Of a stretch of 64,000 bases of DNA, positions 1-64,000 are shown in pieces. The number at the start of each line of letters is the position of its first letter. Position 1 is the stretch's first letter. The notes beneath the pieces are model-generated. The model was not told the origin of the DNA and ran no database searches. It saw nothing but the letters and a program-made list of their open reading frames with translations. Position numbers and translations under genes: made by a program. This DNA comes from a bacterium (lineage in GTDB: Bacteria; Zhuqueibacterota; Zhuqueibacteria; Residuimicrobiales; Residuimicrobiaceae), in assembly GCA_029554865.1 (NCBI GenBank), contig JAKPUX010000202.1, positions 1 through 64,000 on the forward strand, in the 5' to 3' direction.

Positions 1-607
1 CCCAGCTGGTATGGATGAGGCCGATGGGGATATTGAGCTCCTTGAGCAGGGTGCGGCCGAAAAAGAAGGCCGTCGCGCTGAAGGTGGCCGCCGACTGCGG
101 GGTGCAGGGCTGCCAGCGGCCGGTACAGTCATCCATGGGAGCGGCTGCGATGCTCTTTTCCACCGTAAAGAGGCGCATCTGCGGGAAATCGGCGGCGGCG
201 ATTTCAGCCGCAGAATTGGCGATCGGGTCGCCCGGCGGCCAGCCGGCCAGCGGCATCTCCATGTTGGACTGGCCGGAGCAAATCCAGACCTCGCCGGTGA
301 GGATATCCATGAAACTTTTGGTGCCGGAGGGGCTGGTCACGGTGACCGTCCAGGGTCCTCCCGCCGCCGGAGTCTTGAGGAAGGCTCGCCACTGGCCGTT
401 GTTGTCCGCAATCGCAGCACTGCGGGCGCCCCAGGAGGCCTCGAGGCCAACCTTCTCTCCTGGCGCTGCCTTTCCCCAGAAAGCGACGCGCTGTCTCTGC
501 TGCAGCACCATATGGTCCCCGAAAATCGCCGGCAGCTCGAGGGCTGCGGCTGCTGCTGCATAGAGAATCGCCGCCATAAACAGGAATCCGCCTTTCAGTA
601 GCCTCAT
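1..607 (-). CDS. Sialate O-acetylesterase-like (SASA family), partial: C-terminus beyond window start
   Basis: Reverse strand reads MRLLKGGFLFMAAILYAAAAAALELPAIFGDHMVLQQRQRVAFWGKAAPG...GEVWICSGQSNMEMPLAGWP...; the SGQSNM motif is typical of SASA-family esterases. Signal peptide at N-terminus. ORF is open at position 1, so it is absent from the supplied track. Confidence 0.85.
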   Translation of the reverse strand, partial: MRLLKGGFLFMAAILYAAAAAALELPAIFGDHMVLQQRQRVAFWGKAAPGEKVGLEASWGARSAAIADNNGQWRAFLKTPAAGGPWTVTVTSPSGTKSFMDILTGEVWICSGQSNMEMPLAGWPPGDPIANSAAEIAAADFPQMRLFTVEKSIAAAPMDDCTGRWQPCTPQSAATFSATAFFFGRTLLKELNIPIGLIHTSW

Positions 608-713
608 TTGCATGCTCCTGATGGTTACAATCCGCTCATCCGCCCGGGATGAGGTATTCTGAGCCCCCTGCCGTCCGGCCGCCAGCCGGTTCCAGCTATC
701 GTAAAGGGGTCGA

Positions 714-1562
714 TCAGAGTGTTCTGGCCGCGAAGGTATCGCCCTGGTTGGGATCACCGGTATCCCAGCCCTTCTTGAACCAGCGTTGGCGCTGATCCGA
801 GGTGCCATGCGTAAAGGCATCAGGGACCACATAGCCCTGGGTGCGGCGCATGATGCGGTCATCACCGACCGCGGAAGCGGCGTTGATCGCCTCATCAAGG
901 TCCCCAGGCTCGAGGATGTTGTTCATCTTCTGGGCATGATGGGCCCAGACGCCGGCGAAAAAGTCGGCCTGCAGCTCGAGGCGGATGGAGTACTGGTTGT
1001 ACTCTTCCTGGCTGACGCGCCCCTGCATGCTGGCGATCTGGTCAGTGATGCCGAGCAGGTTCTGGACATGATGGCCGACCTCATGGGCGATAACGTAAGC
1101 GATGGCAAAATCACCGGGAGCATCGTACTGGTTCTGGAGCTCCGCACAGAAGGCGAGATCGATGTAGACCTTCTCATCTCCCGGACAGTAAAAGGGCCCT
1201 GTCGCAGCCGAGCCGTAGCCGCAGGCGGACTGGACCTGATCAGTGTAGAGTACCAGGGTGGGCATCCGGTACTGCGATCCCGCATTCTGGAAAAGCTTGC
1301 CCCAGACATCCTCGGTATCTTTCAGAACCACCTTGACAAAGGAGGCCAGCTGATTTTCCTCCGCGGAACGCTCCTCTGTGGAGACCGGTGTGGAGGTCGA
1401 GACTCCGGGATTCTCCTGCAAAAACTGCATGGGGTCGCCGCCCAGCAGCCAGACCAGCAGAAGGATGACCAGGGTGCCGATGCCGCCGCCAATCACTCTG
1501 CGTGAGGTTGTGCCGCGGCGATCTTCAACATTTTCACTTTCAGTTCTTCCTTGCCAACGCAT
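714..1562 (-). CDS. Putative neutral zinc metallopeptidase (YpfJ-like, PF04228 type)
   Basis: N-terminal TM (GGIGTLVILLLVWLLGG), HEVGHHVQN zinc motif, YIDLAFC..L and LQADFFAGVWAHHA typical of the family. Confidence 0.92.
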   Translation of the reverse strand: MRWQGRTESENVEDRRGTTSRRVIGGGIGTLVILLLVWLLGGDPMQFLQENPGVSTSTPVSTEERSAEENQLASFVKVVLKDTEDVWGKLFQNAGSQYRMPTLVLYTDQVQSACGYGSAATGPFYCPGDEKVYIDLAFCAELQNQYDAPGDFAIAYVIAHEVGHHVQNLLGITDQIASMQGRVSQEEYNQYSIRLELQADFFAGVWAHHAQKMNNILEPGDLDEAINAASAVGDDRIMRRTQGYVVPDAFTHGTSDQRQRWFKKGWDTGDPNQGDTFAARTL

Positions 1563-1820
1563 TTCATGCTCCTGAGAAGGGGTGAATCGTCCAATTAACG
1601 CAGCAAGTTAGCAAATATGCAATTAAAAATCAATATATTTACCGCGCAAGGACATTCATCGGGAGGAACAGAAAAACGAGAGCCCCCCGGCCGCGTCCTG
1701 ATTGGGGGAAACCCCTCTCTTATGGCTGCGTATACAGAAATGCTTTTTTCGAATCTGATTTTAACGTATATTTATATAGTCGTCGGATGCCATTGCATAA
1801 CACTCTTTCAGGAGGCAACC

Positions 1821-2744
1821 GTGAGAAGTGCGGTAACACTCAACAAGGTCATAAAAAGTTTCGACACCGTTCGGGCGGTGGACAATCTCTCCCTGGAGAT
1901 ACCCCAGGGAGAGATCTTTGGCCTGATCGGACCTAATGGAGCCGGCAAGACCACCACCATCCGCATGCTGCTCGGCATTCTCATGCCGGACTCGGGGACG
2001 ATCGAAATCCTCGGCAAATCAAGCTGCCGGGAGGTGGCCAATCAGGTGGGATTTCTCCCCGAAGAACGCGGACTCTTCAAGCGTATGGTGATCATTGACA
2101 TCATCCGGTTCTTCGCTGAGCTCAAGGGTATCCCCCCACGGAAAGCCACTCCACTGGAGGAAATCTGGCTGGAGCGTTTTGAACTCAAGCCTTGGCGGGA
2201 TAAAAAGGTCGAGGAACTCTCCAAGGGCATGCAGCAAAAGGTGCAGTTCATCACCACCATTCTGCATGAGCCCAGATTGATCTTCCTTGATGAGCCCTTC
2301 AGCGGACTCGATCCGGTCAACACCAACCTCATCAAGGATGTCATGCTCGATCTGGTCAAAAACGGCACCACCATCATCTTCTCCACCCATCTGATGGAGC
2401 AGGCGGAGAAGCTGTGCGACGCTCTCTGTCTGATCGACAAGGGGCGCAGCGTCCTCCAGGGCCGCCTGGCCGAGGTCAAGGGCCGTTTCGGCCGCAACCG
2501 CTGCCGCCTCAGCTATGACGGGGAGGCCCGCTTCCTCAAGGATACCGCGCTGGTGAGCAGGTATGACGATTATGGCCAGTATGTCGAAATCCAGCCCGCC
2601 GAGGGGGTCCAGCCGCAGGCGATTCTGGCCCAGGCTGTCAGCCAGGTTACGGTACGCAGCTTTAACATCACCGAGCCCTCTCTGAACGAGATCTTTATCA
2701 CCGTGGTCAAAGGAGGCGCTAACGCCGGAGGCGATCATGAATAA
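1821..2744 (+). CDS. ABC transporter ATP-binding protein (NatA-like)
   Basis: Walker A GPNGAGKTT, signature LSKGMQQKV, Walker B LIFLDEPFSGLDP. GTG start at 1821 preceded by AGGAGG; the ORF-track start at 1617 lacks support. Confidence 0.93.
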   Translation: MRSAVTLNKVIKSFDTVRAVDNLSLEIPQGEIFGLIGPNGAGKTTTIRMLLGILMPDSGTIEILGKSSCREVANQVGFLPEERGLFKRMVIIDIIRFFAELKGIPPRKATPLEEIWLERFELKPWRDKKVEELSKGMQQKVQFITTILHEPRLIFLDEPFSGLDPVNTNLIKDVMLDLVKNGTTIIFSTHLMEQAEKLCDALCLIDKGRSVLQGRLAEVKGRFGRNRCRLSYDGEARFLKDTALVSRYDDYGQYVEIQPAEGVQPQAILAQAVSQVTVRSFNITEPSLNEIFITVVKGGANAGGDHE

Positions 2745-4023
2745 GACCTGGGTTCTGATCAAACGTGAATTTCTCATCCGGGTCAAGAACAAGGGATTCA
2801 TCATCGGCACCTTTGCTCTGCCCGTACTGATCGTCGTCATCATGGGCATCCAGATCGCAGTTCAGTCCATGGGTGCCCGTGAGAAAAAGACGCTCGCCCT
2901 CATCGACCTCACGGGCGAAGTCGGTCCGGCCTACACAGCCTACATGGATGAAAATTTCCGGGACGACCGCAAGGTGCCGCTTTACACCTTTGAGACGGTC
3001 ACCACCGTCCCGGAGAGCCTGGCTGCAGTGACGGCCCGTTACAGCCTGCTCGTGCAGCAGGAAAAACTGAGTGCGCTGATCATCCTGCCGGCCGATATCT
3101 TTCTGACCAGCCAGTTCGAACTCCACGCCCGCAACATCAGCAACATGGAGTTCAATGCCGCCCTGGAGCGTTCGCTCTCACGGGTGGTCTCCGACCTGCG
3201 GCTGGCCGAGAGCGGCCTCGACCAGGAACTGGTGCGCAAGCTGACGCAGAGAATGGATCTCAAGACCTTCAAGGTGAGCGAGGCCGGCACCAAGGAGGAG
3301 AGCGGTTTCGCCACCTGGGGAATCAGCTACGCCATGATGTTTATCCTCTATATGGCCCTGATCTTTTACGGCCAGTTTGTCATGCGCGGCGTCTATGAGG
3401 ATAAGAACTCGCGGGTTATGGAAGTCGTGCTCTCCTCGGTCCGGGCCGATCAGCTCATGGCGGGAAAGATCATCGGCATCGGCGGAGCAGGACTCCTGCA
3501 GTTTCTGATCTGGGCGCTTTTTGTCGCCCTGGCCTCGGCATATGGCATGACGATGATGAACTATTTCGCCCCAGGAGCGGGTGATTTCCCCCTGCCCACC
3601 ATCTCCTTTTCGGTCTATCTCTTCTTCTTCATTTTTTTTCTACTCGGCTATTTTATCTATGCGACCCTCTATGCCACCCTCGGCAGCATGGTCAACGATG
3701 AGGCAGATGCCCAGAGCCTGCAGTGGCCGGTGACCATGCTGATCGTGCTCGGCTTTCTCTTCATGTTCTTCGTCCTCAACAATCCCAACAGCACTCTGGC
3801 TGTCATCCTCTCCCTCATCCCCTTCTTCACTCCGCTGCTGATGTTTTTACGGCTCTCTGTCGGCGCCGCGCCGATGTGGCAGGTGCTCCTCAGCGTGGTG
3901 CTGATGATCGCCTCGATCATCGCCCTGATCTGGTTCACTGGACGGATTTTCCGGGTCGGCATTTTGATGTATGGTAAAAAGCCCAATCTCCCGGAGGTGC
4001 TGAAATGGATCAAGTACTCCTGA
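2737..4023 (+). CDS. ABC transporter permease (ABC-2 type, NatB-like)
   Basis: N-terminal TM, large extracytoplasmic segment, C-terminal TM cluster. 8-nt overlap with the upstream ATPase gene. Confidence 0.9.
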   Translation: MNKTWVLIKREFLIRVKNKGFIIGTFALPVLIVVIMGIQIAVQSMGAREKKTLALIDLTGEVGPAYTAYMDENFRDDRKVPLYTFETVTTVPESLAAVTARYSLLVQQEKLSALIILPADIFLTSQFELHARNISNMEFNAALERSLSRVVSDLRLAESGLDQELVRKLTQRMDLKTFKVSEAGTKEESGFATWGISYAMMFILYMALIFYGQFVMRGVYEDKNSRVMEVVLSSVRADQLMAGKIIGIGGAGLLQFLIWALFVALASAYGMTMMNYFAPGAGDFPLPTISFSVYLFFFIFFLLGYFIYATLYATLGSMVNDEADAQSLQWPVTMLIVLGFLFMFFVLNNPNSTLAVILSLIPFFTPLLMFLRLSVGAAPMWQVLLSVVLMIASIIALIWFTGRIFRVGILMYGKKPNLPEVLKWIKYS

Positions 4024-4053
4024 TTCGTGAACAGAGGCTGATGTAACAATGCA

Positions 4054-4080
4054 TGAGGGGGCGGGTCTTCCGCCCCCTCA
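4054..4080. terminator. Bidirectional hairpin between convergent genes
   Basis: TGAGGGGGCGG-gtctt-CCGCCCCCTCA, perfect 11-bp stem. It overlaps the stop codon of the minus-strand amidohydrolase. No clear T-run. Confidence 0.5.
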
Positions 4081-5766
4081 CCCGCGCAGAATACGGCCGG
4101 GCAGTTTTCCGGTCTGTTCCCCTTCCGCCACAACGATCTCGCCGTTGACGATGACCCAATCTATGCCCGTCGGGAACTGGTGCGGTTGCACAAAGGTGGC
4201 CCGGTCGATGACCGTCGCCGGATCAAAGAGGACGATATCGGCGAAGCATCCTTCTCTGATCAACCCCCTCTCACGAATGGAAAACTTTTCACAGGGCAGC
4301 GCAGTGATGCGGTGGATCGCCTCTGCCAGGGGGAGCACCTTTTTTTCGTGCACATAGTATCCGAGGTAGCGCGGGAAGGTGCCATAGTAGCGCGGATGGG
4401 GAGTCCCTCTCCCGAGCAGGCCTGAGGGGGAGATGGCGTTGCCGTCCGAACCGACCATGGTGTAGGGGGCGGCGAAGGTGGCCCGGGTATCCTCCTCGCT
4501 CATGCTGAATCCGCACATCCCCACCTGGCCCTCCTCCTCGATGAGAAGACGGCGGGTAAAGTCGAGGGGATCCTCTCCTGCTGCTGTTGCGAGTTCCTCG
4601 ACCGTCTTGCCCTGATAGTCCCGCCTTCCCGAGAGCCAGGCCTGCGTAATCATGATCGAAGCCCAGGAGCCGGTGGCGGCGATCTTGTCGCGCACAAAGG
4701 GGGCCATGTCGGCAAAGCCCCTGGGGTCTTTCAGACGGGCGACAAAAGCGGGATTGCCTCCTTCCCGCGCCCACAGGGGAAAGAGCATCTTCAGCGAAGT
4801 GGCGTAGGCGGTGTAGGGATAGCGGTCGGCGTGCACATTCATCCCCTCGCGGCGGGCGGCCTCGACAGCGGCCAGCAGTTTCGGGGTCTTGTGCCAGTTG
4901 CGCTGCTGGCAGGTCTTGAAATGGGAAATCTGCACGCTCACCCCGGAGTCGCGGCCAATGCGCAGGGTCTCCTCCAAAGCCTCCTCCACGGTGAGGTCCT
5001 CGTTGCGCATATGGGTGGCATAAACCTTGCCATGCCGGGCGACCTCCCTGCACAGAGCGATGATCTCATCGGTGGCGGCGAAAGCCCCGGGGGTGTATTC
5101 GAGCCCGGTGGAGAGCCCCAGGGCCCCCTGCTCCAGGGCGCAGAGCAGATGGCCCTTCATCGCCTCGAGTTCAGCGCCGGCGGGAGGCCGATCTGCGGCC
5201 CCCATCGCCACACTGCGGATGGTGCTGTGGCCGATCAGGGTAGCGTAATTGAGGGCGGACCCCTTTTTACCAAGAACCTCGAAAAAGCCGGCCAGATCGC
5301 TCCACCCCGCTTCAATGCCATATTCCCGGCGCCACTCCTCCTGAACCTCCCTCCTTCCGGTTGAAGTAAGGGGAAACACTGAGTCACCGCAGTTGCCGCC
5401 GATCTCCAGGGTCACCCCCTGGTGGATCTTGCTCTCCGCCCGGGGCTCGGCCAGGAGGTGCAGATCGGTATGGGTGTGGACATCGACAAAGCCGGGGCTG
5501 ACGGCCAAGCCCTTGGCGTCAATGACCTGCGGGCATCCCTCATCGTCGAGACGGCCGACAGCGGCGATGCGGTCGCCGCGGATGCCGATATCCGCCCGAA
5601 CGGGTGCGCCGCCGCTGCCGTCATAGAGGTTCCCGTTGACGATGAGCAGGTCGTAGGGCCGGCGCGAGCAGCCCGTTATGACAGCGCCGGCGGAAGCGAG
5701 CAGGCCGGCGCCGATGCAGCATTGTGTACTTTTCTTGACGAACTCACGTCGGGTCGCGATGGGCAT
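4078..5766 (-). CDS. D-aminoacylase / N-acyl-D-amino-acid deacylase family amidohydrolase, Tat-type lipoprotein
   Basis: MPIATRREFVKKSTQCCIGAGLLASAGAVITGC (RR motif plus lipobox-like C), VSPGFVDVHTHTD, GHSTIR, THMRNE, SDGNAISP...HPRYYGTFPRYLG. Confidence 0.88.
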   Translation of the reverse strand: MPIATRREFVKKSTQCCIGAGLLASAGAVITGCSRRPYDLLIVNGNLYDGSGGAPVRADIGIRGDRIAAVGRLDDEGCPQVIDAKGLAVSPGFVDVHTHTDLHLLAEPRAESKIHQGVTLEIGGNCGDSVFPLTSTGRREVQEEWRREYGIEAGWSDLAGFFEVLGKKGSALNYATLIGHSTIRSVAMGAADRPPAGAELEAMKGHLLCALEQGALGLSTGLEYTPGAFAATDEIIALCREVARHGKVYATHMRNEDLTVEEALEETLRIGRDSGVSVQISHFKTCQQRNWHKTPKLLAAVEAARREGMNVHADRYPYTAYATSLKMLFPLWAREGGNPAFVARLKDPRGFADMAPFVRDKIAATGSWASIMITQAWLSGRRDYQGKTVEELATAAGEDPLDFTRRLLIEEEGQVGMCGFSMSEEDTRATFAAPYTMVGSDGNAISPSGLLGRGTPHPRYYGTFPRYLGYYVHEKKVLPLAEAIHRITALPCEKFSIRERGLIREGCFADIVLFDPATVIDRATFVQPHQFPTGIDWVIVNGEIVVAEGEQTGKLPGRILRG

Positions 5767-6001
5767 GTTCTGGTCTCCCGTATCTACGGTTATCAGCGCA
5801 TCAAATTCCTCTCCCGCAATATAGGGTCGGAGTCGCTTTTTAACAAGCAATTTTACAGCAGACGGGATAAAAAAAATCCTTTTATCTGTCTCCTCCATTG
5901 GTTACATTTGCAGCACGTCAACCGCTCCACCTCCAGCTTCCGGGGGCAGAGTGCGATGCCCTTCCTGTGCAGGCTGCAACCCATCAACCGAAAGAGCGCC
6001 T

Positions 6002-8140
6002 ATGGCCTTTCTCTCCCTGATCGCCGCTATGTCCGGCTCCGCGAGCATGCTTCACCTCCGGCCGGTCGATCTGCTCATCATCATCATCTATTTTTTCTTC
6101 GTCCTCGCCATCGGCTTTTATCTCAAAAAGTTCGCCAGCACCGGCGACGACTTTTTCATGGCCGGCCGCAAGATGACCGCCTGGATCGCCGGGCTGAGCT
6201 TCATCTCCGCCAACCTCAGCTCCCTGGAGACCATGGGCTGGAGTGCCATGGCCTACCAGTACGGCATGCTCGGCGCCCACGGCTACCTCATCGGCGCCAT
6301 CCCGGCTATCCTCTTCCTCGCCATTGTGATGATGCCCTTTTACTACATCTCACGCACCCACTCGGTGCCGGGCTATCTGCAGCTGCGCTACGGTGAGGGC
6401 GCGCGCTCCGTCGCCGGCATCTCCTTTTCATTCATGACCGTGGCGGTGAGCGGCGCCAGCATGTTCGCCATGGCCAAGATCCTCAATCTCCTCCTTGGCT
6501 GGGACATGAATATCAGCATCTGGGTGGCTTCTCTCACCGTGGCTGTCTACGTCACCCTGGGCGGACTGCTCTCGGCGGTCTTTAACGAAGTGCTGCAGTT
6601 CTTCCTGATCTGGCTGGGCTCACTGCTCATCCCCATCCTCGGCATCATCCACGCGGGCGGCTGGGGCAAAATGATGGCGGCGGTGCAGCGCAATGTGGCG
6701 GTGATCCACCCCGCGGTGCAAAACGCCGATTTCACCAGTCTGTGGCAGAACCTCGGCTCCTTTGCCAGCAACCCGATGGGGATCGACTGGTTCGGCATGC
6801 TCTTCGGCCAGGGGATCGCCGTCGCCTTTGGTTACTGGTGCACCGATTTCCTCCAGGTGCAGCGCGTCATTGTCGCCAAGGACCTGCGCTCGGCCCAGAA
6901 CGGCACCATCATCGGGGCGGCCCTGAAGATGATGGTGCCCCTGATCGTCACCATCCCCGGCCTGCTCGGGCTGGCGGTACTGATGAATTCGGACGGCTCG
7001 CCGATGGTGCTGGTGCCCGAAAGCGATCCGCGCGCCGGCATCACCCACAACACCTTCAATGACGTCCTCCCCCTGCTGATGGGCAAGTATCTCGGTCCTG
7101 GGCTGCTCGGCCTGGGAGTGACAGCGATGATCGCCGGCTTTATGTCGGGGATGGCCGGCAATGTCAGCGCCTTCGCCACGGTCTGGACCCACGACGTCTA
7201 CAAACCGCTCATCAACAGAAAGGGCAGCGACCGCCACTATCTCAACATGGGCCGCTGGAGCTCGGTGATCGGCGTGCTGCTTTCCATCGCCACTGCCTAT
7301 ACCCTCTTTTTCTTCTCCAATATTCTCGAATATCTCCAGGTGCTGGTCTTTTTCTTCATCGTGCCCCTGTTCGGCACGGTGATCCTCGGCATGCTCTGGA
7401 AGCGAGCCACCCCTGCCGGCGGATTCTGGGGTTTTCTTGTCGCTATTATCTTCTCAATCAGTATGTGGGCTTTTGTCCATACCTTTCCGCACGGCTATCA
7501 GCCCCAGCCCAAGGTGACGCTCAGCCACGGAGCCGAGGTTCTCCTCACCCGGGCCAATGCGGCTAAACCGGGAGCCATCTCCTACATCAGCATCGAAAGC
7601 GGCGCCCTCGATCTGGTCAATGTGCCCCTTTTCGGCCATGAAGAGGGCGGGGAATTCACCGTGCAGGATCAGCCCCTCTACATGCGCGAGGTCGCGCCGC
7701 TGCGCAAGACCGCCGCGCCCATCCAGATCCTGGCCCCCGAGGTGGTGATTGCCGATACCCGGGAGCAGCAGAAATTCGGCCTCTCCGCCGTCCCGGCACG
7801 CATCAGTCCCGGCGTCAAGGTCCGTTCGACCTTCATCTCCCGCCGCTTCGACCCGGCGGCCTTCAATCCCGACCATGTCAAGGTCATCGCCCGCTCCGAC
7901 AAGGCCAAACCGATGGCGGTCAACATGTACAGCGCCTGGTGGTCGCTGGTGGTCTGCCTGCTGGTCACCATCGTGGTCAGCCTTTTCACCCGGCCCAAGC
8001 CCGAGGCCGAGCTGAAGAATCTGGTGATGGGACTGACGCCCCTGCCCAAAGAGGAAGCCTCACCATGGCACCGCAAGCCCCTTTTCTGGGCGGCCGTCGT
8101 CATGGCTGTTTTCATTGTCATCAACATCATTTTCTGGTGA
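6002..8140 (+). CDS. Sodium:solute symporter (SSS) family with an inserted soluble domain near the C-terminus
   Basis: Multiple TMs with SSS-type segments (FFMAGRKMTAWIAGLSFISANLSSLETMGW...). Soluble ~150-aa stretch at ~7487-7930 before the last TM segments. Confidence 0.9.
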   Translation: MAFLSLIAAMSGSASMLHLRPVDLLIIIIYFFFVLAIGFYLKKFASTGDDFFMAGRKMTAWIAGLSFISANLSSLETMGWSAMAYQYGMLGAHGYLIGAIPAILFLAIVMMPFYYISRTHSVPGYLQLRYGEGARSVAGISFSFMTVAVSGASMFAMAKILNLLLGWDMNISIWVASLTVAVYVTLGGLLSAVFNEVLQFFLIWLGSLLIPILGIIHAGGWGKMMAAVQRNVAVIHPAVQNADFTSLWQNLGSFASNPMGIDWFGMLFGQGIAVAFGYWCTDFLQVQRVIVAKDLRSAQNGTIIGAALKMMVPLIVTIPGLLGLAVLMNSDGSPMVLVPESDPRAGITHNTFNDVLPLLMGKYLGPGLLGLGVTAMIAGFMSGMAGNVSAFATVWTHDVYKPLINRKGSDRHYLNMGRWSSVIGVLLSIATAYTLFFFSNILEYLQVLVFFFIVPLFGTVILGMLWKRATPAGGFWGFLVAIIFSISMWAFVHTFPHGYQPQPKVTLSHGAEVLLTRANAAKPGAISYISIESGALDLVNVPLFGHEEGGEFTVQDQPLYMREVAPLRKTAAPIQILAPEVVIADTREQQKFGLSAVPARISPGVKVRSTFISRRFDPAAFNPDHVKVIARSDKAKPMAVNMYSAWWSLVVCLLVTIVVSLFTRPKPEAELKNLVMGLTPLPKEEASPWHRKPLFWAAVVMAVFIVINIIFW

Positions 8141-8147
8141 GGTCACT

Positions 8148-8384
8148 ATGGAAGAGAGAGAAAAACAAATCCCGATCTGGTTCTTCATCGGGGCGATCGT
8201 CCTGATCTACGGAGCGCTGATCACGGCGACCGGATTTCTCGGCTGGGTCTCCCTTCCACCGGCCGGGACGCGGGTCGCCCTCTGGGAGCTGCATGCCGAT
8301 CTGTGGTGGGGGCTCTTGCTGTTGGCCATCGGCCTCTTTTACAGCCTCAAGTACCGGCCCCGTCGCAAGCACCGCAACGCCTGA
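8148..8384 (+). CDS. Small two-TM membrane protein, possible SSS accessory subunit
   Basis: 78 aa with two hydrophobic segments (WFFIGAIVLIYGALITATGFLGW; LWWGLLLLAIGLFYSL). Starts 7 nt after the symporter stop; GGTGAGGTC upstream. Confidence 0.75.
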   Translation: MEEREKQIPIWFFIGAIVLIYGALITATGFLGWVSLPPAGTRVALWELHADLWWGLLLLAIGLFYSLKYRPRRKHRNA

Positions 8385-8400
8385 CCGCTCACCTATGATA

Positions 8401-8437
8401 AAAAAGCCCGGCTGATCCTTTTCAGTCCGGGCTTTTT
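8401..8437. terminator. Rho-independent terminator, bidirectional
   Basis: AAAAAGCCCGGCTGA...TCAGTCCGGGCTTTTT between convergent genes. Confidence 0.88.
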
Positions 8438-8455
8438 AATTCACTGCTCAGCCGC

Positions 8456-11347
8456 TCAGCGCAGCAGCAGCATGCGTTTCACCTGGTGTTTTCCCTCCGC
8501 AGTGAGGCGGTAGAGGTAGATCCCGCTCGGCAAACCCGCACCGTTGAAAACCACGCCGTGTTCTCCGGCTTCCCTGCGGCCGTCGATCAGCCGCACCACC
8601 ATTCTGCCGGTGATATCATAAACCTCCAGCCGTATTTCTCCCGGCCTGGTCAGATGAAAGCGGATTGCGGTCTCGGGATTGAAAGGATTGGGGTAGTTCT
8701 GGGCCAGCCCGAAAGCGCGGGGAAGACTGGCAGGCGGTGGCGGCACGTCGCTGAGATAGTCGGCCAGGGTGAAGGCAGGGGGTTCTCCCCCGTCAAAATA
8801 GTGCCAGGTTGCACCAAGGTTGAGATAGATACCGGTCGCGTCGAAGAGCCGGGCATCGAGGGAGAGGTCAGCGCCGGCGAGCCCGGCGGCGTGGAGCTCC
8901 ACCGAGAGCAGGTTTTCGCCGTTCTTTAACAACTGCAAATCCTCCGCCGTGAAAACATAAATCTGATTGGTCTTGACAGCGCTGGCAGCCGGGGTGTCAG
9001 GGGTGACCTCTCCTTCGGGCAGATTGTAGCGCAGCAGTTCGCGGCCATTGATGCGTACAACCGCACCGTCATGGCACTTGAGCAGCAGGCCAAGCTGGGT
9101 CACAGGGTGAGGCAGGTTGAAATTCGTGACAAAATAAAGGCTTTTTACGGCCGCGGTCGTGGTGGCGTTCCCGGCCGCGGCGCCGTAGCCCAGGGGGGCT
9201 GCGCCGCTCTTCCAGCCGCCAGCCGGATAACGATCGTCATACCAGGGAATGCGCCGCTGCAGGGTATCGACTCTGACGGTCACCCGGAAGGCCTCGGGGG
9301 TCTCGTTGCCGCTGATGTCGATGGCGCGGATAAAAAAGGTGCGCTCCTCGCCCTGCTGCAGCGCCAGCAGGGTGGAATGCTTGAATCCCCCCTGGCCGGA
9401 TAGAAAAGCCCCGGACATGAGGTTATAGGGGATGTCGGAAAAGGCAAAGCCCAGATGGGCGCGCTCATCGGTTTCGAAATAAAGAGGAAAGAGAGTATCG
9501 GTAGCGATAAAAAAGGTGTCCGGCGTGATTGTGAAGCTGGGCGGGGTCTGGTCCGAGCCGGGGTGAATGTACATTGGCGGCAGATCCCTTTCGAAGGCGG
9601 TGTAGGGATCATTATAGAATTCAAGAAATCCCGGCACGCTGGGGTGCCCCGGATAGGGCGCAAAATGGTGGTGCACCGACTCGTTGCGCCAGACCGCCGT
9701 ATAGGCCATTCTCATCGCCAGGCTGTCGCTCTTGAAGGGCGGCAGCAGGTAGCGGTTAAACCAGGAGGGCTCCAGCAGGGTATCCAGGCCGACCTCGGTG
9801 AGGGCGGGCACCTTGCCGCGCTCCAGCGCAAGCTGGGCGGGGATGTGCAGGCTGTTGATGAAGCTCTTCTGCCGGTCGGCCAGGGGATACCAGTAGTAGA
9901 AATCCATCCCCAGGATGTCGACATAATCGTCGCCCGGATAGATCTTGAGATAGCTGTTGCGCGTAGTGAAGCTGATCGGTGAGATCGCATAGATCAGGTT
10001 GTGGACATTGAGCACATCGCGCAGGTAGGTGACAGTGAACTGCCAGATCAGGTTGTACTCTTCGGTTGTGCAGTTATTGGTGCCCCACCAGAAGGCGCCG
10101 CTGTCGTGCTCATGGTAAGGGCGAAAAATGATCGGGATGGAGTGGCCGTCCTCTCCACGCAGCCCCTTGAGAAAGCGGGCGATGCGGGCAAGGCGTTTTT
10201 TGTAAAAGTCGTGCCAGGCACCGCCGGGAAGCAGGGTGGCGACGACGTTGTCGCTGACCTTGCTGCCGTAAAAGCTGCGCCCCAGGGGATCGTACTGGTG
10301 CCAGCAGAGGGTGTTGACCCCACCGCGGGCGAAGGCAGATTTGATGCGGTAGGTAAAGCGCGCCATCTCCTGGGGCGAGCCGCGGTCGACAGCGTTCATG
10401 TCCCAGCTGTAGAGGGCGGGATAATCACCGCAGACATCGCGGACGTCGGAGCGGTCGTCGTCGCCCTTCCAGCCGACACCATAGCCGGTGGCGTCGTGCA
10501 TACCGAAGAGAAGCCTCTGGCCGCAGCCCTGCTCAAGATTCATGTAGAGATATTTGGTCCGGGGCGTGGCCAGAGGGTCGATCAGGCCGGGATTGGGAAT
10601 ATTGGCCCGTTTCTCGAGGTTGACGCAGGCGTCGAGGAGATCCCATTCGGCCTGATCGATTTCGGACTGGCTCGCATCCAGCCTGCCGGCGACAGCCTGT
10701 GCAACGGCGATGGCCATCTGCAGCGAGCTTCTGGCGCCAGCGGGGTACTCGCCTTCGCCCGCGCCCTCGACAGCGCCATCATAAAGGAGGACCGCGGCGG
10801 AGAGGGCCGCGGCGAGGGCTGAACCATCGGCAGCAGCGGCACCCGCTGCATCCCCGATAAAAAGGTCGTCGAAATAGACCACGCCCGCTTTGGGCTGGGT
10901 CGTGCCGCCGTCGAGATAGAGATAGATTCTGGTGAGCAGGGTGTTGGTGAGCGGAGTCAAGTCAAAGGCATAATCATGCCAGCTGTTGTCCCCCGGCAGC
11001 TGCAGGACCAGCCAGTTGTCGCTGCCATCGCCGTAGATCGGCTTGAAGACCAGTTCGCAGTCGAGGCTGGCGCGCGCCTTGAAGGTGATGCGGGGCAAGG
11101 CGCCGACATCCACAACAGGCGGGGTATAGTTGAAATTGTCCCATTCGTAGGAAGAAGCCGTACGGTTATAGCTGATACGCAGGGTGCCGTTGACCTCCGC
11201 AAGCGTGAAGGTGGTGCTGTTTGGGGCCTCCCAGCCGGTGAGCAAATTGTCGTTGAAATCCTCCCGCACGCCGGTGACCTGGGCGGGCAGCAGGGCAGCG
11301 GATAAAAGAATGAAACAGAACACAAGGATGAAAGCACTTTTTTGCAT
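8456..11347 (-). CDS. Secreted GH26 family beta-mannanase with N-terminal CBM-like and helical (FIVAR-like) regions and T9SS C-terminal domain
   Basis: LFGMHDATGYGVGWKGDDDRSDVRDVCGDYPALYSWDMNAV, IIFRPYHEHDSGAFWWG, VPALTEVGLD; C-term QNYPNPFNPETAIRFHL...GIYLYRLTAEGKHQVKRMLLLR. Confidence 0.9.
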   Translation of the reverse strand: MQKSAFILVFCFILLSAALLPAQVTGVREDFNDNLLTGWEAPNSTTFTLAEVNGTLRISYNRTASSYEWDNFNYTPPVVDVGALPRITFKARASLDCELVFKPIYGDGSDNWLVLQLPGDNSWHDYAFDLTPLTNTLLTRIYLYLDGGTTQPKAGVVYFDDLFIGDAAGAAAADGSALAAALSAAVLLYDGAVEGAGEGEYPAGARSSLQMAIAVAQAVAGRLDASQSEIDQAEWDLLDACVNLEKRANIPNPGLIDPLATPRTKYLYMNLEQGCGQRLLFGMHDATGYGVGWKGDDDRSDVRDVCGDYPALYSWDMNAVDRGSPQEMARFTYRIKSAFARGGVNTLCWHQYDPLGRSFYGSKVSDNVVATLLPGGAWHDFYKKRLARIARFLKGLRGEDGHSIPIIFRPYHEHDSGAFWWGTNNCTTEEYNLIWQFTVTYLRDVLNVHNLIYAISPISFTTRNSYLKIYPGDDYVDILGMDFYYWYPLADRQKSFINSLHIPAQLALERGKVPALTEVGLDTLLEPSWFNRYLLPPFKSDSLAMRMAYTAVWRNESVHHHFAPYPGHPSVPGFLEFYNDPYTAFERDLPPMYIHPGSDQTPPSFTITPDTFFIATDTLFPLYFETDERAHLGFAFSDIPYNLMSGAFLSGQGGFKHSTLLALQQGEERTFFIRAIDISGNETPEAFRVTVRVDTLQRRIPWYDDRYPAGGWKSGAAPLGYGAAAGNATTTAAVKSLYFVTNFNLPHPVTQLGLLLKCHDGAVVRINGRELLRYNLPEGEVTPDTPAASAVKTNQIYVFTAEDLQLLKNGENLLSVELHAAGLAGADLSLDARLFDATGIYLNLGATWHYFDGGEPPAFTLADYLSDVPPPPASLPRAFGLAQNYPNPFNPETAIRFHLTRPGEIRLEVYDITGRMVVRLIDGRREAGEHGVVFNGAGLPSGIYLYRLTAEGKHQVKRMLLLR

Positions 11348-11472
11348 GTTTGCCTCAGTTTATAGAGATTGGCATTGGATAATTCAAGGGAGTGTAGGCC
11401 TGGCCGGCGAACAAGCGTTGCCGATAGACCAACAAACTGGCCGGTCGTTCTGCTGCATCGGCGCCTCATTGA

Positions 11473-11508
11473 AAGGGCGCGTCGGTTACTCAAGCGCGCC
11501 CCTTTGAC
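11473..11508 (-). terminator. Candidate terminator downstream of the GH5 gene
   Basis: Minus strand AAAGGGGCGCGC...GACGCGCCCTTT: imperfect GC-rich hairpin with short A/T flanks. Confidence 0.4.
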
Positions 11509-11533
11509 ATTGGATTAGTGCAAATCCCGGGTC

Positions 11534-12847
11534 CTATTTGCCCAAAGCCGCCATTTTTTTGGCATACTTGCGCAGGATCTTGAGCGTGCTCTTGTCGCTG
11601 TTGAAAACCGAATTGCGGCCCTGCGGCTCCTGGGGGGGATCGCCGGTATAGGGATCGCCCTTGCGCCAGGTATAGGTTTCAGAATCAGCCGCTCTGCCTT
11701 CGCCGCCCCATCCCCAAAAGTTGCTCCCGGCCATGGGTGAGCCCGCTTTGGCGCTCTTGTACATCTCTTCAAAAAGCAGTTTGTAGTAGCGATCCCGCCA
11801 GGTTACCCCAGCTGTTCTTGCATAGGCATGTCCGTCGCGCGGAAGGCCGAACTCCTCGAGGGTGACCGGCTTGCCCAGCTTTTCGGCGTAGGCGATGTGT
11901 TGGCGGACATAATCCAGGGCCTTACGTGCCGCATCGGGCCAGATCTCACCGGGCTTGAGCGGATCGAACCAGGACCAGTTGAGCAGCCAGAGGTGGAAGG
12001 TGAGGTAATCAATATGGGGGCTCTGGTGTGACTCCAGGTAGCAGCTCTCCGACTCCAGGCTTCCTTTCAGTCCTTCGTTGCCGGTGGTGACCAAATGGTT
12101 GGGGTCGAGGGATTTGATATAGCCCGCAGTCTCGTCCACCCAGACCGCAAAATCGGCGAGATGCTGTGCACGGTTCTCCTCCTCAGGAGAGGGGCGCGGT
12201 TCATTGGCCAGCTGCCAGGCCATGATGGTCGGATCCTCCTTGTACCAGCGGCCGTTGACCGAGTTGACACGGTTGACCAGCATGCGGATATAGTCCCGAT
12301 AGATGGGCTTAGCCCGGTCGCAGGTGTAAAAGCGCCCGCTTGTCCGCATCAGACCCCAGTAGCCGAATTTGGGATCCTGAGGGCTCGGATAATTCTCCCC
12401 GGTCACCCAGGACATATACTGGGACATCCCGCCGGTCCACTCCCAGTAATTATTGAGAAAAATCACCGCATACATGCCGCGTTTGGCCATCTCAGCGAGG
12501 AGAAAATCGAGTCCCACCAGCAGTTTTTGATCGTATACCCCCGCTTCGGGCTGGATGGCGGGCTGGATCTGCCCCGCGTAGCCGAGCCCCTCGGAGGCCC
12601 CCATCACGCGCAGATTATCGATCCCGAGTTTTCTCAGCTCATCCAGTTCGCGCAGCAGCCGGGCGCGGTCGCCCGCCTCCCCCTCCTGCCCGAGCATGCA
12701 GCCGTACCAGAGGTTGGTGCCAAGGAAATAGTAGGCCTTACCCTTCAGGTAGAATTGGGTCCCCTTAACCTTGACGAAATCGGCGGGCTGAGCCCGCAGT
12801 GCAACCGATAACGTCACCAGCCAAATCAACACAACAAAGCGCTTCAT
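11534..12847 (-). CDS. Secreted GH5 family endo-beta-mannanase-like protein
   Basis: Signal peptide MKRFVVLIWLVTLSVALRAQ; FLGTNLWYGCMLG, IMAWQLANEPRP, LVTTGNEG, KPVTLEEFGLPRDG. Start set at 12847 (SD AAGGAA), shorter than the ORF-track start. Confidence 0.88.
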   Translation of the reverse strand: MKRFVVLIWLVTLSVALRAQPADFVKVKGTQFYLKGKAYYFLGTNLWYGCMLGQEGEAGDRARLLRELDELRKLGIDNLRVMGASEGLGYAGQIQPAIQPEAGVYDQKLLVGLDFLLAEMAKRGMYAVIFLNNYWEWTGGMSQYMSWVTGENYPSPQDPKFGYWGLMRTSGRFYTCDRAKPIYRDYIRMLVNRVNSVNGRWYKEDPTIMAWQLANEPRPSPEEENRAQHLADFAVWVDETAGYIKSLDPNHLVTTGNEGLKGSLESESCYLESHQSPHIDYLTFHLWLLNWSWFDPLKPGEIWPDAARKALDYVRQHIAYAEKLGKPVTLEEFGLPRDGHAYARTAGVTWRDRYYKLLFEEMYKSAKAGSPMAGSNFWGWGGEGRAADSETYTWRKGDPYTGDPPQEPQGRNSVFNSDKSTLKILRKYAKKMAALGK

Positions 12848-12914
12848 AATCCTTCCTTTGCTTCTGAATGGGCAAGTACAAGTCCTGCCAAAATTGATAC
12901 TTCTGGTATCACCG

Positions 12915-15900
12915 TTATTTGACCAACAACATTTTTTTCTGTTCAATGAATCTGCCGGCTTTAAGCCTGTAAAAATAGAGGCCACTGGCAAGTTCGCGCC
13001 CCACTTCGGGTAGATTGAAATTAGCTGTATGCTCTCCCGCCAGCTGCAGTTTGTTCACCAGAACGGCCACCTCCCGTCCCAGCAGATCGTACACTGTCAA
13101 AGTAACCATGACAGGGCTGGCCAGATAATAGGTGATCCGGGTGGATGGATTGAAGGGATTTGGATGGTTCTGATCTAGCGCACATTCCTGTGGCATTGAC
13201 GTAAAGCTTTGTTCTGCCAGGGTGGGATTCTGTTTGTATTTAAGGGTGGTATATGCAGAGGTTCCGAATGAGTTATCGCTGGTTCCGGTAACATAAACGG
13301 TTCCGGTCGCATCCACCGCAATATCAGAACCGGAGTCATTGTATCCCGGGAGGTCAAAAAGCAACGTCCACTGCTCATTTCCTGCTGCATCATATTTGAT
13401 CGTAGCATATTCATAATAGTTATTTGACCCTACGCAAGTGCCTGTGATATATACATTTTCCAGGTCATCCACAACGAGTGCATTAGCGTAATCGTAGGAA
13501 TTTCGTGCCCCATTGTAGCGCGCTACCCATTGCTCATATCCAGCCGCGTCGTATTTAATCGTAGTATAATCATAGGAGGTGTAAGCGCCGCCACTGTATC
13601 CCGTCACATACACATTGCCTGAGGCATCTACTGCAAGAGCATTGGCAGCATCATAAGAACTGAGCGGTCCGTCATAGCGCATCACCCATAGCTCACTACC
13701 CCCTGCATCATATTTGATCGTTGTTATATCATAAGATGTACCCGAACCCGTACTATAACCGGTTATGTAGATATTCCCTGCTGTATCGACAGCAAGATCA
13801 AAGGCCTCATCATCTGCATGGCCTGGCCCATTGTAGCTGGCAACCCACTGCTCAACACCAGAAGAGTTGTATTTAATCGTCGTGATATCAAAGGTGGTGT
13901 CTGAGCCTGTTCCATGCCCGGTCACATAGACAAACCCCAGGTCATCAACGGCAATAGCGTTAGCCACATCGTCGTCCTTGCCAGGCCCGTTATAGCGTGC
14001 CACCCATTGTTCCGCTCCAGCCGCGTCATATTTGATCGTAGCATAATCATAGGAGGTGTCTGCGCCAACGCTGTATCCTGTCACATAGACATTGCCCGAA
14101 CCATCCAGCGCAAGGGCGTTGACTCCATCATAAGAGTTAAACGGCCCGTTATAACGCGCGAGCCACACCTGATCTCCATTCTCACTGTATTTTATCGTGG
14201 CAAAATCATTCGAATTCTCATAATCCACGCTATAGCCTGCCACATAAACATTGCCCGATCCATCAACAACGAGGGCGTTAGGCTCATCATCTGAAGAGGA
14301 GGATCCGTCGAAGCGCATCATCCACTTTTCAGAGCCTGCTGCATCATATTTCACCGTGACAATATCCTTATACGTATCTGAGCTCAGACTATGGCCGGTT
14401 ACGATAACATTTCCCGAATTATCCACAGCAAGTGCTCTGGCTTCATCATCAGAATTGCCCAGGCCATTATAGCGCACCGCCAACTGCTCATTTCCATCCG
14501 GGCTGTATTTTACCGTGGCATAGTCATAATAGGTATCGAGACCGGTGCTGTACCCCGTTAAATAGATATTGCCGGATTCATCAGCAGCGAAAGCACCTGG
14601 CTGATCATCAGAATATCCCGGTCCATTATAGCGCGCCACCCATTGTTCATTCCCTGCTGCATCGTATTTGATCGTGGTGTAGTCCTTGGACGTTTGAAAA
14701 CCAATGCTGGAACCGGCCACGTAGGCATTCCCCGAGCCATCCAGGTAGATAAAGCTGGCGTAATCAGCAGAATTGCCCGGACCATCGTAGCTCACCGCCC
14801 ACTTCTCATTTCCTGCCTGATCGTATTTGATTGTAGCAAAATCCAGATAGGATGTTGAATCTTCGCAAAACCCGGTCACAAAAACATTTCCTGATCCATC
14901 AACCGCCAGGGCATACCCCCCATCATGCGAGTTACCCGGCCCATTGTAACGCGCCACCCACTGTTGAACTCCAGCAGCATCATATTTGACTGTTGCATAA
15001 TCACTATATGTGCCCAATCCGTTGCTTGATCCTGTCACATAGACATTTCCCGATTTATCAACAGCCAGGGCATTAGCCTCATCGTCAGAAGAGAGTGGAC
15101 CGTCGTAGCGCGAAACCCAAACCTGCACTCCTGCTGCATCGTACTTGATCGTAGTATAATCATTGGAAGTCGCTGAGCCGCCGCTGTACCCTGTTACATA
15201 GACATTCCCCGTTCCATCGACCACGAGGGCACTTGCGCCGTCATAAGAATTAAGCGCGCCGTTATAACGCGCCACCCAGAGCTGATCGCCATCGGCTGTA
15301 TACTTGATTGTTGCGTAATCATTGTAACTGTCTGAACCTGTGCTGTACCCGGTAATATAGACATATCCTGAGGAATCAACTGAAAGAGCGCTGGGCTGAT
15401 CATCAGAATCGCCCGGCCCGTTGTAACGCCTCACCCATTTTTCTCTTCCATCAGCATCGTATTTGATCGTAATAAAGTCCCAGGAAGAGGATGGACTCGC
15501 GCTGTATCCGGTCACATAGACATTCCCCGTGCCATCCACGGCAACGGCAACCGAATGGTCCTCATAGCCACTATCATATCGGGCAACCCAGATTTCCGTG
15601 CCTGAAGCATCATATTTAACAGTGCAGTAATCCGCGCCAAAGGATAATTGGGTGCTGCGGCCTGTTACAAAAAAATTGCCTGACTTGTCGACAGCGATGG
15701 CAGTCGCCTCATCGATGGATTCATTAGCTCCGGATCCATAGTGCTTCGCCCATTCCAGGGTCGCCGTACCTGCAACAGCATTTTGCAGCCTGCTGTTCAT
15801 CAAACCACTCTGCAGATTGCTGCTCCGCGGATATGCACTCTTCGCCTCCCGCCATTTCCCGTCTGGCAGCAAAGGCGGTTTTTTTCGAGTGGGAATCTCC

Positions 15901-16004
15901 CGGATAGATCCTTTTACACTCACCTGACCAGAAAGAATGATATGCATTGGAAAAAGTGCGATCAATGCAATCATAAGCGTCGTAAGCAGTACAAGCTTTC
16001 TCAT
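12915..16004 (-). CDS. Secreted SBBP-repeat beta-propeller protein with T9SS C-terminal domain
   Basis: About 16 repeats of ~53 aa (NVYVTGYSxGxxTxxDYATIKYDAAGNEQWVARYNGPGxSxD); C-term QNHPNPFNPSTRITYYL...LASGLYFYRLKAGRFIEQKKMLLVK. Confidence 0.92.
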   Translation of the reverse strand: MRKLVLLTTLMIALIALFPMHIILSGQVSVKGSIREIPTRKKPPLLPDGKWREAKSAYPRSSNLQSGLMNSRLQNAVAGTATLEWAKHYGSGANESIDEATAIAVDKSGNFFVTGRSTQLSFGADYCTVKYDASGTEIWVARYDSGYEDHSVAVAVDGTGNVYVTGYSASPSSSWDFITIKYDADGREKWVRRYNGPGDSDDQPSALSVDSSGYVYITGYSTGSDSYNDYATIKYTADGDQLWVARYNGALNSYDGASALVVDGTGNVYVTGYSGGSATSNDYTTIKYDAAGVQVWVSRYDGPLSSDDEANALAVDKSGNVYVTGSSNGLGTYSDYATVKYDAAGVQQWVARYNGPGNSHDGGYALAVDGSGNVFVTGFCEDSTSYLDFATIKYDQAGNEKWAVSYDGPGNSADYASFIYLDGSGNAYVAGSSIGFQTSKDYTTIKYDAAGNEQWVARYNGPGYSDDQPGAFAADESGNIYLTGYSTGLDTYYDYATVKYSPDGNEQLAVRYNGLGNSDDEARALAVDNSGNVIVTGHSLSSDTYKDIVTVKYDAAGSEKWMMRFDGSSSSDDEPNALVVDGSGNVYVAGYSVDYENSNDFATIKYSENGDQVWLARYNGPFNSYDGVNALALDGSGNVYVTGYSVGADTSYDYATIKYDAAGAEQWVARYNGPGKDDDVANAIAVDDLGFVYVTGHGTGSDTTFDITTIKYNSSGVEQWVASYNGPGHADDEAFDLAVDTAGNIYITGYSTGSGTSYDITTIKYDAGGSELWVMRYDGPLSSYDAANALAVDASGNVYVTGYSGGAYTSYDYTTIKYDAAGYEQWVARYNGARNSYDYANALVVDDLENVYITGTCVGSNNYYEYATIKYDAAGNEQWTLLFDLPGYNDSGSDIAVDATGTVYVTGTSDNSFGTSAYTTLKYKQNPTLAEQSFTSMPQECALDQNHPNPFNPSTRITYYLASPVMVTLTVYDLLGREVAVLVNKLQLAGEHTANFNLPEVGRELASGLYFYRLKAGRFIEQKKMLLVK
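13200..15740 (-). repeat. ~159-bp tandem coding repeats (SBBP units)
   Basis: Recurring units such as 'gcgc(g)ccaccca(t/c)tg...gcatcatatttgatcgta...gtatatccggtcacatagacattgcc...' about every 159 bp; 16 VYVTG units in the translation. Confidence 0.9.
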
Positions 16005-16177
16005 CTTATCCTCCTGTCATCATCAAATCTGGAGCAACCTGCCATTTGTCCGCAGACTGCGCCTCTTTTCATCAGCGCCAGATAAAAAGGAGAATATCCC
16101 CACTGATGCCGGCTGCTGCACCGCCTCCGCAGATTGATCGTGCATTCGGTGGAGTGTTAGTGACTTTTGCATCAGAG

Positions 16178-17965
16178 TCATTTGATCAACATCATCCGTC
16201 GTTGCCGTCTCTCCAGGCCAGCGGTCAATTGATAAAAGTAGAGGCCACTACTGAAGCCGGATGCATCCACAATAATCTCGTGCCGGCCTTCCGCCTGTAT
16301 CCCGGGATCAAGGGTGCGGACAGCGCGCCCGCTGACGTCATAAATCACCAGCCGGATTGGGGCCGGCCGGGTGAGCCTGTAGGCGATGGTCGTGACCGGG
16401 TTGAAGGGGTTGGGATAGTTCTGTTCGAGTTCAAAGAGGGCGGGCACTCCGTCGTGCCGGTCCACGCCGACCGGCATGGTCGTGCCATAGAGTTCGAATT
16501 CGGTGACAGAGTAATTGGTCCCGCTGACTTTCTGACAGAGCAGGCACACATAGCGCGCCTGTGTGTCAATATCAATAATCTCGTCCAGGCCGCCGTCGCC
16601 ATTTCTCTGGGTTATGGCCTTGATGGCCGTTCCATCGGCATTGAGTAGATGAACAGTATAGCTGACTGCAAAGCTGTTTCCCCAGTGGATCCGCAGGGTC
16701 TTGAGCGTGATCATCCGGCCAAGATCAACCATAATCCATTCTGTGATCTTGCCGGCGCTCTGCCAGGCGGTGGTGGTATCGCCGTCCACCGCCCATTGGG
16801 CGTTGCCGCCACGCAGGGTTGAGGAGGCCGTCAGGGGATGGCGCAGGGCGCGATTGATGACGGCCGCGGGGAGCACCTCGATGGTGATCCGGGCGCTTTG
16901 ACTATCCCCCCCGCCGGCGGCGAGGGTGTAGGTGGTCGTCCGGGCGGGCACCACCGCCACGGAGCCGTTCTGCGCCACAGCCGCGCCATCAAGGGTGACC
17001 GAGGAGCCGTTGGTGGTCATCCAGGAGATGCGGCTGGTGTCGCCCGCCCCTTCATCAAGCTGGAGGGGGAAAGCGCTCAAGGACTTGATGCGGCCGGGGG
17101 GAATATTGTCGATGGCCACCCGCTTGGTGTCGGCGACCGCCCCGCTGGCGATCAGGGTATAAATGCTCTTCGCGGCGGGAGCAACGACCAGGGAGTCGGA
17201 GGCGCCGACCGGCGCGCCGTTGAGGGTCACCTGAGAGCCGGGCGTGGCCTCCCAGTAGAGCTGGCTGGTCTCGCCCACCTCCACCTCGGTGTCGGTAGCG
17301 GCGAAGAGGCGGATGAAGCCGGAGGGGCTGTTGTTGAGATACCAGGCCGCAGTATCAGCCATCATGGCATAACCGGTGGTGTTGGGATGGATGCCATCGG
17401 GGAAGAGGTCACCATGGCTGAGCATCGCGCGATAAAAATCGATCATAAAGCCGCCGGCGGCGACGCGAACGGAATCGACGATCGGTTCGATCTGCCCGTG
17501 CAGCACCGCACCGTTGATGCCGCTGCCACCGCCATCGCCAAAGACCGGACAGGGTCGGGCAACATAGATCTGGGGATCGCGGCCATCCTTGCGCAGCACC
17601 TTAATAAAATCCATATAGTCAGTGAAAAATTCACCGAGAAGAACCCGGTTCTGGGGCTTGCTGTCGTTCGTGCCCAGGCAGATGATGACAATATGGGGAT
17701 CAAAATCCTGGGCCTGCAGGAAAGCCGATTCGTTCCAATAGGGGAAATCCCCATGCCGCAGCAGGGTGGTGCCGCTGACCCCGAAATTGCGCACATTATA
17801 GTGCGCGCCCAGCCTCTGCCCGAGCTGCTGAGGCCAGGCGGTAGAGCCGCCGCTGCCGATGGTGATGCTGTTGCCGATGCAGGCGACGCGGATGACCCGG
17901 TCCTGGCCGGAAAGTGTCGTCACCCAAAGGGCTGCGAGCAGAACGGTGGAGAGGATTTTTTTCAT
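16178..17965 (-). CDS. Secreted SGNH/GDSL esterase with two Ig-like repeats, discoidin (F5/8C)-like domain and T9SS C-terminal domain
   Basis: IRVACIGNSITIGSGG (block I), IVIICLGTNDSKP, DGIHPNTTGYAMMAD (D-H block); two SxVTLxGxxV repeats; NRALRHPLTASSTLRGGNAQWAVDGDTTTAWQS; QNYPNPFNPVTTIAYRL. Confidence 0.88.
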   Translation of the reverse strand: MKKILSTVLLAALWVTTLSGQDRVIRVACIGNSITIGSGGSTAWPQQLGQRLGAHYNVRNFGVSGTTLLRHGDFPYWNESAFLQAQDFDPHIVIICLGTNDSKPQNRVLLGEFFTDYMDFIKVLRKDGRDPQIYVARPCPVFGDGGGSGINGAVLHGQIEPIVDSVRVAAGGFMIDFYRAMLSHGDLFPDGIHPNTTGYAMMADTAAWYLNNSPSGFIRLFAATDTEVEVGETSQLYWEATPGSQVTLNGAPVGASDSLVVAPAAKSIYTLIASGAVADTKRVAIDNIPPGRIKSLSAFPLQLDEGAGDTSRISWMTTNGSSVTLDGAAVAQNGSVAVVPARTTTYTLAAGGGDSQSARITIEVLPAAVINRALRHPLTASSTLRGGNAQWAVDGDTTTAWQSAGKITEWIMVDLGRMITLKTLRIHWGNSFAVSYTVHLLNADGTAIKAITQRNGDGGLDEIIDIDTQARYVCLLCQKVSGTNYSVTEFELYGTTMPVGVDRHDGVPALFELEQNYPNPFNPVTTIAYRLTRPAPIRLVIYDVSGRAVRTLDPGIQAEGRHEIIVDASGFSSGLYFYQLTAGLERRQRRMMLIK

Positions 17966-18052
17966 GCGCTTCTCCCTCCATGAAAAAAGTTTGACTTCGA
18001 CTTAAATTTTTCGTAAGGTAAATCAAGTTTTTTTTTATCAGAAAGGACAACG

Positions 18053-19135
18053 ATGCACAAGAGCCTTTGTTTGCTGCTGCCCCTACTTTTCGCTTCGGCC
18101 TGCACCCGACCGGCCGCCTCTTCGTGGGATGCGGTCGTCGACGCCGGTTATCGGGGGAAACCAGGGGCGAAATTGGCGGGCGTGCCCTGTTACCCCTCTC
18201 TGAGCCAGGCGCTCGCCGCCGCGCCGCCAGGTGAAACCCCCTGGCGCATATTCATGCGTAAAGGCCGCTATCATGAAAAGGTGACAATCGACCGCGCCAA
18301 CCTGCATCTGCGCGGCGAGAACCGGGAAGAGGCTATCCTCTCCTTCGATGACTGCAGCGGCACCCCCGCTCCGGGTGGCTCCACCCTGGGCACCCGGGGG
18401 AGCGCCACCCTCACTATCCGGGCCCCCGGCTTCTCGGCGGAGCACATCACCATCGAGAACTGCTTCGACTATCCAGCCAATGCCCTGCGCGCCGAAAACG
18501 ACCCCGCCAAAATCGCCCACCCCCAGGCCGTGGCGGTGATGATCAGCGCCGGTGGTGACAGGATCAGCTTTGCCGACTGCGTCATCAGCGGATTTCAGGA
18601 CACCCTCTTCCCCGATGCCGGGCGCTCCCTGTTCAGCAGATGCTGCATCCTCGGCCATGTCGATTTTATCTTCGGGGCCGGGCAGGCGCTCTTTGAACAG
18701 TGTGAGATCGTCTCGCGCGACCGCCCGGGCAAGAATCCAAGCGGATATATCACCGCACCAAGCACTTCAGCAGCCTATCCCTATGGCTTTCTTTTCATCG
18801 CCTGCCGGTTGCTCAAGCAGGGGCCCGGAGTGACGGCGGGATCGGTCCGCCTCGGCCGCCCCTGGCATCCGCAGGGGGATCTCACGGTATCGGGCAGCGC
18901 GGTATTCCTTAACTGCTGGATGGACGACCATATCGGCCCGGAGGGCTATGCCGCCATCGGCTCAACCGACTCGAGCGGGAAAAAACTTTCTTTCGAAATT
19001 GAACCGGATTCGCGCTTTTTCGAGTTCGGCAGCAGCGGCCCCGGCGCCCCAGCCTCGCCCGCCCGGCCGCGCCTCACAGCGGAGGCTGCAGCCTGGTACA
19101 CCCGCGATCAGCTCCTGCGCGGCTGGAAACCCTGA
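18053..19135 (+). CDS. Pectinesterase (CE8-like), probable lipoprotein
   Basis: Lipobox-like SACTRP; RGSATLTIRAPGFSAEHITIENCF, GFQDTLFPDAGRSLFSRCCILGHVDFIFGAGQALFEQCEI, LGRPWHPQGDLTV, typical pectin methylesterase motifs. Confidence 0.9.
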   Translation: MHKSLCLLLPLLFASACTRPAASSWDAVVDAGYRGKPGAKLAGVPCYPSLSQALAAAPPGETPWRIFMRKGRYHEKVTIDRANLHLRGENREEAILSFDDCSGTPAPGGSTLGTRGSATLTIRAPGFSAEHITIENCFDYPANALRAENDPAKIAHPQAVAVMISAGGDRISFADCVISGFQDTLFPDAGRSLFSRCCILGHVDFIFGAGQALFEQCEIVSRDRPGKNPSGYITAPSTSAAYPYGFLFIACRLLKQGPGVTAGSVRLGRPWHPQGDLTVSGSAVFLNCWMDDHIGPEGYAAIGSTDSSGKKLSFEIEPDSRFFEFGSSGPGAPASPARPRLTAEAAAWYTRDQLLRGWKP

Positions 19136-19206
19136 CATCCCCCGCGCCTCAGCCGGCCTCTCAGCGGGCTTCTGGCCCGCAGCCATTGCCAGGGTCAAAA
19201 CGCCCC

Positions 19207-22008
19207 CTAGCGCAGCAGCAGGCACTTCTGGATTGCCCGCTCACCTTCCGCCTCCAGGACCAGAAAATAGGCGCCTGAAGGCCGGCCCGCCGCCTGCCAG
19301 ACCAGACGGTGGCGGCCGGCCGGGCGCTCCCCCACCGCCAGGGTTGCCACCCTCCTGCCCTGTATATCATAAACCGACAGCTGCGGATGCATCCGCCGCG
19401 GCAGCACAAAACTGAATTCGGTCGAAGCATTGAAGGGGTTGGGCCAGTTCTGCAGCAGCTGCAGGGCCTCGGGCAAAATCGCCCCCCTCTCACCTGCGAT
19501 TCCCGAAGTGGAGCTGTTGGCGAAGAGGATATCATCGAGGGCTATCGTCCCGGAGCCGTCGCCGCCACTCCCCCTGAGGATGTGGAAGGAGAGGCTCAGT
19601 GCCCGAGTGAGATCGAGCGGGCTGGAACCGTCGCTGGGCAAAAAACCCCTCAGCGGCAGCTCGACCATGCTCTCTTCCGTCGATGTCAGGGCCATCTCGT
19701 ACTGCCAGTAGCTGCTGCTGGTGCGGTTGATGCGCACGGCCAGTCCGCGCCCTGAGCCATCTCCCTGAAGATAGAAGCGCAGGAATTTGGCGCCCTTCAA
19801 GGCTGCTGGCAGGGTATAAATAAAACCTGTATAGGGCGGTTTGCCGCCGCCGATGCCATAGTCGACGCGCAACCGCTGTCCCCCCGCCATGCCCGGCCGT
19901 GGCTCCACCATGAGGGCGGCAAAGGTGCCGGTGGTCGTCTTCCAGAAATTGCCGACCGGATTGGCCGGATCATAAGACTCGAAATCATCGATCAGCTGAA
20001 GATCAGTCATGCTGATGGAGAGGGTATCGCCGATCAGACCGGGAGAGGCGACCATGATCTGTGCCTCGCCGCTGCCGGCGGAATCCGACTGCACCGTGAT
20101 CATGGCCAGCCCCTTCTCCGCTGCGACGACGGCCGGGCCCACCAGACGCCCAAGACCGTTGAGGTTGAAAGTGAGGATGCTGCCGGCCTCACTGCAAAAG
20201 CGTCCCTCCACATCGAAGATCAGGCAGCGCACCTCGGCGTAGCTCTCGCCGTCGCTGTAAAGCCGGCGCGGCGAAGCCATCAACCCCAGGCGAAAGGGCA
20301 CGCTTCCGGTCGGGGCCGGGCGGATGATGAAGGCGAGATCCGGGGCCGAAGCGGCGATCTGTGGCAGCTCGTCGATGAGCAGCCCCTCCACCACCGGCCG
20401 GATGTGGCTCGCCACCGCCGTTCCCTTCCAGGTATCATAATAGACCACACTGTACACCGAATCCGGCAGCCCGGCGATCTGCAGAGAGCGCATGGAGAGA
20501 TCCCGGCCCCACTCCTCGCGCGCCCAGCCGAAGGCCATCTCTCCGTCCTCCATGGCAAAGGCGTCGGCGCCGGCGACGGTCACCTCCGCGGGCTGGAAAG
20601 GGCGAAGGGCGTAATCGATGCCCGGAGCCACCAGGCTGAAGGCCTTGAGCTGCTCCTGAAAGCGGCTGTCCGACTGATGGGTGTTGAAAGACCACCACAT
20701 CGGCGAGGCCGCCAGTCCGCTCGACCAGCTGGCCCAGAGGGCGTTGTGGAACATGCGGGTATACTCGGCCGAGCCGGGGGAGTAGCCGCCGAAATTCTTG
20801 TTCGATCCCCCCCCGGCCTCGCCGAGAATCGCCGGCTTGGCATAACCCTGCCACATCCGCCGGGCTGCCTCATGATAGGCCCAGACACTGCTGCGCACCG
20901 GGTTGCTGGCGTACCGGGCGGTGCCGCCGTCGGTCTCATACAGATGCATGTTGGGTAGATCGAAGATGCCATAGCCGGCCGTCCAGAAAAGGCCGCCGTG
21001 TTGGCTTGCCGTCACCGGCCGGTCGAAAGGATCGTGCGCCCGCAGAAAAGTAAGGGACTTGCGCGTCCACTCGTCCGCTGCAGCAGTTCGCCCCGCGGCC
21101 CAGGCGTCGGTGCCGCTGATCTCATTGATGATCTCCCAGGGACCCATGGCGCGGCTGTAGCCCCAGCGGGCGATGATATAGCGGTACTGCTTCTCCATGT
21201 AGCGCCAGGCGGTCTCGTTCTCATAAATCTCGAGCACATCGCAAAGCTGCTTGTAGGGATTGTCGTTCCAGCGCTGCGCCCAGCCGGAGAGGCTCTTGCA
21301 GAAAAGGTCATGCGGCCAGATCGAGAGCGAAAGGGCCATATCACGCTTTTCCAGCCATTCGAGGATGTCGTCGATCCGCTTGCACTTGTTCTGGTCATAG
21401 CGTCCGAGTCCGGAGCTCATCGACTCGATCAGGGTATTGCCGGTGTCGTAGGTGATGTTCCACAATCCCACCCAGTTGCAGCCCAGGCTCTGCAGGGTGT
21501 TCAGGCCCGGTTCCGCAATCCCCCATGGCCAGAAGATAGCGACGCCGTAAAAGGGGGTGCCGTCGTCATGGACCAGGTAATGTGGATTCGCCTTCGCGGT
21601 GTGCAGCCAGCCGTGGTGTGCAGAGGCGGCCGCCTCGAAGGTGTAGGCCGGGCTGCTGCCGTTCCCCGCCGGAGTGGTCACCATGAGGGTATAGCTCCAG
21701 GTGCCCGCCTCATTCGGGGCGAATCGCACCTTCCACTCATTACGGTTCTGATAGTGGTCATAAAAGCCGTAAATGGTCCACTGCCTGCCGCCGGGAGAGG
21801 TGAAGAGGGCGCGCACGTCGATCTCTTCGGGGTTGTAGGGATTGGCATAGACCACATTGCCCAGTTCGAGCTGAAGCTCGTATTTTTCATATAGGCCGAT
21901 CCGGTTCGCGTTTTCACTCCGGCGCGCGATGGTGGGGGCGATGGCTTGGGCGAGGAGGTCGGCAGGAAGCAGAAATGCGAGGGCGACAAGGGCAAAGCGG
22001 CGGCGCAT
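19207..22008 (-). CDS. Secreted glycosidase-like protein with DUF5060 N-terminal domain, TIM-barrel region, CBM-like module and T9SS C-terminal domain
   Basis: KYELQLELGNVVYANPYNPEEIDVRALFTSPGGRQWTIYGFYDHYQ (DUF5060-like), YSRAMGPWEIINEISG, PAILGEAGGGSN; QNWPNPFNASTEFSFVL C-term. Start with SD AAGGAG at 22008. Confidence 0.82.
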   Translation of the reverse strand: MRRRFALVALAFLLPADLLAQAIAPTIARRSENANRIGLYEKYELQLELGNVVYANPYNPEEIDVRALFTSPGGRQWTIYGFYDHYQNRNEWKVRFAPNEAGTWSYTLMVTTPAGNGSSPAYTFEAAASAHHGWLHTAKANPHYLVHDDGTPFYGVAIFWPWGIAEPGLNTLQSLGCNWVGLWNITYDTGNTLIESMSSGLGRYDQNKCKRIDDILEWLEKRDMALSLSIWPHDLFCKSLSGWAQRWNDNPYKQLCDVLEIYENETAWRYMEKQYRYIIARWGYSRAMGPWEIINEISGTDAWAAGRTAAADEWTRKSLTFLRAHDPFDRPVTASQHGGLFWTAGYGIFDLPNMHLYETDGGTARYASNPVRSSVWAYHEAARRMWQGYAKPAILGEAGGGSNKNFGGYSPGSAEYTRMFHNALWASWSSGLAASPMWWSFNTHQSDSRFQEQLKAFSLVAPGIDYALRPFQPAEVTVAGADAFAMEDGEMAFGWAREEWGRDLSMRSLQIAGLPDSVYSVVYYDTWKGTAVASHIRPVVEGLLIDELPQIAASAPDLAFIIRPAPTGSVPFRLGLMASPRRLYSDGESYAEVRCLIFDVEGRFCSEAGSILTFNLNGLGRLVGPAVVAAEKGLAMITVQSDSAGSGEAQIMVASPGLIGDTLSISMTDLQLIDDFESYDPANPVGNFWKTTTGTFAALMVEPRPGMAGGQRLRVDYGIGGGKPPYTGFIYTLPAALKGAKFLRFYLQGDGSGRGLAVRINRTSSSYWQYEMALTSTEESMVELPLRGFLPSDGSSPLDLTRALSLSFHILRGSGGDGSGTIALDDILFANSSTSGIAGERGAILPEALQLLQNWPNPFNASTEFSFVLPRRMHPQLSVYDIQGRRVATLAVGERPAGRHRLVWQAAGRPSGAYFLVLEAEGERAIQKCLLLR

Positions 22009-22074
22009 GAGGAACTCCTTGACAGGGACGAGATGCATCCCGGGGCGGGCGCTCCGCCCCGGGATGGAAGTAGA

Positions 22075-23901
22075 CTATTCTTCGGTCAGTTTATCGAGCC
22101 AGTTCTTCTTGAGGAACCAGCTGGTGACGAAAATGATGGCCAGGGTGATGAAAAAGGGCCCCTTTTTCATCAAGACAATATAGAAGGGGATGATCACCAG
22201 TGCCGTCTGCCAGATGGTGCCGACCAGAACATTGACCGCATCGCGGCTGAAATTACGGTTGCGCTCGAAGGAGGGATCCGCAGCCTTGACCTTTTCATAA
22301 ACCGGCTTCCAGAATCCCCATGGCCGCACTGTTTTGTAGAACGACATCAGGGTCTTTTCATCGGTGGGTTTGGTGAGCCAGGAACCGAGATAACAGCCGG
22401 CGATGGAGATGAGGAGCAGAACCGGGAAATAATAGAGGTCGAGGGTGCTCTTGAAGACCAGCGGGAAGATCAGGGCCGGGATAAGACCCGCGAGCATGCC
22501 CCAGAAGTAGCCGTAGCTGTTAAAACGCCACCAGTACCATTTGAGCACGTTAGCGGCGACGTAACTGCCGTAGAGCCCCGAAACAATCCACTGCAGCAGG
22601 CTGTTGACATCCTGGGCGAAGAAACCGAGCACCATGCTGATCACCACCACGATCAGGCCGGAGGTATAGTTGATCATCGTGGTTTGTTTCTGCGTGGTAT
22701 GGGGCCGGATGTATTTGAGATAGAGATCGTTGATGATATAGGCCTGGGCGGCGTTGAGGGTGCCGCTGAAGGTCGAGGTAAAGGCGGCAAGCAGGCCGGC
22801 AAGCAGCAGACCGAGCAGACCGACCGGGACGAATTCGCTGATCGCCGAAGGCAGAATCTGCTCGAAATCGATCTTGCCGCCCACCATCAGGTTGAGGCGG
22901 TCGTAGTAGAGCAGACCGAGCACGACAAAGCCGGCGATCATCAGGTAACGAATCGGCTGAAGGATGAGGGAGACAAATCCGCTCATCTTGGCCGCTTCCT
23001 TGGGAGATTTGGTCGCCAGAATCTTCTGCATGTCATAATTGGGCGCCGGCCCGGCGGCGCTGGCGAGGATCCCCTTGAAGACCATGAGCATGACGATGAT
23101 GGTGAAGAGGCCGAACTGGTCGCTGGCGATCTTGTCATTGACCTGGGCGATGATGCTGCTCCAATCAAGGTCAAGCTTCCACCCGAAGAAGGGACTCATC
23201 CAGCCATCCGGCACATTGAGGGTTGAGCCACTGAGAGCGGACATGGCAATCACCGCGATGGCGATACTCGCCACGGTCATGATGATGTACTGGAGCAGGT
23301 CAGCCAGCACGATGCTGGTCATGCCGCCGAGGATGGTGTAAAAGACCGCCACCAGGGTGAAAACGATGCCGTAGACATGCGGCACATACTGCGCCGGTAC
23401 ATCGAAGGGGATATAGGGCGAAACGATCTCCCAGGGGATGAAGATCATGATGAACTTGCCGAGACCGATAAAACCATAGGCGAGAAAACCGAGACAGCCG
23501 ATGAGGGCGAAGACGACCACGATGGTGTGCGAGAGGGTAGCGCCGCGGTCATGGCCGAAGCGGGTGCCAATCCACTGCGCGCCGGTAGTGACATTGGAGC
23601 GGCGCAGCCAGGCGGAGAGGAAAACCATGAGGAAGATCTGGTTGAAGACCGGCCAGAGCCAGGGCAGCCAGATGCTCTTGAGACCATAGACGAAACCGAT
23701 GGTCACCAGCCACATGGTGCCGGAGATGTCGAACATGCCCGAGGCGTTGGAGAGGCCGAGCAAATACCATGGGAGTTTGTTGCCCCCGAGCAGATAGGAA
23801 CCGGTCCCCTCCTTCGCGCGTTTTTTGAAGGCCAGGCCGATGGCGGTCACACCCAGCATGTAAAGGAGGATGATGGCAAAATCGATCCAGGTCAGCTTCA
23901 T
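22075..23901 (-). CDS. Sodium:solute symporter (SSS) family, likely importer of manno-oligosaccharide or sugar
   Basis: MKLTWIDFAIILLYMLGVTAIGLAFKKRAKEGTGSYLLGGNKLPWYLLGLSNASGMFDISGTMW..., ~14 TM. ATGA overlap with the upstream GH2 gene. Confidence 0.9.
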   Translation of the reverse strand: MKLTWIDFAIILLYMLGVTAIGLAFKKRAKEGTGSYLLGGNKLPWYLLGLSNASGMFDISGTMWLVTIGFVYGLKSIWLPWLWPVFNQIFLMVFLSAWLRRSNVTTGAQWIGTRFGHDRGATLSHTIVVVFALIGCLGFLAYGFIGLGKFIMIFIPWEIVSPYIPFDVPAQYVPHVYGIVFTLVAVFYTILGGMTSIVLADLLQYIIMTVASIAIAVIAMSALSGSTLNVPDGWMSPFFGWKLDLDWSSIIAQVNDKIASDQFGLFTIIVMLMVFKGILASAAGPAPNYDMQKILATKSPKEAAKMSGFVSLILQPIRYLMIAGFVVLGLLYYDRLNLMVGGKIDFEQILPSAISEFVPVGLLGLLLAGLLAAFTSTFSGTLNAAQAYIINDLYLKYIRPHTTQKQTTMINYTSGLIVVVISMVLGFFAQDVNSLLQWIVSGLYGSYVAANVLKWYWWRFNSYGYFWGMLAGLIPALIFPLVFKSTLDLYYFPVLLLISIAGCYLGSWLTKPTDEKTLMSFYKTVRPWGFWKPVYEKVKAADPSFERNRNFSRDAVNVLVGTIWQTALVIIPFYIVLMKKGPFFITLAIIFVTSWFLKKNWLDKLTEE

Positions 23902-26513
23902 TCCTGCTCCTTTCCCTTCTCTTCCTGATAAGTATCGTGGATTGTCTGCCAGCGCAGCCCGGCTTTCACCTCTGCGGGTGTGAGCCGGGTGCGGTAATGG
24001 ATGGTTCTGCCCTCGCCGGGCAGGAGATCGAAATAGTTATCGGAGAAAAAGCCCTCAGGATCGCTGCACTCCAGGCAGAGGTTTTTGGCCAGGGAGCTGC
24101 TGCGGAGGGTGATCACGCAGCCGCCAGGGGCTGCCGTCACCCCGGCATCGAGTGTGCACGGCGGCAGTGTCAGGGATTTGACCGGGGCGAAATAGTGGAT
24201 GTCCGAGGCCAGCAGCCTCTCCCCCACCCTCAGTGTCAGCCGAAGCAGTGCGCTGCTGCGTTCAAACCCTGCCAGCAGTTCCGCCGCGGGCAGACTGCAG
24301 CAGAGTTGACTGCTGTTGGCCCTGATGGCCACCGGCAGCGTGCGCGTAAAGCCTTTCCGGCCCGAGAAATCCATCACCACCAATTCCAGCTCTGCGGCTG
24401 TATTGCTCAAGGAGTCCGAGACCACCTTCACCTGCAGCACGCCCTCCGCCTCGACGGGGACGAGCAGAAAGGTCTTGCAGGCCTCGCGGATGAAGTAGTG
24501 CAGGGCCTTCCAGCGGCCGTGGTAATCGATGCTCGACCAGGAGGCCACCGGCCAGCAGTCATCGATCTGCCAGTAGAGTGAGCCCATGCAATAGGGCATG
24601 GCGCCGCGGTGGGCATGAAAGGCGCGCTTTACTCCCTCGGCCTGCAGCACCTGACTGAGATAGAGGTAACTGTTGAAATCCTTCGGCAGGCGGTAGTCGT
24701 TCTCCATATAGTGGCGGATCAGGCGGTTGCCGTACTCCTTGTCCCGGCGTTCATCGGCCATGCAGCGCTGGTGGGCCAACATGACCGGGGAGTGCAGCTC
24801 CCGGTCGCCGGGAAGGGAAAAGCCCTCGACTGTGGCGCGTTCCGGGTAGGACTGAAAACCGTATTCGCTCATGAACCGGCCGACATTCTTGTCGTAATCG
24901 CTGAAGGGATGGCGGTTGTGCCAGACCCCCCAGTAGTGGGCATCGCCCTCGGCATAGGGGATATCCAGATAGCCGGTGGCAGGGCTGCCAGGATGGTAGT
25001 AGCGTTCCGGATCGACAGCACCAATTTCGGCCGGAAGCACCTCGTCGAAGAGATGGTGCATATCCCTTTCATAGCGGGCGCGCACATCGGCGGGATACTG
25101 ATCCCGCCAGCCCCAGGCATACCAGGAGATCTGGTTTTCATTGTTGCCGCACCAGAGGGCGATAGAGGGGTGGTTGCGCAGGCGGCGGATGTTGTCACGA
25201 ACCTCGGCGCGGACGTTGTCGAGAAAGGATTCGTCGGCAGGATACATGGCGCAGGCGAACATCAGGTCCTGCCAGACCAGGATGCCGTATTCATCGCAGA
25301 GGTCGTAAAAGAGATCCTCCTCCCAGATGCCTCCGCCCCAGATGCGCAGCATGTTCATCTTGGCCGCCTTGGCCGAACCGAGAATGTGCTCATAGCGCGC
25401 CCGGGTGACCCGGTTCTGAAAGTTATCCTGGGGGATGTAATTGGCCCCCTTCATGAATACGGGCGTGCCGTTGAGTTCGACGTAGAACGAGCGCCCCCAC
25501 TGATCCTTGTCGCGCACAATGCGCAGGGTGCGCAATCCGATGCGCCGGCTTTTCTCCTGCACGCCTTTCCGGGCTGCAGGCTGGCTTTGGCCAGCGGAGG
25601 CGGTTTCAGCCCGCCCGGTCAGGGTGTAAAGAAAGGGCTCCCCGAGACCATTGCTCCACCAGCGTTTCGGGTTTTTGATGATAAAGTCGAGTATCACCGT
25701 GCTGCGCCCGGGCTTCAGGCTCACCGCACGCCGCACCAAACGCCGGCCCTCATGCTCCACCGAAAGCACCGCCTGCTGAGCGCGCTCCGCCGTAAGGGTG
25801 AATTCAGCGCTCAGCTCGGCCTTGCGGTCGCTGAGGCTCCTCTGGCGGAACTGGAGATCCTCCAGCCGGCAGCCATCCCAGGCCTCGAGGCGGATCGGCC
25901 GCCAGATTCCGCAGGTGATCAGACGCGGACCCCAGTCCCAGCCGTAGTGAAAACCCGCCTTGCGGGAGTACATGTTGATCTTGACGTCGGCCTGGTCGTT
26001 GTTGGGATAGGCGGTCAGCCTGAAAGGGGCCGCCTCCCATTTGGGCAGGTTTTCGGAAAAGACGGAACGGAAGCGAATCTCGAGCTGGTTGGGACCCCTG
26101 ACAAGCCAGGGTTTGACGTCCGCTCGCCAGATACGAAACATATTATCGGCGTGCAGTATCTCGTGGCCGTTGAGGAACACACGGGCGTAGGTATCGAGCC
26201 CTTCGCAGACCAGCTCGATTTTCTCCCGCGCGAGCAGCTCCTCCGCAGGTATGAACCCGGTGCGGTAGAGCCAATCCCGTTCGCCGATCCACTGCATGAA
26301 TTTTTCGTTGATGCGGTAATGGGGATCGGGAATGAGGTGATGGCGCATGAGATCGGTGTGGACGCACCCCGGCACTTCCGCATCCAGCCAGGAGGTCTGG
26401 TCGCCGTCCGGACTGAAAGACCAGTTGGAATGAAGCTCGTGGGTCAGGACCTGTGTCAAAGCGGTGGAGGCCATCAGCGCAATCACCAGGAGTGTCCATC
26501 GCAGTGTTTTCAT
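23898..26513 (-). CDS. GH2 family beta-mannosidase
   Basis: WLDAEVPGCVHTDLMRHHLIPDPHYRINEKFMQWIGERDWLYRTGF, FHYGWDWGPRLITCGIWRPI, MLRIWGGGIWEEDLFYDLCDEYGILVWQDLMFACAMYP, GNNENQ, FMSEYGFQSYP. Confidence 0.95.
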   Translation of the reverse strand: MKTLRWTLLVIALMASTALTQVLTHELHSNWSFSPDGDQTSWLDAEVPGCVHTDLMRHHLIPDPHYRINEKFMQWIGERDWLYRTGFIPAEELLAREKIELVCEGLDTYARVFLNGHEILHADNMFRIWRADVKPWLVRGPNQLEIRFRSVFSENLPKWEAAPFRLTAYPNNDQADVKINMYSRKAGFHYGWDWGPRLITCGIWRPIRLEAWDGCRLEDLQFRQRSLSDRKAELSAEFTLTAERAQQAVLSVEHEGRRLVRRAVSLKPGRSTVILDFIIKNPKRWWSNGLGEPFLYTLTGRAETASAGQSQPAARKGVQEKSRRIGLRTLRIVRDKDQWGRSFYVELNGTPVFMKGANYIPQDNFQNRVTRARYEHILGSAKAAKMNMLRIWGGGIWEEDLFYDLCDEYGILVWQDLMFACAMYPADESFLDNVRAEVRDNIRRLRNHPSIALWCGNNENQISWYAWGWRDQYPADVRARYERDMHHLFDEVLPAEIGAVDPERYYHPGSPATGYLDIPYAEGDAHYWGVWHNRHPFSDYDKNVGRFMSEYGFQSYPERATVEGFSLPGDRELHSPVMLAHQRCMADERRDKEYGNRLIRHYMENDYRLPKDFNSYLYLSQVLQAEGVKRAFHAHRGAMPYCMGSLYWQIDDCWPVASWSSIDYHGRWKALHYFIREACKTFLLVPVEAEGVLQVKVVSDSLSNTAAELELVVMDFSGRKGFTRTLPVAIRANSSQLCCSLPAAELLAGFERSSALLRLTLRVGERLLASDIHYFAPVKSLTLPPCTLDAGVTAAPGGCVITLRSSSLAKNLCLECSDPEGFFSDNYFDLLPGEGRTIHYRTRLTPAEVKAGLRWQTIHDTYQEEKGKEQE

Positions 26514-26524
26514 ATCTCTTTCCA

Positions 26525-27715
26525 TCATCCCCTGCGAAGCAGGGCAAGGTTGCGGTTGATCAGTTCGTTGCGCTGGGCGACGCAGGCGGCCGAGCGCAGG
26601 GGATCGGGAGGGGTTTTGCGCACATAATCGACCAGGCGCTCCACCGTAGTGGTGGCGACATGGAGACGGGTATCAGAGGAGGCATAGTAGATCAGGATGT
26701 CGCCATTGTCGCGCGCCACCCAGCCGTTGGAAAAGACGACGTTGGAAACGTCGCCGACGCGTTCTTCGGCCTGCGGTGCGATGAAATAGCCCCCGGGGGT
26801 ATAAATGGGCTTTTCCGGGTGGTCGAGGTCGGTCATGAAGAGATAGAGGACGTAACGCAGTCCCGCTGCACAGCCGCGTACGCCGTGGGCCAGCTGCAGC
26901 CAGCCCTGAGGGGTTTTAATCGGGGCCGGGCCCAGGCCGTTCTTCGACTCCTTGATGGTGTGATAGAGGCGCTGGTCGATGATGGCCTCCTCCTCGATGA
27001 CCGCGTGTGCGACATCCTTGCAGAGGGCCCAGCCGATGCCGCCGCCGCTGCCAGCCGAGATGAAATCATCCTGGGGACGGGTGTAAAAGGCATATTGGCC
27101 GTCAATGAACTCGGGATGAAGCACGACATTGCGCTGCTGCGGCGAGCGGCTCTTGAGGTCGGGGAGCCGCTCCCATTTCACCAAATCGCGGGTGCGGGCG
27201 ATGCCGGCCTGCGCCACAGCCGAGGAGAGATCGCCGGGAGGGGCATTGGGGTCCTTGCGCTCGGTGCAGAAGATGCCGTAGATCCAGCCATCCTCGTGCC
27301 TGACCAGGCGCATGTCGTAGACGTTGATGTCCGGATCTTCGGTTTCGGGCATCACCACCGGAAAGTCCCGGAAGCGGAAATTATCGATGCCATTGGGGCT
27401 CTCGGCGACAGCGAAGAAGGATTTGCGGTCCCAGCCCTCGACGCGAGCCATGACCAGGATCTTCCCGTCAAGCTCGATGGCGCCGGCGTTGAAGGCGGCG
27501 TTGATGCCCATCCGCTCCATGAGAAAGGGATTGCGCTGGGGATCGAGGTCATAACGCCAGAAGAGGGGGGCATGGCCGGCGGTCAGCACCGGATGGGTAT
27601 AGCGCTGGTAGATGCCGTTATGCCAGGGCAGCGGCATATTCCGGCGGGTGACATAGGCCTCGTGTTCCCGGGTCAGCCTGGCCAGGCGTTCAGCAAAGGA
27701 CTCCACTTGCATCAT
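26525..27715 (-). CDS. GH130 phosphorylase, likely 4-O-beta-D-mannosyl-D-glucose phosphorylase
   Basis: [72 protein letters not shown]..., [50 protein letters not shown]130 subfamily-1-like. Confidence 0.92.
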
Positions 27716-27758
27716 TTTCTCCTCGATAATACTTTCAATATAACGAGCGGTGTTACTC

Positions 27759-28961
27759 TCAGCATTTTTTCACCCGCCGCGCCAGTTCCAGGCAGGTACG
27801 GCTGTTGTGATAAGGGCATTTCCATTCGGATATCTTGTGCAGCTGCCTGTCTACCCGCCGTTCGCCGTCCACCTTGTAGAACCACTCCCCGTGGATGCGG
27901 TCGATCAGATGCTCCGCGATGAAATCCCAGGCCCGGACGGCGGCAGCGAGGAATTCCGGACGACCGCTGTTCTGGTAGGCGTTTGCAAATCCAACCACAG
28001 ACTCCGCCTGCACCCACCAGTGCACATCGGGGTCGGGGCGGCCACTCTCGTCCCGCTCATAGATGAGCCCGCCATCCGGGGCCACTCCCTCGGCGAGCAC
28101 CGCCTCGGCCATGGCCACCGACACCTTCTGGCACTTGCGCGCCAGGATCGGATCGGTGAGAAGCTGGGTCGCCTCGTCAAGCAGCCAACTGGTCTCAATA
28201 TCATGTCCATATGAGACCTTGCCCGATTTAGGTTGCCATGATTCATCAAAGAAAAGGATGAGGTGATGGCTGCGGCTGTCGATGATATGGTCGAAAAAAT
28301 TATTGACGAGGCTGACCAGCCGTTCGCGCAGCCCGTCATCCCGCCATTCTCGATAGAGCCGGGTATAGGCTTCGAGCAGGTGGAGATGGGTGTTCATCGA
28401 CTTTTTCTCGTTCATATCGATCGCACTGAGGCGCAGTTCTTCAGTGGGTGACCAATCGCGGTTGGCGCTCTCGAGATAGCCGGTATGTAGCGGATCGTAA
28501 TTGTGTTTTTCGATCAGTTCGTAAATGGCCAGGGCCTGCTCGAGGGCCCCGGCATCGCCGGAGGCGGCATGGTATTCGACGAGGCTGTAAATGGCAAAGG
28601 CCTGGCCGTAGATCTTTTTACTGTCATCGATGGGCCGCCGTTCGGCATCGAGCATCCAGAAGACTCCGCCGTACCGGGGATCGATGAAGGCCGAACAAAC
28701 CTCCTCATAGGCCTTGCGGGCCATCTCCAGATAGGCCGGATTTTTATACTGGTGGAAAGCGGCGGCGAAGGTCCAGAGGATGCGGGTGGTGAGGATCAAT
28801 CCCCGCGGCGAGCGTTCGCGCACTTGCAGATCCGGTGAGACGCGCGCCCAGAATCCGCCCTGTTCCCGATCCGGCGCCTGCTCGAGCCAAAAGGGGAGAA
28901 TATTATCCAGTAGCTCCCGCTCGGTTCTCGCCGCCAGCTGCCTGCAGGTTTCACTTGCCAT
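27759..28961 (-). CDS. AGE-family sugar 2-epimerase (cellobiose/mannobiose 2-epimerase)
   Basis: [129 protein letters not shown]. Confidence 0.92.
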
Positions 28962-30804
28962 AGATCAGCTCTGCCCTTCCCAATTGGGCCTCCCCGAGGA
29001 AGGCGACGCGGACATAGTGAATGCCGTCCGGCAGGCCGCTGCTCGCAAACAGCAGCGGGCGCAGATACTCGTAATCGGCCGCACCGGCGAAGAAATCCCG
29101 TGCCTCGACCTGAAGCGGGGTGTACTCCTCCCCGTCGGCCGAAAGGCTCACCTCGATACTCTTGGCCGCCGAGGCAGCGAAGGTATAGAATTTGAGGGTC
29201 TGCAGCGGACCGGGGATATAATAGACCAGCTCCGCCCCCGGCACCCCGGCGATGCGGTGGGCATCCTCCTTGAAGAGGCGGGAATCGGCGGTCTCGAGGG
29301 AGAGATGGCCCTTCCGGCTGAAAGCGATGGCGAAGTTCCAGCACTCATCGACCAGGGTCTTGTGCCGGGTGGTGACAGGACCGACGAGATTGGAGGGGCT
29401 GGAGAGGCCGGCAGCGTTCCGGGCGCGCACGCGATAATACCAGGTCGATCCGATCGCAGCGCTGCGGTCATGGAAGAGCGGCCGGTCCGCGGTCTCGGCG
29501 TCGGAGATGTTGTAGCCGATCCGCTTCCAGGGGCCGCCGCGGGAGGCGGAGCGCTCAACGTCGTAACCCGAGGCGCCGACGGAGCCCCGCCAGCAAATAT
29601 GGGCCGGATCGTCGAAGGGAAGCAGCTGCGGGGCCTTTGGCACCGTCAGGATGGGCACCGATTTGCCCTGGATGGCAAAACCCCGTTCGCGCATCAGCTG
29701 CATCACTTCGCGCTCGGCATAATTCTCACCCGACGCGAAACCCGGCCAGTGGTAGGCCTTGTAGAAATAGCCCCCGTTGCCGGGCTCGGAATGCCAGTAA
29801 AAGCCGCCGTCGCGGCTGTGGAAGCGCAGGCTCCAGATCAACGCCCCGCAGACGCCGGGATGGGATTCCACCTCCCGCAGCACTTCCTCAACACCGGTGA
29901 GGCCGAGGAAACCGAATTCCCCAATCAGGTAGGGCTTTTTGCCCTTCGCCTTGGCAGCGCTGGCGCGGATGTTGCGCACCATATCGCGCGGATCCTTCTC
30001 GTAATGATGGGTGGTGATGATATCGGTATGAGGATTGGCGAGGGTTTCATCGCGCAGACGATTGGGAGCGACTCCGTCGAGGACGAGGTGGTTCTTGTCC
30101 TGAGATTTAATATAGGCCGCGATCTCCTCCACCCAGGCATCGGGGCTGTAGAGTTCGTTGCCGGTCTCCCAGGCCAGGATCGCCTTGTCGTCGCGGTAGG
30201 TCGTGCCGGTGATGGAGTTTTTGCGGTTGATGATGTAGAAGATGGTCTGCTTGAAATCCTCCTTGATCTGGGGATCCGTCCAGAAATCATCCGCCTTTTT
30301 GCCGCGGAAGGCGGCGTATTCCGCCCTCCCCCCCATCCAGGGCCAGTTGTCGACGAAGGGGATGATCACCCTCACCCCCACCTGGTTGGCGATGGCCATG
30401 ACCTGATCGAGGGCGCGGAAGGCCTCCTCATTGAACTGCCCGGGTCCGGTCACGTAGCGCGGGATGTCCGGGGTGTCATCCTCCCGCCGCACGGTGATGG
30501 TATACATCCGCGTCACCGTCCCCCCCATCGCCCTGATCGACTCGAGGGCGTCGCGGATTTCAAAGGCATCCGGCATGCGCCAGACATTGGTCTCTTCGAA
30601 GAGCATATAGTCTTCGATGCAGTGAAGATTGGGAATATTGAAGGAGATAAAGCGCAGGGGATCGGGACCATCCATCAGCCGATCGCCGGAAACCGTGACA
30701 AAATGGACAAAGGTTGATGGGGCCGGTGCGGCCGAAAGTGTTCCTCCGGCCAGAAACAGCGCGGCGAGCAGAACGGCTGCATACCTTTTAGGCAAAATCA
30801 TCAT
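28951..30804 (-). CDS. Secreted GH5-like (mannanase-type) protein with C-terminal Fn3/discoidin-like region
   Basis: Signal peptide; DGPDPLRFISFNIPNLHCIED, DKAILAWETGNELYSPDAWVEEIAAYIKSQDKNHLVLDG, KKPYLIGEFGF (nucleophile Glu context); Fn3-like VPKAPQLLPFDDPAHICWRGSVGASGYDVERSAS. Confidence 0.82.
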   Translation of the reverse strand: MMILPKRYAAVLLAALFLAGGTLSAAPAPSTFVHFVTVSGDRLMDGPDPLRFISFNIPNLHCIEDYMLFEETNVWRMPDAFEIRDALESIRAMGGTVTRMYTITVRREDDTPDIPRYVTGPGQFNEEAFRALDQVMAIANQVGVRVIIPFVDNWPWMGGRAEYAAFRGKKADDFWTDPQIKEDFKQTIFYIINRKNSITGTTYRDDKAILAWETGNELYSPDAWVEEIAAYIKSQDKNHLVLDGVAPNRLRDETLANPHTDIITTHHYEKDPRDMVRNIRASAAKAKGKKPYLIGEFGFLGLTGVEEVLREVESHPGVCGALIWSLRFHSRDGGFYWHSEPGNGGYFYKAYHWPGFASGENYAEREVMQLMRERGFAIQGKSVPILTVPKAPQLLPFDDPAHICWRGSVGASGYDVERSASRGGPWKRIGYNISDAETADRPLFHDRSAAIGSTWYYRVRARNAAGLSSPSNLVGPVTTRHKTLVDECWNFAIAFSRKGHLSLETADSRLFKEDAHRIAGVPGAELVYYIPGPLQTLKFYTFAASAAKSIEVSLSADGEEYTPLQVEARDFFAGAADYEYLRPLLFASSGLPDGIHYVRVAFLGEAQLGRAELIYGK

Positions 30805-30827
30805 GATGCTCTCCTGTGAAGATGAGT

Positions 30828-32240
30828 TTATCGCCTGTTCAACACCCCTTCGTACCAGGCATGGATCGGCGCCGGATTTCTCTCGATGCGGAGCTGGCTG
30901 CGCAGCTTTTGCAGGTGCTCCTGCATCGTGCCAGCCCGTTTCGCGATGAGAGCGTCCCGGGCGATGAGATCGCGCGTCTCCTCCAGTCCGAGATGGGGAT
31001 ACTTTTTTCCATAGTGCTCATTGAAATAGCGCTGCAGGTCCCGCTCCTCCACCCTGATCTCCGCGAGCAGGCGCTGGCGTATGGCCATCTGCAGCCGGTT
31101 TTGCTCGAACTGGGCGGTCTTGATGCGGACCTGATCATCGCGTTCGAGTCCCATCCGCCGCGCCTCCGCGCTGAGGGCACGGTCGCGCAGGACAAAGTCG
31201 AGGGCCGTCTTCATGCTCCTGTGGACGGCGTGGTAGGGCACGTAATTGAGCGCGGCGATGAATTCGCCGATGGTGAGAATCTCGCCATCAATGCTGGCGA
31301 GGGGCTCCTTGCGCATCTCCCAGAGCGAGGCTTCGATCTCCCCCATCTCCGCATCGCTGAGTTGTTCAGTGCGAAGTTGATCGGCGGTGGAGGGCTGGCG
31401 TTTGAGCACCACGCCGAGCTTCTGGCCGACGGCGCGCAGGCTGCGCGGATAGACCTGGATCTTTTTCTCCTTCATCATCCCGCTGATATAGGCGAGGGCC
31501 GCCTTGTCGCCGAGCTTGCGTTCGAGCACCGCCCGGGCATTATTGCGCTGGAGCTGGTACTGGCCCTCAGGGAGCAGGGGCGTCCGGCGCCAGTCCGCCA
31601 CCTGGAGGATGTGCCAGCCATAGCTGGAGGCGACCGGCTCGGAGTAAACCATGAGGGGGAGGCTGAAGGCGGTGAAGCCCAGGTCGTACTCCATCTGCTC
31701 CCAGGCGACCCAGCCGAGGTCGCCGCCGGTTTCAGCGAGGCGCGGGTCGTCAAAGAGGCCGCGCGCCAGTTCGAACCAGTCGGCACCCTCCTGCAGGAGG
31801 TGGTAAAGGGAATCGATGCCCACCCGGGTCGGACTGAAGAGATGGCGGATATGGCGCTCCTCGGTCATCCAGGCGAAGGTGCGCTCGAGATCGGCCTCAT
31901 TGTAGCTGATCCCCGGCTTGATCACCTTGCGGAAATGGGCGTCGCGCAGATTCCGGTCGCGATTGGCGCCGACGCGATAGGCCAGCCGTTCGTCAGCGGC
32001 CATGCCCAGCCCGTGCGCCTCACGCGCAAGCAGCCGCCGGTCGATCATCTCGTCGAGGAACTGTTCGCGCAGCTCCCGGGAATCAAAGGCGTTGGGCTGC
32101 TTGATGATCTCCAGATAGGCGGTCTTGAACTCCTCGAGGGTGATACGCTCCCTGCCGAGACGCGCAACGGCGGGATCCTTCCTGCCGCAGGCGAGGAGGA
32201 GCAGACCGAAAGAGAGAGCGATAAGTGCACACCTTGTCAA
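30828..32240 (-). CDS. Peptidylprolyl isomerase (SurA/PpiC parvulin-like) lipoprotein
   Basis: LLTRCALIALSFGLLLLACGRKDP lipobox; RHIRHLFSPTR...GADWFELARGLFDDPRLAETGGDLGWVAWEQM...YGWHILQVADWRR parvulin fold. TTG start at 32240 with GGGAG SD; the ORF-track start at 32372 runs through an intergenic repeat. Confidence 0.82.
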   Translation of the reverse strand: MTRCALIALSFGLLLLACGRKDPAVARLGRERITLEEFKTAYLEIIKQPNAFDSRELREQFLDEMIDRRLLAREAHGLGMAADERLAYRVGANRDRNLRDAHFRKVIKPGISYNEADLERTFAWMTEERHIRHLFSPTRVGIDSLYHLLQEGADWFELARGLFDDPRLAETGGDLGWVAWEQMEYDLGFTAFSLPLMVYSEPVASSYGWHILQVADWRRTPLLPEGQYQLQRNNARAVLERKLGDKAALAYISGMMKEKKIQVYPRSLRAVGQKLGVVLKRQPSTADQLRTEQLSDAEMGEIEASLWEMRKEPLASIDGEILTIGEFIAALNYVPYHAVHRSMKTALDFVLRDRALSAEARRMGLERDDQVRIKTAQFEQNRLQMAIRQRLLAEIRVEERDLQRYFNEHYGKKYPHLGLEETRDLIARDALIAKRAGTMQEHLQKLRSQLRIERNPAPIHAWYEGVLNRR

Positions 32241-32263
32241 TAAGGACTCCCGAAGCGGAATCG

Positions 32264-32316
32264 CGCAAAGACGCAGAGGCGCAGAGAAAACTGCTCTTCT
32301 CTGCGTACTCTGCCTC
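32264..32316. repeat. Intergenic short-unit repeat/hairpin element (CGCAAAGA-CGCAGAGG-CGCAGAGA ... TCTCTGCG-TACTCTGC)
   Basis: Three ~8-bp direct units followed by two inverted units, between the 1202-aa secreted protein gene and the PPIase gene. Confidence 0.7.
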
Positions 32317-32378
32317 CCAGCGGGGAATAATGGTTTTGTTTGGCGGCAGTGAAAAAATCCATCCCCTGCCAAAACTGA

Positions 32379-35300
32379 TTATTTAATGATCAGCATCCGG
32401 CCCGTGGTGTTGCCGATGCCCGGGGCCTCGATGTGGTAGATGTAGACGCCGTATGCAATATCCATGCGGTCCTTGGTGAACATGTCCCACTCCTCGGAGC
32501 CGTCGGTCATCTCCGAATCATGTTCGATGGTATTGACCAGGGTGCCGTCGACCGCGAAGATACGGATGGTGCATTTCTGCGGCAAATGGATGAACTGGAC
32601 GGAACGGGGCCCTCGCCCGCTGGTATAGGGGTTGGTGGGCTCCCAGGCAGCGGCGACGACATAGGGATTGGGCACGACCTTGATCTTGTCGAGATTTCTG
32701 GCTGCAAAGGCGTTGTCCACCTTTTGTCCCTTGACGACGAACTGATAGCGCACGTTGCCGGTAAAGGGAAAGTCGGGATAGACATTCAGGGTATCCCCGG
32801 CGCCGAGGGCGCGGCCGTAGGTATTCCAGAAAACCGTGTCCTCCGAGGCGTTATTGAGGATGTTGAAAGTGATCAGGGTCGAATCGTTGGGCAGCTTTTC
32901 GAACATGACGATCCGGTCCTTGGCCGAGAACATTCCCCTCTTGATTTTCTTTGGGGTCAGGGTCTGGTCGACCAGGGCGAAGGGCAGTTCCTCCATGGTC
33001 TGCTTGTCATAGACGCGGAAGTTGGCGTCTGTCGCAGGCAGGGGGATGGTCTTGTTGCTGGTCGCCAGGGGCACCTGGAGGGTTTCGGATTTCTTGACGA
33101 TGTCATCATAGAAGACGACCATGTACTGGCGGGGATAGTAGGTCCCCTCCTTGAATCCGCTCAGATTGAAGATGGAGAAGCGGATATTGTAGGCGGTGGT
33201 GAAATTGATGTTCGAACTCCACTGTACGCCGTTGTAGATGCGCTCCTCCGGCCGGTTGATCATGCCCTCAGGGGGATTGTAGATGTTGAATTCCATGCCG
33301 TGGAGGACGGTCGTGAGGGTGCGGGGGTCGCTGTCGGCATCCTCGTAGAGGTTTTTCACTTCGACCCATTCCCCGGCACTGTACTCCCGCTGGATGATCA
33401 TGACCGTATCCTCAGGCAGGGAGGTTTGGGTCAGGTTGCGGAGGACAAATCCGGAGGTCACTGTGGGCATCAGTTCATCGACATCCTCTCCGTCGATAAG
33501 GCCGTCGTTGTCGTTGTCCCGGTGGTCCATCGAATGGTCGAGGAACTGCACCTCGTAGCGGTCGCCGTCGCGGATCTCATCCGGCTTAAGGTAGCGGAGG
33601 TTGACCGCCCCCGAGGTCTTGCCGGTGCCGATCTGGCGCGGCTGTTCGGAGAGGCCGGGGCCGCTGTAGCCGAGCGAGGGCGCCTGGGGCACCACCACGA
33701 CGACATTATCGCCGGTGGTAATGTCTCCCGAGGCGTTGACCGAAACATACATGTTGGTCTCCGAGGGGGCGATGTTCTTTTCGATGCTGCCCCGGTCGTA
33801 GGCGTTCACGGCATAGAAATAGCGCCGGCCGTTGACGAGCGGGGAATCGACAAAGACATGCACCAGCCCGGTCTCGTTGCCGAGGTTGAACTGGACGCCG
33901 GTGCCGAAGGTGTTCTGATAAAAGCCGAAGACGCTGTCGACCTTGTCGTAAATGGCCAGGGGCTTGACGTAGCGGGTGTAGCCGTAGCCATCGCTGATCG
34001 AGCCGGCATCCTTGAAGCCCGGATCGGTGGCGCGGTAGATCTTGTAGCCCTCAAAGTCGTACTCATGCAGGTAGCGGTCCACGCTCTCCTCCGCACGGCT
34101 GTCCCAGAAGAGGGTGACCTTGCGGTCGCCGGCGACGGCGCGCAGTTTGGGTTTTTCCGGGGCGACGGCGAAGTTATAGTTGGAATTATAGATCTTTTGC
34201 ACGATATCCTTGTTGCGCAGAATATCCTGCTGATCATCACCATAGACCATGGCGACCGAGAAGAACTCTTGCTGGCCGGGATTGAGGGGGAAGTAGCCGC
34301 AGGAGAAGATATAGTCGGCATCGACGTTCTCGAGATGACCGTCGAAATAGCCGGGGGCCGACTCGTCCCACATCTGGGCGTCATTGCTGTAGGTGATGTT
34401 GCCGTATTCATAAAAGACAAAGCTGGTGAGGCCGATCTGGTCCGATTCGTCGACGTCGGTGTGGTCGACGTTGGGCTCGCCGGGCAGATCGCCGATGCCG
34501 GCTGTGGGCAGGCCGTCCCCTTCGCCGGGGTCGCCGGATCCGCTCTTGCCGTCCATGCCCATGTCATCGGTCTTGATATCCCAGTCTCCGTCGTTGTCGA
34601 TGCCGTCATCGCGGCGTTCGTCGATGAGCAGGTTGGTCAGCCCCTCGCCGGTGAGATAATCCTTGGCGAGATAGTCCTGGTTATTGTACTTGGCGTCGCG
34701 GATGTAGAGGTAATAGGCCATTGAATCGGGGGCCACAGCGCCGTCGGACTCGTCGATGAAGCCGTTGAGATTATCGTCGATGCCATTGCGCTCGATCTCC
34801 ATCAGGGGCGCGCCCGGCTTTTTGATATAGGTCGTGCCGTTTTGGCGAATGGTCACCCCCTCGGCCGGCATGGAGCCGACAGTGCGGGTATATTCGTCAC
34901 TGCTATAGTCGATGAGGACGACCGGATCCCCGACCATATAGCTGCGCAGAAAGTCCTCGGTGGTGAGGAGGTGGCCGCCGCCGTTGATGCCGTCTCCATC
35001 ATTGTCGATGCCGTCCCTGGCATTGCCCGGGCTTTCGAGAAAGGCGTAGCCCACCCAGGGCACAGGGCTGTAACCGGCAGTGCCGATATTATCCCAGTCA
35101 TAGTTGACGGTCAGATCGAGTTCGCGATAAAAGGTGGCGCAGTCGTCGTCATAATCGGTGTTGTCGCTGATGGTCGCGCCGATGGAGGCGCCGACGTTGA
35201 GGCCGAAGATGGTCTTGGTGTGGTAGAGTTCACCGATATTCTTGATCTCATAGATCCAGAAGATGCAGTCCTGGGCATCGGGATTGGACCACTGCAGGCC

Positions 35301-35987
35301 GCGGACGTTCTGGCGCAGGCCGATGCCGCCGCGCTGTGACTCCGAGGCGATCGGACGCGGCAGGGGCAGGCCGTCGACCTTCTTCTTGAAGCTCCAGTCA
35401 TCCATGGCATAAAAGGACTCTTCATCGGAGTTCTTCTGGTCGCGGCCGAAATAGCCGTTCCAGCTGCCGGCCCAGCCGGGTTTGGTGGCGTCATCCATCT
35501 TGTCCGGCCATATCGAGGGCCAGGTGTAGGCCTGGTGGCTCATGGCGATGGCGTGATAGGGATCGGCCTCCTTGTTGGCCAGGTCATAATAGCCGGGCAG
35601 GGGCTCGAAGCCGAGAAAGACGCCCAGAGAATCGTGCGAGAAAATATTGGGGTCCCACCCCTGGCAGAAGACGCAGGGGGTGATCACCGTATAGGTGGAG
35701 TCGCCGACCGAATCGATGCCGGCGAAGGTGCGCAGCGCGGAGCTGACGTACATGGAGGCGTTGCCCATCTGGATATGACCGGAGTTAATGGGCCATTCGC
35801 CGGCATAGATCAGGCTGTTGTCGCCCTTGATCCCGCCGACCATGCCGTGGTTGTAAAAGGTGACGCGAATCAGGTTGCCCGCGTGAATGTTGCGGGCACG
35901 GTTCTGATAACTGCCGTGCGTGGTCTGCGCTCCCGCCTGGGCCAGAAGTGTGGAGAGCGTCAGCATCATCAAAAGACGTACTTTCAT
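32379..35987 (-). CDS. Large secreted protein (1202 aa) of unknown function with Asp-rich calcium-loop-like motifs and T9SS-like C-terminal domain
   Basis: Signal peptide MKVRLLMMLTLSTLLAQAGAQ; DGIDNDGDGING, RNGIDDNLNGFIDESDG, DGIDNDGDWD, HRDNDNDGLIDGED; C-term IKVVPNPYVVAAAWEP...GVYIYHIEAPGIGNTTGRMLIIK. Confidence 0.8.
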   Translation of the reverse strand: MKVRLLMMLTLSTLLAQAGAQTTHGSYQNRARNIHAGNLIRVTFYNHGMVGGIKGDNSLIYAGEWPINSGHIQMGNASMYVSSALRTFAGIDSVGDSTYTVITPCVFCQGWDPNIFSHDSLGVFLGFEPLPGYYDLANKEADPYHAIAMSHQAYTWPSIWPDKMDDATKPGWAGSWNGYFGRDQKNSDEESFYAMDDWSFKKKVDGLPLPRPIASESQRGGIGLRQNVRGLQWSNPDAQDCIFWIYEIKNIGELYHTKTIFGLNVGASIGATISDNTDYDDDCATFYRELDLTVNYDWDNIGTAGYSPVPWVGYAFLESPGNARDGIDNDGDGINGGGHLLTTEDFLRSYMVGDPVVLIDYSSDEYTRTVGSMPAEGVTIRQNGTTYIKKPGAPLMEIERNGIDDNLNGFIDESDGAVAPDSMAYYLYIRDAKYNNQDYLAKDYLTGEGLTNLLIDERRDDGIDNDGDWDIKTDDMGMDGKSGSGDPGEGDGLPTAGIGDLPGEPNVDHTDVDESDQIGLTSFVFYEYGNITYSNDAQMWDESAPGYFDGHLENVDADYIFSCGYFPLNPGQQEFFSVAMVYGDDQQDILRNKDIVQKIYNSNYNFAVAPEKPKLRAVAGDRKVTLFWDSRAEESVDRYLHEYDFEGYKIYRATDPGFKDAGSISDGYGYTRYVKPLAIYDKVDSVFGFYQNTFGTGVQFNLGNETGLVHVFVDSPLVNGRRYFYAVNAYDRGSIEKNIAPSETNMYVSVNASGDITTGDNVVVVVPQAPSLGYSGPGLSEQPRQIGTGKTSGAVNLRYLKPDEIRDGDRYEVQFLDHSMDHRDNDNDGLIDGEDVDELMPTVTSGFVLRNLTQTSLPEDTVMIIQREYSAGEWVEVKNLYEDADSDPRTLTTVLHGMEFNIYNPPEGMINRPEERIYNGVQWSSNINFTTAYNIRFSIFNLSGFKEGTYYPRQYMVVFYDDIVKKSETLQVPLATSNKTIPLPATDANFRVYDKQTMEELPFALVDQTLTPKKIKRGMFSAKDRIVMFEKLPNDSTLITFNILNNASEDTVFWNTYGRALGAGDTLNVYPDFPFTGNVRYQFVVKGQKVDNAFAARNLDKIKVVPNPYVVAAAWEPTNPYTSGRGPRSVQFIHLPQKCTIRIFAVDGTLVNTIEHDSEMTDGSEEWDMFTKDRMDIAYGVYIYHIEAPGIGNTTGRMLIIK

Positions 35988-36010
35988 GGAAATTCTCCTT
36001 CCGGCTCTGC

Positions 36011-37093
36011 TTACAGCGCTAAAATGAGCGAGAACTTGTTTTGCCTGTCGAGGAGGCCATAATCGATCATGGCATAATCGAACATAACTTCGGTGCGGAG
36101 CACCCTGGCGTGCAGCCCCATGCCGAGGGTGAGGCCGCCCTGGGTGTCGGCGAGAAAAAGCTGCCGGTAGCCGCCGCGCAGCGACAAGAGCTGCTTGAAG
36201 GTATACTCGGCGCCGACATTGAGATACTCCTTGTTGTCACTGGGATGGATGGCATCCACGGCGACGATGAAATCATGCTCCTGAATCCCGAAGAAATCCT
36301 CGGCCAGATTGGCGGAGAGGCCGACCCGGAAGAGGATCGGCAGGGGGAACTGATCGGTCGAGAGCTGGGCGTTGATGCTGCCATTGTTGCCATCGCTGGT
36401 CTGGTCGATGTCGTGCTGGACCAGCATGTCGCGGCCTTCGATCTGCATGTCCGAACCGAAATTGGAGATCGACATGCCGATTTTGAGGTTCTTGAAAAAG
36501 GTGCGGTACTGGATGCCGACATCCATGGCCAGCCCGCTGGCATCGCTGTGCCAGATTGATTCGTGGATGAGCTTGGCCGAGCCGCCGATGGCAAACCGGT
36601 CGGTCAGGCTGCGGGCATAGCTGAGTCCGGCGGCGAAAGAGCTGGCGGAGACCATTTCGCCGTTGCCGTCCGGATAGGTGATGGTGGTGCGCTCGATATC
36701 GGGCATGCCGAGATAGGAGAAAAATAGACCGAAGGAACCCACATTGCGCACGGGGATGGCGATGCCGGCGAATTCGAAGGACATATCCGCCAGATAGTCG
36801 TAGTGGTTGAGCAGGATTTGCATGCGCTCGATCTTGGCCAGTCCGGCGGGATTCCAGAACATCGCAGTAGCATCTTCGGCCTGGGTGGCGACGGCTTCGC
36901 CCATGCCCAGGGCGCGGGCACCGACCCCGATTTTCAGAAAGGCGGCCGAGCTGGTGCCCACTCCGCTCACCTTCTGGGCGAGGAGCGGGGCCGTCCCGGC
37001 GAGCAGGAACAGCAGTACAGCAGCAGCCAGCAACAGATTCCCGGCGCTTGTTCTCTGCTGCAGAAGTTTTACTCTTTTATTCATCATGACCAT
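36011..37093 (-). CDS. PorV/PorQ family outer-membrane beta-barrel protein
   Basis: VSGVGTSSAAFLKIGVGARALGMGEAVATQAEDATAMFWNPAGLAKIERMQILLNHYDYLADMSFEFAGIAIPV, characteristic N-terminus of FadL-like PorV/PorQ proteins. Confidence 0.88.
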   Translation of the reverse strand: MVMMNKRVKLLQQRTSAGNLLLAAAVLLFLLAGTAPLLAQKVSGVGTSSAAFLKIGVGARALGMGEAVATQAEDATAMFWNPAGLAKIERMQILLNHYDYLADMSFEFAGIAIPVRNVGSFGLFFSYLGMPDIERTTITYPDGNGEMVSASSFAAGLSYARSLTDRFAIGGSAKLIHESIWHSDASGLAMDVGIQYRTFFKNLKIGMSISNFGSDMQIEGRDMLVQHDIDQTSDGNNGSINAQLSTDQFPLPILFRVGLSANLAEDFFGIQEHDFIVAVDAIHPSDNKEYLNVGAEYTFKQLLSLRGGYRQLFLADTQGGLTLGMGLHARVLRTEVMFDYAMIDYGLLDRQNKFSLILAL

Positions 37094-37104
37094 CCTCTTT
37101 TTGC

Positions 37105-40104
37105 TTACTTGCTCAGTCGCAACCCGAATTGAATAAAACGCGGCGAGGAGTAATTGCCGGGCCTGGTGAAATACTCAGCGACGTTGGAGATCTCGACATC
37201 CGGCATCCCCACGCGGTCGACCTGATTGATCCCCTGCAAGGTGTAATCGGGCTGGCCGGTGTCAGAATAGATGCCGGTGGCGTTGCGGGTGTCGAGCAGA
37301 TTGGTGATGTTGCAAAAAATCTGGGCCCGGAAGGTGCCGATATTGACCAAGCGGCCGACGCGAAGATCGAGATTATAGGTGAGGGGCTTGCGCTCGCTGT
37401 TCTCGCGCAGGCCCGTAAAGGTGCCGGAACCCGAAACCTCACCGCGCGCAAAAGAGGGGGTGTAGGGCAGGCCCGAATTAATCGTGCTGACCAGACTGGT
37501 CGACCAGCCGCGGTTGGCGTAGCTGATCACCGTATTGAGGGCCTGACGCTGATCCCAGTTGAGGTCGATCATCTGGACGCGCGGTGCCTCCTTGGCGAGG
37601 GCGTCATAATAAGCGTCCTGTGGATCCGAAGAGGTCCCCTTGGCGGTCATGTAGGTATAATCGAGATTGATCGCCAGCTTGCTGAGACGGTAGCTGGCCG
37701 AAAGCGTGACCCCCTTGGCCGCCGCATGATCCTTGTTGACATACATGTAATAGGTCATGCCCTGATAGGTGTCAATGGGCTCCCCGGTCCCCAGCCAATC
37801 GCGGATATCACGATAAAAGCCGGTGAGATGGAGATAGAGATTCTCCGAGAGCTGCTGCTGGAGTCCGAGTTCGTACATCACCGTGCGCTCGGCATTGAGA
37901 TCGGCATTGCCGACCAGATTGCTGGCGCCGGCTCCGGTGATCCAAAAATTGGGATTGTCGTAGAGATAGCTGAGCTGGGGATTCTGGAAAAACCAGCCGT
38001 AGCTGAAATGGATGACCCCCTTGTCGGTGATCGGAAAACTGAGCCCGAAGCGCGGCGAGAGCTGCGACTTGGCCTGGGCCTTTTTCCACCAAAAGCCCTC
38101 CCGTTCGGCGACAGTATACTTGACCAGCTCGCTGTCGGGCGTGGAGGGGGTATAGTTCCGGTAAATATGGTCCATCTTGAAGGGGGAGTAGATCTGGGGA
38201 TCCATCGGATCGGCCAGGACGCGCCCGTCCGGATCGAAGCGGTCATAGCGCAAACCGATATTGATGATCAATTCATTGAACTCGATCTTGTCCTGGATGT
38301 AGGCCGAATACTCCTTGGGCTTGACGCCATACTTGACATGGAATGGCGAGCTCTCATCCGGGACGATCGGACGGAAGGTGACGTCGGAGAACTGGAGCTG
38401 GAACCAGTCGTTGCGCAGATCATTCAAGGTGGTCGCGGCACCAATCTTGACGAGATGGCGCTTGTTGATCTGGCTGGTCAGATCGAGGCTGAAATTGTAA
38501 TATTCGACATCGTTCTTGCCGATATCGGTCGAATTGCCATAATAGGTGAAATCATTGACGCGGGAGATGACCGAGATGTTGTCCTCCGCCCTGCGGCCGT
38601 AAACATACTGCTCAATCATCGCCGATTCAGTCGGCATGTAGCGAGGATCGTACGGGTCCTCATAGAGAAAATTCTTGTGGGCCTTGTCGTAATAGTTGGC
38701 CTTGAAATCGATAAAGGTGCTCTTGGAGGCGATATACTTGGCCGAAAAGATATGGGTCTGACTGCGGGTATTGTAGAACTTGCCGGCGTCCGGCACATAT
38801 TTGTAGTTCCAGCCGACCCCGTAGCTGCGGTCATAGTTGTAGTAGAGGCCGTAGGAGAGCTTGAGCTTGCTCGAAGCATCGAGGAAGAATTTGGCCTGGG
38901 AGGAATAGCCCTTGTACCAGCCCAGGGGCACCATCTGGTTGTCGGCCGCGGCGAAGGTGTGGACGGTATCACCGACCGGGGACTGGAAGCCCCAGGGCAT
39001 GAAGTAGCGCACTCCCTGGGTGAAGCTCGGACTGTCCTGCACGCGCCCCGAGATGAAATAGGTGAGCCGCTTCTGGGTGAAAGGGATCGGTCCCGAGATG
39101 TTGACCTGGAAATCGGTGTTGGTGGTCGGGTTGTAGCTGTCGAGATAGGATTTCTTCGTCAGCCAGGGTTTGGTCGCCTGGGCGGAGGAGGTGTAGGGAT
39201 TGACGTCGCCGAAATCGTAGAGGATAAAATTGCCCCCGCGGGTGAGAGCACGCGCGGCGGCGTTGGCCCAGGCAGGGTTGTTCATGACGTAATAGGTGCC
39301 ATCATCGAAGCTGAGATGGTCTCCGAAATAGCCGGTGGCATTGATACGGAATTCATCGCTGCCCTGCTTGGTGACGATGTTGACCACGCCCGAGAGGGCC
39401 TGGCCATATTCGGCGTTGAAGGTGCCGGTGATGGTCTTGAGCTCCTGGATGGCCTGATCGTCGATGCTGATGCCCGCCGAGCGGCTGAGGGGATCGACCA
39501 CCTTGACGCCGTCGACCATGTAGGTGATCTCGCTGGTGCGACCGCCGCGGATGTGGAGGTTGCCGCCATCATCGGTGACTACGCCGGCCTGCAGATTGAC
39601 CAGTTCGGCGACGCTGCGCACCGGCAGCTGGTCGATCTTGTCCGCCCCGAAGGAGACCTGGGAGGAGGTTAAATCCTTCTGAATCTGCACCCGGTCGGCG
39701 ATGATGTCGATCGATTCCCCGCTCTCGAGCACCGTGGTGGAGAGACGGGTGTCGAGTTTGGTGGTGAGGTCGACGCTGACCGCCACCTGGGTCTTGTTGA
39801 CCGACTGGTAGCCGATATAGACGAAGCGGACGGTGTAGACCCCGGGCTTGATGTTGATGATGTAATACTCGCCGTTGGGATCGGTGACAGCCCCCTGAAC
39901 GGCCGATCCGCTGAGCGGAATAACCCGCCCGCTTTCGATGCGTTCGACGATCATCACGTTGGCGCCGATGAGGGGCTGCCCGTTCGCGGCATCGGTGACC
40001 CGGCCGGAGATTTTTCCCGTCTCCCCCGCCATAAGCGGCGCCGGTAGCAGACCGGCGCACAAGGCCAGGAGGGCGAGCAGGAGGATAGCGGAGCGGTACG
40101 ACAT
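37105..40104 (-). CDS. TonB-dependent receptor with N-terminal carboxypeptidase-regulatory-like domain (SusC-like)
   Basis: GKISGRVTDAANGQPLIGANVMIVE, plug domain VRSVAELVNLQAGVVTDDGGNLHIRGGRTSEITYMVDGVKVVDPLSR...NAEYGQALSGVVNIVTKQGSDEF, beta-barrel and C-terminal FIQFGLRLSK. Confidence 0.93.
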   Translation of the reverse strand: MSYRSAILLLALLALCAGLLPAPLMAGETGKISGRVTDAANGQPLIGANVMIVERIESGRVIPLSGSAVQGAVTDPNGEYYIINIKPGVYTVRFVYIGYQSVNKTQVAVSVDLTTKLDTRLSTTVLESGESIDIIADRVQIQKDLTSSQVSFGADKIDQLPVRSVAELVNLQAGVVTDDGGNLHIRGGRTSEITYMVDGVKVVDPLSRSAGISIDDQAIQELKTITGTFNAEYGQALSGVVNIVTKQGSDEFRINATGYFGDHLSFDDGTYYVMNNPAWANAAARALTRGGNFILYDFGDVNPYTSSAQATKPWLTKKSYLDSYNPTTNTDFQVNISGPIPFTQKRLTYFISGRVQDSPSFTQGVRYFMPWGFQSPVGDTVHTFAAADNQMVPLGWYKGYSSQAKFFLDASSKLKLSYGLYYNYDRSYGVGWNYKYVPDAGKFYNTRSQTHIFSAKYIASKSTFIDFKANYYDKAHKNFLYEDPYDPRYMPTESAMIEQYVYGRRAEDNISVISRVNDFTYYGNSTDIGKNDVEYYNFSLDLTSQINKRHLVKIGAATTLNDLRNDWFQLQFSDVTFRPIVPDESSPFHVKYGVKPKEYSAYIQDKIEFNELIINIGLRYDRFDPDGRVLADPMDPQIYSPFKMDHIYRNYTPSTPDSELVKYTVAEREGFWWKKAQAKSQLSPRFGLSFPITDKGVIHFSYGWFFQNPQLSYLYDNPNFWITGAGASNLVGNADLNAERTVMYELGLQQQLSENLYLHLTGFYRDIRDWLGTGEPIDTYQGMTYYMYVNKDHAAAKGVTLSASYRLSKLAINLDYTYMTAKGTSSDPQDAYYDALAKEAPRVQMIDLNWDQRQALNTVISYANRGWSTSLVSTINSGLPYTPSFARGEVSGSGTFTGLRENSERKPLTYNLDLRVGRLVNIGTFRAQIFCNITNLLDTRNATGIYSDTGQPDYTLQGINQVDRVGMPDVEISNVAEYFTRPGNYSSPRFIQFGLRLSK

Positions 40105-40161
40105 AGTGCCTCCAACAAATTAGGGCATTGCACTGCATGGGTGAGAAAAGGACAGTAGGAT

Positions 40162-40208
40162 CTGCCGGAAGACAGGGGTGATGAAGATTTCCGCTGTCCT
40201 CCGGCAGA
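40162..40208 (-). promoter_or_regulatory. Long hairpin in the 5' leader of the TonB-receptor operon
   Basis: CTGCCGGAAGACAG -18 nt loop- CTGTCCTCCGGCAG plus one flanking T/A pair. The only A/C mismatch on + becomes a G-U pair in minus-strand RNA. Confidence 0.5.
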
Positions 40209-40246
40209 GCCCCTCTCCTCGCGGCCGGGGGGCTGCCGGTTGACGT

Positions 40247-40283
40247 TAAAAAAGGATGGGGTGATCACAAGACCACCCCATCC
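40247..40283 (-). terminator. Rho-independent terminator downstream of the tandem-CBM gene
   Basis: Minus strand GGATGGGGTG-gtcttgtgat-CACCCCATCC-TTTTTT. Confidence 0.88.
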
Positions 40284-40292
40284 GGTGAGGAA

Positions 40293-43200
40293 TTACTTGA
40301 GAAGCGTCATCTTGAGAATATGGGTGTACTCCGGCGTGACCATGCGGCAGAAATAGACGCCGCTGCTGACGGCCTGACCGGCGTTGTTCTGACCATTCCA
40401 GGTGATGACATGCGCGCCGGCGGCCATGCGGCCGTCGACCAGGGTCGCCACCTCTTTGCCGAGCAGATCATAGACCGCAATCCGGACCTGGGTGCTGCGG
40501 GCCACCTGATAGTTGATCGTGGTGACCGGGTTGAAGGGGTTCGGATAGTTGTTCTTGAGCTCGAAAACCAGGGGCTGCTGGGCTTCGGCCTCGACAGCAG
40601 TCGGGCCGCCGACCACCTGCAGGAAACCGAAGGTGGAGGGACGCTTCCAATCCTCGGAATTGGCCTGGTTGCCCCAACCGGTCCAGAGCGTACGCTCGGT
40701 GTCGCCCTTGGAGGGATCGAGATCGGTGCCGTCGATGCGCAGGGGCAGCATGGCGCCATCGACGACATCGAGATTGCCACCCTTGGCCAGAGAATCGAGG
40801 GCGATGCGGACTTCGATGATGTAGCCATCGCCGGTGAATTTCTGGTAGACGGTGCGCTCCACTCCCGGGAACTCATAATCGGAGGAGCCGCTCTTCTGCG
40901 TGGTGCCCCAGGCGGTGAAGCTGATGCGCCAATCGCCGGTGCCAGCCAGATCGACATCCTTGTAGAGATGGGGCGGTTCGAGCACGGAATTGTAAAAGCC
41001 GAGATAGAACTCGAGGGCATCGCCCATCCAGGCCTGGCTGCCGGAGACGATCGGCTCGCTGCCGGAAGCATTGAGGTCATCATCAGTGACGTCAGCGGAG
41101 ATGTAGAGATAATTGGCATCAATGATGAAGGTGGCGTTCCAGCTCATATCAGTGGAAGCCGGGGTCCAGCCGGTGGTGTCCGAACCGTTGTGACGCTCGG
41201 CCTTGAGGCCATACTGCTTATAGTCGGTGAACTCATTGTCCAGGCCGTCCAGGGAGAAGACGCTGGCAAAATTCTCGACATAGAAGGCCTTGGCAGTGAC
41301 GCTGCTGTTGCAAGTGAGTGGGCCGACCCGCGATTTGTCACCGAGATCATATTCAGTTCCCTCGGCATCGACCGCCGCGACCGCGAAATAGTAGGTCACC
41401 TGTTCGCTCTGGGCCGTCCAGGGGCGGTAGGAGTAGTACTGGGTGCCGTGAGGGACAGCATTGCCAATGAGGATGACGCCCGGATCGGAGACGTTGTTAA
41501 TCGGCGACTTGCTCATGTAAACGTTGTAGGTCTCGGTGCCGATTTCATTGTCTTCCCAGGTGACGTTGAAGTACTCGAAATAGGTCCCGTTGGCGCTGAA
41601 AGTGCCGATCTCGCCCGCGATGTCCGGAGAGAAGACCTTGCCCTCGGGGGCCTTGACGCCGAGAAGGGTAAAGTTGTCAAAGTAGATCGTGCCCGCCCAG
41701 TCGTTGTCGACGTTATAATAGATCTGGCAGCCGACGGTGAGGACTGCGGTGGGATCGACTTCGCCGGTACCGACATAGTGGAGCACATCGTAGGTCATCT
41801 TGTTCCAGGTGCCCGGCTTGAAGGTGCTGTCGCTGAGGAAGAAGGATTTCTCGGTCCAGGTCCAGGTGGCATGGTCCATGACGAAGATTGAGATCTGGGC
41901 GCCGAGCGGGGCGTCGGCGGGAACCCAGACATCCATGGTGATGGCGGTGGCGCCAGTGTCAGTCTTGGTGGGCCAGCCGAGATTAATGTTGGCATTGTCG
42001 AAGGAGCCCTTCTTGGAACCGGCGAGGGCCTTGCTGAAATCCCAGTTGGTCACCAGCACGCCGGTGGTGCGGCCGGAGGGATCAGCACCCTGGGCGACGC
42101 CGATGAGGCCGGCGCCCCAGTTGTTGTTGACGAAGTTCTGGGTGCCGGCCGAGGCCTTTTCCCAGTTGGCGACGACCCACTTGTCGCCCACTTCGAGGGT
42201 GTGCAGGGTGTAATCATCCATCAGGACCTTGCCCGTCCAGGTCAGACCGGCGCCGAAATAGATCTCGATGCCGCCCTTGACCTTCAGCCAGGGCTGGAAG
42301 TTGGGCCAGGTCTCCATGGCGCGTTTGATCGGGTAGTGAATGGTGTTCCACTGGCCGGCCTTGATGCGCTCACCTTCACCGCCGACAGAGAACTTGTAGT
42401 CGGTCCACTGCCAGGCGCCTTCGGCGATCTGCATCCAGACCTTCAGGACCGCAGTAGCCGGAAAATCGGCGGGGACCCAGACCTTGAAAGTGGCGAAATA
42501 GGCGCCGGGGGCCTCGGCCGAGGTCCAGAGCATATTGACCGGATCGGTGCCGATGGCGGCCTTGGTATCGCCCTGGGCGGCATCACAGTTGAGGGCCAGC
42601 ACCTTGTTGCCGGCGACGGCGGGATCATCCTCGACCGCAACCGAGAGCAGGGCATCGCCCCAGTATTTGCCGAAATTGCCATTATTGGCAGTGAAATCGG
42701 TCACCACGACGGGCTCGACACCCGCCAGGGCGAAATTATCGAAGAGGACATCTCCGGCCCAGGTCGGACTTGAACTTTTATCACTCGGGAAATAAACTTC
42801 TACGCCGCCCTTGATCTTGAGCCAGGGCTGGAAATTGGCATAGGCTTCCATCATCGCCGAAACGGGATAGTGGAGGGTGACCCACTGGCCGGCCTTGAAA
42901 TGGTTGCCCTCGCCGGCGATGGACCATTTATAGTCGGTCCACTGCCAGGAGCCTTCTGCAATCTGGGCCCAGAGCTTGACGACGGCGGAATCGGGAAAAC
43001 CCTCGGGGACATAGACATCGATGGTGAAGAATTTGGCACCCTGCACATCAGCGGCGGTCCAGCCCAGGGGCAGGGGATCGACGCCGATGGCGGCCTTGCC
43101 GTCGCCAGTGGCAGCGGTGCACGAGAGCTTCAGGACGCCGGTGCTGCGTCCGGAGGGATCGGCAGCCTGCGCCAGAGCGGTGCCGGCATTGCCCCACCAG

Positions 43201-43322
43201 ATGCCCCAGTTTTGCGTGCCTTCTGCGGCGTTCTCAAAATCAAATTTGACCTGAGAAAAAGCCAGTCCGCTGAGCAGCAAAACCGCGAGCACTGCCACCA
43301 TCATTTTCAAAAACAGTTTCAT
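40293..43322 (-). CDS. Secreted surface protein with three tandem ~180-aa CBM-like domains, a CBM9/DOMON-like domain and T9SS C-terminal domain
   Basis: Repeats containing QIAEGSWQWTDYKWSIAGEGNHFKAGQW / QIAEGAWQWTDYKFSVGGEGERIKAGQW; FIIDANYLYISADVTDDDLNA...WMGDALEFYLGFYN; NNYPNPFNPVTTINYQV. Start at 43322 (SD AGGAGGCAAGC). Confidence 0.85.
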   Translation of the reverse strand: MKLFLKMMVAVLAVLLLSGLAFSQVKFDFENAAEGTQNWGIWWGNAGTALAQAADPSGRSTGVLKLSCTAATGDGKAAIGVDPLPLGWTAADVQGAKFFTIDVYVPEGFPDSAVVKLWAQIAEGSWQWTDYKWSIAGEGNHFKAGQWVTLHYPVSAMMEAYANFQPWLKIKGGVEVYFPSDKSSSPTWAGDVLFDNFALAGVEPVVVTDFTANNGNFGKYWGDALLSVAVEDDPAVAGNKVLALNCDAAQGDTKAAIGTDPVNMLWTSAEAPGAYFATFKVWVPADFPATAVLKVWMQIAEGAWQWTDYKFSVGGEGERIKAGQWNTIHYPIKRAMETWPNFQPWLKVKGGIEIYFGAGLTWTGKVLMDDYTLHTLEVGDKWVVANWEKASAGTQNFVNNNWGAGLIGVAQGADPSGRTTGVLVTNWDFSKALAGSKKGSFDNANINLGWPTKTDTGATAITMDVWVPADAPLGAQISIFVMDHATWTWTEKSFFLSDSTFKPGTWNKMTYDVLHYVGTGEVDPTAVLTVGCQIYYNVDNDWAGTIYFDNFTLLGVKAPEGKVFSPDIAGEIGTFSANGTYFEYFNVTWEDNEIGTETYNVYMSKSPINNVSDPGVILIGNAVPHGTQYYSYRPWTAQSEQVTYYFAVAAVDAEGTEYDLGDKSRVGPLTCNSSVTAKAFYVENFASVFSLDGLDNEFTDYKQYGLKAERHNGSDTTGWTPASTDMSWNATFIIDANYLYISADVTDDDLNASGSEPIVSGSQAWMGDALEFYLGFYNSVLEPPHLYKDVDLAGTGDWRISFTAWGTTQKSGSSDYEFPGVERTVYQKFTGDGYIIEVRIALDSLAKGGNLDVVDGAMLPLRIDGTDLDPSKGDTERTLWTGWGNQANSEDWKRPSTFGFLQVVGGPTAVEAEAQQPLVFELKNNYPNPFNPVTTINYQVARSTQVRIAVYDLLGKEVATLVDGRMAAGAHVITWNGQNNAGQAVSSGVYFCRMVTPEYTHILKMTLLK

Positions 43323-43482
43323 GCTTGCCTCCTGATACGTTTTGGATGGATGAAACCGACTGTAGTAAATTGGACTGCTTCGTTGCATCAACACACTCTC
43401 TGCAACCGAGGCTCACCTCCTTCCTTTTCGTGCAATAGAATCCCGGAACTTGTGTGGCCCTGCCGGCGGAGCGGTGGTCTGC

Positions 43483-44493
43483 TCACGCCGATACGCGTGC
43501 GGCCACGGATTCCCGTTCGATCAGCCGGGTCGGGACGAGGGTGGTGACCGGCTGCACTATTTCATGGTTCAGCACCTTGAAGAGGGTGCGCACTGCGATG
43601 GAACCCATCTGCTCCTTGTAAACGCGGATGGTGGAGAGGGGCGGCGAGATCATCTTGCCCAGCTCGATGTCATCGAAGCCGATGATGGAGATATCGTCAG
43701 GAACGCTGAGGCCGTGGTCAGTGACCGCCTTGTAGCCATAAATGGCATTGATGTCGTTGGCAGCAAAGATGGCGCTCGGGGGTTCGGGCAGGTCGAGGAG
43801 GGCGCTGAGATGGTCATAGCCCTTCTCCAGGCCGCCGCAGCGCACCAGCTCCTCGCAGAGAGGGAGTCGGGCGAATTCGAGGGCTTTGCAATAACCGTCA
43901 AGGCGCTGGCGGAAGCTGAGCCGGTCGAGATCGCCGGAGATAAAACCGATGCGGGTATGGCCATGATCAAGAAGGAACTGGACGGCCTGAAAGGCGCCGT
44001 GTTCGTTGTCGATCAGCACCTGGGAAAAGGTGTTGCTGGTGATCTTGGGGTCGACCAGAACAGTGGCGATCTCGAGTGAAGCGAGCTGGTCGATAAACGC
44101 CTGCTGCAGCACCCCGATGAGAATGAGGCCGTCGACCTGACGCTCACGGATCATCTTGGGAATGGCGGTGGTGTGTCCCTCGGGGAGAAGATGGAGGACG
44201 AGGCTGTGGTTGCTGACGGCGAGTTCGGCCTCGATGCCCTCAAGCACGCGTGAATAAAAAGGATTGAGGGAGAGGGGCAGTTGTTCGCGGCAGAAGATGA
44301 CCCCGACGCTTTCGGTGATTTTTTTCTTGAGGGCCTTGCCGAGGGCGTTGGGATGAAAATCGTGTTCCCTGGCGATGGCGAGGATGCGCTGGCGGGTGGC
44401 CTCGGCGACATCGGGGCGGCCGTTGAGGGCCTTGGAGACGGTGGCCGCCGAGCAGTGGGCGGCCTTGGCGATGTTTTTTATGGTAGTCATCAC
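43483..44493 (-). CDS. LacI-family transcriptional regulator
   Basis: MTTIKNIAKAAHCSAATVSKALNGRPDVAEATRQRILAIAREHDFHPNALGKAL helix-turn-helix/hinge; periplasmic-binding-like effector domain. Confidence 0.95.
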   Translation of the reverse strand: MMTTIKNIAKAAHCSAATVSKALNGRPDVAEATRQRILAIAREHDFHPNALGKALKKKITESVGVIFCREQLPLSLNPFYSRVLEGIEAELAVSNHSLVLHLLPEGHTTAIPKMIRERQVDGLILIGVLQQAFIDQLASLEIATVLVDPKITSNTFSQVLIDNEHGAFQAVQFLLDHGHTRIGFISGDLDRLSFRQRLDGYCKALEFARLPLCEELVRCGGLEKGYDHLSALLDLPEPPSAIFAANDINAIYGYKAVTDHGLSVPDDISIIGFDDIELGKMISPPLSTIRVYKEQMGSIAVRTLFKVLNHEIVQPVTTLVPTRLIERESVAARVSA

Positions 44494-44536
44494 CCTCTGG
44501 CGAAAGGGGGAAGGGGCGGGAGACGGTGGATTATTT

Positions 44537-44550
44537 CGAAATCGTTTTCG
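44537..44550. promoter_or_regulatory. Candidate LacI-family operator 1 (CGAAATCGTTTTCG)
   Basis: Near-palindrome with central CG, 43 bp upstream of the lacI-type ATG. Confidence 0.65.
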
Positions 44551-44705
44551 TTATCCTAAAAAAAAGTAGCACTTTTTTTGCTTTCAGTCAAGCATTTTTT
44601 CGAAATTATTAAATATTTTCGAAGATTGGGGGCGGGCAGTGAGACCAGAAAGTTTTTTATTGTTGTTAATTATGTTTTTACGATCTTCGCAAGGAATAAC
44701 GATTT

Positions 44706-44719
44706 CGAAATCGTTTTCA
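44706..44719. promoter_or_regulatory. Candidate LacI-family operator 2 (CGAAATCGTTTTCA)
   Basis: Second copy; 13/14 identical to operator 1 and preceded by GATTT (CGATTTCGAAATCGTTTTCAG). Confidence 0.6.
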
Positions 44720-44838
44720 GCGGAACGGGGCGCTTCCCTCCCGCTCCATCGAAAATGGCCCATGTTACATCCCGGATGCAGATTAATGCTCGCCAGCAGC
44801 AGGCCGCTGGCGCACCGGGATCCGCCCCGGCAACACGC

Positions 44839-47688
<2,850 letters not shown>

Positions 47689-47994
47689 GAAAGACCTCGC
47701 TGGCGTTAGCAGGAGCGCAGCCGGAAAGAGAGCAGGATTAAGAACCCAAGGTTTTGCCCTCGCAGGCCATCCGAATCACCAAAAGCGAGGATAATCACCA
47801 GGATGAGGGCGCCCTTGACCGTACCCGTAATATAGGAGCGGTTTATGCAAGATTCAAGAGAAAAATCAGCCCATGCTCACCCCGTTAGCAATCGAGGGGA
47901 AAGCAGCACGCCGGAAGCTGCGCCCCGCCTCCCGGCGCGGGAATTAATCGCCGCCCGGTGGCATTATATAGGTGAGTCAATCTCAGGAGGAAAC

Positions 47995-48612
47995 ATGGAA
48001 CTTGTCAAGGCCATTGAGCAAAGAAGAACTGTACGCCGATTCTCCAGCGCGCCTGTTGCGGCGGAGAGTCTCAAGGAGTTGGCCCGCCGGGCCGGACTCG
48101 CTCCCAGCATCAACAACAGTCAGCCGTGGAAATTCATCGCCGTCACCCGCGCGGAGGTCATCCGGGAGATGGCCGCCGCCGTCCATCAGCGCGTGAGCCA
48201 GCTCTTCGCCGGGGCGGAGAAGGAGAACATTCTTCGCACGGTTGACCATTTTTCGACCGTCTTCGAGCACGCGCCCGCCGTCCTCTTCGTCGCAGCGCGG
48301 CCCTACCAGGCTATCGCCGATGAAATCGGCAGCGGCGAAACCGGGCATGACGCCCTCAACGCGATGCGCCGTCATCCTGATCTGCAGAGCGTCGGTGCGG
48401 CAGTGCAGAACATCCTGCTCTCTGCCACTGAGTTGGGGCTCGGTGCGTGCTGGCTCTCCGGCCTGATGGTGGCGCGGCCCGAGCTGGAGAAAGTGCTCGG
48501 GCTGGAGCAGCCCTGGGAGCTGGTTACCGCAATAGCCATAGGCACTCCCGAAAGCACGCCCGTTCCCAAACAGCATCCCCCCGTCGAACAGATCTTCACC
48601 CTCATCGACTGA
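47995..48612 (+). CDS. Nitroreductase family protein
   Basis: MELVKAIEQRRTVRRFSSAPVAAESLKELARRAGLAPSINNSQPWKFIAVT...SVGAAVQNILLSATELGLGACWLSGLM; SD CAGGAGGAAAC before ATG 47995. Confidence 0.93.
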   Translation: MELVKAIEQRRTVRRFSSAPVAAESLKELARRAGLAPSINNSQPWKFIAVTRAEVIREMAAAVHQRVSQLFAGAEKENILRTVDHFSTVFEHAPAVLFVAARPYQAIADEIGSGETGHDALNAMRRHPDLQSVGAAVQNILLSATELGLGACWLSGLMVARPELEKVLGLEQPWELVTAIAIGTPESTPVPKQHPPVEQIFTLID

Positions 48613-48747
48613 GCGGCTTTGCTGGCCCCGGCCGGAAGGGAGAAAGAGCCCCTTCCGGCCGCGCGGCGTTGAATACTGGAGGGCTTTGGAAATATCTCTT
48701 GCGCGATTCGCAAGGCGGAGCTATATTATAGCCGCGAACCCAGCGAA

Positions 48748-49677
48748 ATGGAGAGGATGGCCGATTTCCAGAATATTACGGGCTTGATCTTTAACATCAT
48801 GCGCTTTTCGGTGCATGACGGGCCGGGCATCCGCACCACAGTTTTTGTCAAGGGATGCCCCCTGCAGTGCGCCTGGTGTCACAATCCCGAATCAATTTCA
48901 CCGCAGCCGGAGATGATGCTGCGCACGGACATTTGTCTGATGTGCGGCGCCTGCATTGCCGCCTGTCCGGTGGGGGCGATTGAAAACACCGCAGCCGGGC
49001 TGGTCACTCACCGGGAAAAATGCATCGCCTGCGGAATTTGCGCCCAGGTCTGCCCCGTCGAGGCCCGCGTGCGCGTCGGCCGTGAGATGACTGTATCAGA
49101 GGTGATGCTGGAGATTCTCGCCGACCGCGTCTTTTACGACCAGTCCGGAGGGGGCGTCACTTTCTCCGGCGGCGAGCCAACCCGCCAGCCCGATTTCCTG
49201 CACGCCCTTCTCACCGCCGCCCGGCATGAGGGACTGCATACCATCGTCGACACCTGCGGTTATGCCCCCTGGAGCGTCTTTGAACGCATCGCCCCCCTGA
49301 CCAGCCGATTCCTTTTTGACATCAAGATCGTCGATCCGGAAAAACACCGTCGCTGGACCGGCGTCTCCAATCGCCGCATCCTTGACAATCTGACCCGACT
49401 TGACGCCAGGGGCTGTGCCATCAGCCTGCGCCTGCCCATCATCCCGGGTGTCAACGACAGCCCGGAGGATATCAAGGGGCTGGTCGAGCTACTCCAGCGA
49501 TTGCACCATACCAAGAGGCTGCATCTCCTCCCCTTCCACGGAGGTGGAGCGGAAAAATATCACCGTCTCGGACGGGCTTTCCATCTCGAGCAGGCCGTTC
49601 CGCCCGATCATGCAGCGATCGAAAGAATTGCGCAAGACCTGCGCAACCATATCGAAGAGGTCCACATCGGGGGCTAA
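48748..49677 (+). CDS. Glycyl-radical enzyme activating enzyme (radical SAM)
   Basis: CPLQCAWCHNPES (CxxxCxxC type), two ferredoxin-like clusters CLMCGACIAACPVGAI and CIACGICAQVCPVEA, VTFSGGEPTRQPDFL. Start could alternatively be at 48757. Confidence 0.93.
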   Translation: MERMADFQNITGLIFNIMRFSVHDGPGIRTTVFVKGCPLQCAWCHNPESISPQPEMMLRTDICLMCGACIAACPVGAIENTAAGLVTHREKCIACGICAQVCPVEARVRVGREMTVSEVMLEILADRVFYDQSGGGVTFSGGEPTRQPDFLHALLTAARHEGLHTIVDTCGYAPWSVFERIAPLTSRFLFDIKIVDPEKHRRWTGVSNRRILDNLTRLDARGCAISLRLPIIPGVNDSPEDIKGLVELLQRLHHTKRLHLLPFHGGGAEKYHRLGRAFHLEQAVPPDHAAIERIAQDLRNHIEEVHIGG

Positions 49678-49724
49678 CATGAACCCCGAAGCCGTATCGC
49701 CGCCTACTAATACAGGGAGCTGCC

Positions 49725-52085
49725 ATGATGACCGAACGCGTGCGCCTTTTACGCGAGAAAAGCCTGCAAGCCGTTCCCACCCTTTCCACCGAACGCGCCG
49801 AAATTGTCACACGCATCTACCGTCAAGCCGGCCTCCTCTCCGCTCCGATGCTGCGCGCCCGCGTTTTTGCCGCCATCATGCAGGAAAAGGAAATCTGTAT
49901 CAACGACGGCGAGCTCATCGTCGGCGAACGCGGCCCCGCGCCCAAAGCCACCTCCACCTTTCCGGAACTCTGCTGCCACTCCCTCCAGGACCTGGAGATC
50001 CTCGACAGCCGCGAAAAGGTCTTTTTCAGGGTCGATGAGGGGACCCGCCGCCTCTATCGGGAGGAGTTCATTCCCTTCTGGAGGGGGCGAAGCATGCGGG
50101 AGATGATCCTCGCCAGTATGAGTGAGGAGTGGAAGCAGGCTTATGAGGCGGGCATCTTCACCGAGTTCATGGAGCAGCGCGGACCCGGCCACACCGTGCT
50201 CGACGACAAGATCTACAACAAGGGGATGAACGATTTTATCGCTGATATCGAGACCCGGCTGGCTGAGCTCGACTTCGTCAACGATGCCACCGCTTATGAC
50301 CGCGCAGAGGAACTCAAGGCCATGCGTCTTTGCGCGCAATCGATCATCGTTCTGGCCAGGCGCTATGCCGACAAAGCGGCAGCCCTGGCTAAAAGCGAAA
50401 AGAATCCTGCCCGCAAGGCCGAGCTGAAAACCATCGCTGTGATCTGCCGCCGCGTCCCGGCCGAGAAACCGCGCACCCTCCACGAAGCCCTGCAGTATTA
50501 CTGGTTCATCCATCTCGGGGTCATCACCGAGATCAATCCATGGGACGCCTTCAATCCCGGCCGCCTCGACCAGCACCTCTACCCCTTTTATAAAAAGGAG
50601 CTCGATGAGGGCAGTTTGACCCGGGAAGCGGCGCGCGAGCTGCTGCAGTGCTTCTGGGTCAAGTTCAACAATCAGCCGGCCCCACCCAAGGTCGGCGTCA
50701 CAGCCGCCGAGAGCTCGACCTATACAGATTTCGCCAACATCAACAGCGGCGGCCTCAAGCCCGACGGCAGCGATGGGGTCAACGAGCTTTCCTACCTCAT
50801 CCTCGAGGTCATCGATGAGATGCGGCTGGTCCAGCCCAGCTCCAACATCCAGCTCAGCCGCAAAAATCCCGATGCCTTTCTCAAGCACGCCCTCAGGGTG
50901 GTGCGCAAGGGCTGGGGCCAACCCTCGATCTTCAACGCTGAAACTGTAGTCGAGGAGCTGCTGCGCCAGGGCAAGTCCGTGGAGGATGCCCGTCAGGGGG
51001 GCACCTCGGGCTGCGTCGAGACCGGGGCCTTTGGCAAGGAGGCCTATATCCTCACCGGCTATTTCAACATTCCCAAGCTCCTCGAACTGACCCTGCACGA
51101 CGGGTTCGATCCCCGCACCGGGCGCCAGCTCGGGCCGCACAGCGGAGATCCCGCGAAATGGCACAGTTTTGCCGATCTCATGGCCGCCTTCCGGCAGCAG
51201 ATGGCCCACTTTGTCGCGATCAAGCTGGCCGGCAACAACATCATCGAACGCCTCTACGCCCTGCACATGCCGGTGCCCTTTCTCTCCATCCTCATCGACG
51301 ACTGCATCGCCCGGGGGATGGATTACAACGCCGGGGGAGCCCGCTACAACACCAGCTACATCCAGGGGGTCGGCATCGGCACGGTCACCGACAGCCTGGC
51401 GGCCTTGAAGCAGTACGTCTTTGAGCAGAAGCGGCTCGGCATGGCTGAATTCCTCGCCCTGCTGCAGGGGGACTTTGCGGGCGAGGAGGTGAAGCGGATG
51501 TGGCTAGTCAACAAGTGCCCTAAATACGGCAATGATGACGATTTTGCTGACGAACTCATGAGCGAGGTTTTTGAGATCTATTACAGCCTGGTCAACGGCC
51601 GCCCCAATACCAAGGGGGGCGTCTACCGCATCAACATGCTGCCGACCACCTGTCATGTCTATTTCGGTTCGGTCACCGGCGCCATGCCGGACGGGCGCAA
51701 GTCGGGTACGCCCCTCAGCGAGGGGATCTCGCCGGTCCAGGGGGCTGACCGCAAGGGGCCGACGGCGGTGCTGAAATCGGCCGCCAAGATGGATCACGTC
51801 CGCACCGGCGGCACCCTGCTCAACCAAAAGTTCACCCCCTCCCTGCTCAAGGGGGAGGAAGGAATCGACCACCTCAGCCACCTTGTGCGCGGCTATTTCA
51901 CCCTCGGCGGCCATCATATCCAGTTCAATGTGGTGGACGCCGCCACCCTCCGCCACGCCCAGGCTCACCCCGAAGAGCACCGCGATCTCATCGTCCGCGT
52001 CGCCGGCTACAGCGACTATTTCCTCGACCTCAGCAAGGCCCTGCAGGATGAAATCATCGCCCGCACGGAACATCAGGGCTTTTAG
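49725..52085 (+). CDS. hypD: Glycyl radical enzyme, probable trans-4-hydroxy-L-proline dehydratase (HypD-like)
   Basis: Thiyl-Cys motif GTSGCVETG, C-terminal glycyl loop RVAGYSDYF. Residues H156, D274, S330, D335, C430, E432 and G761 match recalled HypD catalytic numbering at a constant -4 offset. Confidence 0.8.
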   Translation: MMTERVRLLREKSLQAVPTLSTERAEIVTRIYRQAGLLSAPMLRARVFAAIMQEKEICINDGELIVGERGPAPKATSTFPELCCHSLQDLEILDSREKVFFRVDEGTRRLYREEFIPFWRGRSMREMILASMSEEWKQAYEAGIFTEFMEQRGPGHTVLDDKIYNKGMNDFIADIETRLAELDFVNDATAYDRAEELKAMRLCAQSIIVLARRYADKAAALAKSEKNPARKAELKTIAVICRRVPAEKPRTLHEALQYYWFIHLGVITEINPWDAFNPGRLDQHLYPFYKKELDEGSLTREAARELLQCFWVKFNNQPAPPKVGVTAAESSTYTDFANINSGGLKPDGSDGVNELSYLILEVIDEMRLVQPSSNIQLSRKNPDAFLKHALRVVRKGWGQPSIFNAETVVEELLRQGKSVEDARQGGTSGCVETGAFGKEAYILTGYFNIPKLLELTLHDGFDPRTGRQLGPHSGDPAKWHSFADLMAAFRQQMAHFVAIKLAGNNIIERLYALHMPVPFLSILIDDCIARGMDYNAGGARYNTSYIQGVGIGTVTDSLAALKQYVFEQKRLGMAEFLALLQGDFAGEEVKRMWLVNKCPKYGNDDDFADELMSEVFEIYYSLVNGRPNTKGGVYRINMLPTTCHVYFGSVTGAMPDGRKSGTPLSEGISPVQGADRKGPTAVLKSAAKMDHVRTGGTLLNQKFTPSLLKGEEGIDHLSHLVRGYFTLGGHHIQFNVVDAATLRHAQAHPEEHRDLIVRVAGYSDYFLDLSKALQDEIIARTEHQGF

Positions 52086-52095
52086 CCAACTCCAA

Positions 52096-52134
52096 TAAAA
52101 AAGCCTCCCGGGGAATTCCCCGGGAGGCTTTTTT
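52096..52134. terminator. Strong bidirectional Rho-independent terminator
   Basis: AAAAAAGCCTCCCGGGG-AATT-CCCCGGGAGGCTTTTTT, perfect stem between convergent genes. Confidence 0.95.
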
Positions 52135-52152
52135 GTCTGCGTGCTGGCTGGG

Positions 52153-53463
52153 TCAGGCTTGCGGGCGGCCGATGGCATAATAGCTGAAACCGAGATCGCG
52201 GATCTTGACCGGATTGTAGATATTGCGGCCGTCGAAGATGACCGGAGTATTGAGGGCCTTGCGAATGCGCTCGAAATCAGGTTCCCGGTAATCGAGCCAT
52301 TCAGTGACAATCACCAGACCGTCAGCGCCCTGCAGGGCTTCATAGTTGTTTTCGAACAGCCTGACTTTCTTGTCGAGGCCCAACCGCCGGGCCTCATGGA
52401 GGGCGGCGGGATCGTGAGCCTGAAGCTTGACCCCTTCGGCGTCAAGGGCGTTGATCAGGGGGATGGCCGGGGCTTCGCGCATGTCATCGGTGCGCGGCTT
52501 GAAGCTGAGCCCCCAGAGGGCGAGGGTGAGGCCGGCCAGCTTGCCCTGAAAATGCTCCCGGATCTTGGGCAGCAGAATCGTCTTCTGTTCCTCATTGGCG
52601 GCCTCGACCGCTTCCAGGACCTTGAGGCGGCAGCCATACTGCTTGCCGGTATGGATGATCGCCTTGACATCCTTGGGAAAACAGGAGCCGCCGTAACCCA
52701 TACCCGGAAAAATAAAGGAGTGGCCGATGCGCTTGTCCGATCCGATGCCGCGGCGCACCATCTCCACATCGGCGCCGACGCGGTCACAGAGATTGGCGAT
52801 CTCGTTGATGAAGGAGATCTTGGTCGCCAGCAGGGAATTGGCGGCGTATTTGGTCACCTCCGCGCTGTGCTCATCCATGACCAGGATCGGATTGCCGGTG
52901 CGGACAAAGGGCTGGTAGAGTTCGCGCATGATCTCCCCCACCTTGGGATTGCGGGTACCGATGATGACCCGGTCAGGATACATGAAATCATCGATGGCAG
53001 CCCCCTCCTTGAGAAACTCCGGATTGGAGACGACGTCGAAGGGGAGATCGGTCTCCGCGGCGATGGCCTCGCGCACCCTGTCCGCCGTGCCCACCGGAAC
53101 CGTGCTCTTGTTGACGACGATCTTGTAGCCGTTCATGAGCTTGCCGATGGAGCGGGCGACCGCCAGAACGTGGCTGAGATCCGCCGAGCCGTCCTCCTCG
53201 GGTGGAGTGCCCACCGCGATGAAGAGGATATCCGACTGCTCGACCGCATCCTTTATCGAGGTGGTGAAAGAGAGCCGTTCCAGTTTGTGATTGCGTTCGA
53301 CCAGTCCCTCAAGACCGGGTTCATAGATCGGGATCAATCCCTTGCGGAGGCCGGCGATCTTTTTTTCGTCCACATCCATGCAGATGACCTGATTGCCGGC
53401 TTCAGCAAAGCACGCCCCCGCCACCAAACCCACATACCCGGAACCGATGACTGTCAGTTTCAT
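52153..53463 (-). CDS. ugd: UDP-glucose 6-dehydrogenase
   Basis: MKLTVIGSGYVGLVAGACFAEAGNQVICMDVDEKKI, VNKSTVPVGTAD, NPEFLKEGAAIDDF, FPGMGYGGSCFPKD, GLSFKPRTDDMREAPAI. Confidence 0.93.
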   Translation of the reverse strand: MKLTVIGSGYVGLVAGACFAEAGNQVICMDVDEKKIAGLRKGLIPIYEPGLEGLVERNHKLERLSFTTSIKDAVEQSDILFIAVGTPPEEDGSADLSHVLAVARSIGKLMNGYKIVVNKSTVPVGTADRVREAIAAETDLPFDVVSNPEFLKEGAAIDDFMYPDRVIIGTRNPKVGEIMRELYQPFVRTGNPILVMDEHSAEVTKYAANSLLATKISFINEIANLCDRVGADVEMVRRGIGSDKRIGHSFIFPGMGYGGSCFPKDVKAIIHTGKQYGCRLKVLEAVEAANEEQKTILLPKIREHFQGKLAGLTLALWGLSFKPRTDDMREAPAIPLINALDAEGVKLQAHDPAALHEARRLGLDKKVRLFENNYEALQGADGLVIVTEWLDYREPDFERIRKALNTPVIFDGRNIYNPVKIRDLGFSYYAIGRPQA

Positions 53464-53565
53464 ACCCGTCCCATCAAGTTAATGTCCGCGAAGAAAACGC
53501 TTCTTTAATCATCCTATTCTACACGCAGCAGGGCCGGTTTGCAGAGAGGGAAATGCGGTCAGAAC

Positions 53566-55215
53566 TTATTTCCCCGCTTCCGGCGCCGTATCCAGCAGGC
53601 TGCGGTCAAGGACAAAATCCCACATGGTCTTGCGCTGGAGGTCTGCTACCGCGAGTTTGAAATCGACATAGGCCTCGAGATAGGAGGTCTTGGCCGTGGT
53701 CAGTCGGTTGCGGTCGAGGGCCAGGTCCTGGCTGGTGATATCGCCATTGTTGAAGCGCTCGAGGGTGATGTCGAAGGCGCGCTGGGCCACCTCCTGGTTC
53801 TTTTTCAGCACCTCGACGCGGTTTTCGGCCTCACGCAATCGCATGACCACGTCGCGCACTTCGCGCTGGATGGTTTTCTTCTGCTCCTCCAGGCTCAGTT
53901 CGCTGGTCGAAAGGGCCGCCCTCGCCGACTGCACCTCGGCGTGGTTGACCCCCCAATCCCAGAGTGGCACGGTCAGGGTGAAGGTGACGCCGCGGTTGTG
54001 CGGACGGCGGTCCATATCCTCGATACTCGAATCCCACAGCCGGTCCCAGGGTGATTTATAGGGCAGACTGGAATTGCTCACCCCGGTGACGTCGTAAAAG
54101 GCGGCGATGTCGCCGCGCATTTCGCTGCGCGCATCGGCCTGCTTGACGTCGAGCCGGGCCATTTCGATATCGATCTGCCCCTCGCGCAGTTCGGTGCGGT
54201 ATTTCATCGCCAGTGCCGTAGCTCGCTCCAGATCAACCTTGACCTTTTCGAGCTCGAAATCAGTGCGCACGGCCACAGCATCGGAGAGCTGGAGTCCGAT
54301 CAGCTGCTTGAAATTGTCCTCGCTGCGCTGCCGGGCTCCTTCAGCCGAGAGCAGGGCGGCCCGGCTTTCCGCCAGATCGACCTCCATCTGCAGGGCCTCG
54401 ACCTCGGGGATGAGGCCGGCCGCATATTTTTTCGCCGCCAGGTCGTAGAGTTCCTGCTGCTGGTTGAGGTTTTCACTGGTGATCTCATGCCGTCGGGTCG
54501 CCTGATAATAATCAAAGAAGGAGCGGGTGACGCTGTAGACGATATCCAGCTCGCTGCGCCGAAAGCGCTGAAAGGTGCGCTCGTAGCTGAGGTTGGCGTT
54601 CTTCAATCCAAGTTTGAGCTGATTGATCGCGAAGAGGGGCTGTTTGAAGCGGAGGCTGATCGAGTTGTAGATTTCGCTGCGCGAGACGTCCTCATCCTGC
54701 TCCTGGAGATAGGTCGAGACATCGCGGTGGTAGCTTTGGCCGCGCAGGGTGAAGGCGCCGTCGGTCGGCAGGGGCTGGTTGATATCGAGGGTGCCGAGGA
54801 AGCGGGTGTAGCCGGTGGTATTAAAGACCGGCAGGGCACCCGGCACCTGGATTTCGGAGACGGTCTCGTTCCAGTTCGGCGCCTCCAGGCTGAGATCGGC
54901 GTTGGTCTTGAAGCGCCCCTTGGCGGCGATCAGATTCTGCGCCGCCTGATTCAGACTCAGGCGCAGGGATTTCATCTCATAACTCTGCTCGAGGGCGATT
55001 TTAATCGCCTCGTCGAGGGTGAGGGTGGCTTTTTCAGCTCCTGCAGCCTGGAGAGCGGGATGCTCCGGCGCAGCGACGGACGAAGAGTCGCCAAGCGCCG
55101 GCGCAGAACTCTCCTGGCACCAACCCCGCCCGCCGGCGGTCAGAAGCGCGATGGAGATCAGGACATGTACGGGGAAAAAGCGAATCTGAACCATATGCTC
55201 CTCAAGAATTAGCAC
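53566..55215 (-). CDS. TolC-family outer-membrane efflux protein
   Basis: Signal peptide, ATLTLDEAIKIALEQSYEMKSLRLSLNQAAQNLIAAKGRF, two-fold TolC helical architecture. Confidence 0.88.
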   Translation of the reverse strand: MLILEEHMVQIRFFPVHVLISIALLTAGGRGWCQESSAPALGDSSSVAAPEHPALQAAGAEKATLTLDEAIKIALEQSYEMKSLRLSLNQAAQNLIAAKGRFKTNADLSLEAPNWNETVSEIQVPGALPVFNTTGYTRFLGTLDINQPLPTDGAFTLRGQSYHRDVSTYLQEQDEDVSRSEIYNSISLRFKQPLFAINQLKLGLKNANLSYERTFQRFRRSELDIVYSVTRSFFDYYQATRRHEITSENLNQQQELYDLAAKKYAAGLIPEVEALQMEVDLAESRAALLSAEGARQRSEDNFKQLIGLQLSDAVAVRTDFELEKVKVDLERATALAMKYRTELREGQIDIEMARLDVKQADARSEMRGDIAAFYDVTGVSNSSLPYKSPWDRLWDSSIEDMDRRPHNRGVTFTLTVPLWDWGVNHAEVQSARAALSTSELSLEEQKKTIQREVRDVVMRLREAENRVEVLKKNQEVAQRAFDITLERFNNGDITSQDLALDRNRLTTAKTSYLEAYVDFKLAVADLQRKTMWDFVLDRSLLDTAPEAGK

Positions 55216-55226
55216 GCGGCAAGCCG

Positions 55227-56456
55227 CTATTCATAACGCAGGGAAACGATCGGATCGAGCCTGGCCGCCTGCCGGGCTGGATAAATGCCGAATACGATGC
55301 CGACGGCGGCCGAGACGGTGAAAGCCAGAATGATGGCGCTTAAGCTGACCAGGGTGCGCCAGCCTGCATAGAGGGCGATAACCTTGGTCAGAATGAAGCC
55401 AAGCAGCACTCCGAGCAGCCCCCCGGCAAAACTGAGCACCATGGCCTCGACCAGAAACTGGCCGAGGATGTCGCGCTGCCGGGCCCCGACCGCGCGCCGC
55501 ACCCCGATCTCCCGGGTCCGTTCCATCACCGAAGCGAGCATGATGTTCATGATGCCGATCCCCCCCACCAGCAGGGAGATACCGGCAATGGCCCCCATGA
55601 CGATGTTGAAGATGCGCTGGGTCTGCTGCTTTTGACGCAGCAGCGCCTCGGGGATGGTGATCGTGAAATCACTGACCTGGTTGTGGCGGCGGCTGAGGCT
55701 GTTGCGGACAATCGCGGCCGCCTCCTCGATGCGGCCGGAGTCCTTGACCTGGATGATGATGCGGTCGATCTCGCTGGCGAACACGGAGCGGGGGAAGCGC
55801 TTGACCGCAGCGGTGATGGGGATGTAGATATTGTTGTTGAGATTGTCGGAAATCCCCGAGCCGGCGCCCGCGCTGGGCTTCTCCTCCATCACTCCGAGCA
55901 CGGTATACCACTGGCTGCCGATCTTGATGCGCTCACCGACCGGATCCTGGAAGAGAAAGAGGGCGTAGCGGACCTCGGCGCCGAGGACGCAAACCCGGCG
56001 CGCCTCCGTGACATCCTGATAATTGAAAAAGGCGCCCAGGCGTGGGGTGAAGGCCATCACTCGCTCATAATCAGGCAGGGTACCGACCACAGTCGCCTCG
56101 ACACTCTCCTGGCCGAAATAGATCTGCTCCTTGACCGAACGCTCCGGGATGGCCATGGCCACCAGGGGATTGATCGTCTGCAGGGCGGCGGCATCCTCGA
56201 GCAAAAGCCCGCGCGAGAGATTGCTGCGGCCGGCGCCACTTTCTTCATCCTCAATCGGGATATCGTTGATGAGGATGTTGTTCATGCCCATGAGCTGGAT
56301 CTGCTCGAGGGCCTCCTGCTTGGCCCCCTCCCCGATGGAGAGCATGGCGATGACTGCAGCCACGCCAAAGATGATCCCGAGGGCGGTGAGGATCGAGCGC
56401 AGTTTGTGGCTGCGAATGCCCTCCAGGCCGATCTCGACACTTTCACGTATATTCAT
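55227..56456 (-). CDS. MacB/FtsX-type ABC transporter permease
   Basis: SHKLRSILTALGIIFGVAAVIAMLSIGEGAKQEALEQIQLMG, LLVGGIGIMNIMLASVMERTREIGVRRAVGARQRDILGQFLVEA; no nucleotide-binding domain. Confidence 0.93.
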   Translation of the reverse strand: MNIRESVEIGLEGIRSHKLRSILTALGIIFGVAAVIAMLSIGEGAKQEALEQIQLMGMNNILINDIPIEDEESGAGRSNLSRGLLLEDAAALQTINPLVAMAIPERSVKEQIYFGQESVEATVVGTLPDYERVMAFTPRLGAFFNYQDVTEARRVCVLGAEVRYALFLFQDPVGERIKIGSQWYTVLGVMEEKPSAGAGSGISDNLNNNIYIPITAAVKRFPRSVFASEIDRIIIQVKDSGRIEEAAAIVRNSLSRRHNQVSDFTITIPEALLRQKQQTQRIFNIVMGAIAGISLLVGGIGIMNIMLASVMERTREIGVRRAVGARQRDILGQFLVEAMVLSFAGGLLGVLLGFILTKVIALYAGWRTLVSLSAIILAFTVSAAVGIVFGIYPARQAARLDPIVSLRYE

Positions 56457-56471
56457 GTGGACTCTTTCTGT

Positions 56472-57839
56472 TCAGCGCATGATCATAAAGGCGCCGCGGC
56501 CGCCGGGCGCCCGGCGTTCAGACCGCTTCTCCTTGATCGCGGCCGTGCTCTTTTCCCCCGCGGCGGCGACCGGAAGGGTGGGATCGCGCAGAGCCACCAG
56601 ATCACCCTGCTTGAGTCCCTTTTCGATGACGATGAAATCGCTGTTCTTGGGACCGATCTGCACCTCCCGGCGTTTAAAACCACCCTTCTTGATGTAAACG
56701 ATGGTGGTGTCGTCCTTGTGGACCACGCTTTCGAGGGGCACGAAAAGCTTGTCCTTGATGCGGTCGGTGATGATCTGACACTGGGCGGTCATGCCAGGGC
56801 GCAAGCGCCCGTCGGCTCCGTCGATAAGAATCTCAACATCAAAGGTCTTGACTTCCGAGTCGCTCTCACGGCTGGCGAGGGTGGCCACACGCAGCACCTT
56901 GCCGTAGAACTGCTGGCCGGGGAGGGCGTCGACGGAGAGGACCGCCTGCTGGTCGGGGTGCACCTGGCTGATAAAAACCTCGTTGACCTTGGCCTTGACC
57001 ATCATGGTCGCGAGATCGGGGATCTCAACCAGGGTCTGGCCGCGGAAGGGACTGTCGCCGACCTTGACCTTGGCGCGGCCGTTGGCGCCCCAGATCTCCT
57101 GCAGCACCACCATACCGTCGATGGGGGCGCGCAAGGTGAGATCATTCAGCTCCTGGGCTTTCTGCTCATAACGGAGCCGGGCCTGGCGCAGCTTGAGGTT
57201 GCTTTTGGTCAGGTCCGCCTTGTTGATGATCTCCTGGGATTCGATCTTGCGCTGGGCCTGTTCCAGCGAGAGGGTGGCCTTTTTGAGGCTGAGTTCCTGC
57301 TCACGCTGTTTGGAGGGGGCCTCGTATTTCATCTGTTCGTAGCGGAGTTTGGCCTGCTCAAAAGAGTATTGTTCGGTCTCATAGGCGGTATTGAGCTGGG
57401 CCATGGTCGACCTGTTCGAGGCCTGCAGACTGGCCAGATCGGCAAGGGCCGATTCGTATTCATTGCGACGGTCCTCGAGATCCTGACTGGCTTCGGCGGT
57501 GTCGAACTGGACGAGGAAATCGCCCGTCCGGACCAGGGAGCCGTCCTCAGCCAGGGCGACAACGCGGAGACTGCCCCTGACTTTGGCGGGGACGCCCACG
57601 GATACCGATTTGACTGCATAGAGCTCACCGCTCTGGTTGATGTCGATGACAAAGTCGCCGAAGCGCGCGGCAGTAGTGGCCACATCGGGGACCGAGCCCA
57701 GGGTCTTTTTGTAGATCACGAAGACAAGGAGCAGGGTCGCCAGCACAAGCACGGGAATGCGCCATTTGCCCAGGCGCACCAGCAGATGAGCGTCGAACCA
57801 GCGCCAGGCTTTTTTTATCTCTTCAAGGTATTTCTTCAT
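56472..57839 (-). CDS. HlyD/MacA-type periplasmic adaptor (copy 2)
   Basis: Single TM, coiled-coil, LRAPIDGMVVLQEI lipoyl half-motif, LRPGMTAQCQIITDRIKDKLFVPLESVVHKDD. Confidence 0.88.
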   Translation of the reverse strand: MKKYLEEIKKAWRWFDAHLLVRLGKWRIPVLVLATLLLVFVIYKKTLGSVPDVATTAARFGDFVIDINQSGELYAVKSVSVGVPAKVRGSLRVVALAEDGSLVRTGDFLVQFDTAEASQDLEDRRNEYESALADLASLQASNRSTMAQLNTAYETEQYSFEQAKLRYEQMKYEAPSKQREQELSLKKATLSLEQAQRKIESQEIINKADLTKSNLKLRQARLRYEQKAQELNDLTLRAPIDGMVVLQEIWGANGRAKVKVGDSPFRGQTLVEIPDLATMMVKAKVNEVFISQVHPDQQAVLSVDALPGQQFYGKVLRVATLASRESDSEVKTFDVEILIDGADGRLRPGMTAQCQIITDRIKDKLFVPLESVVHKDDTTIVYIKKGGFKRREVQIGPKNSDFIVIEKGLKQGDLVALRDPTLPVAAAGEKSTAAIKEKRSERRAPGGRGAFMIMR

Positions 57840-57887
57840 CTGTTCGCCTTTTGTGGTTAAGCCAACAACAATAGATCAGCATTTACC

Positions 57888-59696
57888 TCAACGACCGGGC
57901 CGGCTCACGTCAGGAGCGCCCTGGATAAATCCTTCACCCCCCGGGGTCCGGCGGTTCTCAGCGCCCGTCGGGGGCGTCATTCTTCTCCTGGCGCGGCTGC
58001 TGTCACCAGGAGCAGCACCGGCCGGAAATCCCTGACCGCCGGGCCATCTTCCCGAACGCATGCGGCGCATGCCTGAGGTGTCGCCCGGCGTAAAGCCGCC
58101 AGGGAATCCCTGGCCGCCGGGCCTTCTGCCCTGGCGCATGCGGCGCGCCATCGATGTGTCGCCGGGGGAGATGCCGGTGGGGGCACCCGGACCGGGCTGC
58201 ATGCCGCGCATCGCCTCCTCGAGCTGCTTCATCCTGGCGGGATCGATCTCCATCGGCCTGCCATTTCCCGGCATGCCCGGAATGCGGCCCTGCACGCCCT
58301 CGAAATCCCCTGCCGCACCGGTGGGGGCCCGGGCGATGACCCGGCGGTTGCGGTTGCCATCGTAATCATAGGTCAGCCCCCGCCTCTCCATCTCGGCAAA
58401 GGCCGCGCTCAGGTTCTGCCCGCGCCGCAAGGATGCGGCCGCATAGGCGGCATAGCCCATGCGGTGCCAGCCGCTGTCCGGGGCGGTCAGGGAGAGCAGC
58501 TCCCCGGGCTTTAGTTCGGTGGAAACCACCACGATGCGCTGGTCGCTGCGCGACCCGGTCTTGACAGCCAGGGGCTCGGGATAGCCCTTTTTGGGAAAAA
58601 CCACTCTCTCCCCCCCGCGCTCGAAGATGGCTCCTGTAGGTGCGGTGAGGACATTCTGCTCCAGCCCCAGAGCGATCTGGACCCTGGCGGTCATGCCGGG
58701 TTTGAGCACCGAATCGGCCTGGCTCATGCGCACGATGACCTCGAAATCCTTGATTTCGGAATCGAAATCCTGCTTTTGCGCCAGTTTGGCGATCCGCGCC
58801 ACCTGGCCATCAAAGGATCGGCCGGGATAGGCCTCGAGGCTGATGCGGGCGCTCTGATCGATGCTCAGGCGGGCGGCATCCATCTCGTTGACGCGCAGCT
58901 TGACCTGCATGGTATCAAGGTTGGGAATACTGATCACGGGCTCGCCGGGGCGGGGCTTGTCGCCGACAGCGATCTTTTTACGTTCGCCGCCGGATTCGAT
59001 CTCCTGGTAAACCACCAGTCCACCGATGGGAGCGCGCAGGGTCAGATTGCCGATCTTCTCCTCGAGTTCGCGCACCTCCCCCCGGCTCTTCTCAATCTCC
59101 ACCCGCAGGGTGCTCAAGGCCGAGGCATGGATGACCTCCTGGGACTCAAGATTGGTCTGGGCCTCGATGTGGGAGATCCGGGCCTTTTTCTCCTCGAGTT
59201 CTGCATCCATCCGCTTCACCGCCGCCTCGTACTTGAGCAGTTCGCGCTGCAGGACGGCGATTTCCTCCGAATAGGTCGCGGCCGCAATATTGGCTTTAAG
59301 CTGGGAAATGCGCGCGGACTGCTCGGCGCGCAGGCCGTCGCGCTGGGCCAGCAGGGAGGTCAGGGTGTTCTGCGCCAACTCAAGACGATCCTCGAGTTCG
59401 GAGGTGTCGAACTGGACGAGGAAATCGCCCTCCTTCACCACTGTCCCCTCAGGGACCATGGCGATGATCTGCATGTCCATGCGCCATTCCATGGGAGGAG
59501 AGAGATCGACCGAATGGACTGCCTCGACCTCGCCGGTCTCCACGGCATCGATACTGAAATCGCTCAGGCGCAGATCGCTCCAAACGGGTTCACTCCTGGA
59601 CCCGTCGCCGTTCTGCGCACTCACCAGCCAGATGAGCAGAAGCAGGCCGGCGAAGGCAGGCCAGAACCAGCGTTTTTGCATGATCTTTTTGAGCAT
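57888..59696 (-). CDS. HlyD/MacA-type periplasmic adaptor (copy 1) with Gly/Arg/Pro-rich repeated C-terminal tail
   Basis: LRAPIGGLVVYQEIESGGERKKIAVGDKPRPGEPVISIPNL, LKPGMTARVQIALGLEQNVLTAPTGAIFERGGERVV; tail PGDTSMARRMRQGRRPGGQGFPGGFTPGDTSGMRRMRSGRWPGGQGFPAGAAPGDSS. Confidence 0.87.
   Translation of the reverse strand: MLKKIMQKRWFWPAFAGLLLLIWLVSAQNGDGSRSEPVWSDLRLSDFSIDAVETGEVEAVHSVDLSPPMEWRMDMQIIAMVPEGTVVKEGDFLVQFDTSELEDRLELAQNTLTSLLAQRDGLRAEQSARISQLKANIAAATYSEEIAVLQRELLKYEAAVKRMDAELEEKKARISHIEAQTNLESQEVIHASALSTLRVEIEKSRGEVRELEEKIGNLTLRAPIGGLVVYQEIESGGERKKIAVGDKPRPGEPVISIPNLDTMQVKLRVNEMDAARLSIDQSARISLEAYPGRSFDGQVARIAKLAQKQDFDSEIKDFEVIVRMSQADSVLKPGMTARVQIALGLEQNVLTAPTGAIFERGGERVVFPKKGYPEPLAVKTGSRSDQRIVVVSTELKPGELLSLTAPDSGWHRMGYAAYAAASLRRGQNLSAAFAEMERRGLTYDYDGNRNRRVIARAPTGAAGDFEGVQGRIPGMPGNGRPMEIDPARMKQLEEAMRGMQPGPGAPTGISPGDTSMARRMRQGRRPGGQGFPGGFTPGDTSGMRRMRSGRWPGGQGFPAGAAPGDSSRARRRMTPPTGAENRRTPGGEGFIQGAPDVSRPGR
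57985..58165 (-). repeat. ~78-bp in-frame tandem repeat (about 2.3 copies)
   Basis: Unit PGD(T/S)Sxx(R/M)RMRxGRxPGGQGFPxGxx within the adaptor tail. Confidence 0.75.
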
Positions 59697-59903
59697 GAAT
59701 ATACCTGTCCAATGAATGACGGGCGGTCCCGGCTGGACCGCAATTTTGAGGGATGTGTTTTCGCTGCGCTGGGATCGGTGCGCAGGGCTGGGACGGGCGC
59801 CAGGGTAGGGCCGCCTGCAATAGCCGGGGAACGGTTAATAGACGCATCAGGGGAGGAAATGTTCCCGCCCAGCCATTTCTCCCCCCTTGGGTCCGCCCCG
59901 GGC

Positions 59904-61133
59904 TCAGCGGTAGAGCAGGTATTTCTGCCGCAGGGGTTCGAACTGCTGCAGGCCGTTCTGCCAGGAGGCGATGATCTCCTCCGCGCCGGCGCCGGCGCAG
60001 ATCTGTTTCCAGACCCGATCGGTCCCCATCGCCTTGTTGAACATGTCGATTCGGGAGGTGTCGTAGATGTTCCGCTCCGGGTAGAGCTTTTGCAGGGCGC
60101 AAAGGATGTGAATCTGTACCGCCACCGGCTGGAAGCGAACGGGATCGAGAATATGGATCTGCACCCCCTGCAGCTTGACCCCCTTGAAAGTACCATAAAA
60201 GGGGGTGTAATGAAGCGGACGAAAAAAGACGCCGGGGAGGTTCCGGCCATTAAGCTCCCCCGCCAGTTCCTCGGCGGTGATCCAGGGGGCGCCGGCATAC
60301 TCAAAGGGCCCCGGCATGCCGACCCCGACATCGACCTGGTGCAGCTCGCCGATCGAGCCCACCGCCGCGCAGTGGCGGACTGACTGGGCCTGCGGGATGT
60401 GGGGCGAAGTCGGTACCCACATCAGCCCGGTCTCCTCGAAAGCCATCCCCCGCCGCCAGCCCTCCATGGCCACCACACTCAGATCGCAATGGATGCCGAA
60501 TTCTTCATTGAACAGCCGCGCCAGTTCGCCCGCAGTCAGGCCGTAAACGTAGGGGATCGGATAGAGGCCGATGCCGCTGCGGAAGCGCGGATCGAGCACC
60601 GGCCCCTCGACCAGCATACCCCCGAGGGGATCGGGGCGGTCGAGCACGACAAAGGGGATCCCGTTCTCCTTGGCCGCCTCCATGCCGTGTGCCATGGTGT
60701 AAATATAGGTGTAAGGGCGTGAGCCGATGTCCTGGATATCGTAGAGGAGCACATCCACACCCTCCAGCATCTCGGGGGTGGGCTTGTGGTTGCGTCCATA
60801 AAGGCTGAAGACCCTTATTCCGCTTCTGGCATCGACATATCCCTCAACCGCTGCACCGGCCTCGGCATCCCCGCGTACACCGTGCTCGGGGCCGAAGAGG
60901 GCGACGAGCTGGATGCCGGGGAGCCGGCGCAGGGCATCGATGGTCGACTCATGGCCGGAGGTCAGGCCGGTGGCGTTGGTGATCAGGCCGAGCCGTTTGC
61001 CCTGGATGAGGGGCGGCGGATCGCTCACCAGCACATCCACGCCCAGCTTCACCGGCTTGGAGGCCGGCGTCCCGGCCCCACAGGCCGCGGTCAGAAGCAG
61101 CAAAGTGCAGCAGCAGACGATCAGCTCTTTCAT
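59904..61133 (-). CDS. namZ: DUF1343 family, NamZ-like exo-beta-N-acetylmuramidase, lipoprotein
   Basis: KPVKLGVDVLVSDPPPLIQGKRLGLITNATGLTSGHESTIDALRR...LFGPEHGVRGDAEAGAAVEGYVDARSGIRVFSLYG..KPTPEMLEGVDVLLYDIQDIGSRPYTYIYTM. Confidence 0.92.
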   Translation of the reverse strand: MKELIVCCCTLLLLTAACGAGTPASKPVKLGVDVLVSDPPPLIQGKRLGLITNATGLTSGHESTIDALRRLPGIQLVALFGPEHGVRGDAEAGAAVEGYVDARSGIRVFSLYGRNHKPTPEMLEGVDVLLYDIQDIGSRPYTYIYTMAHGMEAAKENGIPFVVLDRPDPLGGMLVEGPVLDPRFRSGIGLYPIPYVYGLTAGELARLFNEEFGIHCDLSVVAMEGWRRGMAFEETGLMWVPTSPHIPQAQSVRHCAAVGSIGELHQVDVGVGMPGPFEYAGAPWITAEELAGELNGRNLPGVFFRPLHYTPFYGTFKGVKLQGVQIHILDPVRFQPVAVQIHILCALQKLYPERNIYDTSRIDMFNKAMGTDRVWKQICAGAGAEEIIASWQNGLQQFEPLRQKYLLYR

Positions 61134-61140
61134 TACTTCC

Positions 61141-63024
61141 TCACTTTTTTTTACCGAATCCCTGCTCGAGCGGGATGAAATAGGCGGCGATGAAGGAGGG
61201 TATGGTCGCCAGCACCACCCAGATGAAGAAGTGGCGATAGCCGATGATCTCCTGCAGCCAGCCGCTGAACATGCCCGGCACCATCATGCCCAGCGCCATC
61301 AGTCCGGTGCAGATCGCGTAATGGGCGGTTTTGTGCTCGCCCTCGCCGGCGACGTAGATCATGTAGAGCATATAGGCGGTGAAACCGAATCCGTAACCGA
61401 ACTGCTCGAGGGCGACAAACAAGCTTACCACCCAGAGGTTATCCGGCTGGGCCTGGGAGAGGTAAATGAAGGCCAGATCGGGCAGATGGATAATGAAGAG
61501 CATGGGAAAAAGCCAGAACTTGAGTCCGCGCCTCGGCACGACAAAACCGCCTAGCAGTCCGCCAATGGTGAGGGCGATGATGCCGATAGTGCCGTAGACC
61601 AGCCCCACCTCACCGGTGGTCATGCCCAGTCCCCCAAGTTCACGGCTGTCGAGCATGAAGGGATGGATGAGCTTGACCAGCTGCGCCTCGCCGAAGCGGT
61701 AGAGGAGCAGGAAGGCGAGGATGGCGCCGATGTGCTTGCGCCTGAAAAAGGAGACGAAGGTGTTGAAGAACTCCCTGAGAAAGTTGCGTGACTGCACCCC
61801 GACGTCGCTGGCCGGCCTGGGCAGGGCGAAGCCGTGATAGAAGAAAAAGATGAGAAAGAGGATGCCGAGGACGATAAAGGTGACCGACCAGGAGAGGGGG
61901 ATGTTGCCGGCGCGGGCCACATAGCTGCCTGTGGCCTCACTTTGCAGCTTGGGATCGAGTTGGATGAGGGCGATGGCCGGCTTGTTCCAGTTGGATTCCG
62001 TGAAGACCAGGCGGCTCCCCTCGACGAGATTGATCGATTTGTCGCCCGCATCGCGACTGAAATTGACCACCACCTCCTTGCCGGGTTCGGGCGGCTGTGA
62101 GAGGCGGAAATAGACGGCGCCGACATTGCCCGCGCGGGCCTCGCCCAGGGCGGCCAACTCGCGCTCTTCGCCGAAATGGCGGCGGAGACAATCCTCCAGC
62201 GGCCGGGCAACGCTGCGGGACCACCAGGAGGGTCCCCCCTCCTCCTTCTTGAGCGCTGTGCTCTCGGCGGGATAAAAGCCGTGCTCAAGGTTCCAGGCAT
62301 GGGTGAAACGGAAGAGGGAATCGATCCTGGCCTTGGGCTGCAACTCGCTGCTGATGATCAGCCGTTCCGGCGCGCAGATCATTCGCAGACCACCGCCCGG
62401 CGTGGCGGCCGCCAGGGAGTCGGGATGAAGCATCTGCACGGCCGCCGCTTGCGGTCCGGCCTGCACCGGCAAAGTCACCGGCGAGAGCCCGGAATGGCCC
62501 TCGATGTAGCCGGCGAGGATGATAAGCAGTCCCTGCCCCGTGATCATCGCAAAACGGTAAAAGGTGCTGCGGATGCCGACAAACCAGGCCTGCTGGTCAT
62601 CCGAAAGGCCGAGCATATAGAAGCCGTCGGCTGCAATGTCATGGGTTGCGGAGGCGAAGGCGAGCACCCAGAGCACAGCGAGGGTATAGAAGAGATAATT
62701 GGGCAGGGGGATGGCCATGGCGATCGCCAGAAAACCGATGCCGATGAGCAGCTGCATGGCGATGATCCAGAAACGCTTGGTCTTGAGGATATCGACCACC
62801 GGGCTCCAGAGGGGCTTGATCACCCAGGGGAGGTAAAGCCAGCTGGTGTAGAGGGCGATGTCGGTATTGGAGAGGCCCAGCCGCTTGAACATGATCACCG
62901 ATACCGTCATGATGACCACATAAGGGATGCCTTCGGCGAAATAGAGGGAAGGAATCCAGAACCAGGGGCTGCGGGAGGCGGCGCCTCCCTCCTTCTTGCT
63001 TTTTTCCTTCATGCGTGCACTCAC
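61141..63024 (-). CDS. AmpG-like MFS muropeptide transporter with ~195-aa inserted domain
   Basis: WFWIPSLYFAEGIPYVVIMTVSVIMFKRLGLSNTDIALYTSWLYLPWVIKPLWSPVVD, ASATHDIAADGFYM; long soluble insertion between ~62485 and 61900. Confidence 0.87.
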   Translation of the reverse strand: MSARMKEKSKKEGGAASRSPWFWIPSLYFAEGIPYVVIMTVSVIMFKRLGLSNTDIALYTSWLYLPWVIKPLWSPVVDILKTKRFWIIAMQLLIGIGFLAIAMAIPLPNYLFYTLAVLWVLAFASATHDIAADGFYMLGLSDDQQAWFVGIRSTFYRFAMITGQGLLIILAGYIEGHSGLSPVTLPVQAGPQAAAVQMLHPDSLAAATPGGGLRMICAPERLIISSELQPKARIDSLFRFTHAWNLEHGFYPAESTALKKEEGGPSWWSRSVARPLEDCLRRHFGEERELAALGEARAGNVGAVYFRLSQPPEPGKEVVVNFSRDAGDKSINLVEGSRLVFTESNWNKPAIALIQLDPKLQSEATGSYVARAGNIPLSWSVTFIVLGILFLIFFFYHGFALPRPASDVGVQSRNFLREFFNTFVSFFRRKHIGAILAFLLLYRFGEAQLVKLIHPFMLDSRELGGLGMTTGEVGLVYGTIGIIALTIGGLLGGFVVPRRGLKFWLFPMLFIIHLPDLAFIYLSQAQPDNLWVVSLFVALEQFGYGFGFTAYMLYMIYVAGEGEHKTAHYAICTGLMALGMMVPGMFSGWLQEIIGYRHFFIWVVLATIPSFIAAYFIPLEQGFGKKK

Positions 63025-63036
63025 TTTCGTGGATAT

Positions 63037-63063
63037 GAAAAAGCCTCATTATTCAATGAGGCT
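63037..63063 (-). terminator. Rho-independent terminator after the BFN-domain gene
   Basis: Minus strand AGCCTCATT-GAAT-AATGAGGCT-TTTTC. Confidence 0.85.
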
Positions 63064-63085
63064 CTTGGGAAAAGAGGGAATCGTC

Positions 63086-63655
63086 TCAGGTGGTCTTTTC
63101 ACGCAGGTGTGACTTGACTCTCTTGATCTCATCGCGGATGCGAGCCGCCTCTTCGTAGCGCTCTTCCTGGACGGCGTTGATGAGATCGATATTAAGCTGC
63201 TCGAGGCGGTCGCCGGGAGCCTGCTCATCGTCCGCATCCTCGGAGGGGGGCACGCCATCCATAATCGCCGCCTTGCGCATCACCTCTTCGACGACGAAAA
63301 TCGGAGCGTTCATGCGCAGTGCGATGGCGATGGCGTCGCTCGGGCGCGCGTCGATCTCCTTGGCCCTGCCGTTGTTGGTCATGGTGATGATCGCGAAATA
63401 GGTGTTGTCGCGCAGATCACTGACCACCACCTTCTCCACCGTAATGGTGAGCATCTCCAGCAGGTTGCGGATGAGATCGTGGGTCAGGGGACGGGGTGGG
63501 GCGATATTCTCGAGCTGAAGCGCAATGGCTTGCGCCTCAGTTGAACCGACCACAATGGGCAGCCACCGGCTCTGCTTTTCATCCTTGAGGATGACCACGA
63601 ATCGGCTGGTCGCCGTGTCGAGCGTCACACGTTCTACCTTGGCTCGGACCAGCAT
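63086..63655 (-). CDS. Bifunctional nuclease (DUF151/BFN) domain protein with C-terminal UVR motif
   Basis: MLVRAKVERVTLDTATSRFVVILKDEKQSRWLPIVVGSTEAQAIALQLENIAPPRPLTHDLI...; UVR-like QEERYEEAARIRDEIKRVKSHL; SD AGGAGG spaced 8 nt from ATG 63655. Confidence 0.92.
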   Translation of the reverse strand: MLVRAKVERVTLDTATSRFVVILKDEKQSRWLPIVVGSTEAQAIALQLENIAPPRPLTHDLIRNLLEMLTITVEKVVVSDLRDNTYFAIITMTNNGRAKEIDARPSDAIAIALRMNAPIFVVEEVMRKAAIMDGVPPSEDADDEQAPGDRLEQLNIDLINAVQEERYEEAARIRDEIKRVKSHLREKTT

Positions 63656-63850
63656 TGCCTCCACCTCCTTTGAATCGTAAAGCCAGGGCCAAATACGGTT
63701 AATGTTAACTATTTTTATTCTCTATGTCAAGATTTATTTTGGCCCGGCCGGGCGCTGTTGCCGCCCCATTCCACGGCAAATAAGCGCTTGCATTGCAGCC
63801 GATTTTTCATTACTTTTTTATCGTGGAACCAACAAGCCAAGGGAGTGGAA

Positions 63851-64000
63851 ATGCTCATCTTTGAAAAAGCAGTGATCAAGAAGTACTGGCCGGCGGACGA
63901 CAAGGGCGCTGACGATCTCATCGTACGCCAGGTCCAGATGCAGGTCGAGGCGGAAATCGATGACAGTGATCAGATTCGCGAACTCTACAAGAACATGGTC
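63851..64000 (+). CDS. Unknown protein, N-terminal 50 codons only (truncated by window end)
   Basis: MLIFEKAVIKKYWPADDKGADDLIVRQVQMQVEAEIDDSDQIRELYKNMV, open to window end; AAGGGAG upstream of ATG. Not in the ORF track. Confidence 0.6.
   Translation, partial: MLIFEKAVIKKYWPADDKGADDLIVRQVQMQVEAEIDDSDQIRELYKNMV

Follow-up and report, generated by a model that had tools for sequence, protein, structure and literature searches.

The Sus-like system is the textbook route of polysaccharide use in Bacteroidota, with SusD regarded as its signature component. The stretch of DNA analysed here (64,000 nucleotides of contig JAKPUX010000202.1; hereafter the window), from an uncultured bacterium of the neighbouring candidate phylum KSB1, carries a TonB-dependent locus in a genome that shows no SusD: a search of the whole host genome gave no match to PF07980 or PF14322. 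Between a LacI-family regulator and a TonB-dependent receptor, where the initial annotation had correctly placed it, lies the gene for a secreted protein of three-repeat glycan-binding type, here called P, which that annotation had put forward as a SusE/F-type substitute. We consider it likely that P is a surface mannan-binding protein with a role in uptake, exported by the type IX secretion system (T9SS) and acting in a SusD-less TonB-dependent beta-mannan locus, a reading that draws on sequence comparison among genomes of this uncultured group, all of them metagenome-assembled (MAGs).

The gene runs from an ATG at 43322, with AGGAGG just ahead of it, to a stop at 40293, exactly as initially annotated, and encodes 1009 residues (Table 1). 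Its three domains, described earlier as homologous units of about 180 residues, proved to be repeats of about 175 residues whose local pairwise scores (D1–D2 484, D1–D3 217, D2–D3 188) lie far above the maxima from 300 shuffles (71, 57 and 52, respectively), and the sequence blocks quoted in that annotation were found letter for letter in the translation. The annotated CBM9-like module and sorting domain also held up, the former as a CBM9_1 match (PF06452, residues 716–904, E 4.6e-13) and the latter as a TIGR04183 match of 30.6 bits against a curated cut-off of 23. A family search of P matched no catalytic family, in keeping with the earlier failure to see a catalytic motif; that earlier reading had overlooked an FN3-like module and a strong hairpin right behind the stop codon. 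With a signal peptide, a sorting domain above cut-off and a translocon gene in the host genome (SprA_N, E 9.8e-41), P has the attributes of type A T9SS cargo, and it is predicted to be displayed on the surface. As judged from alignment and modelling, the three repeats and CBM9 give P four modules of CBM fold or CBM family. The closest named relative is from a candidate division KSB1 MAG (73% identity in the best segment), and in a single-sequence phmmer search of the PDB the sole matches of P were FlgD tails.

Table 1. Positions in the window of gene P, its parts and the neighbouring genes, with the basis of each assignment.
Feature	Position	Strand	Basis
Whole gene P	40293..43322	-	translation, family matches, ribosome site
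Signal peptide of P, MKLFLKMMVAVLAVLLLSGLAFSQ, no lipobox cysteine	43254..43322	-	direct reading of translation
Repeat D1 (aa 24-203); putative ligand W43 + W126	42714..43253	-	alignment, CBM27 mapping
Repeat D2 (aa 205-377); putative ligand W221 + W304; modelled beta-sandwich	42192..42710	-	alignment, model
Repeat D3 (aa 382-557); putative ligand W402 + W487; most conserved across species	41652..42179	-	alignment, tree
FN3-like linker module (aa ~564-670)	41313..41633	-	reading, conserved in alignment A4; no Pfam match
CBM9 module (aa 716-904), both clamp tryptophans W765, W892	40611..41177	-	Pfam, TmCBM9-2 alignment
Type IX secretion sorting domain (aa 926-1009)	40296..40547	-	NCBIfam TIGR04183
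13-bp stem-loop then TTTTTT, between P and TonB receptor gene; terminator-like	40254..40283	-	folding energy, shuffles
LacI-family regulator, directly upstream of P	43483..44493	-	family match
TonB-dependent receptor, carboxypeptidase-regulatory-like N-terminus	37105..40104	-	family match
PorV/PorQ-family outer-membrane protein	36011..37093	-	family match
1202-aa exported protein, no known family, FlgD-like tail; recurrent TonB-receptor companion	32379..35987	-	family search
SurA-like peptidyl-prolyl isomerase	30828..32372	-	family match
GH5-like glycoside hydrolase	28951..30804	-	family match
GlcNAc 2-epimerase-family sugar epimerase	27759..28961	-	family match
GH130 mannoside phosphorylase	26525..27715	-	family match
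GH2 beta-mannosidase-type enzyme	23898..26528	-	family match
Sodium:solute symporter	22075..23901	-	family match
GH26 beta-mannanase with type IX sorting domain	8456..11347	-	family match

No curated Pfam family covers D1–D3 of P, and neither P nor any of the 36 repeats, from 16 proteins, that make up our repeat profile (A2) has a CBM27 Pfam match at E<=1. When this profile was compared with all solved structures, the best match was CsCBM27 of a beta-mannanase (1pmh, E 0.009, profile positions 2–168 of 172), followed by weaker matches to CBM15 and a sugar-binding protein; this profile-to-sequence match is the sole sequence match to CBM27. A model of D2 built from an alignment of six sequences has the CBM beta-sandwich fold (pLDDT 84, pTM 0.81), one of five models being confident and the other four scoring 65–68. 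Foldseek placed it with CBM44, a Bacillus mannanase CBM (1wky), CBM11, CBM27, CBM30, CBM22 and the xyloglucan SGBP-B 7k44 (E 1.6e-6 to 5.7e-4), together with beta-sandwiches that do not bind glycans (MAM, Reelin and FlaA of the flagellar sheath), at TM-scores near 0.5–0.63, which indicate a common fold and not near kinship.

The mannan platform of CBM27 consists of Trp23, Trp60 and Trp113 (PMC10167667). In an alignment of CsCBM27 with the repeat profile, tryptophan fills the column of Trp23 in 34 of the 36 repeats and that of Trp113 in 33, the equivalents in P being the pairs listed for each repeat in Table 1, and the local motif FGxxWGDxL was common to the repeats and CsCBM27. The Trp60 column has no aromatic partner in the aligned repeats, so these keep two of the three positions of the CBM27 platform rather than the whole of it. 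Two proteins (L054 and L055), both in loci of different layout, are without the second tryptophan and a neighbouring one. Taken together, the D2 fold, the CBM27 profile match and the conserved ligand-type tryptophans bear out the CBM-like nature that had been proposed for the repeats, and they are predicted to be specific for mannan. TmCBM9-2 matches the CBM9 module by profile (E 1e-13), and the clamp of that protein, Trp71/Trp175 (PMC8280721), aligns with the two clamp tryptophans of P, a mapping that assumes an offset of one since the PDB chain index runs one above the published numbers. In all 17 chassis rows aligned, the clamp is aromatic, with W or Y at the first position and W at the second, which together with the PF06452 match makes the module a CBM9 member.

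In a tree of the repeats, a single clade (support 100/99) takes in every D3 copy of the three-repeat proteins, while D1 and D2 group by genome lineage; D1–D2 identity inside one protein is 43–82% and mostly exceeds the identity of each to its counterpart from the host genome in other families. D1 and D2 look to have been repeatedly duplicated or homogenised, D3 being the older fixed copy. Short relatives carry a D3-type copy only. The repeats are candidates for a new mannan-binding CBM family, one that would come with named tryptophans to mutate.

Comparison with other genomes showed that the order LacI, P, TonB receptor, PorV, 1202-aa protein and peptidyl-prolyl isomerase recurs across KSB1 families, in most cases next to GH26 mannanases. 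The gene order of the window, whole or in large part, is found in six genomes (G002, G024, G017, G028, G023 and G063) and, as far as the contig ends, in two more (G046 and G034), and LacI is the next upstream gene in eight, the host (G000) included (with G005, G024, G040, G056, G017, G028 and G023). Among nine three-repeat loci with room downstream, the receptor is next or next-but-one in eight; the three-repeat locus of G040 has no TonB receptor nearby, and the receptor does not directly follow the one- and two-repeat relatives. Six genomes (G000, G023, G028, G040, G046 and G063) have GH26 genes near a P-type gene, as called from Pfam or full-length identity with cross-hits through the shared sorting tail disregarded. 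The recurrence of GH26, GH130, epimerase and LacI neighbours supports the mannan link proposed in the initial annotation. A search upstream of P for perfect or near-perfect LacI operator palindromes found none common to the loci. In one locus (L047, G017:C2:146000-165999), the receptor, the 1202-aa gene and the isomerase are each in two or three frames, which probably reflects sequencing indels in a few-contig assembly.

The C-terminal part of P is more widely conserved than its heads. A profile of the FN3–CBM9 part (A4), searched in 81 KSB1 genomes, found this chassis in 41. Where genes with other heads on the chassis had room, a receptor lay within four genes in 27 of 31 and directly next in 21; for comparison, by a slightly unlike distance rule, a receptor plug lies within 2.5 kb downstream of 11 of the 147 other sorting-tail genes of the host genome. 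In that genome, type IX sorting tails number about 150 and TonB receptor plugs 39. It carries the chassis three times, each with a different head and each in a TonB-receptor locus: in P, in a gene whose head consists of CBM4_9-like repeats and whose neighbours are ROK and GH20 genes (L057, G000:C354), and in a gene that has a head of two parts and lies near GH5-like, GH3 and GH16 genes (L058, G000:C367), this last head being distantly similar to the repeats of P (hhalign probability 88%). The case for heads that determine substrate specificity rests most strongly on the presence of one chassis with different heads in three loci of a single genome, and the best explanation is that the FN3–CBM9-sorting part is a common chassis whose substrate-specific heads are exchanged from locus to locus. 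If so, the substrates of uncharacterised KSB1 loci might be predicted from their heads.

The hairpin behind the P stop codon has a folding energy of -26.3 kcal/mol and a z-score of -6.5. Its equivalents in the other loci (L042–L061) stand at the same place with unrelated sequence across KSB1 families, and only some have the T-run. Against mononucleotide shuffles, hairpins with z below -2 stand behind the stop codon of 15 of 16 genes with the repeats and of 23 of 35 chassis genes without them, as against 2 of 37 receptor, 3 of 29 PorV, 3 of 32 1202-aa and 1 of 21 SurA genes. For binding-protein genes such as malE, more binding protein than partner is known. If the hairpin acts as a partial terminator or stabilises the 3' end, more binder than receptor would result, and by this analogy it may cause P to be made in excess. 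P and the receptor may belong to one operon, although the hairpin between them looks like a terminator.

The absence of SusD is not general in the group. The idea that all KSB1 are without it was rejected, as SusD_RagB matches are present in 29 of the 81 genomes (for example G014, G035, G042, G056, G063 and G076–G078), which makes the absence a trait of the host lineage and of the P locus rather than of KSB1. The host genome's family as sampled has no SusD_RagB match; nine of the 12 genomes with a full or nearly full three-repeat locus are without SusD, and in the other three (G046, G056 and G063) the matches are on other contigs. Having a receptor, hydrolases and LacI but no SusD, the locus falls outside the definition of a polysaccharide utilisation locus (PUL) by a SusC/SusD pair. 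A literature search for KSB1 glycan loci with TonB, SusD or T9SS components found no published report. The 1202-aa companion is a candidate for taking the position of SusD in the host lineage: stretches homologous to it occur at many places in the host genome, most of them adjoining TonB receptors. AlphaFold, given two sequences, modelled its residues 21–460 at pLDDT 27, and this model was set aside.

P resembles SusE/SusF and SGBP-B (BACOVA_02094; B. uniformis SGBP-B 7k44) in being a non-catalytic protein of tandem beta-sandwiches whose gene lies by that of a TonB receptor in a glycan locus. These Bacteroidota proteins are lipoproteins encoded after a SusC/SusD pair, whereas P has a type IX tail, no cysteine among its first 40 residues and no SusE, SusF or SGBP Pfam match, and its gene precedes the receptor in a genome without SusD. 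The proposal of a SusE/F-type substitute thus stands as an analogy of role, given the lack of SusD and the conserved place before the receptor, and fails as a statement of homology. The best reading is that P works like SusE/F or SGBP-B without being a member of that family, very likely doing the job of the SusE/F-type proteins of gut Bacteroides with another anchor and no SusD partner. The B. ovatus galactomannan PUL has the same set of epimerase, symporter, phosphorylase and GH26, and its SusE-positioned BACOVA_02094 binds mannans (PMC5217682). Another parallel is CHU_1279 of Cytophaga hutchinsonii, from an atypical cellulose PUL that has no SusD. This protein is SGBP-B-like, has CBM11-like domains and lies by a predicted TonB-type barrel; it differs in having two domains, in binding cellulose and in organism and locus layout, and the available portion of its description mentions no FN3–CBM9 chassis (PMC12016534). 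CBM27 (CsCBM27-1, 1pmh; TmCBM27, 1of4/1oh4) shares with the repeats the beta-sandwich, a nearly full-length profile alignment and the company of mannanases, but P has three free tandem copies that are not attached to an enzyme and are only weakly similar to it, and on the features compared the repeats fall outside the CBM27 family. Likewise, TmCBM9-2 (1i82) belongs to a xylanase and the CBM9 of P to a non-catalytic surface protein. By description, the repeats can also be likened to CBM112, a two-tryptophan, beta-mannan-specific CBM that occurs in putative SGBPs too (PMC13357471).

In the mechanism that we propose, the three CBM27-like repeats in tandem would hold mannan chains along the backbone, each through two stacking tryptophans and in series for avidity, while the CBM9 module would clamp the chain ends that surface mannanases, the sorted GH26 among them, set free. 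Oligosaccharides caught in this way could then be handed over to the adjoining TonB receptor and, once imported, be split inside by the GH130 enzyme, the epimerase and the mannosidase; the post-stop hairpin would allow for more binder than receptor.

Some results sit less easily with this reading, among them the modest 1pmh match, the missing Trp60 equivalent and the non-glycan folds in the Foldseek list, and the ligand of the repeats could be seen otherwise. They might have a different beta-glycan, for example glucan or xyloglucan, as their specific ligand, since repeats of some relatives, though not of P, have weak, subthreshold Pfam matches to the xyloglucan-binding SGBP_B_XBD (best 3.2e-6) and the best fold matches include CBM11 and CBM44; the best profile match is nevertheless to a mannan CBM and P has genes for GH26, GH130, a GH2 mannosidase-type enzyme and an epimerase in its neighbourhood, and we regard this as unlikely. 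We judge it very improbable that the repeats, instead of binding carbohydrate, are structural spacers of beta-sandwich fold or domains that bind protein. The missing Pfam family and the MAM, Reelin and flagellar-sheath matches would suit such a role, as would the CBM27-like fold without aromatic platform in NnGH92, judged possibly structural (PMC10167667), yet tryptophan at two of three platform positions in almost every repeat, the motif common with CsCBM27 and the GH26 mannanases beside the gene in six genomes all argue for binding.

The function of P, rather than its ligand, is at issue if it serves as an adhesin, attaching whole cells to the plant cell wall, and has no part in uptake, the adjacency to the receptor reflecting co-regulation only. 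Several CBMs in series with a surface-sorting tail would fit adhesion, as would the terminator-like hairpin that parts P from the receptor gene and the G040 gene that stands without a receptor. Since the receptor stays adjacent in many families, and does so with several heads unrelated to one another, and since LacI and mannoside-catabolism genes adjoin P, we think this quite unlikely. We give slightly less credence still to the idea that the TonB receptor complex depends on the presence of P for its assembly or stability, with sugar binding secondary. There is a precedent in CHU_1279, variants of which still restored growth with much reduced cellulose binding (PMC12016534), and the wider conservation of the chassis than of the heads would agree with it; ligand-type tryptophans in nearly all repeats and heads that vary with the enzymes of the locus speak against it. 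The preferred reading remains that of a mannan binder serving uptake.

A bolder generalisation, which we advance tentatively and with some doubt, is that KSB1 has a SusD-independent mode of uptake in which a type IX-exported binder, with a constant FN3–CBM9-sorting chassis and swappable heads (CBM27-like for mannan, CBM4-like in the GH20 locus, CBM11-like in the GH16/GH3 locus), serves each TonB receptor and owes its excess production to a conserved post-stop hairpin, the repeats founding a new CBM family and the 1202-aa companion perhaps replacing SusD. Conserved KSB1 loci that keep receptor, enzymes and surface binders without SusD raise the question of what SusD is for. Further genes of the window were also seen in or next to the mannan-gene region. 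Adjoining the mannan genes is a gene (12915–16004) whose 1029-aa product has numerous SBBP beta-propeller repeats along with a weak sorting tail, and within the region are a GDSL esterase with an F5/8 domain and a sorting tail (16178–19135) and, on the opposite strand to it, a pectinesterase.
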